Part shown: in pieces, positions 1-64,000 of the stretch
Position numbering within the stretch: the stretch's first letter is position 1
Layout of the letters: the number at the start of each line of letters is the position of its first letter
Assembly: GCF_902364355.1 (NCBI RefSeq)
Contig: NZ_CABJDK010000003.1
Span: 62,001 to 126,000, forward strand
Direction: 5' to 3'
Source: Collinsella aerofaciens
GTDB lineage: Bacteria > Actinomycetota > Coriobacteriia > Coriobacteriales > Coriobacteriaceae
Length of the DNA stretch: 64,000 bases
Notes under the pieces: generated by a model
What the model was told of the DNA's origin: nothing
Database searches by the model: none
What the model saw: only the letters and a program-made list of their open reading frames with translations
Program-made: the position numbers and the translations under genes

Positions 1-70
1 AGACAAGATAAATGACCGTTCACGACAGAACCCGGCTTACAAGCCCACTCAGCACTTTGTTGACGCTGCG

Positions 71-167
71 AACCCGTCAGCGCGGCAATCTGTCTTTCAA
101 GCCTTCGGGCATGACCGTAAGGTCCATGCCCTCGGCTTTCAAGGCACCTTGCTCGCGCTGACGGGTT
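71..167. repeat. Long imperfect palindrome in left-edge spacer
   Basis: AACCCGTCAGCGCG (71-84) is the exact reverse complement of 154-167. Inside, GGGCATGACC (107-116) pairs with 121-131 with one bulge, and the flanking AAGCC/GGCTT also pair, giving a folded element of about 97 nt. There is no T-run after it, so it is not a classical terminator. No convincing gene is visible in 1-280: the reading frames there are short and lack a ribosome binding site. Confidence 0.6.
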
Positions 168-280
168 CTCGCTGTTGGTGACGGATTCATCGGCGGCTCC
201 ATTCTTTTCGCCGGGGTTATTGGTACGGCCTTTGCCGTATTATTGAGGCTGTTTGTTGCTTTGCTTGTTGTTGAGGGGCT

Positions 281-919
281 TTGTTGGACAGCTATTTTAC
301 TCTGCAATCGAATATTGAGGCTTCGGGCGAGTTTGTGGACCGCAAGAGCCGGTTTATTGCCCAGCTGGTCCATATTGAGTCCGAGGATGAGGCGAATGCC
401 TTTATCGAGATGGTTCGCAAGCGTCATTACGACGCTCGACACAATGTTCCCGCGTGGATTTTGGTCGATGGACGCGAGCGCCAGAGCGATGACGGTGAGC
501 CGAGCCGCACGAGCGGTATGCCGACGCTCGAGGTGTTGCGCGGCGCAGAGCTCAAAAATGTTTGCTGCGTGGTGACGCGCTATTTTGGTGGCACGCTGTT
601 GGGGCCTGGTGGCTTGGTGCGCGCCTATACCGCTGCGACGCAGGCGGCAGTGGCCGCGGCTCAGGAGGCCGGGCAGATCGTTGAGATGACAAGCGTCGTG
701 CCGGTTGACGTGCGTGTGGCCTATCCGCAGTATGAGCAGGTGCTTCGTTTGGCGCAGGATTCGGGTGCCAAGGTTTTGGATACCGATTACGCGGATGCCG
801 TGACACTTCATTTGGTGTTTAAGGCAGGGGAGCAGGAGCCGTTTTGCGCTAAGATGCGCGAGCTTATGGCGGGGCGCGAGGAGATTGAGGTCGACGCTCC
901 CGAGTTTGCCGAGTTCTAA
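281..919 (+). CDS. yigZ: YigZ/IMPACT family protein
   Basis: A 212-residue protein of the YigZ/IMPACT (UPF0029) family. The N-terminal domain carries the family signatures DDGEPSRTSGMP (residues 70-81) and TRYFGGTLLGPGGLVRAY (99-116). The C-terminal 80 residues fit the ferredoxin-like DUF1949 domain. Members are linked to translation or ribosome-associated regulation, but the bacterial role is poorly defined. The start is one of two tandem TTG codons (281 or 284); no ATG fits before the conserved region. Length is normal for the family. It stands alone and converges with the next gene. Family assignment is secure; the function is not. Confidence 0.9.
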   Translation: MLDSYFTLQSNIEASGEFVDRKSRFIAQLVHIESEDEANAFIEMVRKRHYDARHNVPAWILVDGRERQSDDGEPSRTSGMPTLEVLRGAELKNVCCVVTRYFGGTLLGPGGLVRAYTAATQAAVAAAQEAGQIVEMTSVVPVDVRVAYPQYEQVLRLAQDSGAKVLDTDYADAVTLHLVFKAGEQEPFCAKMRELMAGREEIEVDAPEFAEF

Positions 920-987
920 CGGCGACGGCCGGCGTGCTTTTGGATGGATTCCAAGCGCGCCGGCCGTCGTTTTTCTGTTGCTGCCGT

Positions 988-1434
988 TTACTCGGCGAGC
1001 TGCTTTAGCACATCGCAGGCAATCTCGACGGCATCGTCGATGCAACCGGGGCAGCTGCGGAGCGGACCCTTATCCGATCCGATACCCTTGAGCGTGCCGC
1101 AGACGGTCGTCGTGTTCTTCTCGCCAAAACGCTTGGCAATCTCGCGCGACAGCTTGTAGGTCTGGCCCTTGGTCTTGGGGTTTTCCATGCCGTCGCTCAT
1201 TACAAAGCCCATGATGGCCACGGCGCCCGAGATGGCGCCGCAGGTTTCGGTCATGCCGCCCATGCCGGCGCCAAAGCCCTCGGTGAGGGCAAAGGCGACC
1301 TGGGGGTCGAGCCCGACGGCGGGCGCGAGCGTGCAGGCGACGGCCTGCGCGCAGTTAAAGCCGCGGGCGTGGTACTCAGCAGCCTGAGCCTGACAGGCGT
1401 TGATGTCGAGCTGGGCCGTATCGATTTTCTTCAT
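988..1434 (-). CDS. C-GCAxxG-C-C family redox protein
   Basis: A 148-residue protein of the C_GCAxxG_C_C family, named after its cysteine spacing. Visible are Cys28 in GFNCAQA, Cys65 in ETCGAISGA, Cys112 in VCGTLKG and the pair Cys128/Cys131 in CPGC. The conserved cysteines suggest metal or redox-centre binding; the family is common in anaerobes and no reaction is established. The start at 1434 is chosen because AAGGAG lies just upstream (spacer ACAACG's first bases); an in-frame extension to 1506 has no ribosome binding site. It is transcribed divergently from the sulfhydrylase gene, sharing a spacer of about 230 bp. Confidence 0.85.
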   Translation of the reverse strand: MKKIDTAQLDINACQAQAAEYHARGFNCAQAVACTLAPAVGLDPQVAFALTEGFGAGMGGMTETCGAISGAVAIMGFVMSDGMENPKTKGQTYKLSREIAKRFGEKNTTTVCGTLKGIGSDKGPLRSCPGCIDDAVEIACDVLKQLAE

Positions 1435-1664
1435 CGTTGTCTCCTTGGTCACGGTGTACCCGCCTATGGTACCCGTGACGGTGCGTGTAATCATCGAGAG
1501 CTTCATGTATGCCTCATTTTATCTATCGAGCAAATGTCTAAGGCTTGAGATAAATACCCCTGATTCATTTGTCCCATAACCTACCTTTGGGATGGGTTGA
1601 GAGGGGTGCAAGGTAGCGGTATCGTGATCCGAACAAAAATAAAACCCAAGTAAGGGAGATAGAT

Positions 1665-2948
1665 ATGAGTGAGCAGACCATCGGTACGACGTGTGTTCAG
1701 GGCGGTTATCGCCCGGGTGATGCAGAGCCGCGCCAGGTGCCTATCTACCAGTCAACCACGTGGAAGTACGACACGTCGGAGCACATGGGCAAGCTGTTCG
1801 ACCTGGAGGAGTCGGGCTACTTCTACAGCCGTCTGCAGAACCCCACGTGCGATTTGGTTGCCGCCAAGATCTGCGAGATGGAGGGTGGCACCGCTGCGAT
1901 GCTCACGAGCTCGGGCATGGCCGCGAACTTCCTCGCGATCTTTAACGTTGCCGGCGCCGGCGATCACGTGGTCGCGAGCTCTGCCATCTACGGCGGTACC
2001 TACAACCTGCTTGCCCATACCATGGGTCGTATGGGCTTGACCTGCACGTTCGTTGCCCCCGACTGCACCGATGAGGAGCTCGAGGCAGCCTTTGAGCCCA
2101 ACACTAAACTCGTCTTTGGCGAGACGATCGCCAATCCCGCCCTCGCCGTACTCGATATTGAGCGCTTTGCCAAGGCCGCGCATGGCCACGGCGTGCCGCT
2201 GATGGTCGACAACACCTTCCCGACCCCCGTGATGTGCCGTCCCTTTGAGTGGGGCGCCGATATCGTTACGCACTCCACCACCAAGTACATGGATGGACAT
2301 GCTGCCTACCTGGGCGGCGTGATCGTCGACCACGGCCAGTTTGACTGGATGGCCCATGCGGACAAGTTCCCGGGTCTCACCACGCCCGACGAGAGCTACC
2401 ACGGCGTGACCTATGCCGAGAAGTTCGGTCGCGAGGGCGCCTTCATTACCAAGGCCACCGCGCAGCTCATGCGCGACCTTGGCCCCATGCAGAACCCGCA
2501 GGCGGCGTTCTTCTTGAACAGCTCGCTCGAGAGCCTGCATGTGCGCATGCCGCGTCATTGCGAGAACGGTCTGGCCGTTGCCAAGTTCCTGCAGAGCCAT
2601 CCCAAGGTGCGATTCGTGAGCTATCCGGGCCTGGAGGGCGACAAGTACTATGACATGGCTCAGAAGTACATGCCCAACGGTACCTGCGGCGTTGTGAGCT
2701 TTGGCTTTAACGGTGGTCGCGCGGCGGCCGAGACCTTTATGAAGAGCCTCAAGCTCGCTCAGATCGCCACGCATGTGGCAGACGCCCGCACCTGCTGCCT
2801 GCATCCCGCTAACGCTACGCACCGCCAGATGAACGATGAAGAGCTTATCGCTTGCGGCATCTCCGCCGACATGGTGCGCCTGTCGTGCGGCCTCGAGGAC
2901 ACGGCCGATCTGATTGCCGACCTTGAGCAGGCGCTCGAGCAGTGCTAG
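1665..2948 (+). CDS. metY: O-acetylhomoserine sulfhydrylase (Cys/Met metabolism PLP enzyme)
   Basis: A 427-residue Cys/Met-metabolism PLP enzyme that most resembles O-acetylhomoserine aminocarboxypropyltransferase, which makes homocysteine from O-acetylhomoserine and sulfide. The PLP lysine is Lys207 in HSTTKYMDG. SGMAA (83-87) and VDNTF (181-185, the Asp that pairs with the pyridine nitrogen) are present. Length matches MetY (about 425-430) and exceeds cystathionine gamma-synthase/lyase (about 380). AAGGGAGA precedes the ATG. The gene is monocistronic, with a terminator at 3022-3063. No SAM or T-box riboswitch was recognised in the 160-bp leader. A methionine gamma-lyase activity cannot be excluded from sequence alone. 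Confidence 0.88.
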   Translation: MSEQTIGTTCVQGGYRPGDAEPRQVPIYQSTTWKYDTSEHMGKLFDLEESGYFYSRLQNPTCDLVAAKICEMEGGTAAMLTSSGMAANFLAIFNVAGAGDHVVASSAIYGGTYNLLAHTMGRMGLTCTFVAPDCTDEELEAAFEPNTKLVFGETIANPALAVLDIERFAKAAHGHGVPLMVDNTFPTPVMCRPFEWGADIVTHSTTKYMDGHAAYLGGVIVDHGQFDWMAHADKFPGLTTPDESYHGVTYAEKFGREGAFITKATAQLMRDLGPMQNPQAAFFLNSSLESLHVRMPRHCENGLAVAKFLQSHPKVRFVSYPGLEGDKYYDMAQKYMPNGTCGVVSFGFNGGRAAAETFMKSLKLAQIATHVADARTCCLHPANATHRQMNDEELIACGISADMVRLSCGLEDTADLIADLEQALEQC

Positions 2949-3021
2949 GCTAGCGTTCGCACAAGGCGCCGATCCCGGCAGAAAGCTTCGGCGATCTTTC
3001 GTTCCGATTCCGTAGGCGGGA

Positions 3022-3063
3022 CCCCAATCGCGACTGTTTGCAGGCGATTGGGGCCCCGTTTTT
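3022..3063 (+). terminator. Rho-independent terminator after metY
   Basis: CCCCAATCGC (3022-3031) pairs perfectly with GCGATTGGGG (3044-3053). It is followed by CCCCGTTTTTG, a short T-run. It separates metY from the transporter gene. Confidence 0.8.
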
Positions 3064-3089
3064 GCGTTGCGCCACTCGAAAGGATGGAT

Positions 3090-4394
3090 ATGGAGAAAAC
3101 CGCAGAGCAGCTGCGTCGTGAGCACATTGCGCTTGAGGGCGACACCCATGGCAAGAACAAATGGGCGATTCTGTTTACGGTACTCATCATGACGTTTATG
3201 GTGTGTCTTGATTCGACCGTCGTGACCGTGGCGCTGCCCGTGATGCAAAAGGAGCTGGGCGTGGGCCTCGACCGCATCCAGCTGGTGAGCTCGGTGTACC
3301 TGCTTGCGACGTGCGTGGCTATGCTGCCGTTTGGTCGCTTGGGTGACGTGCGCGGCAAGGTGGGCGTATTCCAGCTGGGTGTCATCGTCTTTTCGGTCGG
3401 TTCGCTGCTGTGCGGTCTTTCGGCCTCGCTCGAAGTTCTTATTCTGGCACGCATTGTGCAGGGAGTCGGTTGCGCGGCGGCCATGGCCAACAACATGGGT
3501 ATCATCACCGAGTCGTTTCCGGCGCGCGAGCGCGGTCGTGCCATGGGTATTCTTGCGACCTTCGTAGCCCTCGGCATGATGTGTGGCCCCGTGCTCGGCG
3601 GCATGCTGGTGGCAAGCTTTCCCTGGGAGAGCATCTTTCTCATCAATCTGCCCATTGGCGTCATCTCGTTTATCGTGGGGCTCTACACGCTGCCGCATGT
3701 TAAGCCGGAGGCCGGTGAGCGCCCCATGTCCCTGATTGAGGCTGCTCGCCGCTGCTTTGCAAATCCGGCCTTCACTATCAACCTTGCCTGCATGCTCATC
3801 GTGTTTGTTGGCATTGGCGCATCCGAGTTTATCCTGCCGTTCTATTTGCAGGACGCCCACGGCTTTGGTTCCGACATCTCCGGACTACTCTTTTTGGCGC
3901 TACCGATGGTGAATGCCTTTATCGGGCCGCTTTCGGGTGCGGTTTCGGATCGTCTTGGCTGCGAGGGCCCCACGGCGGTCGGCCTGGGCGTGTACGTGTG
4001 TGGCCTCCTTGCGGTAAGCACGCTCGACGAGCGCTCTTCTATTCCTGTGATCGTGTGCTGCGTCGCGTTTATGTCGTGCGGTACGTCGATTTTTCAGAGC
4101 CCCAATAACTCGCTGTATATGGGCTCGGCTCCGCGCGAAGCACTTGGCTTTGCGGGCAGCCTGGGTAGCCTTGCGCGCTATGCTGGCATGGCACTCGGCA
4201 TTACGGTGGCGTCGAATATCCTGTATGGGCAGATGAGCGTGGCGATGGGCGAGGCCGTGACCAGCTTTGTTACAGGCCGTCCGGATGTGTTCCTGTTTGG
4301 CTTTCGCTCGGTGTTCTACGTGCTCATGGCTGTGGTCACTGTGGGCTTTGCGCTCGCCATGGTGCGTTTGGTGAAGATGCGCGCCCGCCATTAA
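3090..4394 (+). CDS. MFS drug:H+ antiporter (DHA2-like)
   Basis: A 434-residue polytopic membrane protein of the major facilitator superfamily. LDSTVVTVALPV in the first helix (about residues 40-52) is the signature of EmrB/QacA-type DHA2 exporters, and GRLGDVRGK is motif A between helices 2 and 3. The protein is short for a 14-helix DHA2 member, so 12 helices are more likely. The start at 3090 (MEKTAEQ) has AAAGG six bases upstream; the ATG at 3084 is too close and the upstream extension lies in the terminator. The substrate is unknown; proton-driven efflux of drugs or metabolites is the family role. No regulator is adjacent. Confidence 0.85.
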   Translation: MEKTAEQLRREHIALEGDTHGKNKWAILFTVLIMTFMVCLDSTVVTVALPVMQKELGVGLDRIQLVSSVYLLATCVAMLPFGRLGDVRGKVGVFQLGVIVFSVGSLLCGLSASLEVLILARIVQGVGCAAAMANNMGIITESFPARERGRAMGILATFVALGMMCGPVLGGMLVASFPWESIFLINLPIGVISFIVGLYTLPHVKPEAGERPMSLIEAARRCFANPAFTINLACMLIVFVGIGASEFILPFYLQDAHGFGSDISGLLFLALPMVNAFIGPLSGAVSDRLGCEGPTAVGLGVYVCGLLAVSTLDERSSIPVIVCCVAFMSCGTSIFQSPNNSLYMGSAPREALGFAGSLGSLARYAGMALGITVASNILYGQMSVAMGEAVTSFVTGRPDVFLFGFRSVFYVLMAVVTVGFALAMVRLVKMRARH

Positions 4395-4553
4395 CTTGTG
4401 GGGGCAGGCTTGCCATGAATCGGGCCTATCGACTGGTCTTGCGGCTTTATGGTGCGCAGGGGCTTATGGGGCGGGCGGGGGTCGGTCCGTGGTAGACTAT
4501 CGAACAACGTTTATTAATCGCGCGGTATCGTTGCCGCGAGAAGGGGTTGCGCC

Positions 4554-5132
4554 ATGCAGGAGCTTGAGGATCGTATTCGCCGTGACGGCATCGTAAAGGC
4601 CGGTAACGTCCTTAAGGTTGATGCCTTCCTCAACCACCAGTGCGACGTTGAGCTGTTCGACCACATGGGCGCTGAGTGGGCCCGTCTGTTCAAGGATGTC
4701 GAGATCAACAAGATCCTGACGATTGAGGCTTCGGGCATTGGTATGGCCTGCATAGCGGCTCAGCATTTTGGCGGCGTGCCGGTGGTCTTTGCCAAGAAGG
4801 CGCAGTCCATCAACCTTGACGGCGAACAGTATGCCACGACCATCTACTCCTTTACCAAGCAAAAGGAGTACCCGGTCATCGTGGGCAAGCGCTTCCTGTC
4901 CGAGGGCGACAAGGTCCTGATCATCGACGACTTTTTGGCCAACGGCTGTGCACTCGAGGGTCTTATCAAGATCTGCGAGGCTGCGGGTGCTGAGGTGTCC
5001 GGTATTGGCATTGCCGTGGAGAAGGGTTTCCAGGGCGGCGGCGATAAGCTCCGCGAGCGCGGCTTTCGCGTTGAGAGCCTGGCCCGTATCGCCGATATGG
5101 ACTGCGAGAACGGCGAGATCACCTTCGCCTAA
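4554..5132 (+). CDS. xpt: Xanthine phosphoribosyltransferase
   Basis: A 192-residue type I phosphoribosyltransferase that converts xanthine and PRPP to XMP in purine salvage. The PRPP loop [13 protein letters not shown] spans residues 121-133. The N-terminal [12 protein letters not shown] and the ASGIGMA segment (59-65) are typical of Xpt rather than of Apt or Hpt. GAAGGGG precedes the ATG. No purine riboswitch could be recognised in the 159 bp upstream, unlike the Bacillus xpt leader. It ends in a strong terminator hairpin at 5161-5196. Confidence 0.93.
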
Positions 5133-5160
5133 GCGCGCAACACAAGCGATTGGTATGCGA

Positions 5161-5196
5161 TGTGACAAAGGGGATCTCCCTTTGTCACATTTTTTT
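5161..5196 (+). terminator. Terminator after xpt
   Basis: A 12-bp perfect stem, TGTGACAAAGGG (5161-5172) with CCCTTTGTCACA (5178-5189), has a five-base loop and runs into seven T residues. The AAAGGG/CCCTTT core recurs in other spacer hairpins of this window. Confidence 0.9.
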
Positions 5197-5216
5197 GTAT
5201 GAGGGGAGGTGTTGAT

Positions 5217-5597
5217 ATGGATGAGAACACGATGGGATGGCGCGAGTATGCGCGCTATGCCGAGATGTCGGTCGAGGAGTTGGCGCGCGATTGCGAGGTG
5301 CAGGTGTTTCGCGCGACGGGTCCGGGCGGACAGGGCGTGAACACGACGGACTCGGCGGTACGCATAAAACATATCCCTTCGGGGATTATCGTGACGGCGC
5401 GTGAGAGCCGCAGTCAGTTCCAAAACCGTAGCAGCTGCCTGCGTAAGCTGCGCGCTGAGCTTGAGCGTCGCGGGCGTCCACCGCGCCGACGCGTAAAGAC
5501 CAAGGTGCCTCGGCGCTCTCGCCAGCGCAGGCTCAATGACAAGCACTTCAATGCCATTAAAAAGGCCAACCGTCGCAGGCCGTGCAGCGACGAATAG
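5217..5597 (+). CDS. Orphan RF-1-domain (GGQ) release-factor-like protein
   Basis: A 126-residue protein consisting only of a class I release-factor catalytic domain. GPGGQG (residues 35-40) holds the GGQ tripeptide that triggers peptidyl-tRNA hydrolysis, and the C-terminus is strongly basic (RRGRPPRRR onwards). There is no codon-recognition domain. This architecture is shared with ArfB/YaeJ and ICT1, which rescue stalled ribosomes, and with PrfH-like proteins; rescue is the likely role but is inferred. The start at 5217 has GGGGAGG seven bases upstream, while an ATG at 5199 lies before that site. It converges with the lipid kinase gene through a shared 69-nt hairpin. Confidence 0.85.
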
Positions 5598-5606
5598 CTT
5601 CCTCAC

Positions 5607-5675
5607 AAGTTGCGGTGAAATAGGGACTATTTTTCGGCTTTAGCTGCATAAACAGTCCCTATTTCACCGCAACTT
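5607..5675. terminator. 22-bp hairpin, bidirectional terminator-like repeat
   Basis: AAGTTGCGGTGAAATAGGGA plus CT (5607-5628) pairs perfectly with 5654-5675. ATTTTT follows the left arm within the loop. The hairpin sits between two convergent genes, so it could stop transcription from both sides. A near copy with the same GTTGCGGTGAAATA stem start lies at 41268-41334, so this is a repeated element and not a unique terminator. Confidence 0.75.
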
Positions 5676-5683
5676 AGGTGGGG

Positions 5684-6646
5684 TTAGCGGGTTGGGTGCC
5701 AGACGTGGAGGGCGCCTGCGAGGATGTCCACCTCGATGCGCGAGGCGACAATGGGCTCGCCGTCGGCCTGAATGGGGTAGTCGGGCTCCTCAAAGGTGAG
5801 CTCGGCGTGGCGGCAGCGGCGCATGCGAACCGGCGGCAGCCTGGTATGGTGGCCGTCCTTGGCCGAAAGAAACATAGGCAAGGCAACCGCGCGAGGGACG
5901 GGGCCGCAAGCGTAGCAGACGTCGAGCATGCCGTCACAGGGGTCGGCATCGGGGCAGATGCGATAGCCCGAGCCATACGTGGGGCCAAGCTGGATGGCCA
6001 TAATAATCGCGCGTACGCGCTCGGCGGGCGCGCGATCAAAGCTGATGGTCATGGGGTAGTTGCGATAGCGCAGGCCAAACTGCTCAAGTCCCGAGAGGGT
6101 GTAGAGCGGAGCGCCCGTCAAGCCCGTCTTTTCGCGCAGCTCGGTGGTGCCCAGGCCGATGGCGGCATCGATACCGACGGAGAGCGTCTGGTCGTAATAC
6201 TCGACGATCGCCTCGCCGCTGCCGCTTGCGGGGTTCCATGAGCGAATGCGTCCGATATCCTGATGCTGCAGCTCGCAGGTGAGCAGCGCGCCAAAATCTT
6301 TGCCGGAGAAATCGTCGATACCGAGCGTTTGGGCAAAATCATTGCCGGAGCCTACAGGCAGGACGGCAAGCGCCGGTCGAACCGCCTCTTCTTGCGCCAT
6401 CAAGCCATTGACGACCTCGTGGATCACGCCGTCGCCGCCGAGGGCGATAATCGTGCGGTAGCCCTGGGCCTGTGCGGCAAGTACCTTGGCATGTCCCATG
6501 CGCTCGGTCAGCACCAGGTCAAACTGGGATGCGCGCGCGGTCATATCCAAAAAGCGCTGCAGGCGCTCGGCAACCTCGTGCGCGGCGCCCGACTGGGCGG
6601 CAGGATTGGCGATGATGAGCGTGCGACCAAAATCAGTTGCGTGCAT
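5684..6646 (-). CDS. Diacylglycerol kinase-family lipid kinase
   Basis: A 320-residue member of the DagK/YegS lipid kinase family, which phosphorylates diacylglycerol or related lipids at the inner membrane face using ATP. The nucleotide-binding GGDG motif is at residues 70-73, within IIALGGDGVIHEVVNG, and GSGNDFA at 99-105 is the second family signature. The C-terminal half is the usual beta-sandwich. GGGAG lies seven bases upstream of the ATG. Candidate roles are recycling of diacylglycerol from lipoteichoic acid or polar-lipid turnover. It lies downstream of, and in the same direction as, the ClC gene, with about 90 bp between them. Confidence 0.88.
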   Translation of the reverse strand: MHATDFGRTLIIANPAAQSGAAHEVAERLQRFLDMTARASQFDLVLTERMGHAKVLAAQAQGYRTIIALGGDGVIHEVVNGLMAQEEAVRPALAVLPVGSGNDFAQTLGIDDFSGKDFGALLTCELQHQDIGRIRSWNPASGSGEAIVEYYDQTLSVGIDAAIGLGTTELREKTGLTGAPLYTLSGLEQFGLRYRNYPMTISFDRAPAERVRAIIMAIQLGPTYGSGYRICPDADPCDGMLDVCYACGPVPRAVALPMFLSAKDGHHTRLPPVRMRRCRHAELTFEEPDYPIQADGEPIVASRIEVDILAGALHVWHPTR

Positions 6647-6733
6647 GGGGCGACTCCCGGCGTATGACGTGACGGTGCGGTCGCGCTCAGGTCAAATTGC
6701 CCCCGATTGTGGCTGCACGGCGAATACTAACGT

Positions 6734-8155
6734 CTACTCTATCAGGTCGTTGTGGCGCTCGATAGCCTCTGCCACCGTGTGGCCCTCGTCCACAATAAGC
6801 GAACGGCGTTTAGGCGAGACAATACGCTGCGCGGGATATACGCCGCGGTGGCCGCCGACGAGATAGCTAATAAACGAAACGATGACAAAGAAGCCCGCGG
6901 CCGTTCCATGGAACAGGTCGATGGCCATCATGCAGGTGGTGATGGGCACGTTGAGGCCGGCGCAGAACACACCGAGCATGCCGAGGGCCGCCACAAAGCT
7001 CGGGTCGAGCCCGGTGAGGCATCCGATCCATCCGCCGAGCGCCGCACCGATGCCGAACAGGGGCGTGACCTCGCCGCCTTGGAAGCCGGCGCCCAGGGTG
7101 AGCGCCGTCACCACGAGCTTGATGGCGGCGTCGGAAAGGGTCGTGTTACCGGCAAACCCGACGCCCGAGAGCCAGGTGGCAAGGCCGGCATACTTCCAGG
7201 CGTCGAGCATTGCGTAGGCCGCGAGCACCACGAGCGCGCCCACGAGTGCGCGAACGAGGTAATTGGTGATAAAGCGACCGTACAGGCTCTTGACGGTTCG
7301 AACCGACCAGGCAAAGAGGCGTGCGGTGAGACCAAAGATAATGGCGCTGACAACAACGATGGCAACCGTCCGCGGCGTCATGTCGGGGACGCTGGCGATA
7401 ACATTCGCCTCATACTCGGTACCTAGGGCGAGTGATGTAAAGTAGCCGGTAAACGATGCGACCAGGCAGTAGATGCCCGCGGTGTAGTCGATCTTGCCGA
7501 TAAAGCACATCTCCATGCCAAAGAAAGCTCCGGCAAGGGGCGAGCCGAATACGGCGCCAAAGGCCGACGAGATGCCGGCGAGCATGAGGTCGTGGTGGTC
7601 ATGCTTTTTGAGGTGGGCGAGGTTCGAGATGTTGCTGGCGATAGTGCCGCCAATCTGCACCGCGGCTCCCTCGCGACCGGCCGATCCGCCCGTTAGGTGC
7701 GTGAGCGTGGAGCAGACGAAGGTGAGGACGGCCATGCGCATATGGATGAGACGTGTGCCCAGGGCGGAGTCAATGACCAGGTTGTTGCCACGCTTGGCGG
7801 CGAGACCGTGGTTCTTGTAGACCCACGCGGTGGCCATGCCCACGATGGGGAGCAGGGCGAACACCCACGCGTGGTGCTCGCGATAATCGGTCGCGATATT
7901 CAGCGAGGCCAAAAACGCCCAAGCGGCAACGCCCATGGCGAGTGAGACGATAACTACGAGCGCGAGCAGCTTGGCGCTTGCGAGCATGTTGCGGGCATTG
8001 CGGCGCGTGTCTGCAGCCAAGAGCTGCTCGGAGCGGGTTAGTTGATGCCTGCCTGCCGTGATGACGTCGTTTAGGGAGAAAAGACCGCCGTCGTCGAACG
8101 GTTGGGAATGATCCTGCGCTTCGTTTGCGCTTTCGGGTTTGTCGGTAAAAGCCAT
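6734..8155 (-). CDS. ClC-family chloride channel/antiporter
   Basis: A 473-residue polytopic membrane protein of the ClC family, moving Cl- by antiport with H+ or as a channel. Visible are GSAGREG (about residues 157-163, with the gating Glu; the usual following Pro is Ala here), GSPLAGAFFGMEM, and GAGFQGGEVTPLFGIG towards the C-terminus. There is no cytoplasmic CBS pair. The start at 8155 (MAFTDKP) has AGAGGA upstream; a frame extension to 8182 lacks a binding site. The first 60 residues are a hydrophilic tail. It is transcribed divergently from moeA. Chloride-based acid or osmotic tolerance is plausible but not shown. Confidence 0.87.
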   Translation of the reverse strand: MAFTDKPESANEAQDHSQPFDDGGLFSLNDVITAGRHQLTRSEQLLAADTRRNARNMLASAKLLALVVIVSLAMGVAAWAFLASLNIATDYREHHAWVFALLPIVGMATAWVYKNHGLAAKRGNNLVIDSALGTRLIHMRMAVLTFVCSTLTHLTGGSAGREGAAVQIGGTIASNISNLAHLKKHDHHDLMLAGISSAFGAVFGSPLAGAFFGMEMCFIGKIDYTAGIYCLVASFTGYFTSLALGTEYEANVIASVPDMTPRTVAIVVVSAIIFGLTARLFAWSVRTVKSLYGRFITNYLVRALVGALVVLAAYAMLDAWKYAGLATWLSGVGFAGNTTLSDAAIKLVVTALTLGAGFQGGEVTPLFGIGAALGGWIGCLTGLDPSFVAALGMLGVFCAGLNVPITTCMMAIDLFHGTAAGFFVIVSFISYLVGGHRGVYPAQRIVSPKRRSLIVDEGHTVAEAIERHNDLIE

Positions 8156-8365
8156 ACGTTCCTCTTTTAGGTTGCAACGCAAGCATTATAGAACGTGTCA
8201 AACGTGACAAATCGGCAGGTTGGTTTTGTTTCTGTTTCGCGGCTTGCGGCCGACAGATGTATTCGAGAACGTGGGTCATGTCGCCGCCGTGCAGCGGGGG
8301 ATTATACTGAGATAAACATAATGAATCGGCGCCCGTGATGTGCGCCGCGGATTAAAGAGGTACAT

Positions 8366-9628
8366 GTGGCAGAGGAACTCATGCGGCTGGAGGACGCCCA
8401 GGCGATTGTCCTTTCACAGATGCAAATGACGGAAGTTGTCGAGATTCCCGTATGGCAGGCCGCCGGCCTTCCCTTGGCCGAGGACGCGGTGGCCGATATC
8501 GATATCTCGCCGTTTGCCAACAGCGCTATGGACGGATACGCCGTGCGCTCGGCGGACTTGGCGCAGGCATCTGGCGAGGCGCCGGTGACGCTCGACGTTA
8601 TCGGACACGAGGCCGCGGGCCATGTGTTTAAGGGCGCAATCGGCGCGGGCGAGACAGTCCGCATCATGACAGGCGCGCCGGTGCCCGGGGGCGCGGATGC
8701 CGTGGTGAAGTACGAGATCGTCGATGTGCTCGACGGCGACGGCAACGAGGACTCGCATGTGAGCTTTTCGGCGCCTGCTAAAGTGGGGGAGAACGTTCGC
8801 TCTGCCGCCGAGGAGGCCCATGCCGGCGACGTCGTGATGCGTGCTGGCGAGGTTGTGGCCCCGGCCGGCGCCGGCTTGTTGGCGAGCGCCGGGTATGCGA
8901 GCGTGAAGGTGCATGCCGCCCCGCGCGTGGGCATTATCTCGCTGGGGACGGAACTGGTCGCGCCGAGTGAGCTGCCGGCGCGCGGGCAGATTCGCGATTC
9001 CAACTCCTCGGCGTTAATGGCCGAGGCGCTCGATGCCGGGGCAGATCCGGTGTTCTTTGGCATCGCTCCCGATGATGAGCAGGCGATTGCCGAGCTTGTG
9101 CATCGCGCCACGCGAGAGTGCGATTTTGTCATTACGAGTGGTGGCGCCTCGGCGGGCGATTACGACTACGTGACGGCGCTCGTCCGGCGCGAGGGCGAGG
9201 TGTTGTTCGATCGCATCTCGATGCGTCCGGGCAAGGCCATCACGTTTGGCCTGCTCGGGGGTAAGCCCTACCTGGGGCTTTCAGGCAATCCGGCCGCGGC
9301 GTATGTAGGGTTTGAGATGCTTGCCCGCCCGGCGATTCGCAAGATGCGCGGCTTTGCCGAGGGCGTGCGTCCCGTGCAGCAGGCGACGCTCACGCACGGC
9401 GTGAAAAAGCGACAGCATCGCCGTTTCTTCGATCGCGCCACGGTTTTGCGCGACCCCGAGACCGGTGAGCTGTTGGTGACCGAGGCCAAGACGCAGAATT
9501 CGGCGCTGCTCGGCACGATGCAACGGGCCAACTGCCTGCTGCGTACTGACGAAGGACCGTGCGAGCTCAAGGCGGGCGACGTCGTGGACGTTGTGCGTGT
9601 CGACTTGCCTGAGGGAACGGTGCTATAG
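8366..9628 (+). CDS. moeA: Molybdopterin molybdenumtransferase MoeA
   Basis: A 420-residue MoeA, which inserts molybdate into adenylylated molybdopterin to make the molybdenum cofactor. Signatures are NSAMDGYAV (52-60), MTGAPVPGGADAVV (101-114), a SGGASAGDYDYV segment (the SGGVSxGDxD motif with Val to Ala) and LSGNPAAAYVGFE. The start is GTG at 8366 with AAAGAGG five bases upstream. It begins a molybdenum block: the next start follows the stop by ten bases. The cofactor would serve the hydroxylase at 29171-32916 and any formate dehydrogenase elsewhere. The divergent spacer holds a possible TATACT -10 box (8303-8308) and a CGGCGC/GCGCCG hairpin. Confidence 0.93.
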   Translation: MAEELMRLEDAQAIVLSQMQMTEVVEIPVWQAAGLPLAEDAVADIDISPFANSAMDGYAVRSADLAQASGEAPVTLDVIGHEAAGHVFKGAIGAGETVRIMTGAPVPGGADAVVKYEIVDVLDGDGNEDSHVSFSAPAKVGENVRSAAEEAHAGDVVMRAGEVVAPAGAGLLASAGYASVKVHAAPRVGIISLGTELVAPSELPARGQIRDSNSSALMAEALDAGADPVFFGIAPDDEQAIAELVHRATRECDFVITSGGASAGDYDYVTALVRREGEVLFDRISMRPGKAITFGLLGGKPYLGLSGNPAAAYVGFEMLARPAIRKMRGFAEGVRPVQQATLTHGVKKRQHRRFFDRATVLRDPETGELLVTEAKTQNSALLGTMQRANCLLRTDEGPCELKAGDVVDVVRVDLPEGTVL

Positions 9629-9638
9629 GAGGATCGCT

Positions 9639-10118
9639 ATGGAGTTGAAGATTTCGATCGTGACGTGCTCGGATACGCGCGATCTTGCGCAGGACGAGGC
9701 GGGTGCCGCACTCGAGGACCTTATCGAGACGCAGGGATGGACGGTCGCCTCACATGTGGTCGTGCGCGACGACGTCAGTGAGATCGGTGATGCCATTGTG
9801 GAAGCTGCCGATGAGTGCCACGCCAATGTCGTGCTCACCTGCGGCGGCACGGGGCTTTCGATGCGCGACGTGACGCCCGAGGCGACGCGTGCCGTTTGCG
9901 ACCGCGATGTGCCGGGTATTGCCGAGGCAATCCGTGCGTACTCTATGACCAAGACGCGCCGCGCCATGCTCTCGCGCGCTATTTGCATGCAACGAGGTCA
10001 TACACTTGTCGTAAACTTTCCCGGTTCTACGAAGGCCGCCCGCGAAAGCTGGGAGGCCATTGCGGACCAGCTGGAGCATGCGGCTCATATGACAGCGGGC
10101 GGTGGACATACCAACTAA
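9639..10118 (+). CDS. Mog/MoaB-type molybdopterin adenylyltransferase
   Basis: A 159-residue MoCF-biosynthesis protein. TCGGTGLSMRDVTPEA (about 67-82) is the MPT-binding signature, and NFPGSTKAARESW closes the fold. It adenylylates molybdopterin before MoeA adds molybdate; Mog and MoaB are hard to separate from sequence. The start at 9639 (MELKIS) is chosen because TAGGAGG sits directly upstream, overlapping the moeA stop, which implies translational coupling. It is followed by 200 bp holding the modA regulatory region. Confidence 0.9.
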   Translation: MELKISIVTCSDTRDLAQDEAGAALEDLIETQGWTVASHVVVRDDVSEIGDAIVEAADECHANVVLTCGGTGLSMRDVTPEATRAVCDRDVPGIAEAIRAYSMTKTRRAMLSRAICMQRGHTLVVNFPGSTKAARESWEAIADQLEHAAHMTAGGGHTN

Positions 10119-10208
10119 GCGGTTTACCTGCGGCGGGGCGACCTGAACGGCTGCTCCGCTTTTGTTTTCCGCCGAAGCGACGCCGAGGTGCACGGTAACT
10201 TGAAACTA

Positions 10209-10261
10209 TATTCTCAGACGAGAATAATTTTTCAGAATCATTATTCGCACCGAAGTATAAT
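10209..10261 (+). promoter_or_regulatory. Paired palindromes and -10 box upstream of modA
   Basis: TATTCTC-AGAC-GAGAATA (10209-10226) overlaps GAATAAT-N11-ATTATTC (10222-10246), and a perfect TATAAT lies at 10256-10261. The second palindrome covers the expected -35 position. This AT-rich island in a GC-rich genome fits an operator for a dimeric repressor of modABC. It does not match the Escherichia coli ModE box, and no regulator gene is adjacent. Confidence 0.45.
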
Positions 10262-10321
10262 CTAATTACAGAATAAAGCCTGCGGCGAGGTGCCCGGGTG
10301 TATCGTTCGAAAGGGTTGAAC

Positions 10322-11194
10322 ATGTTCGATATGGTTTCTCGCCGCGGATTCGTCTCGCTCTCTGCTTTCGCCGCTGCCGGCCTTGGTCTTGCCGGCTGTT
10401 CGGGCAGCAAGACGTCCGAGCCGGCCGGATCAGATGCCGGTTCTGCTAAGGCATCTTCCAAGAAAGCTGTCGAGCTGCAGGTCTTTGCCGCCAACTCGCT
10501 CGAGAAGGCTCTGCCCGAGGTTCAGGAGCTTTACACCGAGCAGACCGGCACCACCTTTGCCGACACGCAGTTTAAGGCCTCCGGCGACCTCGTCGAGCAG
10601 ATGCGTGCCGGCGCCACGGCCGATGTGCTCATCACCGCTTCCAAGGGCACCATGGATGACGCCGAAGCCGCCGAGCTCGTCGACACCGACACCCGTGAGG
10701 ATATGTTCGTCAACGACCTTGTGATCATTCGCGCCGAGGGCTCCGATACCAAGGTCGAGGCCATCGCCGACGTTGCGAACCTGGACGGCAAGATCGCCAT
10801 CGGCGACGCCAAGACCGTTCCCGCCGGCAAGTATGCTAACCAGGCGCTGGCTTCCGTGGGCCTCTACACCGGTACCGAGGGTGATGATGGCGAGTACGCA
10901 CCCGAGATCGCCGACAAGGTCGCACTGGCAGACAAAGTTGGTACCGCCGCCGCCTATGTGTCCACAGGCGACTGCGTGGCCGGTTTTGTCTACAGCTCTG
11001 ACATCTTCCGCTACGACGGCATCGAGGAGGCCTTCGTGTGCCCCGAGGATTCGCACAAGCCCATCGTGTACCCGGGTGCCGTTGCCGAGAGCTCCGAGCA
11101 CGCCGACGAGGCCAAGGCGTTCATCGACTTCTGTCTGACCAACAAGAAAGCGCAGAAGATTTGGGCTAAGTACGGCTTTGAGCTTTCCGCGTAG
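10322..11194 (+). CDS. modA: Molybdate ABC transporter substrate-binding lipoprotein ModA
   Basis: A 290-residue periplasmic-binding-type protein that captures molybdate or tungstate outside the membrane. It begins with a lipoprotein signal ending in LAGC (Cys26). SRRGFV (6-11) resembles a twin-arginine motif, so export may be by Tat. The mature part starts ELQVFAANSLEKALPEVQE, the usual ModA opening. The start at 10322 has GAAAGG about six bases upstream; an alternative ATG at 10331 still keeps the signal. It is followed by modB and modC in an operon, so ModA function is well supported by context. Confidence 0.93.
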   Translation: MFDMVSRRGFVSLSAFAAAGLGLAGCSGSKTSEPAGSDAGSAKASSKKAVELQVFAANSLEKALPEVQELYTEQTGTTFADTQFKASGDLVEQMRAGATADVLITASKGTMDDAEAAELVDTDTREDMFVNDLVIIRAEGSDTKVEAIADVANLDGKIAIGDAKTVPAGKYANQALASVGLYTGTEGDDGEYAPEIADKVALADKVGTAAAYVSTGDCVAGFVYSSDIFRYDGIEEAFVCPEDSHKPIVYPGAVAESSEHADEAKAFIDFCLTNKKAQKIWAKYGFELSA

Positions 11195-11262
11195 TGCGGC
11201 TTGGCGCGATAATTCCATCGTTTTGTGTTTCACTCCGTCCTTGTATTCGCTTGGAGCTTTTC

Positions 11263-12705
11263 GTGCTTAAAAGATTCCGCATGCTTGTCGCCTGTGCTTT
11301 GACCCTCGCGCTTTGCTGGGTGCCGGGATTTGCGTTTGCTGGGGACGCTGAGGACGGGGCCCAGGTTGCTGCGACCGCTCATGGGCTTTCCTATGGGATC
11401 GAGGGTTTTGAGCGGTTGGCCAAGGGGACCGCTCGTGCCATGGAGGGCCAGCCTGAGGGCTACCGGTTTCCCGTTGACGAGGACGTGGACCTTGTAGTGG
11501 CGCCCGCTGCCGATCGCGTTGTGGTGTGGATATCGCCCGAGGTGGTCGAGAAGTATGGATTGGATCCGCAGGACAACGAATGCGTATCGGGTCTCAAGGC
11601 CCTCGTCTGTAAGCTCGACAGCGCAAACTGCATGGGAGGTGCGCAGCTGGGGGACGTTGATCTTCCTTGGTATGTTACGGCGGAAACAACGTTTGATGCC
11701 GGCGGGTATACCTATGGCTTTGACGAGCGCGGTGCGGATGGGGATCGCTATGTGGTGATTGCATCGGCCTCGGGTGATGCCAAGGGCGGCGCGCGTTGGC
11801 TTGATAGCGCTCAAATGATAGAGGCATCGTCTGTCGTGTTGCGGGATGAGCAGGGGCCCTTGGCCTCTCTGGCTTCCTTTTTAGGCGGCATCGACTACCG
11901 CCCGTTTTGGGTGTCCATAAAAACGAGCGGCCTTGCCCTGGTGATCTCCTTTGCACTGGGCCTGTTTGCCGCGTGGAAGACTATGGGTACCTCGAGTCGC
12001 ATCAAGGGCCTGCTCGATTCGGTCTTTACGATTCCTATGGTGCTGCCGCCCACGGTCTGCGGCTTTCTGCTCCTCATGCTGTTTGGCCGCTCGACCGGGG
12101 TGGGCCAATGGCTCATCGCGCACGGCATCTCGATCGTCTTTACCTGGCCCGCGGCGGTCATCTCGGCTGTCGTTGTGTCGTTTCCGCTGGTCTACCGCAC
12201 GGCGCTCGGAGCTTTCGAGAGCCTCGACACGCAGATGCTCGACGCCGCGCGAACCTTGGGGTGGTCCGAACGTCGCATCTTTGCCAAGCTCATGATGCCG
12301 CTCGGCTGGCCCTCCATCGCCGCCGGCGCGGTGCTTGCCTTTGCCCGCGCGATGGGCGAGTTTGGCTGTACCCTGTTCTTTGCGGGCAACTACGCCGGCA
12401 TCACGCAGACCATCCCTATCGCCATCTACTTTGAGTGGATGGGCGGCAACACGTCGGTGGCCCTCTTTTGGGTCGCCATCGTTATCGTGTTCAGTTTCCT
12501 GGTCATCCTGTTCATCAACATGTACACGGCGCATTCGCAAAAGTATCGCGAGCGCGGCCTCTCCCGCGCGGAGCGCAAGCAGGCCATGCAGCTGGGCGGT
12601 CAGACCGATTCGCTCGACCCGGTGGGCGGCGATGCCTTGCGCATCGATCGCGAGGCGCTGGCCGAGCTTATGCGCGATGACGCGGCACCTCAGGGAGGTC
12701 GATAA
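11263..12705 (+). CDS. modB: ModB permease with large N-terminal extracytoplasmic domain
   Basis: About 480 residues, twice the length of a normal ModB (about 225). Residues from about 210 onwards are a standard binding-protein-dependent permease: several membrane helices, IPMVLPPTVCGFLLL and the ABC-contact loop LDAARTLGWSERRIF. Before it lies a signal-like helix (MLVACALTLALCWVPGFAFA) and about 180 residues of unrecognised domain rich in Asp, Gly and Val with two cysteines, predicted outside the membrane. The start is GTG 11263 with GGAG six bases upstream; GTG 11194 overlaps modA without a good site. The hydrophilic C-terminal tail after the last helix is also longer than usual. Permease role is secure; the extra domain is of unknown function. 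Confidence 0.87.
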   Translation: MLKRFRMLVACALTLALCWVPGFAFAGDAEDGAQVAATAHGLSYGIEGFERLAKGTARAMEGQPEGYRFPVDEDVDLVVAPAADRVVVWISPEVVEKYGLDPQDNECVSGLKALVCKLDSANCMGGAQLGDVDLPWYVTAETTFDAGGYTYGFDERGADGDRYVVIASASGDAKGGARWLDSAQMIEASSVVLRDEQGPLASLASFLGGIDYRPFWVSIKTSGLALVISFALGLFAAWKTMGTSSRIKGLLDSVFTIPMVLPPTVCGFLLLMLFGRSTGVGQWLIAHGISIVFTWPAAVISAVVVSFPLVYRTALGAFESLDTQMLDAARTLGWSERRIFAKLMMPLGWPSIAAGAVLAFARAMGEFGCTLFFAGNYAGITQTIPIAIYFEWMGGNTSVALFWVAIVIVFSFLVILFINMYTAHSQKYRERGLSRAERKQAMQLGGQTDSLDPVGGDALRIDREALAELMRDDAAPQGGR

Positions 12706-12708
12706 GCT

Positions 12709-13779
12709 ATGTCGCTCGTTTTGGATATCAAAAAACGCTATCCCGGTTTTATGCTCGACATGCAGCTTGAGGCCGGCGAGGAGCGTGTGGCGCTCCTGGG
12801 TGCCTCGGGTTGCGGCAAGAGCTGCACGTTGCGCTGCATTGCCGGCGTGGAGACACCCGACGAGGGGAAGATCGTCGTCAACGGCGTGACCTTTTTTGAC
12901 TCGGTGGCGGGCATCAATCTGTCGCCCCAGGAGCGAAAATGCGCCCTGATGTTTCAAAACTATCAGCTGTTCCCCAATATGACGGTGGCCGATAACGTGT
13001 GCGCCGGCGTTGAGGGTGCAGGCGACGCCGCGGCGCGTAAAAAACTTGCCGAGCGTTACCTGGGCATCTTTGGCCTAGCCGATTTCGCCGACCGCTATCC
13101 CGCGCGCCTCTCGGGCGGCCAGCAGCAGCGCGTGGCGCTCGCGCGCATGGTGGCGGCGCACCCAGGCATCTTTATGTTTGACGAGCCCATGAGCGCGCTC
13201 GATGCTTACCTCAAGAGCGCGCTCGAGCAGAACATGCTCGACCTGTTCGACGTGTGCAACCGCACCGTGCTCTACGTGAGCCACGACATCGACGAAGCGT
13301 GCCGCCTGTGCCAGCGCATCTGCGTGATGCACAACGGGCACGTTGAAGAGATCGGTTCTGTCGAGGATGTGGTTCGCCGCCCGCAGACACTGGCGGCGCT
13401 GCGCCTGACGGGCTGCAAGAACACAAGCCGGGCGCGCAAGATCGGCGACGAAGAAGTTGAGGCCCTCGACTGGGGCATGACCTTTAACGTGGGACGCGAG
13501 GTTCCCGATGACGTGGCGTACCTGGGGATTCGCGCAAGTTACTTCCATGTTGACAATCGTGCCGAGCGGGGCCGCAACAGCTACGATTTGCACGTGGCCC
13601 GTGTGAGTGATTCGCGCTTTGAGCGGCTGGTGCTGTTGGACGTGCCACGTGTTGATGCACCCACGCGTCTGCAGTGGAAGGTCAACAAGGTGAGCGTGCC
13701 TGTAGAGGAGTTGCCGCAGGCGGGGGAGACCTTGCGCATGCATTTTGATGCGAGCAGGATTCATTTGGTTTGTCGATAG
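12709..13779 (+). CDS. modC: Molybdate ABC transporter ATP-binding protein ModC
   Basis: A 356-residue ABC ATPase. Walker A is GASGCGKS (31-38), the Q-loop is in LMFQNYQLFPN, the signature is LSGGQQQR (134-141), Walker B ends in FDEP (157-160) and the H-loop is in YVSHDIDE. The C-terminal 120 residues replace the canonical double TOBE domain with a divergent region. The start is three bases after the modB stop, with AGGGAGG upstream. It energises molybdate uptake through ModB. A terminator follows. Confidence 0.92.
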   Translation: MSLVLDIKKRYPGFMLDMQLEAGEERVALLGASGCGKSCTLRCIAGVETPDEGKIVVNGVTFFDSVAGINLSPQERKCALMFQNYQLFPNMTVADNVCAGVEGAGDAAARKKLAERYLGIFGLADFADRYPARLSGGQQQRVALARMVAAHPGIFMFDEPMSALDAYLKSALEQNMLDLFDVCNRTVLYVSHDIDEACRLCQRICVMHNGHVEEIGSVEDVVRRPQTLAALRLTGCKNTSRARKIGDEEVEALDWGMTFNVGREVPDDVAYLGIRASYFHVDNRAERGRNSYDLHVARVSDSRFERLVLLDVPRVDAPTRLQWKVNKVSVPVEELPQAGETLRMHFDASRIHLVCR

Positions 13780-13790
13780 CGCCGGGTAAT

Positions 13791-13826
13791 GCCGTCGGGG
13801 ATATAAGCCTCGGCGGCTTTGTTTTT
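13791..13826 (+). terminator. Terminator of the mod operon
   Basis: GCCGTCGGGG (13791-13800) pairs with CCTCGGCGGC (13808-13817) with two G-U pairs. TTTGTTTTT follows. Confidence 0.8.
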
Positions 13827-13912
13827 GCCGTTCGTCGAATGAGAGATGACAAACTCTTATCAATCAGGATAATAATTTATTAAAGGCGGCACACGACGCT
13901 GTCGTACGAATG

Positions 13913-14208
13913 TCAACGGTGTTCGCATGGTCGATGACCGTTGATATAGTTGACCTTAACTTGTAAAGGAGGGTGCGCACATGCCGCAGACGACATACAT
14001 TTGCCGCGTTGCCGCGCGTGCCCTATATATCGCTCGGAGCCGCATATGAGCAGGTATGTTCACGGCTCCGGGAGAGACGACGCACAACTAAATAGTCAAC
14101 CGCAAAGCAGGTTCCCCAAAATTCCGGGCTTGAGCACGGCAGGGCAATCGCCGCCCGTCGTGCATCGATATCGCTGTTATCCGTTTTTGGTTCGAGAGGG
14201 GAACCGTC
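13913..14208 (+). promoter_or_regulatory. Structured leader of the double-cubane reductase operon
   Basis: This stretch holds the inverted repeat TCAACGGT (13913-13920)/ACCGTTGA (13937-13944), a possible TATAGT -10 box (13945-13950), a short ORF (listed separately) and, near 14130-14163, a hairpin built from GCACGGC/GTCGTGC with an inner GGGC/GCCC pair. The long untranslated stretch before the reductase start suggests cis-regulation by attenuation or a small RNA fold. No known riboswitch class was recognised. Confidence 0.4.
13981..14049 (+). CDS. Possible 22-residue leader peptide
   Basis: ATG at 13981 opens a 22-codon frame ending in TGA at 14047-14049, preceded by a near-ideal AAAGGAGG site. 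The peptide is MPQTTYICRVAARALYIARS plus RI, without an obvious amino-acid run. It lies 160 bp before the reductase gene, in its leader. The ribosome binding site is better than that of many real genes here, so translation is likely. It may be an attenuator or coupling peptide; coding of a functional product is unproven. Confidence 0.4.
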   Translation: MPQTTYICRVAARALYIARSRI

Positions 14209-15492
14209 ATGGCTGAAGAATTTGATTTCCATCCGATGTGGGAGAGCCTCGGCATGAATCTTGCCGACCACGACATGCTGCTGGGCGCCGTGGGCCAGAT
14301 GTACGGCGATATGTTCTTGACGCAGAACAATCGCCCCAAGTCCACGTCCTACCTGGACTTTGTGGCCACCAACATCCACAGCGGCCGTATTAAGGAGATG
14401 CTCGACAAGAAGGAGGCCGGCGAGGCCACCAAGATCGTCGGTTCGTTCTGCGTGTACGTGCCCGAGGAGATTGTGCTTGCCTGCGACGGTATTCCCGTGG
14501 GCCTGTGCTCGGGTGCCGATTGGGCAACCGATAAGGTCGAGGAGCATCTGCCGCGCAACACCTGCCCGCTTATCAAGAGCTTTGCCGGCTTTAAGCTGGG
14601 CGAGGTCTGCCCCTACATTGAGTCGAGTGACTTGGTGGTAGGCGAGAACACCTGCGATGGCAAGAAGAAAGCCTACGAGTTCTTTGCCACGCAAAAGAAC
14701 ATGTACGTCATGGATATTCCCAACGTACACGACGAGTCGACGCTCGTGACCTGGAAGGCCGAGGTCAAGAAGCTCGCCGCCAAGATCGAGGAAGAGTGCG
14801 GCGTCACGATTACGCCCGAGCGTCTGAAGGCCGCCATCCACGCCGTCAATGAGAAGCGTCGCGCCCTGCAGCGCCTCGCTGCCACGCGCGCTGCCGACCC
14901 TGCGCCCATCAGCGGTCTTGACAGCCTGCTGACCGTTCAGGCCGCCTTTATGGACGACACGCCACGTCTGACCGGAGCCATTAACGATATGGCGGCTGAG
15001 TGCGAGCAGCGTGTCGAGGCCGGCGAGGGCGTGGCGCCCAAGGGGACCAAGCGCATCCTGTACACCGGCACGCCCATGGCCGTGCCCAACTGGAAGCTGT
15101 TCAACCTCATCGAGAAAGCCGGCGGCGTTGTGGTAGGCGAGGAGTCCTGCACGGGCTCGCGCTACTACAAGGACCTGGTCGACGAGTCCGGTGAGACGGT
15201 GGACGAGATGCTCGATGCCATCGCCGAGCGCTACTTTAAGATCAACTGCGCCGTCTTTACGCCCAACGACCAGCGTATGAAGGACATTGTCCAGATGGCC
15301 AAGGACCTGCATGCCGACGGCATTGTCGACGTGGCCCTGCAGTTCTGCACGCTCTACGAGATGGAGTCGTTTGCCGTGGAGAAGGCCGCCGAGGAAGCCG
15401 GCATTCCGTTTATGCACATCACGACCGACTACGCCGGTGAGGATGCAGGCCAACTGCAAACCAGGATCGAGGCCTTCCTGGAAACCATTTAG
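14209..15492 (+). CDS. Double-cubane-cluster-type anaerobic reductase (paralogue 1)
   Basis: A 427-residue protein of the 2-hydroxyacyl-CoA dehydratase D-component/HgdB-like superfamily, best matching the double-cubane-cluster reductases known from Carboxydothermus. Conserved cysteines include Cys81, Cys92, Cys100, Cys119, Cys134 and Cys149 (the last in GENTCDGKKK). A second HgdB-like half follows with IPFMHITTDY near the end. Such proteins receive electrons from an ATP-hydrolysing activase; the natural substrate is unknown. AGGGGA precedes the ATG. A paralogue and the activase follow, then selD. It could instead belong to a true dehydratase, but no CoA-transferase or second dehydratase subunit is present. 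Confidence 0.8.
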   Translation: MAEEFDFHPMWESLGMNLADHDMLLGAVGQMYGDMFLTQNNRPKSTSYLDFVATNIHSGRIKEMLDKKEAGEATKIVGSFCVYVPEEIVLACDGIPVGLCSGADWATDKVEEHLPRNTCPLIKSFAGFKLGEVCPYIESSDLVVGENTCDGKKKAYEFFATQKNMYVMDIPNVHDESTLVTWKAEVKKLAAKIEEECGVTITPERLKAAIHAVNEKRRALQRLAATRAADPAPISGLDSLLTVQAAFMDDTPRLTGAINDMAAECEQRVEAGEGVAPKGTKRILYTGTPMAVPNWKLFNLIEKAGGVVVGEESCTGSRYYKDLVDESGETVDEMLDAIAERYFKINCAVFTPNDQRMKDIVQMAKDLHADGIVDVALQFCTLYEMESFAVEKAAEEAGIPFMHITTDYAGEDAGQLQTRIEAFLETI

Positions 15493-15642
15493 GGCTATCC
15501 GTCCCGGCGGCTTTCCCAGGCATCCGATCTTGCCGTTCAAACCGTCGCTTGCGTGCGAAAGTACGCGGCGCGTCTCTTTCACGGCAACCTCGGGCACCTG
15601 GGAAAGCCGCTTCCTTGGTTGGTTAAAAGGTTTAGGAGTTAT

Positions 15643-16806
15643 ATGTCGGAAAATATTGAGCAGCCGTTGCCCAGCACGTTTGAGGAGTTCAACGAGCAGC
15701 GCAAGGCGGCGTTTATTCGCGTTAAGGATTACAAGCAGGCGGGTAATCGCCTGGTCGGCTTTTTGTGCAGCTATACGCCGCTCGAGATTATCGATGCCGC
15801 GGGCGCCTCGAGCGTGGCTCTGTGCGGTACGTCCGACGAGGTGATTCCCGAGGCCGAGAAGGTGCTGCCGGCAAACCTCTGCCCGCTCATCAAGTCGACG
15901 TATGGTTTTGCCTATTCGCAAAAGTGCCCGTTTACGTACTTTAGCGACATGATCATCGGCGAGACCACCTGCGACGGCAAGAAGAAGATGTACGAACTGC
16001 TGGGGGAGCTCAAGCGCACGCACATTCTGCACCTGCCGCAGGGTCGCGATCGCGCCTACGAGCGTGAAAGCTGGTACGAGGAGTGCCGCCTGCTCAAGGA
16101 GGAGCTCGAGAACTTCTACGGCATCACGATTACCAACGATGACCTGCGCGCTGCCGTCCGTCGTCGCAACCGCCTGCGTGCCGCCCAGCTCGAGATGTTT
16201 GCGCTGCAGGCTAACCAGCCGGCGGCCATGAGCGGCGTCGACCTGATGAGCACTATGTTTGCCGGTACGTTCAGCTTTGATATCGAGGCCTATACGCAGC
16301 AGCTGGAGCAAAAGGTTGCCAAGCTGCGCGAGGCCTACGACGCGGGCGAGCGCCCGGTTGCGGCGGATGCCAAGCGCGTTCTGATCACCGGCTGCCCGGT
16401 GGGCGGCGTGATCAACAAGATAGGCCGTACTATCGAGTCCAACGGCGGTGTGGTCGTGTGCATGGACGACTGCTCGGGCGAGCGCACGGCGGCCATGATG
16501 ATCGACCCGGAGGCTCCCGATATCCTGCGCGCCATCGCCGACCGCTACTTGGACATCAACTGCTCGGTCATGACGCCCAACGACGGTCGTATGGAAAACA
16601 CGCTGGCCATGTGCGAGAAGTATCATGTCGATGGCGTGGTAGAGAGCGTGCTACAGGCCTGCCACACCTTTAACGTGGAGAGTGCGCGCATGCAGGAGGC
16701 TGTCGAGGGTGCGGGTATTCCGTATATGAAGATCGAGACCGACTACAGCAACGGTGACATGGGCCAGATCGAGACCCGCATCGCCGCCTTCATCGAAACC
16801 CTGTAG
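15643..16806 (+). CDS. Double-cubane-cluster-type anaerobic reductase (paralogue 2)
   Basis: A 387-residue paralogue of the preceding protein, sharing [26 protein letters not shown] and the closing [19 protein letters not shown]. It lacks the first 40 or so residues of paralogue 1. The start at 15643 (MSENIEQ) has TAGGAG upstream; the frame extends to 15553 without a site. The two copies may form a heterodimer, or act on different substrates with one activase. A hairpin (16812-16842) separates it from the activase gene. Confidence 0.8.
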
Positions 16807-16811
16807 GATAA

Positions 16812-16842
16812 ATGCGGCAAAGGGACAGTCGCTTTGCCGCAT
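16812..16842. terminator. GGGAC-core hairpin between reductase and activase
   Basis: ATGCGGCAAAG (16812-16822) pairs with CTTTGCCGCAT (16832-16842); the loop includes GGACAGTCG. There is no T-run. A nearly identical hairpin lies at 41569-41599. It may attenuate or process the operon transcript. Confidence 0.6.
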
Positions 16843-16856
16843 AGAAGGAGGATGCC

Positions 16857-17621
16857 GTGGTTGGCATTGGTATCGACATAGGCTCGACGGCGGCGAAGGC
16901 CGCGGTGGTGGACACGGACGGCGCCATCGCGTGGACCTGCGTCATGCCGACGGGGTATTCGTCGGTCGATGCGGCGGAGCGCTTGCGCGGCGAGCTTGTC
17001 GCGGCTGGCTATGACGTGTGTGCCGACGATGTTCGCGTGGTCGCGACTGGCTACGGCCGTGTCGCCGTGCCCTACGCTCACAAGGTCGTGACCGAGATTA
17101 CCTGCCACGGCACCGGTGCCGTGCGTCTGTTTGGCGATCACGGCACGGTGATTGACGTGGGGGGCCAGGACACCAAGGTCATCCAGCTTAAAGGCGGCCG
17201 CGTGGCCAAGTTTGCCATGAACGACAAGTGCGCTGCCGGCACGGGGCGCTTTTTGGAGATCATGGCCGACCGCCTAGGCATTTCCCAGCAGCAGATGGCC
17301 GACCTGGCGCGTTCCGGCGAGCCTACCAAGATCAGCAGCATGTGCACGGTATTTGCCGAAAGCGAGGTTATCAGCCTGATCGGTCGCGGTGAGCCGCGCG
17401 AGAACATCGCACGTGGCGTGATCGACAGCGTGGTCTCGCGCGTGGCGACCATGGCCGGGCAGGCGGTGGGCGCCCCGTACTATCTGACCGGTGGTCTGTG
17501 CGAGAACGCCTACGTTGTGGAGCGGTTGGGCGAGCTGCTGGGGTCGCCGGTGACCACCTCGCCCCAGGCCCGCTTTGCCGGTGCCATCGGCGCGGCGATT
17601 CGCGCACAGGCGCTCGATTAA
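16857..17621 (+). CDS. Acyl-CoA dehydratase-type activase (BadF/HgdC/YjiL family)
   Basis: A 254-residue ASKHA-fold ATPase. GIDIGSTAAKAAVV (5-18) and DVGGQDTKVIQL (100-111) bind nucleotide; Cys125 in NDKCAAGTGRF and Cys163 in SSMCTVFAESE are the ligands of the [4Fe-4S] cluster bridging the homodimer. It drives low-potential electrons into the partner reductases by ATP hydrolysis, in oxygen-sensitive fashion. The start is GTG 16857 with AAGGAGG upstream. It sits between the reductase pair and selD, suggesting one transcription unit. Confidence 0.9.
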   Translation: MVGIGIDIGSTAAKAAVVDTDGAIAWTCVMPTGYSSVDAAERLRGELVAAGYDVCADDVRVVATGYGRVAVPYAHKVVTEITCHGTGAVRLFGDHGTVIDVGGQDTKVIQLKGGRVAKFAMNDKCAAGTGRFLEIMADRLGISQQQMADLARSGEPTKISSMCTVFAESEVISLIGRGEPRENIARGVIDSVVSRVATMAGQAVGAPYYLTGGLCENAYVVERLGELLGSPVTTSPQARFAGAIGAAIRAQALD

Positions 17622-17691
17622 TGCATCGGCCGTGGGCCTGCATTCATGCGTATACTGGTAGGAAATGATTGACCGGCGAGAGGAGGTATCG

Positions 17692-18741
17692 ATGGCTGAC
17701 GATCAGATTAAGCTCACGTCTATGACTGCCGCGAGCGGTTGAGCCGCTAAGTTGGCTCCTGGAGCCCTCGCCCAGGTCTTGGGCGACTTACCCAATGTGC
17801 ATAACGACAACCTGCTCGTGGGGTTCGATACCTCCGACGATGCGAGCGTCTTCCGCGTCGGCGATAACCTGGGCCTCGTGCAGTCCATCGACTTCTTCCC
17901 GCCGATGGTCGACGACCCGTTTCTGTTTGGCCAGATCGCGGCGGCAAACTCGCTGTCGGACATATACGCCATGGGTGGACGACCGAGTCATGCTATGAAC
18001 CTGCTGTGCATTCCCAATTGCCTGGGCGTTGAGGTTGCCGGGCAGATTTTGGCGGGTGGCGCCGACAAGTGCGTCGAGGCTGGCTGCACCATCGCGGGCG
18101 GCCACACCATCAACGACGACGAGCCCAAGTACGGCCTGTCCGTGAGCGGTTTTGTGCCACTCGACCGCATGCTCGCCAACAGCGGTGCGCGCGTGGGCGA
18201 TGTCCTACTGCTGACCAAGGCGATCGGCTCGGGCATTATCACCACGGCCATTAAGGGCGAGCTCATCGAGCAGGACGAGGCCAGCCGGATGTTTGATTCT
18301 ATGCGCACCCTCAACGAGGCCCCGATCCGTTTGGCCGAGGGGCTCGAACTTCACGGCTGCACCGACATTACGGGCTTTGGCCTGATTGGGCATGCGTGCG
18401 AGATGGCCGAGGGCTCGGGCGTGCAGATTGAGCTTGCGTCGGGGGCGGTGCCGCTCTTTGACCAGGTGCTCGACATGGCGCGTCTGGGCATTATCCCCGC
18501 TGGCTCCTATCGCAACCAGGACTTCTTTGGCCCGCGCGTGGCTGCCGACGAGGACCTGGAGCCGGGCATGTTGGATGCGCTGTACGATCCGCAGACCTCG
18601 GGTGGTTTGCTCATCGCGGCGCCTGCTGCCGATGTGGATGAGCTTGCGCGTCGTTTACATGCCGAGGGGCGCGTTGCCGCCACAATCGGTCGCGTGTGCG
18701 AGCCGGTGCCGGGCGGTCCTGCTGTTCGCGTTGTGCATTAA
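17692..18741 (+). CDS. selD: Selenide, water dikinase SelD (selenoprotein, Sec17)
   Basis: SelD makes selenophosphate from selenide and ATP for selenocysteine and other selenium uses. The reading frame starts at ATG 17692 (AGGAGG upstream) and contains an in-frame TGA at 17740-17742. Reading it as selenocysteine gives SGUAAKL at residues 15-21, exactly the SelD active-site motif in which U or C precedes the catalytic Lys. The full product is 349 residues, the normal length; a start after the TGA would remove the catalytic site. A hairpin with a GGTCT loop lies 28 bases after the TGA. selA, selB and tRNA-Sec occur in the window, so decoding is possible. AIR-synthase-type domains follow. Confidence 0.95.
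17740..17786 (+). promoter_or_regulatory. bSECIS element of selD
   Basis: TGA (17740-17742) is followed by TCGCCCA (17768-17774), loop GGTCT (17775-17779) and TGGGCGA (17780-17786), a perfect 7-bp stem. The GGUCU apical loop is the one bound by SelB in Escherichia coli fdhF. The spacing is longer than in fdhF but within the range reported for bacterial SECIS elements. Confidence 0.8.
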
Positions 18742-18801
18742 GGAAAACCGTTTATGCGACCGCCTGCTGTTCTGGGCGGTCCCTTTTGAAAGGATGTAGC
18801 T

Positions 18802-19428
18802 ATGTCTACCAAAATTGAAGTCAATGCCATGGGCGATGCCTGCCCGCTGCCCGTTGTCAAGACGCTTAAGGCGCTCAAACAGCTTGACGGCGAGGGTGCC
18901 GTGGTGACCTCGGTCGATAACGAGACCGCCGTCAAGAACATCTCCAAGATGGCGCAGGAGAAGGGCTGCACGGCCTCGGTCGAGAAGGTTTCTGACGCTG
19001 AGTGGCACGTGACCGTGGCGACCTCTGGCGCCATTGCCGTGGCCGATCCCGAGCAGGATGGCGCTGCCTTCTGTGGTGCCAGCACCGGCAAGGGCGAGCT
19101 CGTCATTTCCGTCTACACCGACTGCATGGGCCGCGGCGACGACGAGCTGGGCCACAAGCTCATGAAGGCCTTCATCTTTGCCGTGACGCAGCAGGAGGAG
19201 CTGCCCGCGACCATGCTGTTCTACAACGGCGGAGCCAAGCTCACCGTCGAGGGCTCTCCGGTGCTCGACGACCTGAAGGGGCTGGCTGAGCAGGGCGTCG
19301 AAATCCTCACCTGTGGCACCTGCCTCGACCACTATGGCATTAAGGACCAGCTTGCCGTGGGCGAGGTCACGAACATGTATGTGATCGTGGAGAAGATGGA
19401 GCAGGCCGTGCGCGTCGTGCGCCCGTAG
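18802..19428 (+). CDS. yedF: Selenium metabolism protein YedF
   Basis: A 208-residue two-domain protein. The N-terminal TusA/SirA-like domain has the sulfur/selenium-carrier motif DACPLPVVKT with Cys14. The C-terminal DsrE-like domain contains TCGTCLDHYG. YedF is a recurrent neighbour of selD and is thought to carry or relay selenium (or persulfide), but the step is not established. GAAAGGATG precedes the ATG. It lies 60 bp after selD and before the DUF3343 and cysteine desulfurase genes, forming a selenium-delivery cassette. Confidence 0.88.
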   Translation: MSTKIEVNAMGDACPLPVVKTLKALKQLDGEGAVVTSVDNETAVKNISKMAQEKGCTASVEKVSDAEWHVTVATSGAIAVADPEQDGAAFCGASTGKGELVISVYTDCMGRGDDELGHKLMKAFIFAVTQQEELPATMLFYNGGAKLTVEGSPVLDDLKGLAEQGVEILTCGTCLDHYGIKDQLAVGEVTNMYVIVEKMEQAVRVVRP

Positions 19429-19447
19429 CGTATTGGTTGGAGTTGCC

Positions 19448-19699
19448 ATGAGGGAGAAGCGCCCGGCGCTTGTCATCACGTTTCCCACCACGGCGGCCGC
19501 CATGGGCTGCGAGTCCCTGTGCATCGAGCGCGGCCTTCCCGGGCGAACGATTCCCGTGCCCGGGGAGGTCGCTGCCGGCTGTGGTCTGGCGTGGAAAGCG
19601 TTGCCTGCCGATGAGGAGCTGCTGCGCGGCGAACTCGCCGCGGCGGGCGTTCCCACCGAGGGCTATACCGTGATTGATATGTGGGAGGTCGTGCGATGA
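19448..19699 (+). CDS. DUF3343 putative Se/S carrier protein
   Basis: An 83-residue protein of the DUF3343 family. It opens ALVITFPTTAAAMGCESLC and contains the family segment AAGCGLAWKA, with conserved cysteines. DUF3343 genes cluster with selD/yedF or with selenium-dependent molybdenum hydroxylases, and a carrier function has been proposed. The ATG at 19448 has TGGAG upstream; a TTG at 19433 is less likely. Its stop overlaps the start of the cysteine desulfurase gene (ATGA), so the two are translationally coupled. Confidence 0.8.
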   Translation: MREKRPALVITFPTTAAAMGCESLCIERGLPGRTIPVPGEVAAGCGLAWKALPADEELLRGELAAAGVPTEGYTVIDMWEVVR

Positions 19700-20835
19700 T
19701 CTACCTGGATAACGCGGCGACGACCATGCACAAGCCGCAGACGGTCATCGATGCCGTGACGCAGGCGATGTGCTCGCTCGGCAATGCCGGGCGCGGCGCC
19801 ACGTCGGGTGCCCTCGATGCCGCTCGTACGATTCACGGTTGCCGTGCCAAGCTCGCGCGCTTGCTGGGCTGCCCGCGGGCTGATCATGTGTGCTTTACGC
19901 CCAACTCTACGGCGGCGCTCAACACCGCCATCTGTGGCGTGGTGCGCCCCGGCGACCGCGTGGTCACGACGGTGCTCGAGCACAACTCCGTGCTGCGTCC
20001 GCTCAACCGCCTGGCAGCGGAGCGGGGTGTGACCGTTGAGCATGCGGGCTGTGACGTAAGCGGCGCGCTCGACTACGACGAGCTCGAGCGGCTAGTCACG
20101 CCCGGTACGCGTGCCGTGGTGGTGACGCATGCCTCTAATGTGACCGGCAACGCGGTCGACATTGCGCGCGTGGCGGCCTTGGCACATGCCGCGGGTGCGC
20201 TTGTGATCGTCGATGCCTCGCAGTCTGCCGGTACGGCGCATATCGATATGCAGGCCATGGGGCTCGACGTGGTGTGCTTTACCGGCCACAAGGGGCTCAT
20301 GGGCCCGCAGGGCACCGGCGGCCTGGCCGTGGCGGAGGGCGTCGACGTGGCGCCCTGGGCCATGGGCGGCACGGGCGTGCACAGCTTCGATGCGTTACAG
20401 CCCATGGAGTGGCCCACGCGGCTCGAGGCGGGCACGCTCAACGGCCACGGTGTCGCCGGCCTTTCTGTCGGCCTCGACTTTATCGAGGCCCAAGGTGGGG
20501 TCGAGGCGATTGCGGCGCATGAGCGAGCACTGGCGGATCGCTTTCTCGCTGGCGTGCGCGAAATCCCGGAGATCAAGCTCTACGGTGCCTTTGACCAGCC
20601 CGTGCGCTCGGCGATCGTTTCACTCAACGTGGGCGATATCGATTCGGCCGAGATTTCGGACGCGCTCATGCAAGGGTGGGGGATTGCGACGCGCCCCGGC
20701 GCCCACTGCGCTCCGCTCATGCACCGCGCGTTGGGGACCGAGCGCCAGGGTGTCGTTCGCTTCTCGTTTGGGTATTTCAACACGGACGAGGAAGTTGACG
20801 CCGCGATTGAAGCTTTGCGCGATTTAGCTTGCTAA
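19696..20835 (+). CDS. SelD-linked cysteine desulfurase family protein
   Basis: A 379-residue class V PLP enzyme. It has YLDNAATT at the N-terminus, the PLP lysine Lys199 in FTGHKGLMG, and the nucleophile Cys338 in RPGAHCAP. This subgroup, often next to yedF and DUF3343, probably acts as a cysteine desulfurase or selenocysteine lyase that mobilises selenium (or sulfur) as a persulfide for the neighbouring carriers. GGGAGG precedes the start. It is the last gene of the cluster; a terminator follows at 20851-20879. Direct selenocysteine lyase activity is inference. Confidence 0.87.
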   Translation: MIYLDNAATTMHKPQTVIDAVTQAMCSLGNAGRGATSGALDAARTIHGCRAKLARLLGCPRADHVCFTPNSTAALNTAICGVVRPGDRVVTTVLEHNSVLRPLNRLAAERGVTVEHAGCDVSGALDYDELERLVTPGTRAVVVTHASNVTGNAVDIARVAALAHAAGALVIVDASQSAGTAHIDMQAMGLDVVCFTGHKGLMGPQGTGGLAVAEGVDVAPWAMGGTGVHSFDALQPMEWPTRLEAGTLNGHGVAGLSVGLDFIEAQGGVEAIAAHERALADRFLAGVREIPEIKLYGAFDQPVRSAIVSLNVGDIDSAEISDALMQGWGIATRPGAHCAPLMHRALGTERQGVVRFSFGYFNTDEEVDAAIEALRDLAC

Positions 20836-20850
20836 AGCGTATATACTTGC

Positions 20851-20879
20851 GGGATGGGCCTTTTGCCCGTCCCGTTTTT
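20851..20879 (+). terminator. Terminator of the selD cluster
   Basis: GGGATGGGC (20851-20859) pairs with GCCCGTCCC (20865-20873), one G-U pair, and is followed by GTTTTTG. Confidence 0.8.
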
Positions 20880-20902
20880 GTTTCGACCCGAAAGGTGGTC
20901 CC

Positions 20903-22261
20903 ATGGCCTCATCCGCGCCGCGCGGCCTGCGCTCCGACCATGTCGTTACCGTCGGTATCGCCCTGTTCTCGATGCTCTTTGGCGCCGGCAACCTTATTAT
21001 TCCGCCGCTGCTGGCGCTGCAGGCAGGTTCTGCCACGCCGGTCGCCATGCTCGGCTTTCTCATTGCCGCCATCGGCCTGCCCGTCATGGGCTTTATCGCC
21101 GTGGCACTTGCCGGAACGGCGCGCGAGCTTGCCGGCCGTGTGCATCCCAAGTTCGGCGAGTTCTTTGTCGCGGCGGTGTATCTGGCTATCGGCCCGTGCC
21201 TGGCCATTCCGCGCACGAGCTCCACGGCCTTCGAGATGCTGGTGCCGCTGTTGCCCGAGGGCGTCTCGCTCGGCACGGCGCGCCTGGTGTTTGCCGTCGG
21301 CTTCTTTGTCGTCGCGTTTGCGCTCACGCTGCGCCCGGGCGTCATCACACGCGTGCTCGGCCGCATTACGGGCCCCGCGCTCATTGCGCTCATCGTGCTG
21401 GTCGTTGGTGCTGCCGTGATCTCGCCGCTGGGTCCCGCTGCCGCGCCGCAGGCCCCCTACGATGCTGGCGCTGCCGTGCAGGGCTTTCTGACTGGCTATC
21501 AGACCATGGACCTGCTCGCGTCGCTCGCCTTTGGCATCATCATCGCCGAGACCATCCACGAGTTGGGTGTTACCGATGACAAGCGCGTGGCCTTCGAGAT
21601 TTCGCGTTCCGGTGTGATCGCCGGCGTACTCATGGCCATCATCTACTGCGGCTTGGGCCTTGCCGGTATGCAGCTCGGCACCGTGATGCCCGACGCTACC
21701 AACGGCGCCGCCATCCTCGCCCGTTCGGCCTCCATGCATTTTGGGCTTGCCGGCACGGTCGTGGTCTTTGCGATCTTTTTCCTCGCCTGCATGAACGTGT
21801 GCATCGGCCTCATCAGCTGCTGCTCGCGTTACTTCTGCGAGACGTATGTGGTCGAAGGGGGAGCGGAGGCCTCTGAGGAGGCCATGCGCCGCCCCTTTGC
21901 GGTTCTCGCCTTTGTGTTCGCAGCGTTTTCGTGCGTGCTCTCCAACGTGGGCCTCGACGTGATTCTTATGTTCTCGGTGCCCATGCTCAATGCCTTGTAT
22001 CCCGTTGCCATTGTGCTGGTGCTTATGGGCCTGGTGCACGGTTTTTGCGACGCGCATCCGCAGGTATGGGTCTGGGTCGGCGGCGTCGTCGCGGTGCAGA
22101 GCGTGATCACCTCGGTCCGCGACGCGTTCTTTGCTGGCGCGTGGCTACCGTTCGATGCGCTGCCGCTGGCGGATATCGGTGCCGCGTGGGCGCCGGTCGC
22201 CGTGGTGGCGTTTGTGATAGGCCTGCTCCACAGCCGGTTTGTCGCACATTCGAGGAGCTAG
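20903..22261 (+). CDS. brnQ: Branched-chain amino acid transport system II carrier (BrnQ)
   Basis: A 452-residue polytopic protein of the LIVCS/BrnQ family, importing Leu, Ile and Val with Na+ or H+. FGAGNLIIPPLLALQAG near residues 27-43 is the typical first-helix signature, and about 12 hydrophobic segments follow. GAAAGG precedes the ATG. It is set apart from the selenium cluster by a terminator and from the tRNA genes by about 90 bp; no functional link to either is evident. Confidence 0.9.
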   Translation: MASSAPRGLRSDHVVTVGIALFSMLFGAGNLIIPPLLALQAGSATPVAMLGFLIAAIGLPVMGFIAVALAGTARELAGRVHPKFGEFFVAAVYLAIGPCLAIPRTSSTAFEMLVPLLPEGVSLGTARLVFAVGFFVVAFALTLRPGVITRVLGRITGPALIALIVLVVGAAVISPLGPAAAPQAPYDAGAAVQGFLTGYQTMDLLASLAFGIIIAETIHELGVTDDKRVAFEISRSGVIAGVLMAIIYCGLGLAGMQLGTVMPDATNGAAILARSASMHFGLAGTVVVFAIFFLACMNVCIGLISCCSRYFCETYVVEGGAEASEEAMRRPFAVLAFVFAAFSCVLSNVGLDVILMFSVPMLNALYPVAIVLVLMGLVHGFCDAHPQVWVWVGGVVAVQSVITSVRDAFFAGAWLPFDALPLADIGAAWAPVAVVAFVIGLLHSRFVAHSRS

Positions 22262-22352
22262 AATATCGCCGCTTGCACAGGCGGGAAGTCTCCCCTATAA
22301 TTTCCTTCGCTTTGGGACACGCAAGGTTTATGCCTTAGCTGCTCAACACCTT

Positions 22353-22429
22353 CGGGACGTGGCGCAGTTTGGTAGCGCGCCTGCTTTGGGAGCAGGATGT
22401 CGCAGGTTCAAATCCTGTCGTCCCGACCA
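22353..22429 (+). tRNA. tRNA-Pro (UGG)
   Basis: A 77-nt cloverleaf with acceptor CGGGACG/CGTCCCG and encoded ACCA end. The anticodon stem CCTGC/GCAGG holds the loop TTTGGGA, anticodon TGG. The T arm is GCAGGTTCAAATCCTGT. Confidence 0.96.
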
Positions 22430-22435
22430 TATCTT

Positions 22436-22509
22436 GCGGGCGTAGTTCAATGGTAGAACCCCAGCCTTCCAAGCTGATGACGCGGGTTCGATTCCCGTCG
22501 CCCGCTCCA
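22436..22509 (+). tRNA. tRNA-Gly (UCC)
   Basis: A 74-nt cloverleaf with acceptor GCGGGCG/CGCCCGC and encoded TCCA end. The anticodon stem CAGC/GCTG encloses CTTCCAA, anticodon TCC. Six bases separate it from tRNA-Pro, so they are probably co-transcribed. Its last 18 bases recur at 22695-22712. Confidence 0.96.
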
Positions 22510-22571
22510 TAAGAATTGTTTTAACGGCTTTGGTTTCCTTTGGGAATCAGAGCTGTTTTCGTTTACGCGCC

Positions 22572-22712
22572 GGGCGACGGGAATCGAACCCGTCAGGGTG
22601 CGGAGCTGAGAAAATGCGTGAGCATTTTCCAGCGCAGCACGCAAGGGCCGAAGGCCCGCAGCGAAACAAGGATTTGCGAAGCAAATCCTTGGACTTCCCG
22701 TCGCCCGCTCCA
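22572..22712. repeat. Palindromic element ending in a copy of the tRNA-Gly 3' end
   Basis: GGGCGACGGGAA (22572-22583) is the exact reverse complement of 22695-22706. The right arm continues to GCTCCA, giving an 18-nt direct copy of the tRNA-Gly 3' end (22492-22509); the left arm continues as an inverted copy of its T arm. Three hairpins lie inside: GAAAATGC/GCATTTTC, GGGCC/GGCCC and AAGGATTTGC/GCAAATCCTT. It looks like an attachment-site scar or a structured mobile remnant. No coding potential was seen between the tRNA and the next gene. Confidence 0.6.
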
Positions 22713-22832
22713 AGCTATATAATCGCAGGCCAATATGCTAATTTGGCTCGCGTTTATTTTTATACCGTCCGACCTCGCGGGGCAAATGAACCAAGAGCGT
22801 TTGTCCCACATCGTAAGAAAGTAGTGATTGCC

Positions 22833-23669
22833 ATGGCACAGAGTAAGGCAGAATACCCCACCCCCGACTGCCTGGCGCCCGCCGCGATCGAGGCTAAGTC
22901 CGAGGCCGCCGGCGTTACCAAGGCCAACCTGCCGGTCTCGAAGGCCTTTTTGCTCGCCATGTTCGCCGGAGCGTTTATCGCCTTCGGCGGCCTGTTCTTC
23001 ACGGTCTTTCTGAGCGATCCCACGCTTGGCTGGGGCGCCCAGCGCTTCGTGGGCGGTCTTGCTTTTTGCCTGGGACTGGTGCTCGTGCTCATTTGCGGCG
23101 CGGAGCTGTTTACCGGTAACTCGCTTATGGTATGCGCGCTTAAGAGCAAAAAGATTACGCTCGTCCAGATGTTCAAGGCTTGGGCTGTTGTGTGGATCGG
23201 CAACTTTGCCGGCGCCCTGTTCGTTGTCTTTTTGATTTACATGGCAGCTATTTATAAGCTCAACGGCGAGGCCGTCGCCAATACCATGGTGAGCGTCGCC
23301 GCCGGTAAGGTTGCGATCGACGCCGTTACCATCTTCTTCCGCGGCATTTTGTGCAACATCTTTGTCTGCCTGGCCGTATGGATCGGCACTGCCGGCAAGA
23401 CCGTGGTCGACAAGGTCGTGGGCATTTTGCTGCCCATCGCTGCCTTTGTGGCCTGCGGTTTTGAGCACTGCGTCGCCAACATGTACTTTTTGCCCATGGG
23501 TATTTTGATGCACTCCTGCGGCTATGGAGCCGATGTCGCTGGCGCCGATGCCCTCAACGCTGCCGGGTTGGCGCTCAACCTTACGGTCGCCACGCTGGGC
23601 AATATCGTGGGTGGCGCCCTGATCGTGGCGCTGGGCTACTGGTTTATCTACGCCAACAAAGAGTCCTAA
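22833..23669 (+). CDS. Formate/nitrite transporter family channel
   Basis: A 278-residue membrane protein of the FNT family (FocA/NirC/HSC type), a pentameric channel for formate, nitrite or hydrosulfide. GAELFTGNSLMVC and GFEHCVANMYFLPMG carry the conserved helix-breaking loops of the family, and six membrane helices are evident. The ATG at 22833 (MAQSKAEY) has only a weak AAGAAAG site. It lies just before selA; since formate dehydrogenases are the commonest bacterial selenoproteins, formate is an attractive substrate, but this is inferred from position only. Confidence 0.87.
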   Translation: MAQSKAEYPTPDCLAPAAIEAKSEAAGVTKANLPVSKAFLLAMFAGAFIAFGGLFFTVFLSDPTLGWGAQRFVGGLAFCLGLVLVLICGAELFTGNSLMVCALKSKKITLVQMFKAWAVVWIGNFAGALFVVFLIYMAAIYKLNGEAVANTMVSVAAGKVAIDAVTIFFRGILCNIFVCLAVWIGTAGKTVVDKVVGILLPIAAFVACGFEHCVANMYFLPMGILMHSCGYGADVAGADALNAAGLALNLTVATLGNIVGGALIVALGYWFIYANKES

Positions 23670-23691
23670 AGGACCCAACCCATAACCGACC

Positions 23692-23778
23692 AAAAAGGGA
23701 CAGGTTTATTTTGGCAGGTTTTGAGCGAGGCGCTGCGCCGTCTTGTCACGAGCTGCCATAATGGACCTGTCCCTTTTT
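23692..23778 (+). terminator. 87-nt GGGACAGG palindrome before selA
   Basis: AAAAAGGGACAGGT (23692-23705) pairs perfectly with ACCTGTCCCTTTTT (23765-23778). Inner pairing of TGGCAG with CTGCCA and of GCG/CGC extends the fold. It ends in a T-run, so it may terminate the FNT transcript or attenuate selA. Confidence 0.65.
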
Positions 23779-23853
23779 GCATGTGCGTTGCCGCATTTTG
23801 CTGCTGACGACAAAGGGGACCCGCTTTTTATTGAACATGTCGAAAGGCTTTCC

Positions 23854-25311
23854 ATGAGCGACTGCGAATCCATGCCTGCCGAGGTGCGCGACCGCCTGCG
23901 CTCCATTCCCGCCGTTCACGAGCTGCTGGCCGAGTGGCCGGTCATGAAGGCTGCCGGCGATGCGGGCGACATGATTGTGCGCGAGGCGATTGATGCCGAG
24001 CTCGATGCCGAGCGCGAGGCGATTCGCTCTGGCGTCCCCGCTAGGAATAAGCGCGAGCTCGCCTTGGCCATCGAGCAGCGGTGCCACCGACTGTCGCTGC
24101 CGACCCTGCGCCCTGCCGTCAACGCGTCGGGCGTTGTGATTCACACCAATCTGGGCCGTGCTCCGCTTGCTCCCGCAGCGGTGCAGGCGGTGGCCGATGT
24201 CGCCCGCGGCTACAGCACGCTTGAGTATGACGTCGCGACCTGTGCCCGTGGGGGCCGCAAAGAGCATGCCGCGCGTCTGCTGCGCACGCTCACGGGGGCG
24301 CAGGACGCCCTGGTTGTCAACAACAACGCCGCGGCGGTGCTGCTGGTGCTTGCCGCGCATGCAAGCGGCAAAGAGGTCATCGTGAGCCGTGGCGAGCTTG
24401 TCGAGGTGGGCGGCAGCTTCCGCATTCCCGATATCATGGCGGCTTCGGGTGCCAAGCTTGTCGAGGTGGGCTCCACCAACCGCACGCATCTGGATGATTA
24501 CCGAAGCGCCATTACGCCCAATACGGCGATGATCTTGAAAGTTCATCCTTCTAACTACCGTATCGAGGGTTTCCACGAGGAGGTTTCCGCGGCGGAGCTT
24601 TCTGCGCTGGCGCATGAGCACGGGCTGTTACTGTACGAGGACCAGGGCTCGGGCGCTTTGCTTACAGATGAGGTGCTCGTCGATGCTGGGGAGAAGCCCA
24701 CGTCCGCCTCGCTTTGCGCCGGCGTTGACGTCGTCTCGTGCTCGGGCGACAAGCTGCTCGGCGCCTCGCAAGCGGGCATTATTCTCGGTAGCGCCCAGGT
24801 AATCGCCGCCTGTGCCTCGCATCCGCTTATGCGCGCGCTTCGCCCCGGCAAGCTCACGCTCGCGGCGCTCGAGGCCACTTTGCGCCTGTATGTGACCGGA
24901 TCCGATACAGCGCATCGGGAGATCCCGGTGCTCAACATGCTTTCCGGCGCGCCGGCTCCGCTCGAGCGTCAGGCCAAGCGCCTGCATGACCGCATGCTGC
25001 GCAAGCTTCGCGAGTCTCAGTGTGAGGAGGCGGTGGAGCTGCAGGTTGTCGAGGGCGTGTCTGCTCCGGGCGGCGGTTCGCTGCCGACCGTCGAGCTCCC
25101 AACTTTTTGCGTTGCCGTCTGTCCCGTCGATGGGCGTCTATCCGCCGATGGCCTAAAGCGCGCTATGGTACAGGAGCCCGATACGCCGGTTGTGACGCGC
25201 GTGCGGCACGACCAGGTGCTTTTTGACGTTCGCACGCTTTTGCGCGACACCGACCTTGACCTGTGTGCGTCTGCGTTGGCGGATGCCGTGCGGGCAGGTT
25301 TGCGTCGATGA
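23854..25311 (+). CDS. selA: L-seryl-tRNA(Sec) selenium transferase SelA
   Basis: A 485-residue PLP enzyme that converts seryl-tRNA(Sec) to selenocysteinyl-tRNA(Sec) using selenophosphate from SelD. The PLP lysine is Lys300 in SCSGDKLLGASQAG. NASGVVIHTNLGRAPL (90-105) and VNNNAAAVLL are standard SelA segments. The start at 23854 (MSDCESM) has GAAAGG upstream; the frame extends to 23743 into the palindrome and is unlikely. Its stop overlaps the selB start (ATGA), so the two are coupled. Confidence 0.95.
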   Translation: MSDCESMPAEVRDRLRSIPAVHELLAEWPVMKAAGDAGDMIVREAIDAELDAEREAIRSGVPARNKRELALAIEQRCHRLSLPTLRPAVNASGVVIHTNLGRAPLAPAAVQAVADVARGYSTLEYDVATCARGGRKEHAARLLRTLTGAQDALVVNNNAAAVLLVLAAHASGKEVIVSRGELVEVGGSFRIPDIMAASGAKLVEVGSTNRTHLDDYRSAITPNTAMILKVHPSNYRIEGFHEEVSAAELSALAHEHGLLLYEDQGSGALLTDEVLVDAGEKPTSASLCAGVDVVSCSGDKLLGASQAGIILGSAQVIAACASHPLMRALRPGKLTLAALEATLRLYVTGSDTAHREIPVLNMLSGAPAPLERQAKRLHDRMLRKLRESQCEEAVELQVVEGVSAPGGGSLPTVELPTFCVAVCPVDGRLSADGLKRAMVQEPDTPVVTRVRHDQVLFDVRTLLRDTDLDLCASALADAVRAGLRR

Positions 25312-27272
25312 CCGCGCGCGAGCTTGTCGAATGTCCCGTTATCGTCGGAACGGCAGGACACGTCGACCACGGAAAGTCGGCCCTTATCGAGGCGCTGACC
25401 GGCAAAAATCCCGACCGTCTGGAGGTCGAACGGCGCCGAGGCATGACCACTGAGCTCGGCTTTGGCGAGCTCGAGCTTCCCAGCGGCAAGCTTGTCGGCT
25501 TGGTCGACGTACCCGGGCATGCGCACTATCTGCGCGCCATGGTGCAGGGCGCCACCGGCGTGGACGTTGCGTTGCTGGCGGTTTCGGCCGTTGAGGGCGT
25601 GATGCCGCAGACCCGCGAGCACGTTCGGGTTCTGGAGCTGTTGGGTGTGACGCGCATGGTCGTCGCACTCACGATGCGCGATTTGGCCGACCACGAGATT
25701 GCCGCGCTGGCGGAGCTCGATGTCGAGGCGTTTCTGGACGGGACCGTGTTTGCGGGTGCCTCTATAGTGCCGGTGTCCTCCAAGACGGGCGAGGGCCTGG
25801 ACGAGCTGCTTACGACGCTCGATAACACGGTTTGTTCGTGCTGGTCGGAGCATCTGGAGGCGACCGCTGGCTCGGGCGCCGCGCCCCGTCTTCCCATCGA
25901 CCGTTGCTTTAGCATCCGCGGCACCGGAACCGTCGTGACGGGTACGCTGCACGACGGTCCCGTTTCGGTTGGCGATGAGCTCGTTGCGCTGCCGTCGCAA
26001 ACGCGCTGTCGCGTGCGCGGGGTGCAGGTTCACGGGGATACCCAGTGCGCGGTTCCCGGCCAGCGCGTCGCCCTGAACCTGGTGGGCGATGGCGTGGCGG
26101 GCCTCAAGCGCGGCGAGATGCTCGGCGTCGAGGGTCGCGTGGGCCAGACGCTGCGCTTTTTGATGCAACTGACATATGTGGGGCGCGATGGCGTGCGAGC
26201 CGGCGTTCTTGCTTCGGGTACACGCGTGCACGTTATGGCGGGCACGGCTGAGGTGCTCGGCCGCATTATGCTTTTAGACGACGAGCCGCCTATTGCGGTC
26301 GGCGAGACGCGTGTGGTGCAGGTGCGCCTGGAACGGCCGCTGCCGTTGCGCGCCGGCGATCATGCCGTCATTCTGTCGTATTCGCCGATTTCGCTGCTTG
26401 GCGGCGGACGCGTCCTGCTATCGCGCTGTCGCCGCGCGCGGGTCCTGTCGGCGGGGGAGCGCGCGTTGTATGCGGCGCTTGAGTCCGGAGATGTCGCGGA
26501 CGGCGTACACGCGTGGCTGGCGCTGCAAACGCTGCCTGTTGCTGCTGCCGGTGTTGCCGCAGCGCTCGATCTTGTTACCGGCGAGGTCGAGATCGTTTTG
26601 CGTGGGCTTGTGGACCAGGCTGCCGTGTGCGAGCTTGCTGCGGGCGGTGCGGTGCTCTACGCAGATGCCTCGGCTCTCGATGCTGCAATGGATGTGCTGG
26701 CTGCGGCCTTGTCCTCCATGCACGCGGCGGCTCCCAAGGAGATCGGCTTTACGTCCGGTGCGGTCGCGCACGCGGCTTGGCCGGGCGCCGGTAACGATGT
26801 CGCGATGGCACTTATTGCCGAGGGCTGTGCACGTGGCGTGTGCGCCGTCGACGGTGCCGAGGTGTTCGACCCGCATTCCGCCGCCGCGGCGATACGCGTG
26901 GTGCGCGAGGCTGGCCAGCGTATCGTGGCCCTGCTGGATGAGGCCGGTCTTAATGCGCCGACGCTTCCCGAGGTGAGCGAACAGTTGCAGCTCGATCGCG
27001 ACACCATGACGCGTGCACTGCGCGAGCTTTCGCTCAACCACTCGATCGTTAAGGTCGAGCGCGACGTTGCCTTGTCCGCCGCTGCCGAGGCCCATGCGCG
27101 TGAGGTTGTTGCGACGGCTATCGAGGCTGCTGGCGGCGCCGCCACCACGAGTGTGCTGCGCGAAGCCCTGGGCGTGTCGCGCAAACGAACCATTAGCATC
27201 TTGGAGCACCTGGATGCCGTGCGCTTTACAGTACTCGACAAGGAGTCCGGCGGTCTGAGATCGCTGCGTTAG
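25308..27272 (+). CDS. selB: Selenocysteine-specific elongation factor SelB
   Basis: A 654-residue translational GTPase that delivers Sec-tRNA(Sec) to UGA codons marked by a SECIS hairpin. The P-loop is GHVDHGKS (17-24), followed by RRRGMTTELGF and DVPGH (66-70). EF-Tu-like domains 2 and 3 come next, then winged-helix repeats at the C-terminus that bind the SECIS. The G4 position reads TMRD (121-124), where a TKxD/NKxD motif is expected; the Lys is replaced by Met. The rest is intact, so it is probably functional. tRNA-Sec lies 62 bp downstream. Confidence 0.95.
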   Translation: MTARELVECPVIVGTAGHVDHGKSALIEALTGKNPDRLEVERRRGMTTELGFGELELPSGKLVGLVDVPGHAHYLRAMVQGATGVDVALLAVSAVEGVMPQTREHVRVLELLGVTRMVVALTMRDLADHEIAALAELDVEAFLDGTVFAGASIVPVSSKTGEGLDELLTTLDNTVCSCWSEHLEATAGSGAAPRLPIDRCFSIRGTGTVVTGTLHDGPVSVGDELVALPSQTRCRVRGVQVHGDTQCAVPGQRVALNLVGDGVAGLKRGEMLGVEGRVGQTLRFLMQLTYVGRDGVRAGVLASGTRVHVMAGTAEVLGRIMLLDDEPPIAVGETRVVQVRLERPLPLRAGDHAVILSYSPISLLGGGRVLLSRCRRARVLSAGERALYAALESGDVADGVHAWLALQTLPVAAAGVAAALDLVTGEVEIVLRGLVDQAAVCELAAGGAVLYADASALDAAMDVLAAALSSMHAAAPKEIGFTSGAVAHAAWPGAGNDVAMALIAEGCARGVCAVDGAEVFDPHSAAAAIRVVREAGQRIVALLDEAGLNAPTLPEVSEQLQLDRDTMTRALRELSLNHSIVKVERDVALSAAAEAHAREVVATAIEAAGGAATTSVLREALGVSRKRTISILEHLDAVRFTVLDKESGGLRSLR

Positions 27273-27334
27273 CGGTTTCCGCATCGCTCTTTTCGGTTGT
27301 GGTCTGTTGGGTTTGGTAAAATACCGCCACGTTT

Positions 27335-27431
27335 GGGAGCGGATGGGCTCCGGTGGGCCCCGCGGTCTTCAAAACCGTTGTGAGGCGTGCAAAACGTCTT
27401 GGATGTGTTCGATTCACATCCGTTCCCGCCA
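27335..27431 (+). tRNA. selC: tRNA-Sec (UCA)
   Basis: A 97-nt tRNA with an 8-bp acceptor stem, GGGAGCGG (27335-27342) with CCGTTCCC (27420-27427), then G and CCA. The D stem is 6 bp (GGGCTC/GGGCCC), the anticodon loop is CTTCAAA (anticodon TCA), and the variable arm is long (AGGCGT/ACGTCT). Extended acceptor and D stems with UCA are diagnostic of selenocysteine tRNA. It lies directly after selB. Confidence 0.97.
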
Positions 27432-27444
27432 ACGCATCTCGCCA

Positions 27445-27483
27445 AAACCACCACAAAGGTGCCTGTCCCCTTTGTGGTGGTTT
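27445..27483 (+). terminator. 15-bp hairpin after tRNA-Sec
   Basis: AAACCACCACAAAGG (27445-27459) pairs perfectly with 27469-27483; the nine-base loop contains CCTGTCC. It ends in TTT only. It probably terminates the sel transcript and belongs to the GGGAC/GTCCC hairpin group. Confidence 0.7.
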
Positions 27484-27694
27484 CGAAACGTGCGGGAAAC
27501 AGCTTCGAAACACGCGATTTGCTCGTCAGGCGGTCAAAAAGCTATCTACCTGCATCGTAATCAAAATGAAACATCCGCTCGTTGCCTTATTCGTAACTTT
27601 GTAGCAACAGTGCGATATTATCCATACTCGATAAAGCTCACGGCGCATGGGGCGCCGCGAACGACACCTTTCTTTTCCATCAATTGGAGGAAGC

Positions 27695-29050
27695 ATGAGC
27701 TACACGCAGAAAGTTCTCGACGAGCTCAAGGCCCGCTATCCCGAGCAGCCTGAGTTCATCCAGGCCGCGACCGAGATCCTCGGCACCATCCAGCCGGCGC
27801 TCGACGCCCATCCCGAGTACGAGGAGGCCGCCCTACTGGAGCGCCTCGTCGAGCCCGAGCGCATCGTTATGTTCCGTGTTCCCTGGGTCGACGACCAGGG
27901 CAAGGTCCAGGTCAACCGCGGTTACCGCGTCGAGTTCAACTCTGCCATTGGGCCCTACAAGGGCGGCCTGCGCTTTAACCCGACGGTCACCCTGGGTATG
28001 CTCAAGTTCCTGGGTCTGGAGCAGATTCTTAAGAACAGCCTGACCACCCTTCCCATGGGCGGCGGCAAGGGCGGCTCCGACTTTGACCCCAAGGGCAAGT
28101 CCAACAACGAGATCATGCACTTCTGCCAGTCCTTCATGACCGAGCTCTACCGCCACATCGGCCCCAACACCGACGTTCCCGCCGGCGACCTGGGCGTTGG
28201 CGGCCGCGAGGTGGCCTACATGTTCGGTCAGTACAAGCGCCTGACCAACGAGTGGACCGGCGTCCTCACCGGCAAGGGCCTCTCCTTTGGCGGCTCGCTC
28301 GCCCGTACCGAGGCCACCGGCTACGGCCTGGTCTACTTTGTGGACGAGTACCTCAAGAGCCGCGGCGACTCCTTCGAGGGCAAGAACGTTGTCGTTCACG
28401 GTTCCGGCAATGTCGCTATCTACGCCGTCCAAAAGGTTTCCCAGCTTGGCGGCAAGGTGCTGGCCTGCTCCGATACCCACGGCTGGGTCGAGGATCCCGA
28501 CGGCATCGACTACTCCGTGCTCGAGCACGTCTACAACCAGAAGCGCTCCGGCCACGACAAGGGCGTCACGCTCGCCATGTACGTTGACGAGAAGCCCGGT
28601 GCCGTGTGGCACGAGGGCGACGGCCGCGGTGTGTGGCAGCTGCCCTGCGACATCGCGCTGCCCTGCGCTCGCGAGAACACGCTGCTGCTCGAGGACGCCC
28701 AGGCGCTCGTCGCCAACGGCTGCAAGGTGGTCGGTGAGGGCGCGAACATGCCCACGACCATCGAGGCCACGACCTACTTCCAGGAGAACGGCGTCGCCTT
28801 TATGCCCGGTAAGGCTGCCAACGCCGGCGGCGTGCTCGTGTCCGGCCTGGAGATGAGCCAGAACGCCGAGCATCTGTCCTGGACCTTCGAGGAGGTCGAC
28901 GGCAAGCTCGAGCAGCTCATGCGCGGCATGTTCCACAACGTGGACGACACCGCCAAGGAGTATGGCCAGGAGGGCAACTTCGTCATGGGTGCTAACATCG
29001 CCGGCTTCCTGAAGGTCGCCGACGCCATGCTTGCCCAGGGCGTCTGCTAA
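27695..29050 (+). CDS. gdhA: NADP-type glutamate dehydrogenase
   Basis: A 451-residue hexameric glutamate dehydrogenase that interconverts 2-oxoglutarate plus ammonia and glutamate. PMGGGKGGSDFDPKGKS contains the substrate-binding lysines, GVGGREVAYMFGQYKRL follows, and VHGSGNVAIYAVQK is the dinucleotide-binding loop. Length and the GGGKGG motif fit the short GDH-I class, usually NADP-dependent and biosynthetic. GGAGGA precedes the ATG. The 210-bp spacer before it holds no recognised gene. A strong terminator follows. Confidence 0.95.
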   Translation: MSYTQKVLDELKARYPEQPEFIQAATEILGTIQPALDAHPEYEEAALLERLVEPERIVMFRVPWVDDQGKVQVNRGYRVEFNSAIGPYKGGLRFNPTVTLGMLKFLGLEQILKNSLTTLPMGGGKGGSDFDPKGKSNNEIMHFCQSFMTELYRHIGPNTDVPAGDLGVGGREVAYMFGQYKRLTNEWTGVLTGKGLSFGGSLARTEATGYGLVYFVDEYLKSRGDSFEGKNVVVHGSGNVAIYAVQKVSQLGGKVLACSDTHGWVEDPDGIDYSVLEHVYNQKRSGHDKGVTLAMYVDEKPGAVWHEGDGRGVWQLPCDIALPCARENTLLLEDAQALVANGCKVVGEGANMPTTIEATTYFQENGVAFMPGKAANAGGVLVSGLEMSQNAEHLSWTFEEVDGKLEQLMRGMFHNVDDTAKEYGQEGNFVMGANIAGFLKVADAMLAQGVC

Positions 29051-29074
29051 ATCCAGCTCGACATAGCAACTGAT

Positions 29075-29106
29075 AAGGCTCCCAGCATTTTTGCCGGGAG
29101 CCTTTT
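29075..29106 (+). terminator. Terminator after gdhA
   Basis: AAGGCTCCC (29075-29083) pairs with GGGAGCCTT (29096-29104) and runs into TTTTT. Confidence 0.9.
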
Positions 29107-29170
29107 TCTATGATGGTGAGGGTCGTGCGCCCTCGTTTGGTACACTTAGAGATACTGGACAAGTGAAGAG

Positions 29171-30085
29171 ATGGGGGAGAACGTGCTCAAGTTCGGTACC
29201 TACGTCCGTGTTGGAAACGCGGCCGAAGCCTATGAGCTCTTGCAGAAAAACCGCAACAACAAGATTGTGGGCGGCGGCATCTGGATGCGCCTGGGATCGC
29301 GTCGCGTGGCGACGGCGATTGACCTTTCGGCCTGCGGACTCGATCAGATCGAGGAGACCGAGACCGAGTTTCGCATCGGTGCCATGTGCACCCTGCGCCA
29401 GCTCGAGTGCCATGCCGAGCTCAACGCGCTCGTCAACAACGTATTTGAGTTTGCCGTTCACGACATCGTGGGCGTGCAGCTTCGCAATACCGCCACGGTG
29501 GGTGGCAGCATCTACGGCCGCTTTGGTTTTTCGGACGTGCTTTCCGCCTTCCTCGCGCTCGATTCCTATGTTGAGCTGACGGGCGCCGGCCGCGTGCCGC
29601 TCGCCGAGTTTGTGAACATGGGCTATGTGCGCGACGTGATCGAGCGCGTCGTGGTCGTTAAGCACGATTACCGCGCGAGCTACGAGGCCGTGCGCAAGGC
29701 CGCGACCGACTTCCCCTCTCTAAACGTTACCGCCGCCTGGTGGGATAACAGCTGGCATGTCACCGTGGGTGCCCGCCCGCTGCGTGCGACCCTGCTGCAG
29801 GGCGAGGCATGCGGCCTCGAGAGCGAACAGCCTTCCGAGGACGAGCTGCGCGCCCTGGCCGCGTCCGTGCGCGCGCTGAGCTATGGCACCAACATGTGGG
29901 GCTCGGCCGAGTACCGCCGCCGCATCTCGGCCCCGCTGGCGATTCAGGCCGTGCGCCGCGCCGCCGGCATCGAGCTTTCGGCCGCGCTTGCCCGCGAGCT
30001 CGAGGGTGTGCAGATTCCCAAGCACGCCACGGACGAGTATTCCTGCCGCCGCGTGCCCGGCGTCGATTCTAGCGAGGTGCGCTAA
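29171..30085 (+). CDS. FAD-binding subunit of a molybdenum hydroxylase
   Basis: A 304-residue protein of the molybdopterin-dehydrogenase FAD-binding family (XdhB/CoxM/YgfM type). IVGGGIWMRLG and TATVGGSIYGRFGFSD are the flavin-binding segments; the C-terminal CO-dehydrogenase flavoprotein domain follows. It passes electrons from the partner's iron-sulfur clusters to an acceptor through FAD. The ATG at 29171 has a weak site; GTG 29183 lies only three bases after GGGGGAG, so the start is uncertain by four codons. Its stop overlaps the start of the partner (TAATG). Confidence 0.87.
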   Translation: MGENVLKFGTYVRVGNAAEAYELLQKNRNNKIVGGGIWMRLGSRRVATAIDLSACGLDQIEETETEFRIGAMCTLRQLECHAELNALVNNVFEFAVHDIVGVQLRNTATVGGSIYGRFGFSDVLSAFLALDSYVELTGAGRVPLAEFVNMGYVRDVIERVVVVKHDYRASYEAVRKAATDFPSLNVTAAWWDNSWHVTVGARPLRATLLQGEACGLESEQPSEDELRALAASVRALSYGTNMWGSAEYRRRISAPLAIQAVRRAAGIELSAALARELEGVQIPKHATDEYSCRRVPGVDSSEVR

Positions 30086-32916
30086 TGGCTGCCAAACTCA
30101 TCGATCTTTCCTTTACGCTCAACGGCCGCAAAGTCAAGGTTCAGATTGCCCCCGACACCATGCTCTTTGCGCTGCTGCGCGAGCAGGGCTGCGCGTCGGT
30201 GCGCTGTGCCTGCGAGACCACCAACTGCGGCCTGTGCACGGTGTGGCTCGATGGCGACCCGGTGCTGAGCTGCTCGGTTCCCGCCGCCCGTGTTGAGGGC
30301 CGCTCGGTCACCACGCTCGAGGGCCTCAAGGCCGAGTCTGAGGCGCTCGCCCGTGCGATGGCTGCCGAAGGCGCTGAGCAGTGCGGTTTTTGCGCCCCCG
30401 GCCTCATCATGAACGTGCTTGCGCTCGCCCGCGCCGCCAAGGAGGACCCGAGCCTCGTCGCCACGCGCGAGGAGCTCTCGCGCCAGCTCGCCGGCAACCT
30501 CTGCCGCTGCAGCGGCTACGAGAGCCAGCTGCGCGCCATCGTGCGCTTCCTTAACGAGTCTGGCGTGCAGGTGGGCTTCGAGATGCCCGAGCTGCCGGTC
30601 AATAACACCAGCTCTGACGGCGTCACCTACAAGCAGATCACCCACAAGCAGCCCAAGAAGGACTCGAAGGCCCTGCTCGAGGGTCGTCCGGTCTACACCG
30701 GCGATATGGTGCCCGCCGGTGCGCTCATCGTCAAACTCAAGCGCAGCCCCTATGCCCGCGCCAAGATCCGCTCCATCGATACGTCGCGCGCCCTGAAGGT
30801 ACCGGGCGTCGTGGGCGTCTACACCTACGAGGACGTGCCCAAGCGCCGCTTTACCATCGCCGGCCAGAGCTACCCGCAGCCGAGCCCCTACGACCGCCTG
30901 ATCCTCGAGAACCTGGTGCGCTACCAAAACGAGGAGGTGGCGATCGTCGCCGCCGAGACCGAGGAGGCCGCCGACAAGGCGCTCAAGCTCATCAAGGTCG
31001 ACTACGAGGTGCTCGAGCCGTTGCTCGACTTTACCCAGGCACTCGATAACGACATCGTGGTCCACCCCGAGGGCGACGTGACCTTTATGTTCCCGCAGGG
31101 CGGCGACGTGCCCCGCAACCTGGTGTGCAGCGGTACCAGCGACTTTGGCGACCTGGACGAAGCCTTCGCCCAGAGCGACATCGTCTTTGAGCGCACCTAC
31201 ACCAGCCAGGCCACGCAGACCGCTCCCATGGAGACCTTCCGCGCCTTCGCGACGACCGACGCGTTCGGCCGCATCTCGGTGACCACCTCCACGCAGGTGC
31301 CCTTCCACGTGCGCCGCATGGTCGCGCAGTCGCTCGATATCCCGCAGTCGCAGGTGCAGGTCATTAAGCCGCGCATCGGCGGCGGCTTTGGCTCCAAGCA
31401 GACGGGCTGCTGCGAGATCTTTGTTGCGTTTGTGACCCAGCAGACCGGCCGTCCGAGTTACTGCTGCTACACCCGCGAGGAGACCATCACTGCGGGCAAC
31501 TCGCGCCACCAGATGCAGATGACCGTTAAGCTGGGCGCCATGAACGACGGCACCATCACGGCCATCGATCTGCACACGCTGTCCAACGCCGGCGCGTACG
31601 GCGAGCACGCTACCACGACGATCGGCCTCTCGGGCCACAAGAGCCTGCCCATCTACAACCACGTGAAGGCGAGCCGCTTTAGCTGGGACGCCGTCTACAC
31701 CAATACCAACCGCGGCGGCGCGTATCGAGGCTACGGTGCCACCCAGGGCCAGTTTGCCGTGGAGAGCGCCGTCAACGAGCTCGCCGACATGCTGCACATG
31801 GACCCCGCCGACCTGCGCCTTAAGAACATCGTGCGCGAGGGCGAGATCATGCCGCAGTATTACAACGAGAAGCTCAACGCCTGCGCGCTCGACCGCTGCC
31901 TGCTGCGCGCGATGGACATGATCGGTTGGCGCGACAAGCCGCTGGCCGTGGACCTGGGCGACCGCGTGCGCGCCCTGGGTTGCGCGCTTACCATGCAGGG
32001 CTCGGGCATCTCCAACGTGGATATCGCCGGCATTGACATGCGCCTGGAAGAGGACGGCTTCATTACCATCGGCACCGGCGCCACCGATAACGGCATGGGC
32101 GTCGACACGATCCTGGCGCAGATTGCCGCCGAGGAGCTGGGCGTGGAGAGCTCGCTCATCGTGGTACGCGGCGTGGACACCGATGTGTCGCCGTTCGACG
32201 CTGGCTCGTACGCGAGCTCGGGTACGTACGTGACGGGCCTTGCCGCCAAGAACGCCGCGACCGAGCTGCGTGAGAAGATCTGCGCCAAGGCCGCCCAGAT
32301 GTGGGACGTGGACGCCGTCGACGTGGTCTTCGACGGCCAGTACGTGCGCCTGTCCGACGAGCGTGCCGCTCGCGAGCAGAACCGCTACCTCACGCTGCGC
32401 GAATTTGCCAACCTATGCGTCAAGAACATCGCGGGCGGCGACGCGCTGACCTCGCACGCCTCTGCCTGCCTGCCCGTTTCGCCCCCGCCGTTTATGGCCG
32501 GCATTGCCGAGGTCGAGGTCGACAAGGCCACCGGCAAGGTGACCGTGGTGGACTACGCGGCGGCCGTCGACTGCGGCACCGTGATCAACGAGGCGCTCGC
32601 GCGCGTCCAGGCCGAGGGCGGCATTGCCCAGGGTATCGGTCATGCGCTCTACGAGATCGTCGAGCACGACGACCGTGGCCGCCTGCGCACCGGCAACTTT
32701 ATGAGCTACAAGCTGCCCACGCGCCTGGATATCGGCAGTATTCGCGTGGCCTTTGAGCCGAGCTACGAGCCTACGGGCCCGTTTGGCGCCAAGTCGATCG
32801 GCGAGGTCGTCATCAACACGCCGCTCGCCGCCGTGGCCTCGGCCGTGGCACACGCCACCGGCCACCAGGTGCGCTCGCTGCCGATCACGCCCGAGAAGGC
32901 CCTGCTGGGGGAGTAG
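30085..32916 (+). CDS. Molybdenum hydroxylase, fused [2Fe-2S] and Mo-binding subunit (XdhD/YgfN-like)
   Basis: A 943-residue enzyme of the xanthine dehydrogenase family. The N-terminal domains hold two [2Fe-2S] clusters: Cys43, Cys48, Cys51 and Cys63, then Cys100, Cys103, Cys140 and Cys142. The Mo domain follows, with GGGFGSK near residue 432, AYRGYGATQGQF, and the catalytic Glu907 in KSIGEVVIN. The two-subunit layout (separate FAD protein, fused Fe-S/Mo protein) matches YgfM/YgfN and selenium-dependent xanthine dehydrogenases. Purine or nicotinate-type hydroxylation is likely. Selenium use is inferred from the selD/DUF3343 cluster, because such enzymes carry labile Se that cannot be seen in sequence. 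No YqeB/YqeC genes are present here. Confidence 0.88.
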   Translation: MAAKLIDLSFTLNGRKVKVQIAPDTMLFALLREQGCASVRCACETTNCGLCTVWLDGDPVLSCSVPAARVEGRSVTTLEGLKAESEALARAMAAEGAEQCGFCAPGLIMNVLALARAAKEDPSLVATREELSRQLAGNLCRCSGYESQLRAIVRFLNESGVQVGFEMPELPVNNTSSDGVTYKQITHKQPKKDSKALLEGRPVYTGDMVPAGALIVKLKRSPYARAKIRSIDTSRALKVPGVVGVYTYEDVPKRRFTIAGQSYPQPSPYDRLILENLVRYQNEEVAIVAAETEEAADKALKLIKVDYEVLEPLLDFTQALDNDIVVHPEGDVTFMFPQGGDVPRNLVCSGTSDFGDLDEAFAQSDIVFERTYTSQATQTAPMETFRAFATTDAFGRISVTTSTQVPFHVRRMVAQSLDIPQSQVQVIKPRIGGGFGSKQTGCCEIFVAFVTQQTGRPSYCCYTREETITAGNSRHQMQMTVKLGAMNDGTITAIDLHTLSNAGAYGEHATTTIGLSGHKSLPIYNHVKASRFSWDAVYTNTNRGGAYRGYGATQGQFAVESAVNELADMLHMDPADLRLKNIVREGEIMPQYYNEKLNACALDRCLLRAMDMIGWRDKPLAVDLGDRVRALGCALTMQGSGISNVDIAGIDMRLEEDGFITIGTGATDNGMGVDTILAQIAAEELGVESSLIVVRGVDTDVSPFDAGSYASSGTYVTGLAAKNAATELREKICAKAAQMWDVDAVDVVFDGQYVRLSDERAAREQNRYLTLREFANLCVKNIAGGDALTSHASACLPVSPPPFMAGIAEVEVDKATGKVTVVDYAAAVDCGTVINEALARVQAEGGIAQGIGHALYEIVEHDDRGRLRTGNFMSYKLPTRLDIGSIRVAFEPSYEPTGPFGAKSIGEVVINTPLAAVASAVAHATGHQVRSLPITPEKALLGE

Positions 32917-32940
32917 CGGGTCGGCGAACAAGTCGTAATG

Positions 32941-32969
32941 GGCGGGGCGGGGCAACTCGCCCCGCCTTT
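32941..32969 (+). terminator. GC-rich terminator-like hairpin
   Basis: GGCGGGGCG (32941-32949) pairs perfectly with CGCCCCGCC (32958-32966), followed by TTTC. It closes the hydroxylase operon. Confidence 0.65.
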
Positions 32970-33056
32970 CGCACTCGTGGTGAGGTCGTGAGCCTGTAAA
33001 ACGTGTGCGTGCGCTTGTCGTTCGTATCTGCTATCATTCCTAGTCTGTGCGCTCAT

Positions 33057-33140
33057 GCGGGCGTGGCGGAATTGGTAGACGCGCCAGATTTAGGTTCTGG
33101 TGGGATTCCCGTGAAGGTTCGAGTCCTTTCGCCCGCACCA
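33057..33140 (+). tRNA. tRNA-Leu (UAG)
   Basis: An 84-nt class II tRNA with acceptor GCGGGCG/CGCCCGC and encoded ACCA. The anticodon stem CCAGA/TCTGG encloses TTTAGGT, anticodon TAG, and a long variable arm (TGGGATTCCCGT) follows. Confidence 0.96.
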
Positions 33141-33231
33141 ACGCATCTGCGTCGGCTTCGGCCGTCGCGACTCTTTGTTGCATAAAGGTACCAGCACCTC
33201 AGATAAGCTGGGCAGTATGAGGAGGAACGTG

Positions 33232-34530
33232 TTGAACATCACCGCTTCTGACGTCAAGGACGCCAAGCTCACCGCTACGGTCACCATCCCGGCCGCCGAC
33301 GTCGACGCCGCGATCAAGAAGGCCTACAAGGACACCGCCAAGAAGTACCGCTTCCCGGGCTTCCGTGCCGGCAAGGCTCCCCGTCCGGTCATCGATTCCG
33401 CTCTTGGCGCCGAGGCTACCCTCGCTCAGGCCACCAACGACCTGATCGCCGCCAACGAGCCCGCCGTCCTCAACGAGCTGGACATCGTCCCCACCAAGAG
33501 CGGTGACTACAAGGAGCTCGACCTCGCCAAGGATCACGAGGACTACACCTACACCGTCGAGTTCTCCCTGCGTCCTGCTGCCGAGCTCTCCTCCTTCGAC
33601 GCCGTCGAGATCGAGATGCCCCCCGCGGAGGTCACCGAGTCCGAGATCAACAACCAGGTCGAGATGCTCCTCAACTACCGTGCCACCTTCGAGGACGTTG
33701 AGGGTCGCGCTGTCGAGGCTGACGACTATGTGACCGTCGACCTCAAGGCCGTCGAGAACGCCGACAACTTTGCCGCCGAGGGTCGCATGCTCATCGCCGG
33801 TAACGACAGCAACCCCAAGGAGTTCAACGAGGCCCTGATCGGTGCTAACGTTGACGACGTCAAGACCGTCACCTGGACCGACGAGGTCGAGGAGGGCGAG
33901 GAGGCCGAGACCCACACCGTCGAGGTCACCGTCAAGGGCATCAAGGTCCGCAACACCCCCGAGCTCACCGACGAGCTTGTCAAGTCCGACTTCGGCTTCG
34001 ACAGCATCGACGCTATGCGCGACGCCATCAAGATCGAGATCGAGCAGGACAAGGCTTCCCGCCTTCCGGCCGAGAAGGAGAACCGTTGCGTCTCCGCTCT
34101 CGCCGAGCGCCTGCAGCTCGACGAGATGGACGCCGACTACGAGCAGTCCGTCTTTGAGGAGCTTGGCCAGAACTTCCTGTCCAACCTCGCTGCCCGTGGC
34201 ATGACGCTCGACACCTGGCTGCCCGCTTCCGGCCTGACCATGGAGCAGTTCATCGGCGATCTGCACAAGCAGGCCAACGACGTTGCCCGTGAGTCCCTGG
34301 CTCTCGACGCCCTCGCCCGTGAGCTCAAGATCGAGGTCACCGTGGACGACATCAACGCCGAGTTCGAGAAGGCCGGCGTCAAGGACGTCGAGGCTTCCAA
34401 GGCCGAGTTCATCGCCGATGGCCGCATGCCTGCCGTCCGTGAGTCCATCCGTCGCTCCAAGGCCGTCGATCACCTGGTCGAGAACGCCAAGGTGACCGAG
34501 GTCGACGAGACCGCCAAGGACGCCGAGTAA
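33232..34530 (+). CDS. tig: Trigger factor
   Basis: A 432-residue ribosome-associated chaperone. The ribosome-binding signature is FRAGKAP within KYRFPGFRAGKAPRPV (near residues 38-46). A PPIase (FKBP-like) middle domain and the alpha-helical C-terminal arms follow. Several starts are possible: AGGAGG at 33220-33225 fits TTG 33232 (six bases) better than GTG 33229 (three), and ATG 33217 lies before the site. It heads the classical tig-clpP-clpX order. The codon bias is extreme, with nearly all third positions C or G, as expected for an abundant protein. Confidence 0.93.
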   Translation: MNITASDVKDAKLTATVTIPAADVDAAIKKAYKDTAKKYRFPGFRAGKAPRPVIDSALGAEATLAQATNDLIAANEPAVLNELDIVPTKSGDYKELDLAKDHEDYTYTVEFSLRPAAELSSFDAVEIEMPPAEVTESEINNQVEMLLNYRATFEDVEGRAVEADDYVTVDLKAVENADNFAAEGRMLIAGNDSNPKEFNEALIGANVDDVKTVTWTDEVEEGEEAETHTVEVTVKGIKVRNTPELTDELVKSDFGFDSIDAMRDAIKIEIEQDKASRLPAEKENRCVSALAERLQLDEMDADYEQSVFEELGQNFLSNLAARGMTLDTWLPASGLTMEQFIGDLHKQANDVARESLALDALARELKIEVTVDDINAEFEKAGVKDVEASKAEFIADGRMPAVRESIRRSKAVDHLVENAKVTEVDETAKDAE

Positions 34531-34606
34531 TTCTCGCCACCTTGCCCACGAGCGCTTGCGTGCGCCCATGATGGGGTAAAGTTATAAGCCGGTTATCCGG
34601 TTGCTT

Positions 34607-34650
34607 CGTACGGTGCCAGCCAATGCATAGCATGCGGGCACCGTACGTTT
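34607..34650 (+). terminator. Hairpin between tig and clpP
   Basis: CGTACGGTGCC (34607-34617) pairs perfectly with GGCACCGTACG (34637-34647), followed by TTTAT. It probably reduces read-through from tig into clpPX. Confidence 0.6.
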
Positions 34651-34687
34651 ATCTAGAACCAATTTGGTCCGCAAGAGAGAAATGGAG

Positions 34688-35314
34688 ATGCGTATGATCG
34701 CTAAGTTCGATTCCGCCCTCGTGCCATACGTTATCGAGCAGACGCCGCGCGGCGAGCGCAGCTACGATATCTATTCACGCCTGCTCAACGACCGCATCAT
34801 CTTCTTGGGCGAGGAGATCAACTCCGTCAGCGCCAACCTGGTCGTTGCCCAGCTGCTGCATCTTGAGAGCCAGGATGCCGAGAAGGATATCTCGCTCTAT
34901 ATCAATTCGCCCGGTGGCGAGGTTTACTCTGGCCTGGCGATTCTTGACACCATGAACTTCATCAAGCCGCAGGTCTCCACCATCTGCGTCGGTATGGCCG
35001 CGTCTATGGCTGCCGTGCTGCTTTCGGCCGGCGCCAAGGGCAAGCGCTTCTGCCTGCCGCACTCCAAGGTCATGATTCACCAGCCCAGCGGCGGTGCCCA
35101 GGGTCAGCAGACCGAGATCGAGATCGTGGCCGAGGAGATCAAGAAGACCCGCCGCGAGCTCAACCAGATCCTGTCCGATGCCTCGGGCCAGCCGATCGAG
35201 AAGGTCCAGGCCGACACCGAGCGCGACAACTACCTGACCGCTGCCGAGGCCCTCGACTACGGCCTGATCGACCGTATCGTCACCTCGCGCGATCTTGCCG
35301 CGAAGGACGCCTAG
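34688..35314 (+). CDS. clpP: ATP-dependent Clp protease proteolytic subunit ClpP
   Basis: A 208-residue serine protease that forms the tetradecameric chamber of ClpXP. The catalytic triad is Ser106 (GMAASMA), His131 (VMIHQP) and Asp179 (ERDNYL), numbered from ATG 34688. ATGs at 34682 and 34694 are also possible, since AGAGAG and GGAG sites overlap here. [19 protein letters not shown] is the typical N-terminus. The next gene is clpX after one base, so the two are co-translated. Confidence 0.96.
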
Positions 35315-35315
35315 G

Positions 35316-36722
35316 ATGGCAGGAAACATGCAGGACAACTTTGACGAGAATGGCAACCCCATCCGCTGCTCCTTCTGCGGAAAAGAGCAGGGGCAGGTTC
35401 GCCGCCTTGTAAAGGGTCCGACCAACATCTTTATCTGCGACGAGTGCGTTGCCGCCTGCTCCGAGATCCTTGAGGAGTCGCTGGCTTCGGACTTTATGGA
35501 CGCTGCCCGCAACGGCAAGCTGCCGGGCTTCCTCAACGACCACGGCCAGGCTGCTGGGCAGCCCGCCGTGGACCCCGAGGCCGAGGGCTTTGAGCTCGAG
35601 GACGACCGCCAGGTCATCACGCATGTGCCGACGCCGCACGAGATCTATGACGAGCTTTCGGCCTATGTCATGGGTCAGGAAGACGCCAAGCGCGCCATGT
35701 CGGTGGCCGTTTACAACCACTATCGCCGCGTGATCGAGGGCGGCGCCGCGGTGTCTGCCTTTGACGATGGCATGGGCTCGCAGTTCGATGACGATATGGA
35801 TGAGGTAGAGCTCGCCAAGTCCAACATCCTGCTGCTCGGTCCCACCGGTACCGGTAAGACCCTGCTCGCCCAGACGCTCGCGCGCATCCTCGAGGTGCCG
35901 TTTACCATTGCCGACGCCACCGCGCTTACTGAGGCTGGCTACGTGGGCGAGGATGTGGAGAACATCCTGCTCAAGCTCATCAACGCTGCCGATGGCGATA
36001 TCGAGCGCGCGCAGGTGGGCATCATCTACGTGGACGAGATCGATAAGATCGCCCGCAAGGCCGAGAACCTCTCTATTACCCGTGATGTCTCGGGCGAGGG
36101 TGTTCAGCAGGCGCTGCTTAAGATTCTTGAGGGCACGGTGGCAAGCGTTCCGCCCACCGGCGGCCGCAAGCATCCCCAGCAGGAGCTGCTGCAGATCGAC
36201 ACGACCAACATCCTGTTCATCTGCGGCGGTGCTTTTGTGGGTCTGGATAAGATCATTGCCGATCGCGTGGGCAACAAGGGCGTGGGCTTTAACTCCGAGA
36301 TCGCCGGCCCCACCTCGGTCGACGAGAACGATCTGCTGCGTCAGGTGCTCCCGCAGGACCTCAACGCCTTTGGCATGATCCCCGAGTTTGTGGGACGTAC
36401 GCCCGTCGTCACCCAGACGCAGGCGCTCGACGAGGACGACCTGGTGTCGATCCTGACCGAGCCCAAGAACGCCGTGGTGCGCCAGTACCGCAAGATGTTC
36501 CAGCTCGAGGACGTTGAGCTTGAGTTTGAGGACGCCGCCCTGCACGAGATCGCCCGCATGGCGCTCGCCCGCAAGACCGGCGCCCGCGGCCTGCGCTCCA
36601 TCTGCGAGGACGTGCTGCAGCAGACGATGTTCGACCTGCCCAGCGAGGAGGGCGTCACCAAGGTCATCGTGACCGAAGCCTCCGTAAAGGGCGAAGAACA
36701 GCCCCAACGCATCTACGGCTAA
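35316..36722 (+). CDS. clpX: ATP-dependent Clp protease ATPase subunit ClpX
   Basis: A 468-residue AAA+ unfoldase that feeds substrates to ClpP. The N-terminal zinc finger uses Cys18, Cys21, Cys41 and Cys44. Walker A is GPTGTGKT (175-182), Walker B is [10 protein letters not shown], and RKHPQQE plus the C-terminal [11 protein letters not shown] sensor-2 region follow. A linker of about 40 acidic residues and the [14 protein letters not shown] insert are slightly longer than in Escherichia coli. AAGGA lies eight bases before the ATG. A strong terminator follows. Confidence 0.96.
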
Positions 36723-36743
36723 ACCTGCCTAAAACGTGCTTGT

Positions 36744-36782
36744 AAATAGCCTCCGACCACCCGCGGTCGGAGGCTATTTTAT
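36744..36782 (+). terminator. Terminator after clpX
   Basis: AAATAGCCTCCGACC (36744-36758) pairs perfectly with GGTCGGAGGCTATTT (36765-36779), 15 bp, ending in TTTT. Confidence 0.92.
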
Positions 36783-36872
36783 ATATACGCAATAACCCCA
36801 ACTACCTGTGTTATTCTGTGTGTTTGTTTAAGCCTCAGCGAAGTCATTCAGACTGAAGTAATCGATACCTAA

Positions 36873-36912
36873 GGGGAGGAACGCAGACCCTAACGGGCCT
36901 GCGTTCCTCCCC
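36873..36912 (+). promoter_or_regulatory. Stable hairpin in the valS leader
   Basis: GGGGAGGAACGCAG (36873-36886) pairs perfectly with CTGCGTTCCTCCCC (36899-36912), with inner CCC/GGG pairs around a TAAC loop. There is no T-run, and no T-box AGGGTGGNACCGCG sequence was found. The hairpin ends 20 bases before the valS start and could act on mRNA stability or translation. Confidence 0.5.
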
Positions 36913-36932
36913 GGCGGGACAGGGAGAGATAT

Positions 36933-39629
<2,697 letters not shown>

Positions 39630-39634
39630 GCGGT

Positions 39635-39760
39635 ACTGGGGGACGCGTCCCGATGCTTTGCTCTCCGCTGCGGACAGTCCTGCGCAAGACGGACAGCACA
39701 TTAAGTGCTGTCCTTTGCGTGCGGAACTTGCGGCGAGCAAAGCATCGGGCCGCTCCCAGT
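39635..39760. repeat. 126-nt nested palindrome between valS and folC
   Basis: ACTGGG (39635-39640)/CCCAGT (39755-39760) closes the element. CCCGATGCTTTGCTC (39649-39663) is the exact complement of 39735-39749, and GGACAGCAC (39691-39699) pairs with GTGCTGTCC (39705-39713) at the tip. There is no coding potential. It resembles a folded RNA or a small palindromic mobile repeat. The rest of the spacer to 39909 shows no gene. Confidence 0.65.
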
Positions 39761-39909
39761 TCGTTTACGTGGTCGTTTGCATCTGGCGTGTTAGGGCCAC
39801 TTGGTCGTGGCCTTGATCTTGCTGCAAAGCGGTGTTTGGCTGTTATTTTGAATGGGAGGGGCTCGTTGTTTGTTGCGGGCCTCTTTTTATGTTGAGGGGA
39901 CTTTGGGTT

Positions 39910-41253
39910 ATGGCTAAGCGTTCTGGGTCGTATGTCGTTCCTTTCTCGTTTGAGTTGCTTTCGTTTGATGAGGCTGTTGGGCTTGCTGCTGATACGGGGC
40001 GGATTTCTGGGGATGCTGGTCCTTTGCTTGAGACGGTTGTCGATATGCTTGATGAGCTGGGACGTCCGGACGAGTATTTCGATTGCATTCAGGTTGCCGG
40101 TACTAATGGCAAGACTTCGACCACGCGTTTTTCGGCTGCCATCCTTCGTGGTGAGGGGTTAAAGACCGCGCTGTATACGTCGCCGCAGCTGGTGCGCTAT
40201 CCCGAGCGCATGGAGGTTGATGGGCGCGTTGTGAGCGACGAGTCGTTTGCCCGTGGTGTTTCTGCTGCTGTTGAGGCGGGACATCGCGTGAATGCCCGTC
40301 GTGTGGCGGCGGGGGAGCGCGCCTATACCATCACGCCGTTTGATCTGCTGACGGCTGCTGCTCTTGTGGTGTTTGCCGAGGCCGCGGTGGATGTTGCCGT
40401 GCTTGAGGTCGGCATGGGCGGACGCTGGGACGCCACGAGTGCGACCGATCCCGTCGCCGTTGCCATTACGGGCATTGGGCTCGATCACACACGCATTTTG
40501 GGCGATACGCTCGAGGCCATTGCGGGGGAGAAGGCTGCGGTTATTAAGCCTGGACGCCTGGTTGTTTTGGGCGAGGGTACGCACGAGGCGAGCGTTCAGC
40601 GCGTGATGGATGCACGTTGTCGCGAGTGCGGCATAGTGCCGCTGGTGGTGAACCATGCCACGACCAAGGTGCCGGCACATGTGGGCGACACGGTTGAGTT
40701 TAGCTGCACCACGCCGCGTGCGATCTATACGTCTAGCATGGTCAAGCCGGCGTATCAGCCGCAGAATGCCGCGTGCGCGATTATGCTGTGCGAGGGGTAT
40801 CTGGGTCGCGAGCTCGATCATGACAAGCTCGATGCGTCGCTTATGGGCTGCCCCACGCCGGGTCGCTTTGATGTGCTGGGAACCAATCCGCTCAAGCTGA
40901 TCGACGCCTGTCATAACCCTCAGAGCTGCGAGAACTTTGTGAGCGCACTGGACGAGATCGATTCGTGCGTAGAGAATCGCCCCACGCTGCTGTGCGCCGC
41001 GCTGGCCGATAAGGACGTGGCGGGTATCGTTGACGTTCTGGTTCCGGCGTTCCCCCGCGTGGTCGTAACCCAGACCGATTCCGATCGCGCCTTGCCCGCA
41101 CAGGAGCTTGCCTCCCTGGTGGACGCCGACAAGCTCGCGGGCGTATATCCGAGCGTGCCCGAGGCCCTCGCTGCCTTCGATGCCGCGGGCGAGCCTTTCG
41201 TAGCAGCCGGTACCATCACCCTAGCCGGCGAAGTAGCGGGGCTGCTCCGTTAA
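39910..41253 (+). CDS. folC: Folylpolyglutamate/dihydrofolate synthase FolC
   Basis: A 447-residue Mur-ligase-fold enzyme that adds glutamate to (dihydro)folate. The ATP loop is AGTNGKTST (about 63-71), and LEVGMGGRWDATSA and the DACHNPQS segment (where the folate-binding C-domain begins) are typical. The start at 39910 (MAKRSG) is preceded by GAGGGGA at about nine bases; in-frame upstream ATGs lack a site. The first 60 codons are richer in T-ending codons than the rest. Whether it also has dihydrofolate synthase activity cannot be told from sequence. Confidence 0.92.
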   Translation: MAKRSGSYVVPFSFELLSFDEAVGLAADTGRISGDAGPLLETVVDMLDELGRPDEYFDCIQVAGTNGKTSTTRFSAAILRGEGLKTALYTSPQLVRYPERMEVDGRVVSDESFARGVSAAVEAGHRVNARRVAAGERAYTITPFDLLTAAALVVFAEAAVDVAVLEVGMGGRWDATSATDPVAVAITGIGLDHTRILGDTLEAIAGEKAAVIKPGRLVVLGEGTHEASVQRVMDARCRECGIVPLVVNHATTKVPAHVGDTVEFSCTTPRAIYTSSMVKPAYQPQNAACAIMLCEGYLGRELDHDKLDASLMGCPTPGRFDVLGTNPLKLIDACHNPQSCENFVSALDEIDSCVENRPTLLCAALADKDVAGIVDVLVPAFPRVVVTQTDSDRALPAQELASLVDADKLAGVYPSVPEALAAFDAAGEPFVAAGTITLAGEVAGLLR

Positions 41254-41267
41254 CCCATCCCCTCATC

Positions 41268-41334
41268 AGTTGCGGTGAAATACGGACTGTTTTACAAGCC
41301 AGAAGCCTCAAACGGTCCGTATATCACCGCAACT
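41268..41334. terminator. Hairpin repeat after folC (GTTGCGGTGAAATA type)
   Basis: AGTTGCGGTGAAATACGGAC (41268-41287) pairs with the complementary run ending AACT at 41334, with one or two mismatches. It has the same outer stem as the hairpin at 5607-5675, showing a repeated element. It is likely to end the folC transcript. Confidence 0.65.
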
Positions 41335-41337
41335 CAA

Positions 41338-41372
41338 AAGCAGTCAATTTGGGACGGGGCTTTTTTGGCTGC
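41338..41372. repeat. Left member of an inverted pair flanking the peptidase region
   Basis: This 35-nt sequence, containing TTTGGGACGGGGC, is nearly the reverse complement of 42786-42822 on the other side of the peptidase gene. The ends (GCAG/CTGC) also allow an internal hairpin. Confidence 0.55.
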
Positions 41373-41395
41373 CCTGCGCCTCGAGTTGACTTGCT

Positions 41396-41557
41396 CGCCA
41401 CGAAATGGGCCTATTTACTACGTTTGACCGGTAACCCTCGACCATACCGAGAATTGCGAAATCAAAACCGCAGGTAAAGGGCTTGCCAGTTTTGCGAAAA
41501 CACGGGTATGGTCGACCCACGCGGGCTAAACGTAGTAGATAGGCCGTTTTTGTGGCG
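41396..41557. repeat. 162-nt imperfect palindrome
   Basis: CGCCAC/GTGGCG closes the element. GGCCTATTTACTACGTTT (41408-41425) pairs with 41528-41545 (17 Watson-Crick pairs and one G-U), and TCGACCATACC (41438-41448) pairs perfectly with 41505-41515. GGCCGTTTTTG gives a T-run on the right side. The tip (about 55 nt) is unpaired or weakly paired. No ORF with a ribosome binding site lies here. Confidence 0.65.
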
Positions 41558-41568
41558 GCATTCATGTG

Positions 41569-41599
41569 ATGCGGCAAAGGGACAGCCCCTTTGCCGCAT
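41569..41599. terminator. Hairpin at the 3' end of the peptidase gene
   Basis: ATGCGGCAAAGG (41569-41580) pairs perfectly with CCTTTGCCGCAT (41588-41599); the loop is GACAGCC. It is nearly identical to the hairpin at 16812-16842 and lies just past the stop codon of the minus-strand peptidase gene. Confidence 0.7.
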
Positions 41600-41602
41600 T
41601 GC

Positions 41603-42691
41603 CTAGTCTAAGCGGACCGGATCGTGGGGGTAGGCGTTGAGAACCTCGACGCCGTTCTCGGTCACCAGGGCTAGGTCCTCGATGCGGACGCCGGTGTGAC
41701 CGGGGAGGTATATACCCGGTTCGATAGAGAACGTCATGCCCGGCTCTACGACCTGCTCGTTGGCGAGCGAGACATCGCCCGGCTCGTGGTCTTGCAGACC
41801 GATTGAGTGACCCAGGCGGTGCGTAAAGTACTGCCCATAGCCCGCATCCTCAATCACGTCGCGTGCGGCGCGGTCCAAGTCGCACATACGAACGCCCGGC
41901 GTGATGAGCGTCTCGGCGGCCTCGTTGGCGCGGCGCACGATGTCGTAGACGTGCGCGGTCTCCTCGTCCGGCTGGCCCCAAAAGAACGTGCGTGTCATGT
42001 CCGAGCAGTAGTTGCGACGGCGTCCGCCAATGTCGAACAGCACCACGTCGCCATGCTTGAGCACGGTATCGTCGGGTTCGTGATGCGGGTCGCCGGCGTT
42101 GGCGCCAAAGCTCACGATGGGCGGAAAGCTAAAGCCCTCGCAGCCGTGCTTGCGGTACAGGCCGAGCATCTGGTCGGCGATTTCGCGCTCCGTCACGCCC
42201 TCGTAGACGAGTTTGATGGCATCGGCCATCACGGCGTCGTTGGCGGCCGAGGACACGCGCATAAGCTCCTGCTCGGCGGCATCCTTGTAGGTGCGCGCGG
42301 CGGTGACGGCAAAGTCACCCAGGAAAAACTCGCTTGCGGCGTGGTGCTCTATGAGCGGCATCAAAAAGCCGGAACGCATGACAGTGTCGACGCCAAGCGG
42401 CTTGGCTGGGTCGATCTCACTCGCGATGGCGTCGGTCACGACGTCGGTGTCGGTGTGGTAGGCCACGCGGGCATTGTCGTACTCGGGCAGCTGATGCAGG
42501 GCGTTGACTAAGATCACGGGCTCGTCATCGCGCGCGAGCAGCACGCCGCAAAAACGCTCGAACATATCGGCATAAAAGCCGGTCAGATAGTAGATCGACC
42601 ACGGGTCATTCACAAGCAGCTGCGCGCCGGGGTGCTGAGCCTCGAGCGCATCGAGCACGCGCGCCACACGCTGGTCATCGACATGTGCCAT
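41603..42691 (-). CDS. Xaa-Pro peptidase (M24 family)
   Basis: A 362-residue pita-bread metallopeptidase, which cleaves X-Pro bonds as an aminopeptidase P or prolidase. The two-metal site is visible: Asp in FDIGGRR, Asp in CSDMTRTF, His in HRLGHSIGL, Glu in SIEPGIY and Glu in VRIEDLAL. The N-terminal creatinase-like domain comes first. The start at 42691 (MAHVDDQ) has GAAAGGA upstream; the extension to 42739 has none. The gene is isolated between hairpin-rich spacers. Peptide nitrogen salvage is the likely role. Confidence 0.88.
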   Translation of the reverse strand: MAHVDDQRVARVLDALEAQHPGAQLLVNDPWSIYYLTGFYADMFERFCGVLLARDDEPVILVNALHQLPEYDNARVAYHTDTDVVTDAIASEIDPAKPLGVDTVMRSGFLMPLIEHHAASEFFLGDFAVTAARTYKDAAEQELMRVSSAANDAVMADAIKLVYEGVTEREIADQMLGLYRKHGCEGFSFPPIVSFGANAGDPHHEPDDTVLKHGDVVLFDIGGRRRNYCSDMTRTFFWGQPDEETAHVYDIVRRANEAAETLITPGVRMCDLDRAARDVIEDAGYGQYFTHRLGHSIGLQDHEPGDVSLANEQVVEPGMTFSIEPGIYLPGHTGVRIEDLALVTENGVEVLNAYPHDPVRLD

Positions 42692-42730
42692 ACATCGTCC
42701 TTTCGCTAGGTTGCCACCATGGTATCCCAT

Positions 42731-42822
42731 GCCCGGCACATAGGGACGTTCCTTTTATGCCGGCACCTTGGGACACTCCTTGCAAAAGCAGCCAAAAGAG
42801 CCCCGTCCCAAATTAGCTGCTT
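42731..42822. repeat. Two spacer hairpins, right member of the inverted pair
   Basis: CCGGCA (42733-42738) pairs with TGCCGG (42758-42763) around AGGGACGTTCCTT. A second hairpin, AAGCAGC (42786-42792)/GCTGCTT (42816-42822), encloses GAGCCCCGTCCCAAATT and is the reverse-complement counterpart of 41338-41372. Both have GGGAC or GTCCC cores. Confidence 0.55.
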
Positions 42823-43219
42823 AGGTTGGATCGATGTTCATGCTGGCGACTAGGTCAATGTTGGTGCCGAGAAGATCTTCCTGCACGACGTCGCCCATGC
42901 GGATGGGGGCGTCGACGACTAGGCCGCGGATGAGGTCCATCGCCTGGGCATGGAGTTCGAGCGGGATGGCTTCGGCCGTGCGCACGGGCAGCAGCGCCTC
43001 GTCGCCGCCGGATACGGCCACGGTGGTGGTAAGCACGCGCATGGGACAGGTGAGCTCCTGATGCGCGAACGTATCGCCACGTGGGCAGCTGTTGCCGGTT
43101 ACGGAGTGCACCTCTGCCACGGCGCCGTCTGTGTCGCGCTCCACCTCTACGGTCAGGAGGCACTCGGATGGGCAGGTGGTGCAGTTGAACTGCAGCGTTT
43201 CAATCGCGTTTGTGCTCAT
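42821..43219 (-). CDS. DUF1667 iron-sulfur-type protein
   Basis: A 132-residue DUF1667 protein with Cys13, Cys16, Cys20 (CTTCPSEC) and Cys45 (NSCPRG), a likely metal-cluster set. The family is found almost only beside the two FAD oxidoreductases encoded upstream here and is presumed to be an electron-transfer partner. AGGAGG lies nine bases before the start at 43219; four bases separate it from the upstream stop, so the three genes form an operon. The stop codon (42821-42823) overlaps the end of the spacer hairpin by two bases. Confidence 0.82.
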   Translation of the reverse strand: MSTNAIETLQFNCTTCPSECLLTVEVERDTDGAVAEVHSVTGNSCPRGDTFAHQELTCPMRVLTTTVAVSGGDEALLPVRTAEAIPLELHAQAMDLIRGLVVDAPIRMGDVVQEDLLGTNIDLVASMNIDPT

Positions 43220-43223
43220 GACT

Positions 43224-44612
43224 CTACGCCTCCTCAACGGGGTCGACGGACAGGACGATTTCGCTGGCACCCAGGTCGAGTGCGCGCTGAATCACCTTTG
43301 TCGGCAGCGGGAAGCTTTCCATGACGCTCGGTTTAAACGCGCGGACTTTGCCCGCAAACACTTCTTCGCCGTTGGCCAAGATGCGTACTCGAGCGGTATC
43401 GACCGGCCGGCGCACGCGGAAGTTAAGTTTAGTGAGCCCGACGGTCGTAATGCGGCCCGGCAGTGCGTAGCCTGCGATGCCGGCGGGGGAGACCGTGAGC
43501 TCGCAGCCCGTGCCCGCAGCGCCCACTTCGTCATCCGCGCCGTTCCCCAGCGCGTACGCCGCCGCGGCTGCACCGGCGCGTTCGGACTCGGTCGTCACGT
43601 TGTCGGCCAGGTCGTGCACGTGCAGCACGTTGCCACAGGCAAAGATGCCCGGCACGCCCGTTTGCAGACTCTGGTCCACCACGGCGCCGCGCGTGTGCGG
43701 GTCAAGCTCAACGCCCGCGGCAACCGAAAGCTCGTTCTCGGGAATCAGGCCCACCGAGAGCAGCAGTGTGTCGCACGAAACGATGCGCTCGGTTCCCGGA
43801 ATGGGCGCCAGGTGCTCGTCGACCTGACTCACCTCGACGGCCTCCACGCGGTCGTGCCCGATCACGCTCGTCACCGTGGTGGACAGGTGCAGCGGAATGC
43901 CAAAATCGTCCAGGCAGTTCTTGACATTGCGGCGCAGGCCGTTGGCGTACGGCATGAGCTCGTACACGCCCTCGACCGAAATCCCCTCGAGCGTGCAGCG
44001 GCGCGCCATGATCAGCCCGATGTCACCCGAGCCCAAAATGACGGCACGCGAGCCGGGCTTGAGATTTTCGATATTGATGTATCGCTGCGCCAGGCCCGCC
44101 GTAAACACGCCGGCGGGACGGCTACCTGGAATCTTGATCTCGCTGCGGGTGCGCTCGCGGCAGCCCATAGCAAGGACGACCGCTCGCCCGGTGAGCTGTA
44201 GCATACCGGCGGGGCTCATGAGCGTGACGGTATGGACCGCGGCGGCTCCCGCACCCTCGTCCACGCTCGACGCGCCCGCGCCCTCGCTCGAATCGATCCC
44301 AAGTACCATGCTGTCCAAGAACAGCGTGATTTCGGTCTCGCGCACCTGGTTGATAAAGCGCTGCGCGTACTCGGGACCGGTGAGCTCCTGCTTAAAGTGT
44401 GAAAGGCCAAATCCGGGGTGGATGCACTGGCGCAGGATGCCACCCAGATGCTGCTCGCGCTCCACGATGGCCACGCGTGTGCCGGCCTTGTGCGCGGCAA
44501 GCGCGGCCGCCATGCCGGCGGGGCCGCCTCCGATAACGACCACGTCGAACGCCCGCGTTTGCACGGTCTCAACGGCGTCGGTATTAATCGCGCTCGACCC
44601 GAATTCCGCCAT
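43224..44612 (-). CDS. NAD(P)/FAD-dependent oxidoreductase
   Basis: A 462-residue pyridine nucleotide-disulphide-type flavoprotein. The FAD loop is VVIGGGPAGMAAALAAHKAG near the N-terminus, and VILGSGDIGLIMARR is the NAD(P) loop; GIFACGNVLHVHDLADN closes the FAD site. No redox-active CxxC is evident, as in glycerol-3-phosphate-linked NAD(FAD)-dependent dehydrogenases. It follows the GlpA-like gene by one base and precedes DUF1667, the standard three-gene set. It likely passes electrons between the GlpA-like protein and NAD(P). Confidence 0.85.
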   Translation of the reverse strand: MAEFGSSAINTDAVETVQTRAFDVVVIGGGPAGMAAALAAHKAGTRVAIVEREQHLGGILRQCIHPGFGLSHFKQELTGPEYAQRFINQVRETEITLFLDSMVLGIDSSEGAGASSVDEGAGAAAVHTVTLMSPAGMLQLTGRAVVLAMGCRERTRSEIKIPGSRPAGVFTAGLAQRYINIENLKPGSRAVILGSGDIGLIMARRCTLEGISVEGVYELMPYANGLRRNVKNCLDDFGIPLHLSTTVTSVIGHDRVEAVEVSQVDEHLAPIPGTERIVSCDTLLLSVGLIPENELSVAAGVELDPHTRGAVVDQSLQTGVPGIFACGNVLHVHDLADNVTTESERAGAAAAAYALGNGADDEVGAAGTGCELTVSPAGIAGYALPGRITTVGLTKLNFRVRRPVDTARVRILANGEEVFAGKVRAFKPSVMESFPLPTKVIQRALDLGASEIVLSVDPVEEA

Positions 44613-44613
44613 C

Positions 44614-46077
44614 CTAGCGCACCCCCTTCAGCAGTCCCTCAACCAACCAAGATCCGGTATCCTCCAACAGCACCTCGCTGGGGTCACACCCCAGCTCGCG
44701 GGCCAGAATCGCCACCACGCGGCTTTGACAGAAACCACTCTGGCACCGACCCATGCCGGCGCGGCAGCGGCGTTTGACACCCTCGACCGAAACCGCGCCC
44801 GGACGGCGTCGAATCGCGGCCACAATCTCGGCCTCGGGCACCGTCTCGCAGCGGCAGACGATCTGCCCCCACGCGGGGTCGGACTCAATGAGCTTTTCCT
44901 TGCGCGCAAGCGGCGCGCGGTCAAAGTCGTCCGGCGCGCGGCGAATCGGGTCCCAATCGGCACGTTCGCGCAGGGCTACGCCGGCATCGCGCATAACCTG
45001 CTCCATGCGCTCGGCAATGGCCGGCGCGCTCGCCACGCCCGGCGACTGAATGCCCGACGCCTGGAACAGCCCCGGCACCACGGCCGCCTGCCCAATAAAG
45101 AAGTCGTTCGCACCCTGAATGACCGGACGCCCGCCGGCAAACGCGCGCACCACGCGGCGCGTGTCCAGATCGGGCACCAGCTTGCGCGCGCCGGTCAGGA
45201 GCGCGTTGACGTCGTCCGCATAGGTCTGCGTGTCGCCTGGCTCGCGCACGGCAGCGGTCGCGGTGATCACGGTGTTGCCGTGTACCGTGCCCGTGACGAT
45301 AACGCCCTTGGACACCGGCGTGGGCACGGGATAGAGCGGCATGAGCGTGCGCGGCTCCTTGTCCAATACCACGATGTTTCCCTGGCGCCAGACCATCTGA
45401 AACTCCTCGGCGCCGGCCATATGCGAGATGTCCGCGGCACCGTTGCCCGCAGCGTTGATCAGGTAACGGCAACGCACGTCGCCGGCGGGCGTTGCCAGCG
45501 TAAAACGTGCAGCCCCGTCGGTTGCCTCGCTGCCAGCAACCTCAATCGCCTCCACCGGTGCGGAGCGCATAAACGTCACGCCGTTGGCGACGGCGTTCTC
45601 CAGCGCGGCGATGGCCACTTCAAATGGGTCAACGTAACCGGTCGAAGGGCACCACAGCGCGCACGTCGCCTCGGCACTCGCGCGCGGCTCCAGCTCGTGG
45701 ATGCGGTCGGGGCCGATAATCGACAGTTCGGGCACGCCGTTGGCAAGGCCATTCTGGCGCAGCTTCTCCAGGTGCGCGCGGTCTTCGTCGTTAAAGCCCA
45801 GCACCATCGACCCGGTGCGGCGGAACAAAAAGCCTAGCTCCTGGGCCCACATGCCATATAGCTCGCAACCACGGGCGTTGACCTGCGCCTTTACGGTGCC
45901 AGGGGCCGGATCGTAGCCGGCGTGCACCAGACCGCCGTTGGCCTTCGATGCGCCCAGTGCGATATCGTTGGCCGCCTCGACCACACAAATGGACAGGTCA
46001 TAGCGCGCGAGCTGCCTCGCGATGGCGCACCCGGTGATGCCCGCGCCCACAATCGCGATATCAAACGTTTCCGTCAC
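44614..46077 (-). CDS. GlpA-like FAD oxidoreductase with BFD-type [2Fe-2S] domain
   Basis: A 487-residue FAD-dependent DAO-fold protein. The FAD loop is IAIVGAGITGCAIARQLARY at the N-terminus. The C-terminus has the BFD-like cluster motif CRCETV plus CRAGMGRCQSGFC. It resembles anaerobic glycerol-3-phosphate dehydrogenase subunit A, oxidising glycerol 3-phosphate to dihydroxyacetone phosphate; the genuine substrate could be another 2-hydroxy acid. No glpK or glpF is adjacent, so glycerol use is uncertain. The gene is first in a three-gene operon. Confidence 0.84.
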   Translation of the reverse strand: MTETFDIAIVGAGITGCAIARQLARYDLSICVVEAANDIALGASKANGGLVHAGYDPAPGTVKAQVNARGCELYGMWAQELGFLFRRTGSMVLGFNDEDRAHLEKLRQNGLANGVPELSIIGPDRIHELEPRASAEATCALWCPSTGYVDPFEVAIAALENAVANGVTFMRSAPVEAIEVAGSEATDGAARFTLATPAGDVRCRYLINAAGNGAADISHMAGAEEFQMVWRQGNIVVLDKEPRTLMPLYPVPTPVSKGVIVTGTVHGNTVITATAAVREPGDTQTYADDVNALLTGARKLVPDLDTRRVVRAFAGGRPVIQGANDFFIGQAAVVPGLFQASGIQSPGVASAPAIAERMEQVMRDAGVALRERADWDPIRRAPDDFDRAPLARKEKLIESDPAWGQIVCRCETVPEAEIVAAIRRRPGAVSVEGVKRRCRAGMGRCQSGFCQSRVVAILARELGCDPSEVLLEDTGSWLVEGLLKGVR

Positions 46078-46244
46078 AGTGCCTCCCAGACAAGTTGACA
46101 GGCTGTCAATAGGACTATCCTACGGTCTGCACACCCCCAGCGCGGCGGCAATGCGGCGAACAGCCCCGCAACACCCGCCAACGGCAGGCGAGGGGAGACT
46201 CGGCAACGTCGACAATCTCGTCCGCCGACAACTACGGCAACCGT

Positions 46245-46384
46245 TCGTCTCGATCTGTAACAGTTAGACGAGGATTTGGGTTCCAGATGTTACAGATTGA
46301 GATGTTAGTCTGACGGCGCACCCGCTCGTCTAAATCTGTAACATCTAGGACCAGATTCCGCTCCCACCTGTTACAGATTGAGAT
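46245..46384. repeat. Tandem pair of ATCTGTAACA hairpins
   Basis: ATCTGTAACA/TGTTACAGAT occurs as an inverted repeat twice: 46253-46262 with 46288-46297, and 46334-46343 with 46369-46378. The two units start with TCGTCT and end with GATTGAGATGTT, about 81 nt apart, so one arose by duplication. The 406-bp spacer (46078-46483) otherwise shows no gene. The unit may be a regulatory site for the downstream zinc-ribbon gene or a small repeat family. Confidence 0.7.
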
Positions 46385-46483
46385 GTTTGTGTCCGCACCA
46401 GCCCCGCCCCTAGCCGTGGTCCCATATAAACAAACCCCGTGGTAAACTTGACCGGACTGTAAATATCCCGAAAGGTACCCGTA

Positions 46484-46915
46484 ATGTCCAAGTACATCTC
46501 CGAGCTCATGTCGCCGCAGCTTATGGGCGTCGTCTATGCCTTCGTTGGCTTTATCATCGCCCTGTATGTGCTGTCGGTCGTCTATGTGTTCATCGACGCT
46601 CGCCGCCGCGGCGCCAGCGCCTACGTGGCATGGGGCATCATCGCCCTCATCCCGTTTGTGGGCCTCATCGCCTACCTGGTCTTGCGCCCGCACTCCTACG
46701 CGGCCGACCGCGAGGAGCAGGAGCTGGACATGGCCCTGCGCGAGCGTCAGCTTGCCCAGTACGGCACCTGCCCGCAGTGCGGCGCGCCCATCGAGAAGGA
46801 CTTCGTCGTCTGCCCGGTGTGCGACACCCAGGTTCGAAACGTCTGCCCCAGCTGCCATCGCCCGCTCGATGCGCACTGGAAGGTCTGCCCCTACTGCCGA
46901 ACTCGCATCCAGTAA
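46484..46915 (+). CDS. Membrane protein with C-terminal double zinc ribbon
   Basis: A 143-residue protein with two hydrophobic helices (about residues 14-36 and 46-66, the second ending VGLIAYLVLRP like PLDc_N-type segments). A cytoplasmic double zinc ribbon follows: CPQCGAP and CPVCDTQ, then CPSCHRP and CPYCRTR, each pair with CxxC knuckles. Its function is unknown; such proteins may sense or scaffold at the membrane. GAAAGG precedes the ATG. It is transcribed alone ahead of thrS with about 230 bp between. Confidence 0.82.
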   Translation: MSKYISELMSPQLMGVVYAFVGFIIALYVLSVVYVFIDARRRGASAYVAWGIIALIPFVGLIAYLVLRPHSYAADREEQELDMALRERQLAQYGTCPQCGAPIEKDFVVCPVCDTQVRNVCPSCHRPLDAHWKVCPYCRTRIQ

Positions 46916-47144
46916 CGCATCCATCGCCGGGCCGGCCGCAAGCCACGGGCAGCGCGCGTCCCGCGCAAGCCACACGCGCACCCCGCCCCACACGATGAAG
47001 CATGCGTAGAAAATCGCCCGCCGTGCCATTAAGGTGCGGCGGGCGCTTGTATACCAAGGCAACCTGCCTATAATGATGCAAGTCAAAAACGCCGAGCGCA
47101 TCGCACGCACTTGCATCAGGCATCCGAGAGGAGAAAACATACCC

Positions 47145-48908
47145 ATGAAGGCACTCTACAATGACGGTTCGGTGGCCGAGCTCCCGCAGGACGAGGTCAC
47201 GCACGTCATCCGCCACTCCGCCGCGCACATCATGGCGCAGGCCATCAAGCGCCTCTATCCCGAGGCCGACTTTGCCTACGGTCCCGCGACCGACAACGGC
47301 TTCTATTACGACGTCGACCTGCCCGAGGGCGTCAAGATCAGCGAGGACGATTTCCCCGCGATCGAGGCCGAGATGAAAAAGATTGTCAAGGAGAACCTCA
47401 AGTTCTCCGTGTACGAGAAGCCCCGCGCCGAGGCCATCGCCCTTATGGAGGAGCGCGGCGAGAAGTACAAGGTCGAGCACATCGGCGACCTGGACGACGA
47501 CGCCCGCATTACCTTCTACCAGCAGGGCGACTACATCGACATGTGCGTCGGCCCCCACATCTGCTACACCAAGGCCCTCAAGGCCTTTAAGCTCACCGGC
47601 GTCTCGGGCGCCTACTGGAAGGGCGACAAGGACAACAAGATGCTCACCCGCATCAACGGCGTCGCCTTTGCCACCAAGGAAGAGCTCGACGAGCACATGC
47701 ACATGCTGGAGGAGGCCAGGAAGCGCGACCACCGCAAGATCGGTCGCGAGATGGACCTCTTTATGATGCGCGACGAGGCCCCCGGCTTCCCGTTCTTCCT
47801 GCCCAACGGCATGATCCTTAAGAACGCGCTGCTGGACTACTGGCGCGAGATCCACCACAAGGCCGGCTACGTGGAGATCTCCACGCCGCTCATCATGAAC
47901 AAGCAGCTGTGGAAGACCTCGGGTCACTGGGACCACTACAAGGACAACATGTACTCCACCGTCATCGACGACGAAGAGTACTGCATTAAGCCCATGAACT
48001 GCCCGGGCGGCGTGCTGGTGTACGCCTCCAAGCCGCATTCCTATCGCGAGCTGCCCATTCGCGCCGGCGAGATTGGCCTGGTGCACCGCCACGAGCTGCG
48101 CGGCGCCCTGCACGGCCTGTTCCGCGTGCGCTGCTTTAACCAGGACGACGCTCACCTGTTTGTGCGTCCCGACCAGCTGACCGACGAGATCGTGGGCGTG
48201 GTCAACCTCATCGACTCCGTGTACCAAAAGTTTGGCTTTAAGTACCACGTTGAGCTTTCTACCCGCCCCGAGGACTCCATGGGTTCCGACGAGGACTGGG
48301 CGCGCGCCGAGGAGGGCCTGCGCACCGCTCTGGAGCAGCTGCATATGGACTATGAGGTCAACGAGGGCGACGGCGCCTTCTACGGCCCCAAGATCGACTT
48401 CCACCTGGAGGACTCGCTCGGCCGCACTTGGCAGTGCGGTACCGTCCAGCTCGACTTCCAGATGCCGCTCAACTTTGACCTGGAGTACGTAGACGCCGAC
48501 GGCACCAAGAAGCGCCCCATCATGCTGCACCGCGTGTGCTTTGGCTCCATCGAGCGCTTCATCGGTATTCTGATTGAGCACTTTGCTGGCAAGTTCCCCA
48601 CCTGGCTGGCCCCCGTGCAGGTCAAGGCGCTTCCGGTTTCCGAGAAGAGCCGCGACTATGCCCACGAGGTGTGCGCCAAGCTGGAGGAGGCCGGCATCCG
48701 CGTGGTCTGCGACGACCGTGACGAGAAGATTGGCTACAAGATCCGCGAGGCCCGCAGCATCGACCGCGTGCCCTACATGCTTATCCTGGGCGAGAAGGAG
48801 GTCGAGGCCGGCAACATCTCCGTCCGCGATCGCTCCAACGAGACCGTTCAGATGAGCGTTGACGAGTTTGTTGCCAAGGTACTCGAGGAGATTAAAACCC
48901 GCGCCTAA
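47145..48908 (+). CDS. thrS: Threonyl-tRNA synthetase without TGS domain
   Basis: A 587-residue class II synthetase charging tRNA-Thr. It starts almost directly in the N2 editing domain (HVIRHSAAHIMAQAIKRLYPE) and lacks the roughly 60-residue TGS domain present in Escherichia coli ThrRS (642 residues). HSAAH and the later DMCVGPHICYT carry the editing-site His/Cys set, and the catalytic core has NCPGGVLVY with the zinc Cys. The start at 47145 has GAGAGGAG upstream; the frame upstream has no binding site or TGS-like sequence. Shorter ThrRS forms exist in other bacteria. No T-box leader was seen. Confidence 0.94.
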   Translation: MKALYNDGSVAELPQDEVTHVIRHSAAHIMAQAIKRLYPEADFAYGPATDNGFYYDVDLPEGVKISEDDFPAIEAEMKKIVKENLKFSVYEKPRAEAIALMEERGEKYKVEHIGDLDDDARITFYQQGDYIDMCVGPHICYTKALKAFKLTGVSGAYWKGDKDNKMLTRINGVAFATKEELDEHMHMLEEARKRDHRKIGREMDLFMMRDEAPGFPFFLPNGMILKNALLDYWREIHHKAGYVEISTPLIMNKQLWKTSGHWDHYKDNMYSTVIDDEEYCIKPMNCPGGVLVYASKPHSYRELPIRAGEIGLVHRHELRGALHGLFRVRCFNQDDAHLFVRPDQLTDEIVGVVNLIDSVYQKFGFKYHVELSTRPEDSMGSDEDWARAEEGLRTALEQLHMDYEVNEGDGAFYGPKIDFHLEDSLGRTWQCGTVQLDFQMPLNFDLEYVDADGTKKRPIMLHRVCFGSIERFIGILIEHFAGKFPTWLAPVQVKALPVSEKSRDYAHEVCAKLEEAGIRVVCDDRDEKIGYKIREARSIDRVPYMLILGEKEVEAGNISVRDRSNETVQMSVDEFVAKVLEEIKTRA

Positions 48909-48930
48909 GGCAACCCAACAGAAACAACGA

Positions 48931-48966
48931 AAGGCGACCGTCCACAAAGGGCGGTCGCCTTTTTTA
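48931..48966 (+). terminator. Terminator after thrS
   Basis: AAGGCGACCG (48931-48940) pairs with CGGTCGCCTT (48952-48961) and runs into TTTTTT. Confidence 0.92.
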
Positions 48967-49012
48967 ATGCCAAAACGAGAAAAAGCCGCTGGTAGAGCGC
49001 CTTTTTTGTTGT

Positions 49013-49148
49013 GCAAAAAGGTACAGGTTTTTGTAGAGGGCTATGGAGATGTGTCCTTTCGCGCCGCAATTTGTGCAATCTGGGAAAACAGTCCGAATTA
49101 ACTTGTATAATGGCTCGTGTCGAAAGATACAAAAACCTGTACTTTTGC
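49013..49148 (+). promoter_or_regulatory. Possible invertible promoter of the polysaccharide locus
   Basis: GTACAGGTTTTTGTA (49021-49035) is the perfect reverse complement of 49128-49142, with further imperfect pairing outward (GCAAAAAG and CTTTTGC, giving arms 49013-49035 and 49128-49148). The 92-bp interior contains TATAAT at 49106-49111 facing the nusG-like gene; no good -35 is visible at the right distance. This arrangement is that of an invertible promoter, but could also be a regulator-binding pair. No recombinase gene is within the window. Confidence 0.5.
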
Positions 49149-49231
49149 GACTGCGCCTAGCTGCGAGCGAGAAGATGTTCTAAACGCCCCGGTATTTGCG
49201 TGCGTCGCAAAGCCAGAAAAGGGGGCGAGAG

Positions 49232-49822
49232 ATGGAGCAGACAACGCGGCGCCAAGAGCAACTGCCGGGCGCATTCAACGGCGCAACTACCAACAGCCAG
49301 CATGGCCGCGTCCGCTGGTATCTGGTCCACACCCCCAACGGTAAAGAGCGCGAGACCTGCGAAAAGGTCCGCCGTATTATCCCGCACGATCTGATGCAGG
49401 ACGCTTTTGTGATGCAAAAGGAGTTCTGGTTTAAGCGGGACGGCGCCTGGTCGCTCCAAACCAAACCCATGTACAAGGAATATTTCTTCGTCGCCACGCA
49501 CGATGCCGCAGCGCTCGATAGGGCTTTGGCTCAACTGAGCTTTGGCTGCCGCATTGCCGGCAGCAGGGAGCGGGCCTATGCGCCTATGCCGGACGATGCG
49601 CAGGAGTGGTACCGCAGCGTGCTGGACGACGACGGAGTGGTGCGCAACAGCGTGGCGCGCATAGAAGATGGCGTGCTGCACATAGAGCAGGGTCCACTTG
49701 TGGGGCAAGAGGCCCGCGTTAAAAAGGTCGACCGTCATAAGCGCTGGTGCCTGGTGGACGTGGGCGAAGGCGTCTCCGCTTTTAGGGAGCTGCTTCCGCT
49801 GGACGTTCCCAGCAAAACGTAA
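49232..49822 (+). CDS. NusG-like antiterminator (LoaP/UpxY type)
   Basis: A 196-residue specialised NusG paralogue. The NGN-like domain starts RVRWYLVHTPNGKERETCEKV, and the C-terminal KOW-like part has GPLVGQEARVKKVDRHKRW. Such proteins (LoaP, RfaH, UpxY) travel with RNA polymerase to suppress termination in long polysaccharide or antibiotic operons. Position as first gene of a 12-kb exopolysaccharide locus fits exactly. The start at 49232 has AAGGGGG upstream; the first 35 residues are a poorly conserved tail. Its action would require a recognition element in the leader; a hairpin at 49882-49899 is a candidate. Confidence 0.85.
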   Translation: MEQTTRRQEQLPGAFNGATTNSQHGRVRWYLVHTPNGKERETCEKVRRIIPHDLMQDAFVMQKEFWFKRDGAWSLQTKPMYKEYFFVATHDAAALDRALAQLSFGCRIAGSRERAYAPMPDDAQEWYRSVLDDDGVVRNSVARIEDGVLHIEQGPLVGQEARVKKVDRHKRWCLVDVGEGVSAFRELLPLDVPSKT

Positions 49823-49870
49823 GGGATACGTTGCACCGGCAATTTATTTGGTTTTTGAATTTGTGGATTT

Positions 49871-49899
49871 GGGGGGGGGGGGTTCCTGGGGACAGGAAC
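49871..49899 (+). repeat. G12 homopolymer followed by a 7-bp hairpin
   Basis: Twelve G residues (49871-49882) are followed by GTTCCTG (49882-49888), loop GGGA and CAGGAAC (49893-49899). The tract is either inside the phosphoglycosyl transferase frame (if TTG 49831 starts it) or in its leader (if GTG 49912 does). Tracts of this length are prone to slippage. The hairpin could be a LoaP-type recognition element. Confidence 0.75.
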
Positions 49900-49911
49900 G
49901 AAAGTTTTATT

Positions 49912-50712
49912 GTGACTGCTAAAGAAGTAACAGAGAATAATGCGCCCGTGGGGGCGACGCTCATTGCTCGGGCCATGGACCGGCGCAAGGGCACGGCGGG
50001 TGCTGGGGTCGGCTCCGCTGCAAACACGGGTGCGGTGAGCCTCCCGGGCTCGCCCGAGTTCGCTGCAGAGTCCCGTGCGCTCGACACGCGATCGCTTGGC
50101 TACCGCTTCGTGAAGCGCACGTTCGACATCGCGTTCAGTGCGTGCGTCTGCGTCGTGGCTCTTATCCCTGGCACGGTTCTTTGCGCGTTCATTGCGGCCG
50201 ACACCAAGGGTGCTCCCATCTATGCGCACGAGCGGGCTGGGCGCTTCGGTCGCCCCATCCGCGTGCTCAAGTTCCGCTCCATGGTCGCCGACGCCAACGA
50301 CGTGGAGAAGTACCTCAGCCCCGAGCAGATCGAGGAGTGGCACCGCGAGCGGAAGGTCACAAACGATCCCCGCATCACCAAGCTAGGCCGCGTCCTGCGC
50401 AAGACTTCCCTGGACGAGCTGCCCCAGTTCTTCAACGTGCTCGCGGGCCAGCTCTCCGTCATCGGCCCTCGCGCCATCACCTACGAGGAGCTCGGGAACT
50501 TTACGCACGAGCAACAGGTGCAGGTGCTTGCCGTCCCGCAGGGCATTACCGGTGCCTGGCAGTCGGGCCCGCGCAACCTCGCGACCTTCGAGAACGGCCT
50601 GCGCCAGGAGTTCGAGCTTGCCTACGCGAAGGGTGCCAGCCTCAAGGCAGACTGGAAGGTCTTCTTCAAGACCTTTGGCGTCATGTTCGGCAAGAAGAAG
50701 ACGGGGAGGTAG
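49912..50712 (+). CDS. Phosphoglycosyl transferase (bacterial sugar transferase family)
   Basis: About 266 residues. The conserved domain begins YRFVKRTFDIAFS and continues with a re-entrant membrane helix, PIYAHERAGRFGRPIRVLKF, the catalytic DELPQFFNVLAGQLSVIGP region and the closing GITGAWQ segment. Enzymes of the WcaJ/PglC class move a sugar phosphate onto undecaprenyl phosphate, the first step of the repeat unit. Start uncertain: GTG 49912 is used here, TTG 49831 (AAGGGA upstream) would put the G12 tract in frame, and ATG 49975 has no site. The sugar is unknown. Confidence 0.88.
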   Translation: MTAKEVTENNAPVGATLIARAMDRRKGTAGAGVGSAANTGAVSLPGSPEFAAESRALDTRSLGYRFVKRTFDIAFSACVCVVALIPGTVLCAFIAADTKGAPIYAHERAGRFGRPIRVLKFRSMVADANDVEKYLSPEQIEEWHRERKVTNDPRITKLGRVLRKTSLDELPQFFNVLAGQLSVIGPRAITYEELGNFTHEQQVQVLAVPQGITGAWQSGPRNLATFENGLRQEFELAYAKGASLKADWKVFFKTFGVMFGKKKTGR

Positions 50713-50715
50713 CGC

Positions 50716-51633
50716 ATGAGTGCTGACAAACCCCTCGTCTCGATCGTGGTGCCGACCTACAAGCGCTCTGACAGGATTCGCGTGGCCCTGGACTCAATCG
50801 CCGCGCAGGACTACGGCGCGGAGAACATCGAACTGATTGTAGTGAGCGACAATCGGCCGGAGTGGCCGGAAAGCGCCGAGACCGACGCGGCGGTCGCCCC
50901 CTATGCCGCGAGCCTTCCGCACTTTAGGCTGCTGCACACCTCCGGCCAGACCGGCGGCGGGGCGGCGCGCAACTACGCCTGCCGCCAGGCGACGGGCGAG
51001 TACCTCACGTTCCTCGACGATGACGACGAGTTCCTGCCTGACAAGGTGTCCACCCAGGTCGCCTTCATGCAGGAAAACTCCCTCGACATGAGCTGGCAGG
51101 ATGTCTCGTGGTATGACGAACGTGGCCGGCTTGTGGAGCACCGCAGGCTCGACCATTGCGAGGACTTCTCCACCGAGGGTCTGCTGCGCGCGCACCTCCT
51201 AACGCCGATAAGCCCAACGGCCATCTATATGCTCAGGCGCGACCTGTTCGACCGCACTGAGGGTTTCGGCGAGGTGGCGACCGGCCAAGACTGGTGGCTG
51301 ATGCTGCGCTGCATAGAGGCTGGCGCCCACATGGGCTACATGCCCGAGGTGCACGTGAGGCAGTACCTCCATTCCGGCGAGAGGCTCTCGCTTGGCAAGA
51401 ACAAGGTAAACGGCGAGGTCGCAAGGCACGAGGTGGTGCGCGGCTACTACCCGCGCCTCAGCAAGAAGGATGTGCGCTACATCGAATTTCGCCACAACGC
51501 CGTGCTCGCCTTCGCTATGAAGCGCAGCAACCAGCCAGGCCAGGCTGTGATTTACGCCTTAAAGGCCATTGCCTCATCGCCCGCCGCCTGCGTCTCTGAG
51601 GCGCTGAAGTTCTTCGGCAAGGCGAAATCCTAA
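50716..51633 (+). CDS. Glycosyltransferase family 2
   Basis: A 305-residue GT-A-fold transferase. It opens [20 protein letters not shown]; the nucleotide-metal motif is [10 protein letters not shown] within [16 protein letters not shown], and [10 protein letters not shown] contains the QDW acceptor motif typical of GT2. There are no membrane helices, so it acts on the cytoplasmic face on the lipid-linked glycan. GGGGAGG precedes the ATG, three bases after the preceding stop. The donor is unknown. AGG arginine codons increase from here on. Confidence 0.88.
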
Positions 51634-51676
51634 CTATTTCATATGTGTGCCTGCTCTTAACGAAAGGTTGAATGAT

Positions 51677-52948
51677 ATGTCCGAAAAAATGAAGATAGCA
51701 GTCGCCGGCACCGGCTATGTGGGGCTCTCGTTGGCCGTTCTGCTCTCGCAGCACAACGAGGTGCGCGCGCTCGACATCGTCTCCGAGAAGGTAGAGAAGA
51801 TTAACGCTTTTCAGTCGCCCATCCAGGACGACGAGATTGAGCTCTTCCTGGCCGAGGCTAAGGCGGGCACGAGGAAGCTCGACCTGCATGCAACCGTGGA
51901 CGTCGCCGAGGCCTATACAGGCGCGGATTTCGCCATCGTGGCCACGCCAACGAACTACGACTCGGACCGCAACTTTTTCGACACCTCGTCTGTTGAAGCC
52001 GCAATTTCGGCAATCCGCTCGGTGAACCCGACGGCCTGGATTGTCATCAAGTCGACCATCCCTGTGGGTTACACTTCGTCGCTTCGCGAGACGCTTGGCG
52101 ACAGCCGCATCATCTTCAGCCCCGAGTTCCTTCGAGAGAGCAAGGCGCTCTACGATAATTTGCACCCTAGCCGCATCGTTGTGGGCGCGCCCAAGGACGA
52201 CGAGGAAGCTGTGAAGGCCGCAAAGACGTTTGCTGGGCTGCTCGCCCAAGGCGTCGGCCCCGCCGAGCTTGAGCGCACCAACCCTGATGGCACGACGGGC
52301 ATCCCGCAGCTCGTTCTTGGTACCACCGAGGCGGAGGCCGTGAAGCTGTTCGCCAACACCTACCTGGCACTTCGCGTGGCGTACTTCAATGAGCTGGACA
52401 CTTACTGCGAGATGAGGGGACTCAACACCAAGGACGTCATCGATGGCGTGTGCCTAGAGCCCCGCATTGGCTCCCACTACAACAACCCCTCCTTCGGCTA
52501 CGGCGGCTACTGCCTGCCCAAGGACACCAAGCAGTTGCTGGCCAACTATAAGGACGTGCCTCAGAACCTTATCGAGGCCATCGTCGATGCCAACCGCACT
52601 CGCAAGGACTACATTGCAGACGAGGTACTGCAACTGCTGTGGGACAAGGTATACGAAGGCAAGGAGAAGCCCGTGGCGGGCGTGTACCGCCTGACCATGA
52701 AGTCGAACTCCGACAATTTCCGCGCCAGTTCCATCCAGGGCGTTATGAAGCGCGTGAAGGCCAAGGGAGTGCCGGTCGTTGTCTACGAGCCAACGCTGGA
52801 CGCGCCGGAATTCTTCGGTTCCGAGGTGACGCATGACCTTGAGAAGTTCAAGGCCGAGTGCGACGTGATCATTGCCAACCGGTGGAGCGACGATCTGGCC
52901 GATGTTGCCGGCAAGGTGTATACCCGCGACCTATTCAAGAGGGATTAG
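51677..52948 (+). CDS. ugd: UDP-glucose 6-dehydrogenase-like nucleotide sugar dehydrogenase
   Basis: A 423-residue dehydrogenase that oxidises UDP-glucose to UDP-glucuronate with two NAD+. The NAD loop is [26 protein letters not shown] binds the substrate, and catalytic Cys279 is in [10 protein letters not shown]. It has GAAAGG upstream of ATG 51677. In this locus the UDP-glucuronate would feed the 4-epimerase (60087) and a GlcA transferase, and polymer-bound GlcA would be the substrate for the C5-epimerase-like protein (54243). GDP-mannose or UDP-ManNAc dehydrogenase are less likely alternatives. Confidence 0.9.
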
Positions 52949-52953
52949 TATTT

Positions 52954-54246
52954 GTGGCGATTACTGCTGATAAAAAAAAGAGACGGCTGCTCCTTCTGAC
53001 GAGGAGGTTCCCCTTTAACCGCGGCGAGGTCGCCGCTGAGTCCTATCTCGAGAACGAGATAGGCGTTCTTTCGACCTATTTCGACGAGGTGCTCGCCGTG
53101 GGGACCGAGGCGCAGCCGGGTGACGCGCCCACCTGCGCGCTGCCGGGCAATGTGACGCCCCTGGCCTTGGGTTGCGGTAATACCTCCAAGGACAAGGCTT
53201 TGCTTGCAGTCAAAGGGATCGCGTTTCCCCTTTTGGGCGGTGCGGACGTTCGTGAGGCCTATGCCACAGAATCCGTTCATGGAATCGGAAAGCGCGTGTT
53301 TCGGGGCTACTTTGCCGCGAGGGCGAAGGCAAAGGCGGACGTGCTTGCGGAGGAACTGGTCCGCTTTGGCTTTGAGCCCACGCACATATACAGCTTTTGG
53401 CTTTACGACACCGCTTTGGTCGCTGCTTGGCTGACCGGCACGTACCCATGTGCACGCGCCGTTGCGCGTGCACATGGGTACGATCTGTATGCAGATCGTA
53501 CCGATGTGCATTATTTGCCCTTCCGGGGATACCTCCTATCCAAGCTTTCCGGAGTGCTTCCCTGCTCGAAAGACGGGGAGGAATACATAAACGCGAACTG
53601 GCCGGGCCATGAGGGCAAGGTGACGACCTCCTATCTCGGAACGCGGGAGATGCCAGACAAGTCCGGCGAGCCGTTGACCTGCCCGTTGCGGGTCGTCTCG
53701 TGCTCGCGTATTGTCGACGTTAAGCGCGTGCCTCTTCTTGCTAAGGCTGTCACCCTTCTTGATGCCGAAGGGCTTCGCGTCGAATGGACCCATTACGGCG
53801 ACGGCCCACAGCTCGAGGAGGCGAGGGCCGCCTGCTCGTTGCTGACGCACTCCACCGCGAAGTTCGCGGGGGCTTTGCCGAACGACGCGCTTTTGGGGGA
53901 GTACGCAGCGAAGCATTTCGACGTCTTCGTGAACGTCTCGTCAAGCGAGGGCCTGCCGCTTTCGATCATGGAGGCCTGCGGATTCGGCATTCCCGTCATC
54001 GCCACGGACGTTGGCGGAACCCACGAGATAGTAAGCGATGGCGTCAACGGCTTTCTCCTACCTAGCGACTGTGGACCGGAAGATGTCGCCGCGGCCATAA
54101 AGCGATTCGTCTTTTTGGGCAAGGCCGAAGGGTCTTCTATGAGGCGCGCTGCAAGGGCCGTTTGGGAGAGGGACTTCCGTTTGGAGGCCAACGTGGAGGG
54201 GCTTGTGCGCTCGCTCGGAGTCGATTACAGAAACGAAGGTGAATGA
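52954..54246 (+). CDS. Glycosyltransferase family 4-like protein
   Basis: A 430-residue GT-B transferase. The C-terminal Rossmann half has VVSCSRIVDVKRVPLLAKA and SSSEGLPLSIMEACGFGIPVIATDVGG, the retaining-GT4 donor site with its EGLPLSIMEA glutamates. The N-terminal half is divergent. The start is GTG 52954 with AGAGGGA upstream. Its stop overlaps the next start. Two perfect hairpins (53442-53501) lie in the middle of the coding sequence. Sugar and linkage are unknown. Confidence 0.85.
   Translation: MAITADKKKRRLLLLTRRFPFNRGEVAAESYLENEIGVLSTYFDEVLAVGTEAQPGDAPTCALPGNVTPLALGCGNTSKDKALLAVKGIAFPLLGGADVREAYATESVHGIGKRVFRGYFAARAKAKADVLAEELVRFGFEPTHIYSFWLYDTALVAAWLTGTYPCARAVARAHGYDLYADRTDVHYLPFRGYLLSKLSGVLPCSKDGEEYINANWPGHEGKVTTSYLGTREMPDKSGEPLTCPLRVVSCSRIVDVKRVPLLAKAVTLLDAEGLRVEWTHYGDGPQLEEARAACSLLTHSTAKFAGALPNDALLGEYAAKHFDVFVNVSSSEGLPLSIMEACGFGIPVIATDVGGTHEIVSDGVNGFLLPSDCGPEDVAAAIKRFVFLGKAEGSSMRRAARAVWERDFRLEANVEGLVRSLGVDYRNEGE
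53442..53501. repeat. Two adjacent perfect hairpins inside a GT4 gene
   Basis: GTACCCATGTGCACGCGC (53442-53459) pairs perfectly, 18 bp, with 53464-53481 around loop CGTT. GTACGATCTG (53478-53487) pairs perfectly, 10 bp, with 53492-53501 around TATG. The two share the GTAC at 53478-53481. The frame stays open across both. Confidence 0.85.
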
Positions 54247-55193
54247 TGGGCCAGATTGCGCAGAAGATGACCATGCTCAAAAGGTGGAGCAAAATGCTCA
54301 CTGGCAAGACGGCTGTGGCCGTAGAGCAGAGCATGGGCAGGGCCTATAATGTCGGACAGTTGTCCGGGTACTACAACGATTTGACCGGCAAGGTCACTGG
54401 CAGTACTCTGCTCGACGAGGGCGGTGTCCCTGTTAGCGTCATCGCCGGTGGGGCGCGGGTGCATTTCCCCATCGCCATTTTCCAATACGGTTTGGGCTGT
54501 TACGACTTGAGCATTCTCAGGTCGGATGAAGTTGAGCGCTTTCTCGACGCACTAAGGGTATGCTCGGATTGGGCGATCGGCGCCCAGCGGGATGACGGCT
54601 CTTGGGACGCATTTGGTCCGATAGGCAGCGCTAAGTACTCCGTCTCCTCGATGGCCCAAGGCGAGGGGTGCTCGATGCTGCTGAGGGCCCATGCGGCTTT
54701 CGGGGACGAGTGCTATAGAGTTGCGGCGCTGAAAGCTGCCGAGTTCATGCTTATCGACATGGACAATGGCGGCGTGTCGTCGCATGACGGGGGAGAACTG
54801 TTCCTGGAGGAGTACCCTCAACGCCCCAGGCGCAGTGTCATGAACGGTTGGGTGTTTAGCCTTTTCGGTCTCTATGACGCATCGTTGGTCGACGCGCGCT
54901 TCGCCGGGCCATTCAAGCACTCTGCGGAGACGTTGGCTTGCCATTTGGATGACTACGACGCCGGCTTCTGGTCTTATTACGACATGGAAAAGCGTATCGC
55001 CTCTCCCGCCTACCATCATCTACATATAGCGCAGCTCCGCGCAATGGCGGATCTTTCAGGCGACGCAAGGTTCGCGGTGAAGGCCGAGGTATACGAGCGC
55101 TATCAGGAATCTCCGGCCAACCGCAGGAAGGCGATTGCTAAAAAGGCGCTGCAGAAGCTGATCGAGAAATCCGATGCGGTGATCGTCCAATGA
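54243..55193 (+). CDS. D-glucuronyl C5-epimerase-like protein
   Basis: A 316-residue soluble protein resembling the C-terminal domain of D-glucuronyl C5-epimerase, which turns polymer-bound glucuronate into iduronate. Supporting segments are MNGWVFSLFGLYD (200-212), FWSYYDM (242-248) and YHHLHIAQL (257-265), matching the NGxxxSLxGLYD, YDL and YHxxHIxQL features of the family. The fold is probably an alpha/alpha barrel. No secretion signal is seen, so it would act on lipid-linked glycan inside. Overlapping ATGA coupling joins it to the GT4 gene. A hydrolase of similar fold cannot be excluded. Confidence 0.68.
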   Translation: MMGQIAQKMTMLKRWSKMLTGKTAVAVEQSMGRAYNVGQLSGYYNDLTGKVTGSTLLDEGGVPVSVIAGGARVHFPIAIFQYGLGCYDLSILRSDEVERFLDALRVCSDWAIGAQRDDGSWDAFGPIGSAKYSVSSMAQGEGCSMLLRAHAAFGDECYRVAALKAAEFMLIDMDNGGVSSHDGGELFLEEYPQRPRRSVMNGWVFSLFGLYDASLVDARFAGPFKHSAETLACHLDDYDAGFWSYYDMEKRIASPAYHHLHIAQLRAMADLSGDARFAVKAEVYERYQESPANRRKAIAKKALQKLIEKSDAVIVQ

Positions 55194-56293
55194 AGAAGGC
55201 CCTCTATATCGTGACCTCGATGGACACCGGCGGGGCCGAGACGGTATTCATGAAGTATTACCGGGCTTTGGACAAGTCGCGCTATCAGCTCGACTTCTGT
55301 GTGTCGTCCGACGTGCCGGGCTTTTACGACGCCGAAATCGAGTCGATGGGCGGCAGAATTGTGCACACAGTCAAGAAGACCGAGGCCGGGCCGGTCGCTT
55401 CGTTCAAGCGGCTCATGCAGATAGCCCGGGACGGCGGTTATTGCTGTGCTGTCAGGTCGTCTCAGCACAGTCTTTCCTGTCTTGATTTGCTCGCCATGAG
55501 ATTCGGAGGCGTGTCCAGAACCATATTCAGGTCAAGCAACACGGGTACAGTTTCGAACAGCAAAAAGGAGACCCTGCTGCACAATCTTTTCAAGCCCCTT
55601 GTCAGGGTTGCGGCGACCGACTTCGCCGCCCCGTCTACCGAGGCGGGCGTCTACATGTTCGGCAAGGCGGGGGTATCGGGGCCGCGTTTCCATCTCATGA
55701 AGAACGCGCTCAACCTCGAGGACTACGCCTATGACGCTTCGACACGGGACGATGTTAAGCGCGAACTGGGCGTTCCTGCCGAGTCCTATGTCGTCGGGCA
55801 CGTCGGGAGGTTCAGTGAGCAGAAGAACCACCTCTTCCTTGTCGATGTTTTTGCTGAAATCGCCCGGAGAAGGCCAGACGCCGTCCTCATTCTCGTCGGC
55901 AAAGGCGAGACACGCACGGCCGTTGAGAGGCGCGTTGCCGAGCTCGGATTGACCGATAGGGTGGTGTTTGCCGGGGTTAGGAGCGATGTCCGCCGTCTCT
56001 ATTCGGCTATGGACGTCTTCATCTTCCCCTCTGTCTACGAAGGCCTGCCGAACGTCGTCGTCGAGGCGCAGGCAAACGGACTCCCTTGCGTGATTAGCGA
56101 CTCCATCACGCGGGAGGTTGGCATTTGCGAGAACGTCGTTTACAAAAGTCTGGGCGACGCTCTGGACGAATGGGCCGACGCCGCGCTCTCCGCGGATCGC
56201 ATAGGGTCAAGCGCCAGTGCGAGGGATTTGAAAGGCTCGGGCTATGAAATCAATTCGGAGCTTCCCGGTTTCGTGAGGCTGGTATTCGGATGA
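55190..56293 (+). CDS. Glycosyltransferase family 4 (EpsF-like)
   Basis: A 367-residue GT-B transferase. It opens ALYIVTSMDTGGAETVFMKY, the usual GT4 nucleotide-sugar start. VGHVGRFSEQKNHLFLVDVF and FPSVYEGLPNVVVEAQANGLP are the donor-site segments. AGA/AGG arginine codons are common, unlike in housekeeping genes. It overlaps both neighbours by four bases, so it is tightly coupled within the operon. Confidence 0.9.
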   Translation: MKKALYIVTSMDTGGAETVFMKYYRALDKSRYQLDFCVSSDVPGFYDAEIESMGGRIVHTVKKTEAGPVASFKRLMQIARDGGYCCAVRSSQHSLSCLDLLAMRFGGVSRTIFRSSNTGTVSNSKKETLLHNLFKPLVRVAATDFAAPSTEAGVYMFGKAGVSGPRFHLMKNALNLEDYAYDASTRDDVKRELGVPAESYVVGHVGRFSEQKNHLFLVDVFAEIARRRPDAVLILVGKGETRTAVERRVAELGLTDRVVFAGVRSDVRRLYSAMDVFIFPSVYEGLPNVVVEAQANGLPCVISDSITREVGICENVVYKSLGDALDEWADAALSADRIGSSASARDLKGSGYEINSELPGFVRLVFG

Positions 56294-57378
56294 ACTTTAT
56301 CGAAACATCGCTTTTCTACTTTCTTGTCGTTTTGCTTTCAGCGGCGCTTGCGCGCATGTCGGAAAACGGCAAAAGTAAGGCTGGGCTGGTCGCTGCCGTG
56401 GTTCTTCTTACCGCCGTCGGGGGCTTGAGGTCGTATGCGGTTGGGCAGGATACCCTGGGTTATAAAGAGGGAATCGAGTACTTCTACGCGTATGGGACCA
56501 CGATGTGGAACCATACGTTCAGCGTTCCGTACGGTGTCTTCACAAGTGCGGTGCTCCATATCTGTAACAATTACTCGTTCTTGCTCGTCGTCGAGTCGCT
56601 GATCACCAACGCCTTTTTTGCTTTCAGGCTTTGGGATTTTAGACGAACGGCATCGCTCTCGTTTGCGATGTTCGTCTATACGGCAACGGTGTTCCCGCTG
56701 TCTATGTGTCTGACGTGCCAGATGATTGCAGTCTCGCTGGTTTTCTACGCAACCAGGTTTTTAGAACAGAATAAGCCGTTGCTTTTTTGCGCTTGGTGGG
56801 CTGTTGGCGCTCTTTTGCACGCGTCCGCCCTGATAGGGGTCCTATTCCTCATCTACTACCTATTTTCCAACAAAAGCAAGAGCCGATCGCAGTTCGCCGC
56901 GAAGATGCTTGCATCGGTTGCCCTGCTGTTCCTGGCAGCTTATGCGGGCTCTAAGCTCGTCGACCGGTATGCGCGTTACTCCGTGAACGAATCGAGCATC
57001 GGGTTGATGGTTTTTGCGCAGGCGACCGTCCTCGCGATCGCATATTTCGTCAGCCGCGAAACTGCGAATGTTGCCCCGGTTGAGAGCGACGGAACGTCGC
57101 GGCTCAAAGCCAACCGGATGCCGCTCGTGTTTTACGCTTTAGGCATTTTGGCTTCGGCGTCCTCTTATGTGATTGCCAACGCCGGCCGCATAGCCTATTA
57201 CTTCACCGTATTAGGCCCCGTGATTTTCGGAGGCTTCGTGAAGGACGCTCGGAAAATAAAAGCCCGTTTTTGTCTTGGCTGTTTTCTAGTTGTCTGGTTC
57301 CTTTTCTACGCCTTTTATGCCTATCTGCTTCATACCGGGCTTGGTATCGAGTCTTATTCGTTCGTCTGGATGGGGTAA
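56290..57378 (+). CDS. EpsG-family polysaccharide polymerase (Wzy-like)
   Basis: A 362-residue membrane protein with about ten helices. GGLRSYAVGQDTLGYKEGIEY near residues 47-67 is the EpsG-family extracellular loop. It would polymerise lipid-linked repeat units on the outer face, after flipping by the Wzx-type protein encoded downstream. It overlaps the GT4 gene by four bases. Its GC is lower than that of neighbours. A palindrome TGCCCGAAA/TTTCGGGCA (57383-57403) follows the stop. Confidence 0.83.
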   Translation: MNFIETSLFYFLVVLLSAALARMSENGKSKAGLVAAVVLLTAVGGLRSYAVGQDTLGYKEGIEYFYAYGTTMWNHTFSVPYGVFTSAVLHICNNYSFLLVVESLITNAFFAFRLWDFRRTASLSFAMFVYTATVFPLSMCLTCQMIAVSLVFYATRFLEQNKPLLFCAWWAVGALLHASALIGVLFLIYYLFSNKSKSRSQFAAKMLASVALLFLAAYAGSKLVDRYARYSVNESSIGLMVFAQATVLAIAYFVSRETANVAPVESDGTSRLKANRMPLVFYALGILASASSYVIANAGRIAYYFTVLGPVIFGGFVKDARKIKARFCLGCFLVVWFLFYAFYAYLLHTGLGIESYSFVWMG

Positions 57379-57382
57379 ATAG

Positions 57383-57403
57383 TGCCCGAAACCGTTTCGG
57401 GCA
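57383..57403 (+). terminator. Hairpin after the polymerase gene
   Basis: TGCCCGAAA (57383-57391) pairs with TTTCGGGCA (57395-57403) around CCG. It lacks a T-run. If it terminates transcription, the antiterminator would be needed for the distal genes. Confidence 0.4.
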
Positions 57404-57521
57404 TATACGAGCAAAGTCTACGTTGGTGGTTTGCATACGCCCAGGGCTTGTTCCATGTGTAGCGCAGAGAATTAAAAAGTAAAACGCTTTGTTTAAGCTC
57501 GGACTTAAGGAAATTGTATAT

Positions 57522-58469
57522 ATGGAAAGCAAAATTAAAAAATACCTAAGTGACCCGTGGATGGCCTACTGTGCCTTTACGTCGAAGGGTCTAACGAAAT
57601 GGGTTTCCGACAGGACGCACCTTCGATTGATGCATCGCGCCAAGTTGGGCATGTGGCCTAGCATAGACTCGCCGGTGACCTTCACTGAGAAGATGCAGTG
57701 GCTGAAGCTTAACGATCACAACCCTGCGTACACGACCATGGTCGACAAGTACCGCGCTAAGGACCTCATTGCCTCGCGTGTGGGCTCCGAGCACGTGGTC
57801 AAGACGTTGGGCGCCTGGAATTCCGCTGATGACATCGATGTGAGTGGGCTACCGGAGAAGTTCGTACTCAAAACGAATCACGACTGCGGCGGCGTGCTCA
57901 TCTGCACTGACAAGGGACACTTCGATCTCAACAGTGCCAAGGACTTTTTTCGGGGTCATTTGAAGCAGAATTATTTTTACGGGTGCAGGGAATGGCCTTA
58001 CAAGAACGTGAAGCCCGTCGTGTTCGCCGAGGAGTTCTTGGAGAGCGAGGGCGATAATGCCCGTGATGAAGACGATAACTGGGAAGGCATCGACGAGTTC
58101 GACTTCTTCTGCTTTGACGGGGAACCCCGGCTGATTTCTTATTGCCACGGGGACAAGAACGATTCTGAGAAGAGGTACAACGATTTCTACGACACTGAGT
58201 GGAATCTGCTGCCTTTGGCGATGGGATACGCGAGTTCCGAAGAGACGATCCCTGCCCCGGAGCAGCTCAGCGAGATGCTCGAGCTATCAAGGAAACTGAG
58301 TGACGGTGTACCTTTCTTGAGGGTCGACCTCTTCATCTGCAAGGGGCGCGTTCTCGTCGGCGAGCTGACTTTCTACCCGTGGGGCGGGTTTACGCCTTTC
58401 AGCCCCGCTGAGGCGGAGAGGACGTTGGGGCAAATGGTTTCTTTGCCCCAACGTGAAAACGAGGAATGA
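57522..58469 (+). CDS. TupA-like ATP-grasp protein
   Basis: A 315-residue protein resembling TupA-type ATP-grasp enzymes found in exopolysaccharide and teichuronopeptide loci. FTEKMQWLKL near residue 60 and KFVLKTNHDCGGVLICTDK near residue 112 are family segments. A C-terminal ATP-grasp-like part has FLRVDLFICKGRVLVGELTFYPWGG. TupA adds glutamyl peptides to uronic acids, so this protein could amidate or modify a uronic-acid polymer; that is inferred. The start at 57522 (MESKIKK) has AAGGA upstream. Confidence 0.75.
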   Translation: MESKIKKYLSDPWMAYCAFTSKGLTKWVSDRTHLRLMHRAKLGMWPSIDSPVTFTEKMQWLKLNDHNPAYTTMVDKYRAKDLIASRVGSEHVVKTLGAWNSADDIDVSGLPEKFVLKTNHDCGGVLICTDKGHFDLNSAKDFFRGHLKQNYFYGCREWPYKNVKPVVFAEEFLESEGDNARDEDDNWEGIDEFDFFCFDGEPRLISYCHGDKNDSEKRYNDFYDTEWNLLPLAMGYASSEETIPAPEQLSEMLELSRKLSDGVPFLRVDLFICKGRVLVGELTFYPWGGFTPFSPAEAERTLGQMVSLPQRENEE

Positions 58470-58552
58470 TGGCAAACGAAAGCTGCATTCAGTGCGTGCG
58501 CATGGATAATCAGCCAGTAAGCGCGCTCCGGCGTTTCTTCATGGAGGTTTAG
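58469..58552 (+). CDS. Possible 27-residue coupling ORF
   Basis: ATG 58469 shares a base with the preceding stop and opens a 27-codon frame to TAG 58550-58552, one base before the flippase start. The peptide contains two cysteines (SCIQC). It may only serve translational coupling between the two genes, or be a remnant. There is no independent ribosome binding site. Confidence 0.2.
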   Translation: MANESCIQCVRMDNQPVSALRRFFMEV

Positions 58553-58553
58553 T

Positions 58554-60020
58554 ATGTCCGACACAAAAGACCTCCGGGCGAGGTCGGCAAGCGCGGCAAA
58601 GTGGTCTCTGGCAACCGAGATTATCGCCAAAATCATCTCGCCTATCTCGCAGCTCGTCTTAGCGAGGCTGCTGGCGCCAGAGGCGTTTGGCATGGTGGCG
58701 ACCGTCACCATGGTAGTGAGCTTTGCCGACATGTTCGCGGACGCCGGGTTCCAGAAGTACCTGGTGCAACACAGCTTCCGAGACAAAAAAGACCTGCATG
58801 CCAACGCTAACGTGGCCTTTTGGACGAACTTCGGCATATCGGTGGTCCTGTGGTGTCTCATTGCCATATTCAACGATCCGGTGGCCACCTTCGTGGGCAA
58901 TCCGTCGCTGGGCTTTCCCTTGGCCGTGGCCTGCCTCTCTCTCCCGTTGACGTCGTTTTCGAGCATTCAGATGGCGTTGTTCCACCGTAATCTCGATTTC
59001 AAGTCGCTTATGCCGGTGAGACTGACGTCGACCTTACTTAACTTCGGCTCGACGCTTGTACTGGCGTTTATGGGATTTGGTTACTGGTCACTTATCGTTG
59101 GCACTTTGGCGGCGAATATTGTAAATGCAGTGGGGCTGACTCTGCTGTCTGAGTGGAAGCCGCGTTTTTTCTACTCCTTCAACATGCTGAAGGCTATGTT
59201 CTCATTCAGCGGATGGACGCTTTTGGAGTCGTTCACCATATGGCTTTCCTCTTGGGCGGGCACCTTTATCGTGGGGCATTTCCTGGGTGCGGCTGAGTTG
59301 GGATATTACAAGACGCCAGTCACCTTTGTGAGCGGGTGCTTCGGGATTATCACGAACGCTACGACGCCCATCTTGTTCTCGTCACTTTCGCGCCTTCAGT
59401 TTGATCGGGAAGAATACGTTGCTTATCTGCGACGCTTCCAGTTCATGGTGGCATTGTTCCTGTTGCCGTTGTCTGCGGGTATCTTCGTATTCCGCGAGCC
59501 TTTGGTGGCCCTGTTGCTCGGCGATCAGTGGGGCGAGGCGACGCTCATGTTCGGGTTGTATGGGCTGGTGCAGGGGCCGATGGTGCTGCTCTCATACTAC
59601 AGCAGCGAGATGTATCGCTCTCTTGGTAAACCGCGCGTGTCTACGCTTGTGCAGGTGATGTACCTCGTGTTGATGACGCCGCTTATGACCGTGGCGGCTA
59701 TGCAAGGGTTCGATGCCGTCGTGTGGGCTGATGCGGGATTGAGAATCCTTTTGATTGCTATCAACCAAGTGGTCACATATTTCGTTGTTGGCCTTTCGTT
59801 TGGGCGCACTATGTTGTCGCTCAAGGAGCCCATTTTCTGCACATCGATGATGTGCGCATTTGCATGGGTGACGTATGGACTCGCATCTAGCAACTGGCTT
59901 GGCGTCGGGTTGGACATTGTAGGGTGCGTCGTTGTCTATTTCGCGATTTGCTTTGCTTTGCCCAAGAGTAGGAGGGTGCTGCTGAAGCTGGTCAAGGGCG
60001 GCGGCTTTAAAACGTTTTGA
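58554..60020 (+). CDS. Oligosaccharide flippase (Wzx, MOP superfamily)
   Basis: A 488-residue membrane protein with about 12-14 helices of the polysaccharide transport/MOP type. SAAKWSLATEIIAKIISPISQ and LVLARLLAPEAFGMVA form the typical N-terminus. It would flip lipid-linked repeat units to the outer face before EpsG-type polymerisation. ATGGAGG at 58541-58547 serves as the binding site. It is the only candidate flippase in the locus. Confidence 0.9.
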   Translation: MSDTKDLRARSASAAKWSLATEIIAKIISPISQLVLARLLAPEAFGMVATVTMVVSFADMFADAGFQKYLVQHSFRDKKDLHANANVAFWTNFGISVVLWCLIAIFNDPVATFVGNPSLGFPLAVACLSLPLTSFSSIQMALFHRNLDFKSLMPVRLTSTLLNFGSTLVLAFMGFGYWSLIVGTLAANIVNAVGLTLLSEWKPRFFYSFNMLKAMFSFSGWTLLESFTIWLSSWAGTFIVGHFLGAAELGYYKTPVTFVSGCFGIITNATTPILFSSLSRLQFDREEYVAYLRRFQFMVALFLLPLSAGIFVFREPLVALLLGDQWGEATLMFGLYGLVQGPMVLLSYYSSEMYRSLGKPRVSTLVQVMYLVLMTPLMTVAAMQGFDAVVWADAGLRILLIAINQVVTYFVVGLSFGRTMLSLKEPIFCTSMMCAFAWVTYGLASSNWLGVGLDIVGCVVVYFAICFALPKSRRVLLKLVKGGGFKTF

Positions 60021-60086
60021 GGTCTGTAATTAACTTGTTGGGAGTTCCATCTCAGGACTTCCTTAAAACGAAAGAGTGGGGTATAT

Positions 60087-61127
60087 ATGCAGGATAGAAA
60101 AGTCCTCGTCACTGGCGCCGCCGGCTTCATCGGGGCGTTTCTGGTGAAGCGGCTGCTCGAAACCACCGACGACGCGATCATCGGTCTGGACAACGTGAAC
60201 AGCTACTACGACCCTGGCATCAAGGAGGCTCGCCTGCGAATGCTGGCGGAGGTGGACAAGGCGGGGCGTTTCGCCTTCGTGCGCGGCGACCTGTGCGATG
60301 CCGCGTTGATAGAGCGCCTGTTCGCTGAGAACGGCTTCGACGTTGTGGTGAACTTGGCCGCCCAGGCCGGTGTGCGATACTCCATCGAGAACCCCAAGGC
60401 CTACATAGACAGCAACCTGGTAGGGTTCTTCAATATATTGGAGGCTTGCAGGCGCCACCCGGTGAAGCATCTTGTCTACGCGAGCTCTTCCTCCGTCTAC
60501 GGCGGCAACGAGAAAGTGCCTTTCTCGGAGGACGACCGTGTAGACTCTCCGGTGAGCCTGTACGCCGCCACAAAGAAGTCCAACGAGCTAATGGCCGCGG
60601 CCTACTCCAAGCTTTACTCCATCCCAGCCACGGGCCTGCGCTTCTTTACGGTGTATGGGCCCATGGGAAGGCCCGACATGGCATACTTCGGCTTCACCGA
60701 GAAGTTGCGTCGTGGCGATACGATTAAGATTTTCAACATGGGCGATTGTAAGCGCGACTTTACGTACGTGGACGATATTGTGGAGGGCGTGCGCAGGGTC
60801 ATGGACGGCGCTCCTGAGGTCAAGATCGGTGTTGATGGTTTGCCAATGGCCGCTCATCGCGTGTATAACATCGGCAATTCGAATCCCGAGAACTTGCTGA
60901 TCTTCGTTGATACGCTGCAGCGTGTGCTGGTTGAGGAGGGCGTGCTCCCCGCCGATTACGATTTCGAGGCGCATAAGCAGCTCGTTCCTATGCAGCCTGG
61001 TGACGTGCCTGTAACCTATGCGGATACTGGCGCCTTGGAGCGCGATTTTGGTTACAAACCCGCAACGCCGCTCGAGGACGGTCTTCGTGAATTCGCGAAG
61101 TGGTATCGCGAGTTCTACGGGAATTAG
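60087..61127 (+). CDS. UDP-glucuronate 4-epimerase-like SDR enzyme
   Basis: A 346-residue extended short-chain dehydrogenase. The NAD loop is GAAGFIG (10-16), DNVNSYYDPGIKEARL (35-50) is the hallmark of UDP-glucuronate 4-epimerases (CapI/LspL), and the catalytic pair is Tyr159/Lys163. It would make UDP-galacturonate from the product of Ugd. GAAAGAG lies upstream of the ATG. Codon use is close to that of the chromosome core, unlike the preceding genes. Confidence 0.87.
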   Translation: MQDRKVLVTGAAGFIGAFLVKRLLETTDDAIIGLDNVNSYYDPGIKEARLRMLAEVDKAGRFAFVRGDLCDAALIERLFAENGFDVVVNLAAQAGVRYSIENPKAYIDSNLVGFFNILEACRRHPVKHLVYASSSSVYGGNEKVPFSEDDRVDSPVSLYAATKKSNELMAAAYSKLYSIPATGLRFFTVYGPMGRPDMAYFGFTEKLRRGDTIKIFNMGDCKRDFTYVDDIVEGVRRVMDGAPEVKIGVDGLPMAAHRVYNIGNSNPENLLIFVDTLQRVLVEEGVLPADYDFEAHKQLVPMQPGDVPVTYADTGALERDFGYKPATPLEDGLREFAKWYREFYGN

Positions 61128-61140
61128 CTGGGTGATAGCA

Positions 61141-61650
61141 ATGTCGAATGTATACAGCAGTGACCGTATTCGCTTTGGGGAGGGGTCTATTCTCTCAAAC
61201 CATGCTTTGAGGTTTGTTTGGCTACTTCGAAAGTGCCAGAATTCGCACAATCCTTTATGGCATCTTTTTCGAAAGAGGATGGCTTGCAAATATGGTCTCG
61301 AGATCGCGCCTGCCACCTCGATTGGCGAAGGCTTGTATCTGGGTCACGCTTTTGGCATTACGGTAAACCCGAATGCCGTTATCGGTCGCAACTGCAATAT
61401 GCACAAAGGTGTGACATTTGGTCGGGAAAACCGCGGCAAACGAAAAGGTGCGCCTGTTCTTGGCGATTGCGTTTGGCTTGGTGTCAACTCAACTATTGTT
61501 GGTGGCGTTCGTTTAGGCAACGACGTTCTCGTTGCACCGAACACTTATGTTAACTGCGACGTACCAAGCCATTCGATTGTGATTGGGCACCCATGCAAAA
61601 TCATTTCTCGAGATGGGGCAACAGACGAATATATAAACAACAGGGTCTGA
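61141..61650 (+). CDS. Serine acetyltransferase-like hexapeptide protein
   Basis: A 169-residue left-handed beta-helix acyltransferase. The C-terminal half has hexapeptide repeats (IGEGLYLGHAFGITVNPNAV, then IGRNCNMHKGVTFG) and VIGHPCKII at the end, as in CysE. In a polysaccharide locus it more likely acetylates sugars than serine. The start at 61141 is used because the frame upstream overlaps the epimerase gene. It is the last gene of the locus before the IS110 element; the 150-bp spacer after it holds no gene. Confidence 0.78.
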   Translation: MSNVYSSDRIRFGEGSILSNHALRFVWLLRKCQNSHNPLWHLFRKRMACKYGLEIAPATSIGEGLYLGHAFGITVNPNAVIGRNCNMHKGVTFGRENRGKRKGAPVLGDCVWLGVNSTIVGGVRLGNDVLVAPNTYVNCDVPSHSIVIGHPCKIISRDGATDEYINNRV

Positions 61651-61803
61651 ATAATAAAATCGGTTTTACATGTCTTATCCAGGATAGAGGGGGGTGTTCC
61701 TATAGTTTTGTCAACTGGGAAATGCTCTCCGTGCGACCGAATCGCGGCATGCTGACGCCAAGCCATTAGGCCGGTGGGCTTCAGTCTGCTCGGTGCGTTT
61801 CGG

Positions 61804-62961
61804 CTAGGCTGCGTAAGGCACCCTGTCTCGCATGACCGCGTAGATGACCTTCAGTCTCTTTCGCGCCAGCGCCTTGAGCGCCTTGCCGTGCGACATGCCC
61901 CGCTCCCGGCACCTGGTGTAGTAGTCGCCCCATCTCCCCTCTGTCCGGGTAAGGCAGTTACATGAGAATATGAGCAGGTTCTTCAGCCTCTTGTTGCCTT
62001 GGCGCGATGCCGTCACCGAGGAGATCGAGGTTCCCGACTGGCGGTTGCGCGGCGCCAGGCCGCAGTACGACGCGAGCCTGTCGTGACTGGGGAAGTCTTC
62101 GATGTCGATGGAGATCGCAAGCTCGGAAGCGGTTTTGGGCCCGATGCCCGGCACCGTCAGGAGGCATCGGTAGGTATCGTCGCCCTCGAGCAGGGCGGAG
62201 ATCTCCGCCGTGATCGCCTCGATCTCCGCCGAGTTCTCGGATATCCTGCGCGCGAGCAGTTTCACCGCCCGGTCCTCGGCGGCGACGACCGACGCATCCG
62301 GCCTTGTCGAGGAGGTTGTCGAGCGGACGAGGGCCTCGATCTTACCGCGCGCCGCCCCACGCGTGAGCGCCGCCGCCCTGCGGGGCCCGGCGTCGGCTAC
62401 CGACCAGGCCCCGCCGAGGGATGCCATGAGCCTCAGCTGGGGCCCGTCGGACAGGTCGACCAGTGCCTCGAAGGCGGGGCACGATTCCAGCAGGATGCTG
62501 CGCAGCCGGTTCTTATTCCTAGTGTTCTCGCAGGTCAGGAAGTTCCTCTGGGCGGCCAGCGCCCTCGCCGCCGCAATCGTCGGACCCGGGTCTCCGACCG
62601 GCAGGAGCGCGTCGGGGATGCCAAGCGCCGTCTTCGCGATGACCATCGCGTCTCGCTCGTCGGTCTTGGCGTCGCCGGCGAAGAGCCTGGCGGCCCCGTG
62701 CGCCGCGAGTCCCGGCAGGTACGCCGCCGACATCCCGGCCGCCCTGGCGCGGGCGAGCGCGAGGGCGCCTATGTTGCGCGACTGGTCGACGACCACGAGC
62801 GCATCGGGGAAGCGGCCGAACAGCGAGTCCAGGTCGTCCTCCCTGTTCGCGACGGGGGTGCTCAACAGCACCTCGCCATCTCGAGTCGCGACGCATGCCC
62901 AGTGGGACGATTTCCCGACATCGAGCCCGATGACGGCTTCCGGCATTCTAATTGGTGCCAC
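61804..62961 (-). CDS. IS110-family DEDD transposase/recombinase
   Basis: A 385-residue recombinase. The N-terminal RuvC-like domain has GLDVGKSSHWACV (Asp in the first DEDD position) and AKTDERDAMVIAK (DE..D). The C-terminal Transposase_20 domain has VPGIGPKTASELAIS, a helix-hairpin-helix, and GNKRLKNLLIFS with the family serine. The start is GTG 62961, eight bases after GGAGG; TTG 62976 would overlap that site. Recombinases of this group insert with the help of a structured bridge RNA from the non-coding end. Length is normal, so the element may be active. Confidence 0.92.
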   Translation of the reverse strand: MAPIRMPEAVIGLDVGKSSHWACVATRDGEVLLSTPVANREDDLDSLFGRFPDALVVVDQSRNIGALALARARAAGMSAAYLPGLAAHGAARLFAGDAKTDERDAMVIAKTALGIPDALLPVGDPGPTIAAARALAAQRNFLTCENTRNKNRLRSILLESCPAFEALVDLSDGPQLRLMASLGGAWSVADAGPRRAAALTRGAARGKIEALVRSTTSSTRPDASVVAAEDRAVKLLARRISENSAEIEAITAEISALLEGDDTYRCLLTVPGIGPKTASELAISIDIEDFPSHDRLASYCGLAPRNRQSGTSISSVTASRQGNKRLKNLLIFSCNCLTRTEGRWGDYYTRCRERGMSHGKALKALARKRLKVIYAVMRDRVPYAA

Positions 62962-62979
62962 GGTGGTATCCTCCAATCG

Positions 62980-63200
62980 GTAGGCCGATCGGAACCCCTC
63001 CCCGCGACACCCACATTACCTGGCCGTGGCGCTTGCGCCCGGCAGTTTCCTATCAGTCGTCCGGAGCGGCGAGCGCCCCCGGTGGCAACACCCCCCGGGC
63101 CCTCTACGGGGCAGGGGCAGACGGCCATCCGGAGGCGCCCGATCGGCGGCCCCTCGGGGCTTGCCCGTATCGTAGGCAATGCGCCGAATGCTCGCCATCG
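62980..63200 (-). ncRNA. Candidate bridge RNA of the IS110 element
   Basis: The 5' non-coding end of the element, about 220 nt and very GC-rich, precedes the transposase gene on the minus strand, where bridge RNAs of the IS110 group are encoded. Many stems are possible. One, at 62973-62992, pairs CCGATCGG with CCGATTGG through a G-U pair on the minus strand, while the plus strand would have an A-C mismatch; this favours a minus-strand RNA. Guide loops could not be assigned by eye. Confidence 0.4.
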
Positions 63201-63230
63201 AAATTTATCGATGGCCTATTTCAGACTGTA

Positions 63231-63555
63231 ATGGGGATCGTCTTCGCTAATTACAGCGAGTTAGCGACTCAGTGAGCTTTGGCGCGCTCTGATGCGAGCG
63301 GAAGGTGAAGCAAACTGGAACGGGTAGTAGATTCCCAGAAGCTATATGCAACGTGAGTGTCAAAGATAGCGCGTCTTAACGCATAACCCTGCATTCCTCC
63401 TTTCACCGACTGGCAAAACGATTCACACCTAATTGTCGACATTACCCACGCGATTTATCTTTGCCCCCGCATCGATCTCGCTAAACTAATAACTGCTGCT
63501 ACCAGGGCATTTTCTGGTGCACATTCTATTGGCTCCTGCGAAGATCGGAGCGGGT
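63231..63555. other. Lower-GC spacer without recognisable gene
   Basis: These 325 bp are AT-richer than the surroundings. The only structure seen is a short hairpin GCTAA/TTAGC (63256-63275). No frame has a start with a ribosome binding site. It probably holds the promoter of the following gene, but no clear -35/-10 pair stands out. Confidence 0.4.
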
Positions 63556-64000
63556 ATGTTTGCCGCCGAGTCCCACACCAGCCGTCATCACATCGCGATC
63601 GCTGCCATGGCCTGCCTATGCGTTTTGCTGGGCGGGCCTTCTTATGCCGCGGGCGCGGAGAGCCTCATCATCGCGGGCGCGACGTACTGCGAGCCGGGCG
63701 CGTCGGGCCCCGGCTGGGCCTGGACCGATGCCGACCACCTGGAGCTTGACGGCTACGCGGGTGGGGCCATCGGCGCCGAGGGCGACCTGGTGCTGACGCT
63801 TGCCGGGCAAAACTCCGTGACGGAGTCGCATGCGCCCGATGCGGACATCACGCTGTGCGGTATGGAGGTGTGGGGCAACCTGACGCTTCGCGGCACCGGG
63901 ACCCTGACGGCGACGGGCTCGCAGTGCGGGATCCACGTTTCGCAGGCGCTCGTGGTGGACGGCTGCACCGTCGATGTCCGGGCGGACGGGGCCGATATTA
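63556..64000 (+). CDS. Secreted repeat-type protein, N-terminal fragment
   Basis: An open frame starts at ATG 63556 (CGGAG upstream) and runs past the window edge, giving at least 148 residues. It begins with a signal peptide: a His/Arg-containing n-region, the hydrophobic run IAIAAMACLCVLLGG, and a likely cut after SYAAGA. The mature part has short beta-type repeats rich in Gly, Asp and Thr (LDGYAGGAIGAEGDLVLTLA, then GNLTLRGTGTLTATG). This resembles the start of carbohydrate-binding or parallel beta-helix surface proteins common in Coriobacteriia. Function and full length are unknown. Confidence 0.65.
   Translation, partial: MFAAESHTSRHHIAIAAMACLCVLLGGPSYAAGAESLIIAGATYCEPGASGPGWAWTDADHLELDGYAGGAIGAEGDLVLTLAGQNSVTESHAPDADITLCGMEVWGNLTLRGTGTLTATGSQCGIHVSQALVVDGCTVDVRADGADI

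Follow-up and report, generated by a model that had tools for sequence, protein, structure and literature searches.

A 92-bp invertible segment with a putative promoter faces a LoaP-like antiterminator gene at the head of a Collinsella capsule locus

In Bacteroides, the capsule promoters upstream of UpxY genes invert, and they are flipped by Mpi or by local recombinases. Mpi is a serine recombinase that acts in trans, and the second gene of the Bacteroides UpxY loci encodes the inhibitor UpxZ. The hix-type sites of serine invertases consist of AT-rich half-sites around a 2-bp core. Akkermansia, a further point of comparison, belongs to another phylum than the organism treated here. LoaP has been reported from Bacillota, Actinomycetota and Spirochaetota, with a requirement for a UNCG hairpin in B. 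velezensis (PMC12691694), and a phase-variable capsule locus has been described in the gut bacterium Akkermansia (PMC13343947). A 2026 preprint on Eggerthella lenta describes inversions of 1.9-2 Mb that reposition capsule loci relative to LoaP; these inversions involve a 16-bp repeat, no recombinase lies adjacent, the authors contrast them with promoter inversion, and capsule variation by megabase inversion leads to phage escape (PMC13174815). A survey of invertons puts the median at 14 for an Actinobacteriota genome; Collinsella goes unmentioned in its main text and may still be listed in its supplement (PMC11892184). An account of E. lenta prophage recombinases was considered as a possible precedent and concerns a different system (PMC8778435). 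Among the papers listed by literature searches, none describes, by its title or the opening of its abstract, the switch reported here.

The locus lies in a stretch of 64,000 nucleotides, hereafter the window, whose organism groups with Collinsella, as expected from an initial annotation that had proposed a probable actinobacterium. Its features are, in order:

47034..48908, + strand: thrS, threonyl-tRNA synthetase, the upstream neighbour, outside the switch
48930..48962, + strand: hairpin 3' of thrS followed by a T run (found by repeat search and by eye; not returned by the sequence scan)
48980..49007, no strand assigned: A-run, hairpin and T-run adjoining the left arm (found by eye; not returned by the sequence scan)
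49017..49035, + strand: left arm and recombination site, with core GTACAGGTTTTTGTA at 49021-49035
49023-49024, in the left arm: proposed 2-bp crossover core AC
49036..49127, + strand: invertible segment of 92 bp, TATAAT here directed toward the LoaP-like gene (presumed ON)
49106..49111, + strand: putative -10 element TATAAT, with no -35 match
49128..49146, - strand: right arm and recombination site, with the perfect 15-mer at 49128-49142
49232..49822, + strand: LoaP-like NusG-paralogue antiterminator of 196 aa (profile models)
49915..50712, + strand: first capsule gene, bacterial sugar transferase (PF02397)
50716..61650, + strand: capsule and polysaccharide genes, annotated by domain (glycosyltransferases, UDP-sugar dehydrogenase, C5-epimerase, EpsG, TupA ATP-grasp, flippase, NDP-sugar epimerase, hexapeptide transferase)

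Re-measurement of the coordinates upholds the perfect 15-bp inverted repeat with imperfect extensions that the initial annotation had described around the 92-bp segment. An inverted-repeat search of the window returns arms of 19 nt, paired at 18 of 19 bp (95% complementary) and spaced by 92 nt, and their perfect 15-mers occupy 49021-49035 and 49128-49142. Further copies of the arms were absent from the window at two or fewer mismatches. Perfect inverted repeats of at least 15 bp spaced 30-400 nt number six in the window, and 100 first-order Markov windows contain 0.04 on average. This places the repeat beyond chance, yet it is not the sole such repeat in the window. Two other parts of that description also hold, namely that a TATAAT is aimed at a NusG-like antiterminator gene and that it has no clear -35: the promoter scan returned 0 sigma-70 sites.

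The antiterminator is called LoaP-like since LoaP was the best of the five models listed, yet below its cut-off: it scores 88.4 bits with the LoaP model NF033641 (cut-off 125) and 22.4 bits with UpxY (cut-off 100), and its match to PF02357 (E 0.002) is under the cut-off. The same protein is found in 15 public Collinsella records at 92-96% identity; several of these overlap the genomes sampled below, so they count as no extra evidence. Between loaP and the sugar transferase gene lies a poly-G tract (49871-49882) whose length differs among genomes, with 12 G in the window, 11 in the nearest genome (G001), 8-10 in several relatives and about 5 in others; it may reflect slippage-based variation or a tract sensitive to sequencing. 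It is followed by a small hairpin 3' of loaP, CCTG-GGGA-CAGG at 49883-49898, which is kept with stem changes in several relatives and altered in others and is a candidate LoaP recruitment element. A simple stem search of the leader in the window and four relatives found no UNCG hairpin. On the thrS side, the stem at 48980..49007 is imperfect in the window and better in relatives; from its sequence it may be a bidirectional terminator for the transcript made in the OFF orientation.

Orientation was compared in a sample of 43 Collinsella genomes, 21 of which match the region; the window's own assembly lies outside the sample. Against G001, the left flank of the window shows 99.6% identity over 266 bp, its right flank agrees at 454/454 positions, and between them the 92-bp segment aligns on the minus strand (97.8% over 90 bp). 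From the right arm onward the two remain 99.94% identical over 5.4 kb, and in the right-flank alignment they are indistinguishable (100%, 721 columns) yet hold the segment in opposite orientations. The inversion, which had been put forward from the repeat and gene order, is thus seen directly. We counted the window together with the 17 genomes in which LoaP is present and the right arm can be read: the segment points toward LoaP in 12 and away in six; a single orientation throughout the related genomes, the outcome named beforehand as speaking against inversion, was looked for and is not what they show. The right-flank tree requires at least six changes of orientation (5-6 across the bootstrap), three of them forced by its starred branches. 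Four of the 21 genomes were left out of the count: G013 has a reversed segment, decayed arms and a truncated LoaP; G007 and G011 have the left part only, reversed in the former and in the window's orientation in the latter; and the G029 contig stops at the left arm.

Draft contigs stop at or near the repeat in G007, G011, G029, G061 and G062, as they would if the intergenic repeat were static and the differences in orientation were products of misassembly. This explanation is scarcely credible: the arms are only 19 bp, assemblies of one to three contigs show both orientations (OFF in G001 and G059, ON in G015), and loci in other genera are likewise inverted. Inversion of the 92-bp segment is as good as shown by the assemblies.

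The capsule region differs among the relatives in other respects. In G008 the segment contains an insert of about 300 bp upstream of the -10, apparently flanked by a copied GGGGTATGGAGATG (L010), and an insert is also present in G011 (L012) and G061 (L050), where the contigs end inside it. Compared from 39 kb on, identity of the window to G001 is 88-92% at 39.1-46.3 kb and then higher, at 98.8-99.9%, in the remainder that starts at about 46.25 kb; the capsule locus, together with the switch, looks to have been exchanged between lineages. The window carries an IS110-family element at 61695-63232 that G001 lacks at the corresponding position, the two capsule loci being 99.9% identical apart from it.

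Comparison of the two orientations also locates the crossover. The bases just outside the arms keep their chromosomal place in both orientations, and an arm variant, GTACAGGTTTTTATA, accompanies the G-rich end of the segment whichever way it lies, in ON loci (G003, G008, G061) as in OFF loci (G059, G060). Provided that the variant arose only once, fixed outer bases together with a travelling variant confine the exchange to GTACAGGTTTTT, a 12-bp interval that includes the proposed 2-bp core. The consensus of 34 arms from 17 switches is AAA(A/G)GTACA(C/G)(C/G)TTTT, with a dyad around AC; seven of the 17 loci came via the pattern search, and one switch (G170) was missed by the script. This consensus is partly a matter of construction, because arms were chosen by a GTACA-like pattern; arms detected by inverted-repeat search alone, with no motif imposed, likewise have cores of GTACAC or GTAGAC. 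The window's own dyad is imperfect, with GG where other genera carry CC. The sites look like those of serine invertases. Exact site pairs number at most one per genome in the C. aerofaciens group, and in 396 genomes drawn from the phylum the site pattern matched in two only, both of the window's genus.

The initial annotation had proposed searching beyond the locus for serine and tyrosine recombinases, and this was carried out on the relatives. A serine recombinase of 201 aa has an ortholog at 87-100% identity in all 21 relatives matching the region, and in the other 22 genomes of the genus the best identities are at most 69% (0/22 above 70%). In G062 the gene is split across two contig pieces (L232/L233), the N-terminal part at 87-88% and the last 62 residues at 97%. 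Co-occurrence of recombinase and switch is weak evidence by itself, as the 21 genomes form one clade and ancestry confounds the association. In G001 both lie on one 2.2-Mb contig, 1.6 Mb apart (about 0.6 Mb if the contig is circular), and the recombinase gene is flanked by genes encoding RNase R-like and VanZ-like proteins. The protein matches PF00239 over residues 4-152 (E 5.5e-30), has weak helix-turn-helix (HTH) matches under the cut-off at residues 167-198, and aligns over residues 5-192 to the solved DNA-invertase 3uj3, the best PDB scores being to Sin and resolvases; with the Mpi model it scores 39.1 bits, the cut-off being 272. In the phage collection its best match is 61%, and among the matches listed for the plasmid collection one, a Collinsella aerofaciens record, is at 99% and 4999 are under 60%. 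Serine paralogues of 223 aa in G005, G007, G012, G015 and G064 were considered as the partner of the switch and set aside, having no LoaP neighbour.

Other genera of the order provide a second line of evidence. In 395 genomes of the order, the site pattern matched in 25 (18 in the genus and seven outside it), with two matches for a reversed-pattern control. Five of these seven genomes have the segment lying between a homologue of the recombinase (62-67%) and LoaP (43-55%). In the sixth, G255, the sole LoaP within 3.1 kb is a distant one (29%). The seventh, G387 (L257), has five copies of an inverted repeat fitting the pattern; the one of these loci that was looked at has neither recombinase nor LoaP within 3.1 kb. 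Starting instead from the recombinase, we assembled 94 loci around homologues outside the orthologous set, comprising the best 80 of a longer list and 14 from a second search; the set includes the five outside-genus switches and some near-duplicates, and the recombinase could be scored in 93. In 26 of the 93, LoaP follows on the same strand no more than 1.2 kb downstream, the other 67 having no LoaP neighbour, and in 23 of these 26 core-bearing inverted arms lie strictly between recombinase and LoaP. As for the other three, the arms at L299 overlap the match called as LoaP, and no arms were scored between the two genes at L219 or L291; the L219 arms were picked up by the pattern search as L246. 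Inverted repeats scoring at least 12 occur in 33 of 91 downstream regions; the upstream controls have them in 10 of 91, and at a looser cut-off of at least 10 the counts are 56 and 31 of 91. Among 12 pairs of loci compared, four show the segment inverted between otherwise collinear loci, and the other eight are collinear or too diverged; in the pair L315/L324 a collinear alignment also crosses the segment. At L297, L313, L305 and L337, recombinase homologues with no LoaP in the fetched stretch have inverted arms downstream (GTAGAC core; the L305 repeat scores 114), so this recombinase family may flip segments next to other genes as well. Physical linkage of the recombinase to sites and LoaP in other genera is stronger evidence than co-occurrence, and it makes the 201-aa serine recombinase a strong candidate for the flipping enzyme, acting in trans, which we regard as a well supported inference.

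The same invertible promoter might be flipped by a different enzyme, either a tyrosine recombinase such as XerC/XerD or one that escaped recognition, with the serine recombinase a marker of the clade that tracks the switch by descent. Tyrosine recombinase domains do occur in 43 of 43 genomes of the genus, the strong matches being, we take it, XerC/XerD, but they are equally present in the 22 genomes that have no such region. In G001 a 346-aa tyrosine-recombinase-like frame (Phage_integrase 26.5 bits, cut-off 27.1) lies about 2.7 kb upstream of the switch; G019 has it in the corresponding position with 99% conservation, and G010 has it there in broken form. In G015 a 70% relative carries a TAG and lies far from the switch, and the other 17 genomes matching the region gave no strong match. 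Present at the switch in just 3 of 21 genomes and missing from the window, this frame cannot be the general partner, and is a possible partner in its own carrier genomes. Together with similar sites lying directly between the serine recombinase family and LoaP in other genera, and with a dyad around 2 bp that suits serine recombinases, these observations leave flipping by another enzyme improbable, and the serine recombinase is the enzyme we favour.

Other recombinase genes were encountered in and around these loci. A stretch of about 4.4 kb in G001 (L145 7256-11623, about 3 kb before the switch), which the window does not have, holds HTH and DUF3800 genes along with the tyrosine-recombinase-like gene and, next to the capsule locus, resembles a small mobile island. 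We rejected as a partner another tyrosine recombinase frame, of 328 aa and interrupted by an in-frame TAG: it occurs in at least 11 genomes, those listed all matching the region (the matches of G004 and G013 do not include it), and it appears decayed, looking like an old pseudogene shared by L136 and others. The initial annotation had stated that no recombinase gene lies nearby; this stands for serine recombinases, with no match in the window at E<=1, and is qualified by an IS110 transposase (61804-62976) about 12.7 kb off. A Piv-like invertase role is a familiar idea for IS110-type transposases, and it was rejected here because G001, which is without the element at 61695-63232, still has the inverted switch.

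Whether the segment acts as a promoter bears on a further alternative, in which the segment inverts while a fixed promoter drives LoaP and inversion is either neutral or exerts its effect through the RNA leader. The lack of a -35 element would fit such an arrangement, as would the 10 LoaP-adjacent segments, among the 26 scored, that gave no TATAAT; the others have it pointing toward LoaP (five) or away (11). Against this, 16 of the 17 segments in the arm set retain GTATAAT (that of G255 reads TTATAAT) even though the segment, where alignable, is more diverged than its flanks; within the C. aerofaciens group the motif is altered in a few segments (G019, G062) and kept in most relatives. We consider a fixed promoter unlikely, somewhat more so than a different flipping enzyme, and take the segment to be the probable operative promoter.

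The data presented above have led us to propose a model, which we hold to be very likely, whereby the locus is a phase-variation switch built on an invertible promoter. A serine recombinase of Hin/Gin/resolvase size, encoded elsewhere in the chromosome, would bind both inverted sites through half-sites around the 2-bp AC core and flip the 92-bp segment. In the ON orientation, that of the window, the -10 would face right and transcription would pass through the right arm into the LoaP-like gene, whose product would allow RNA polymerase to read the long capsule operon. In the OFF orientation the promoter would point toward the terminators of thrS, leaving the capsule locus silent. Thus the segment would control the capsule locus by way of LoaP, and flipping would be expected within a clonal population. 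On a broader scale, we think it probable, with less confidence than in the switch itself, that the locus belongs to an order-wide family of capsule switches, made of a dedicated serine invertase, a promoter between hix-like AC-core sites and a LoaP-like antiterminator, with an origin apart from UpxY/Mpi. In the C. aerofaciens group the invertase would have parted from its target, to lie beside an RNase R-like gene (as seen in G001) and act in trans on a single capsule locus.

For the capsule of a human gut actinobacterium this amounts to a predicted on/off switch, with a candidate enzyme, sites and orientation markers that can be scored by PCR or in metagenome reads. The linkage of LoaP-like genes to invertible segments makes a role for LoaP in capsule loci testable, and the apparent parallel to the capsule switches of Bacteroides involves another phylum and another NusG paralogue. 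With Akkermansia the organism shares a gut habitat and a phase-variable capsule locus, in a different phylum. Closer in descent is E. lenta, also of the class Coriobacteriia, where capsule loci, LoaP and inversion tied to capsule variation recur; its repeat has another sequence, and the inverted segments there span 1.9-2 Mb against 92 bp here. The recombinase resembles the Hin/Gin invertases in its size of about 200 aa, resolvase domain, weak C-terminal HTH matches and alignment to 3uj3, and its sites resemble hix sites in having AT-rich half-sites around a 2-bp core; unlike Hin/Gin, its best PDB scores are to Sin and resolvases and its target is a capsule antiterminator. The initial annotation had likened the arrangement to UpxY loci, and the likeness holds in so far as a short inverted-repeat segment faces a NusG-paralogue gene heading a capsule operon, with a serine recombinase that, like Mpi, would act in trans. 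It fails for the gene itself, which is LoaP-like and not UpxY. The host is an actinobacterium, the second gene is a sugar transferase with no UpxZ-like gene, exact site pairs do not exceed one per C. aerofaciens-group genome, and the recombinase falls far below the cut-off of the Mpi model. The Collinsella switch follows the logic of the Bacteroides UpxY switches but is not a member of that family.
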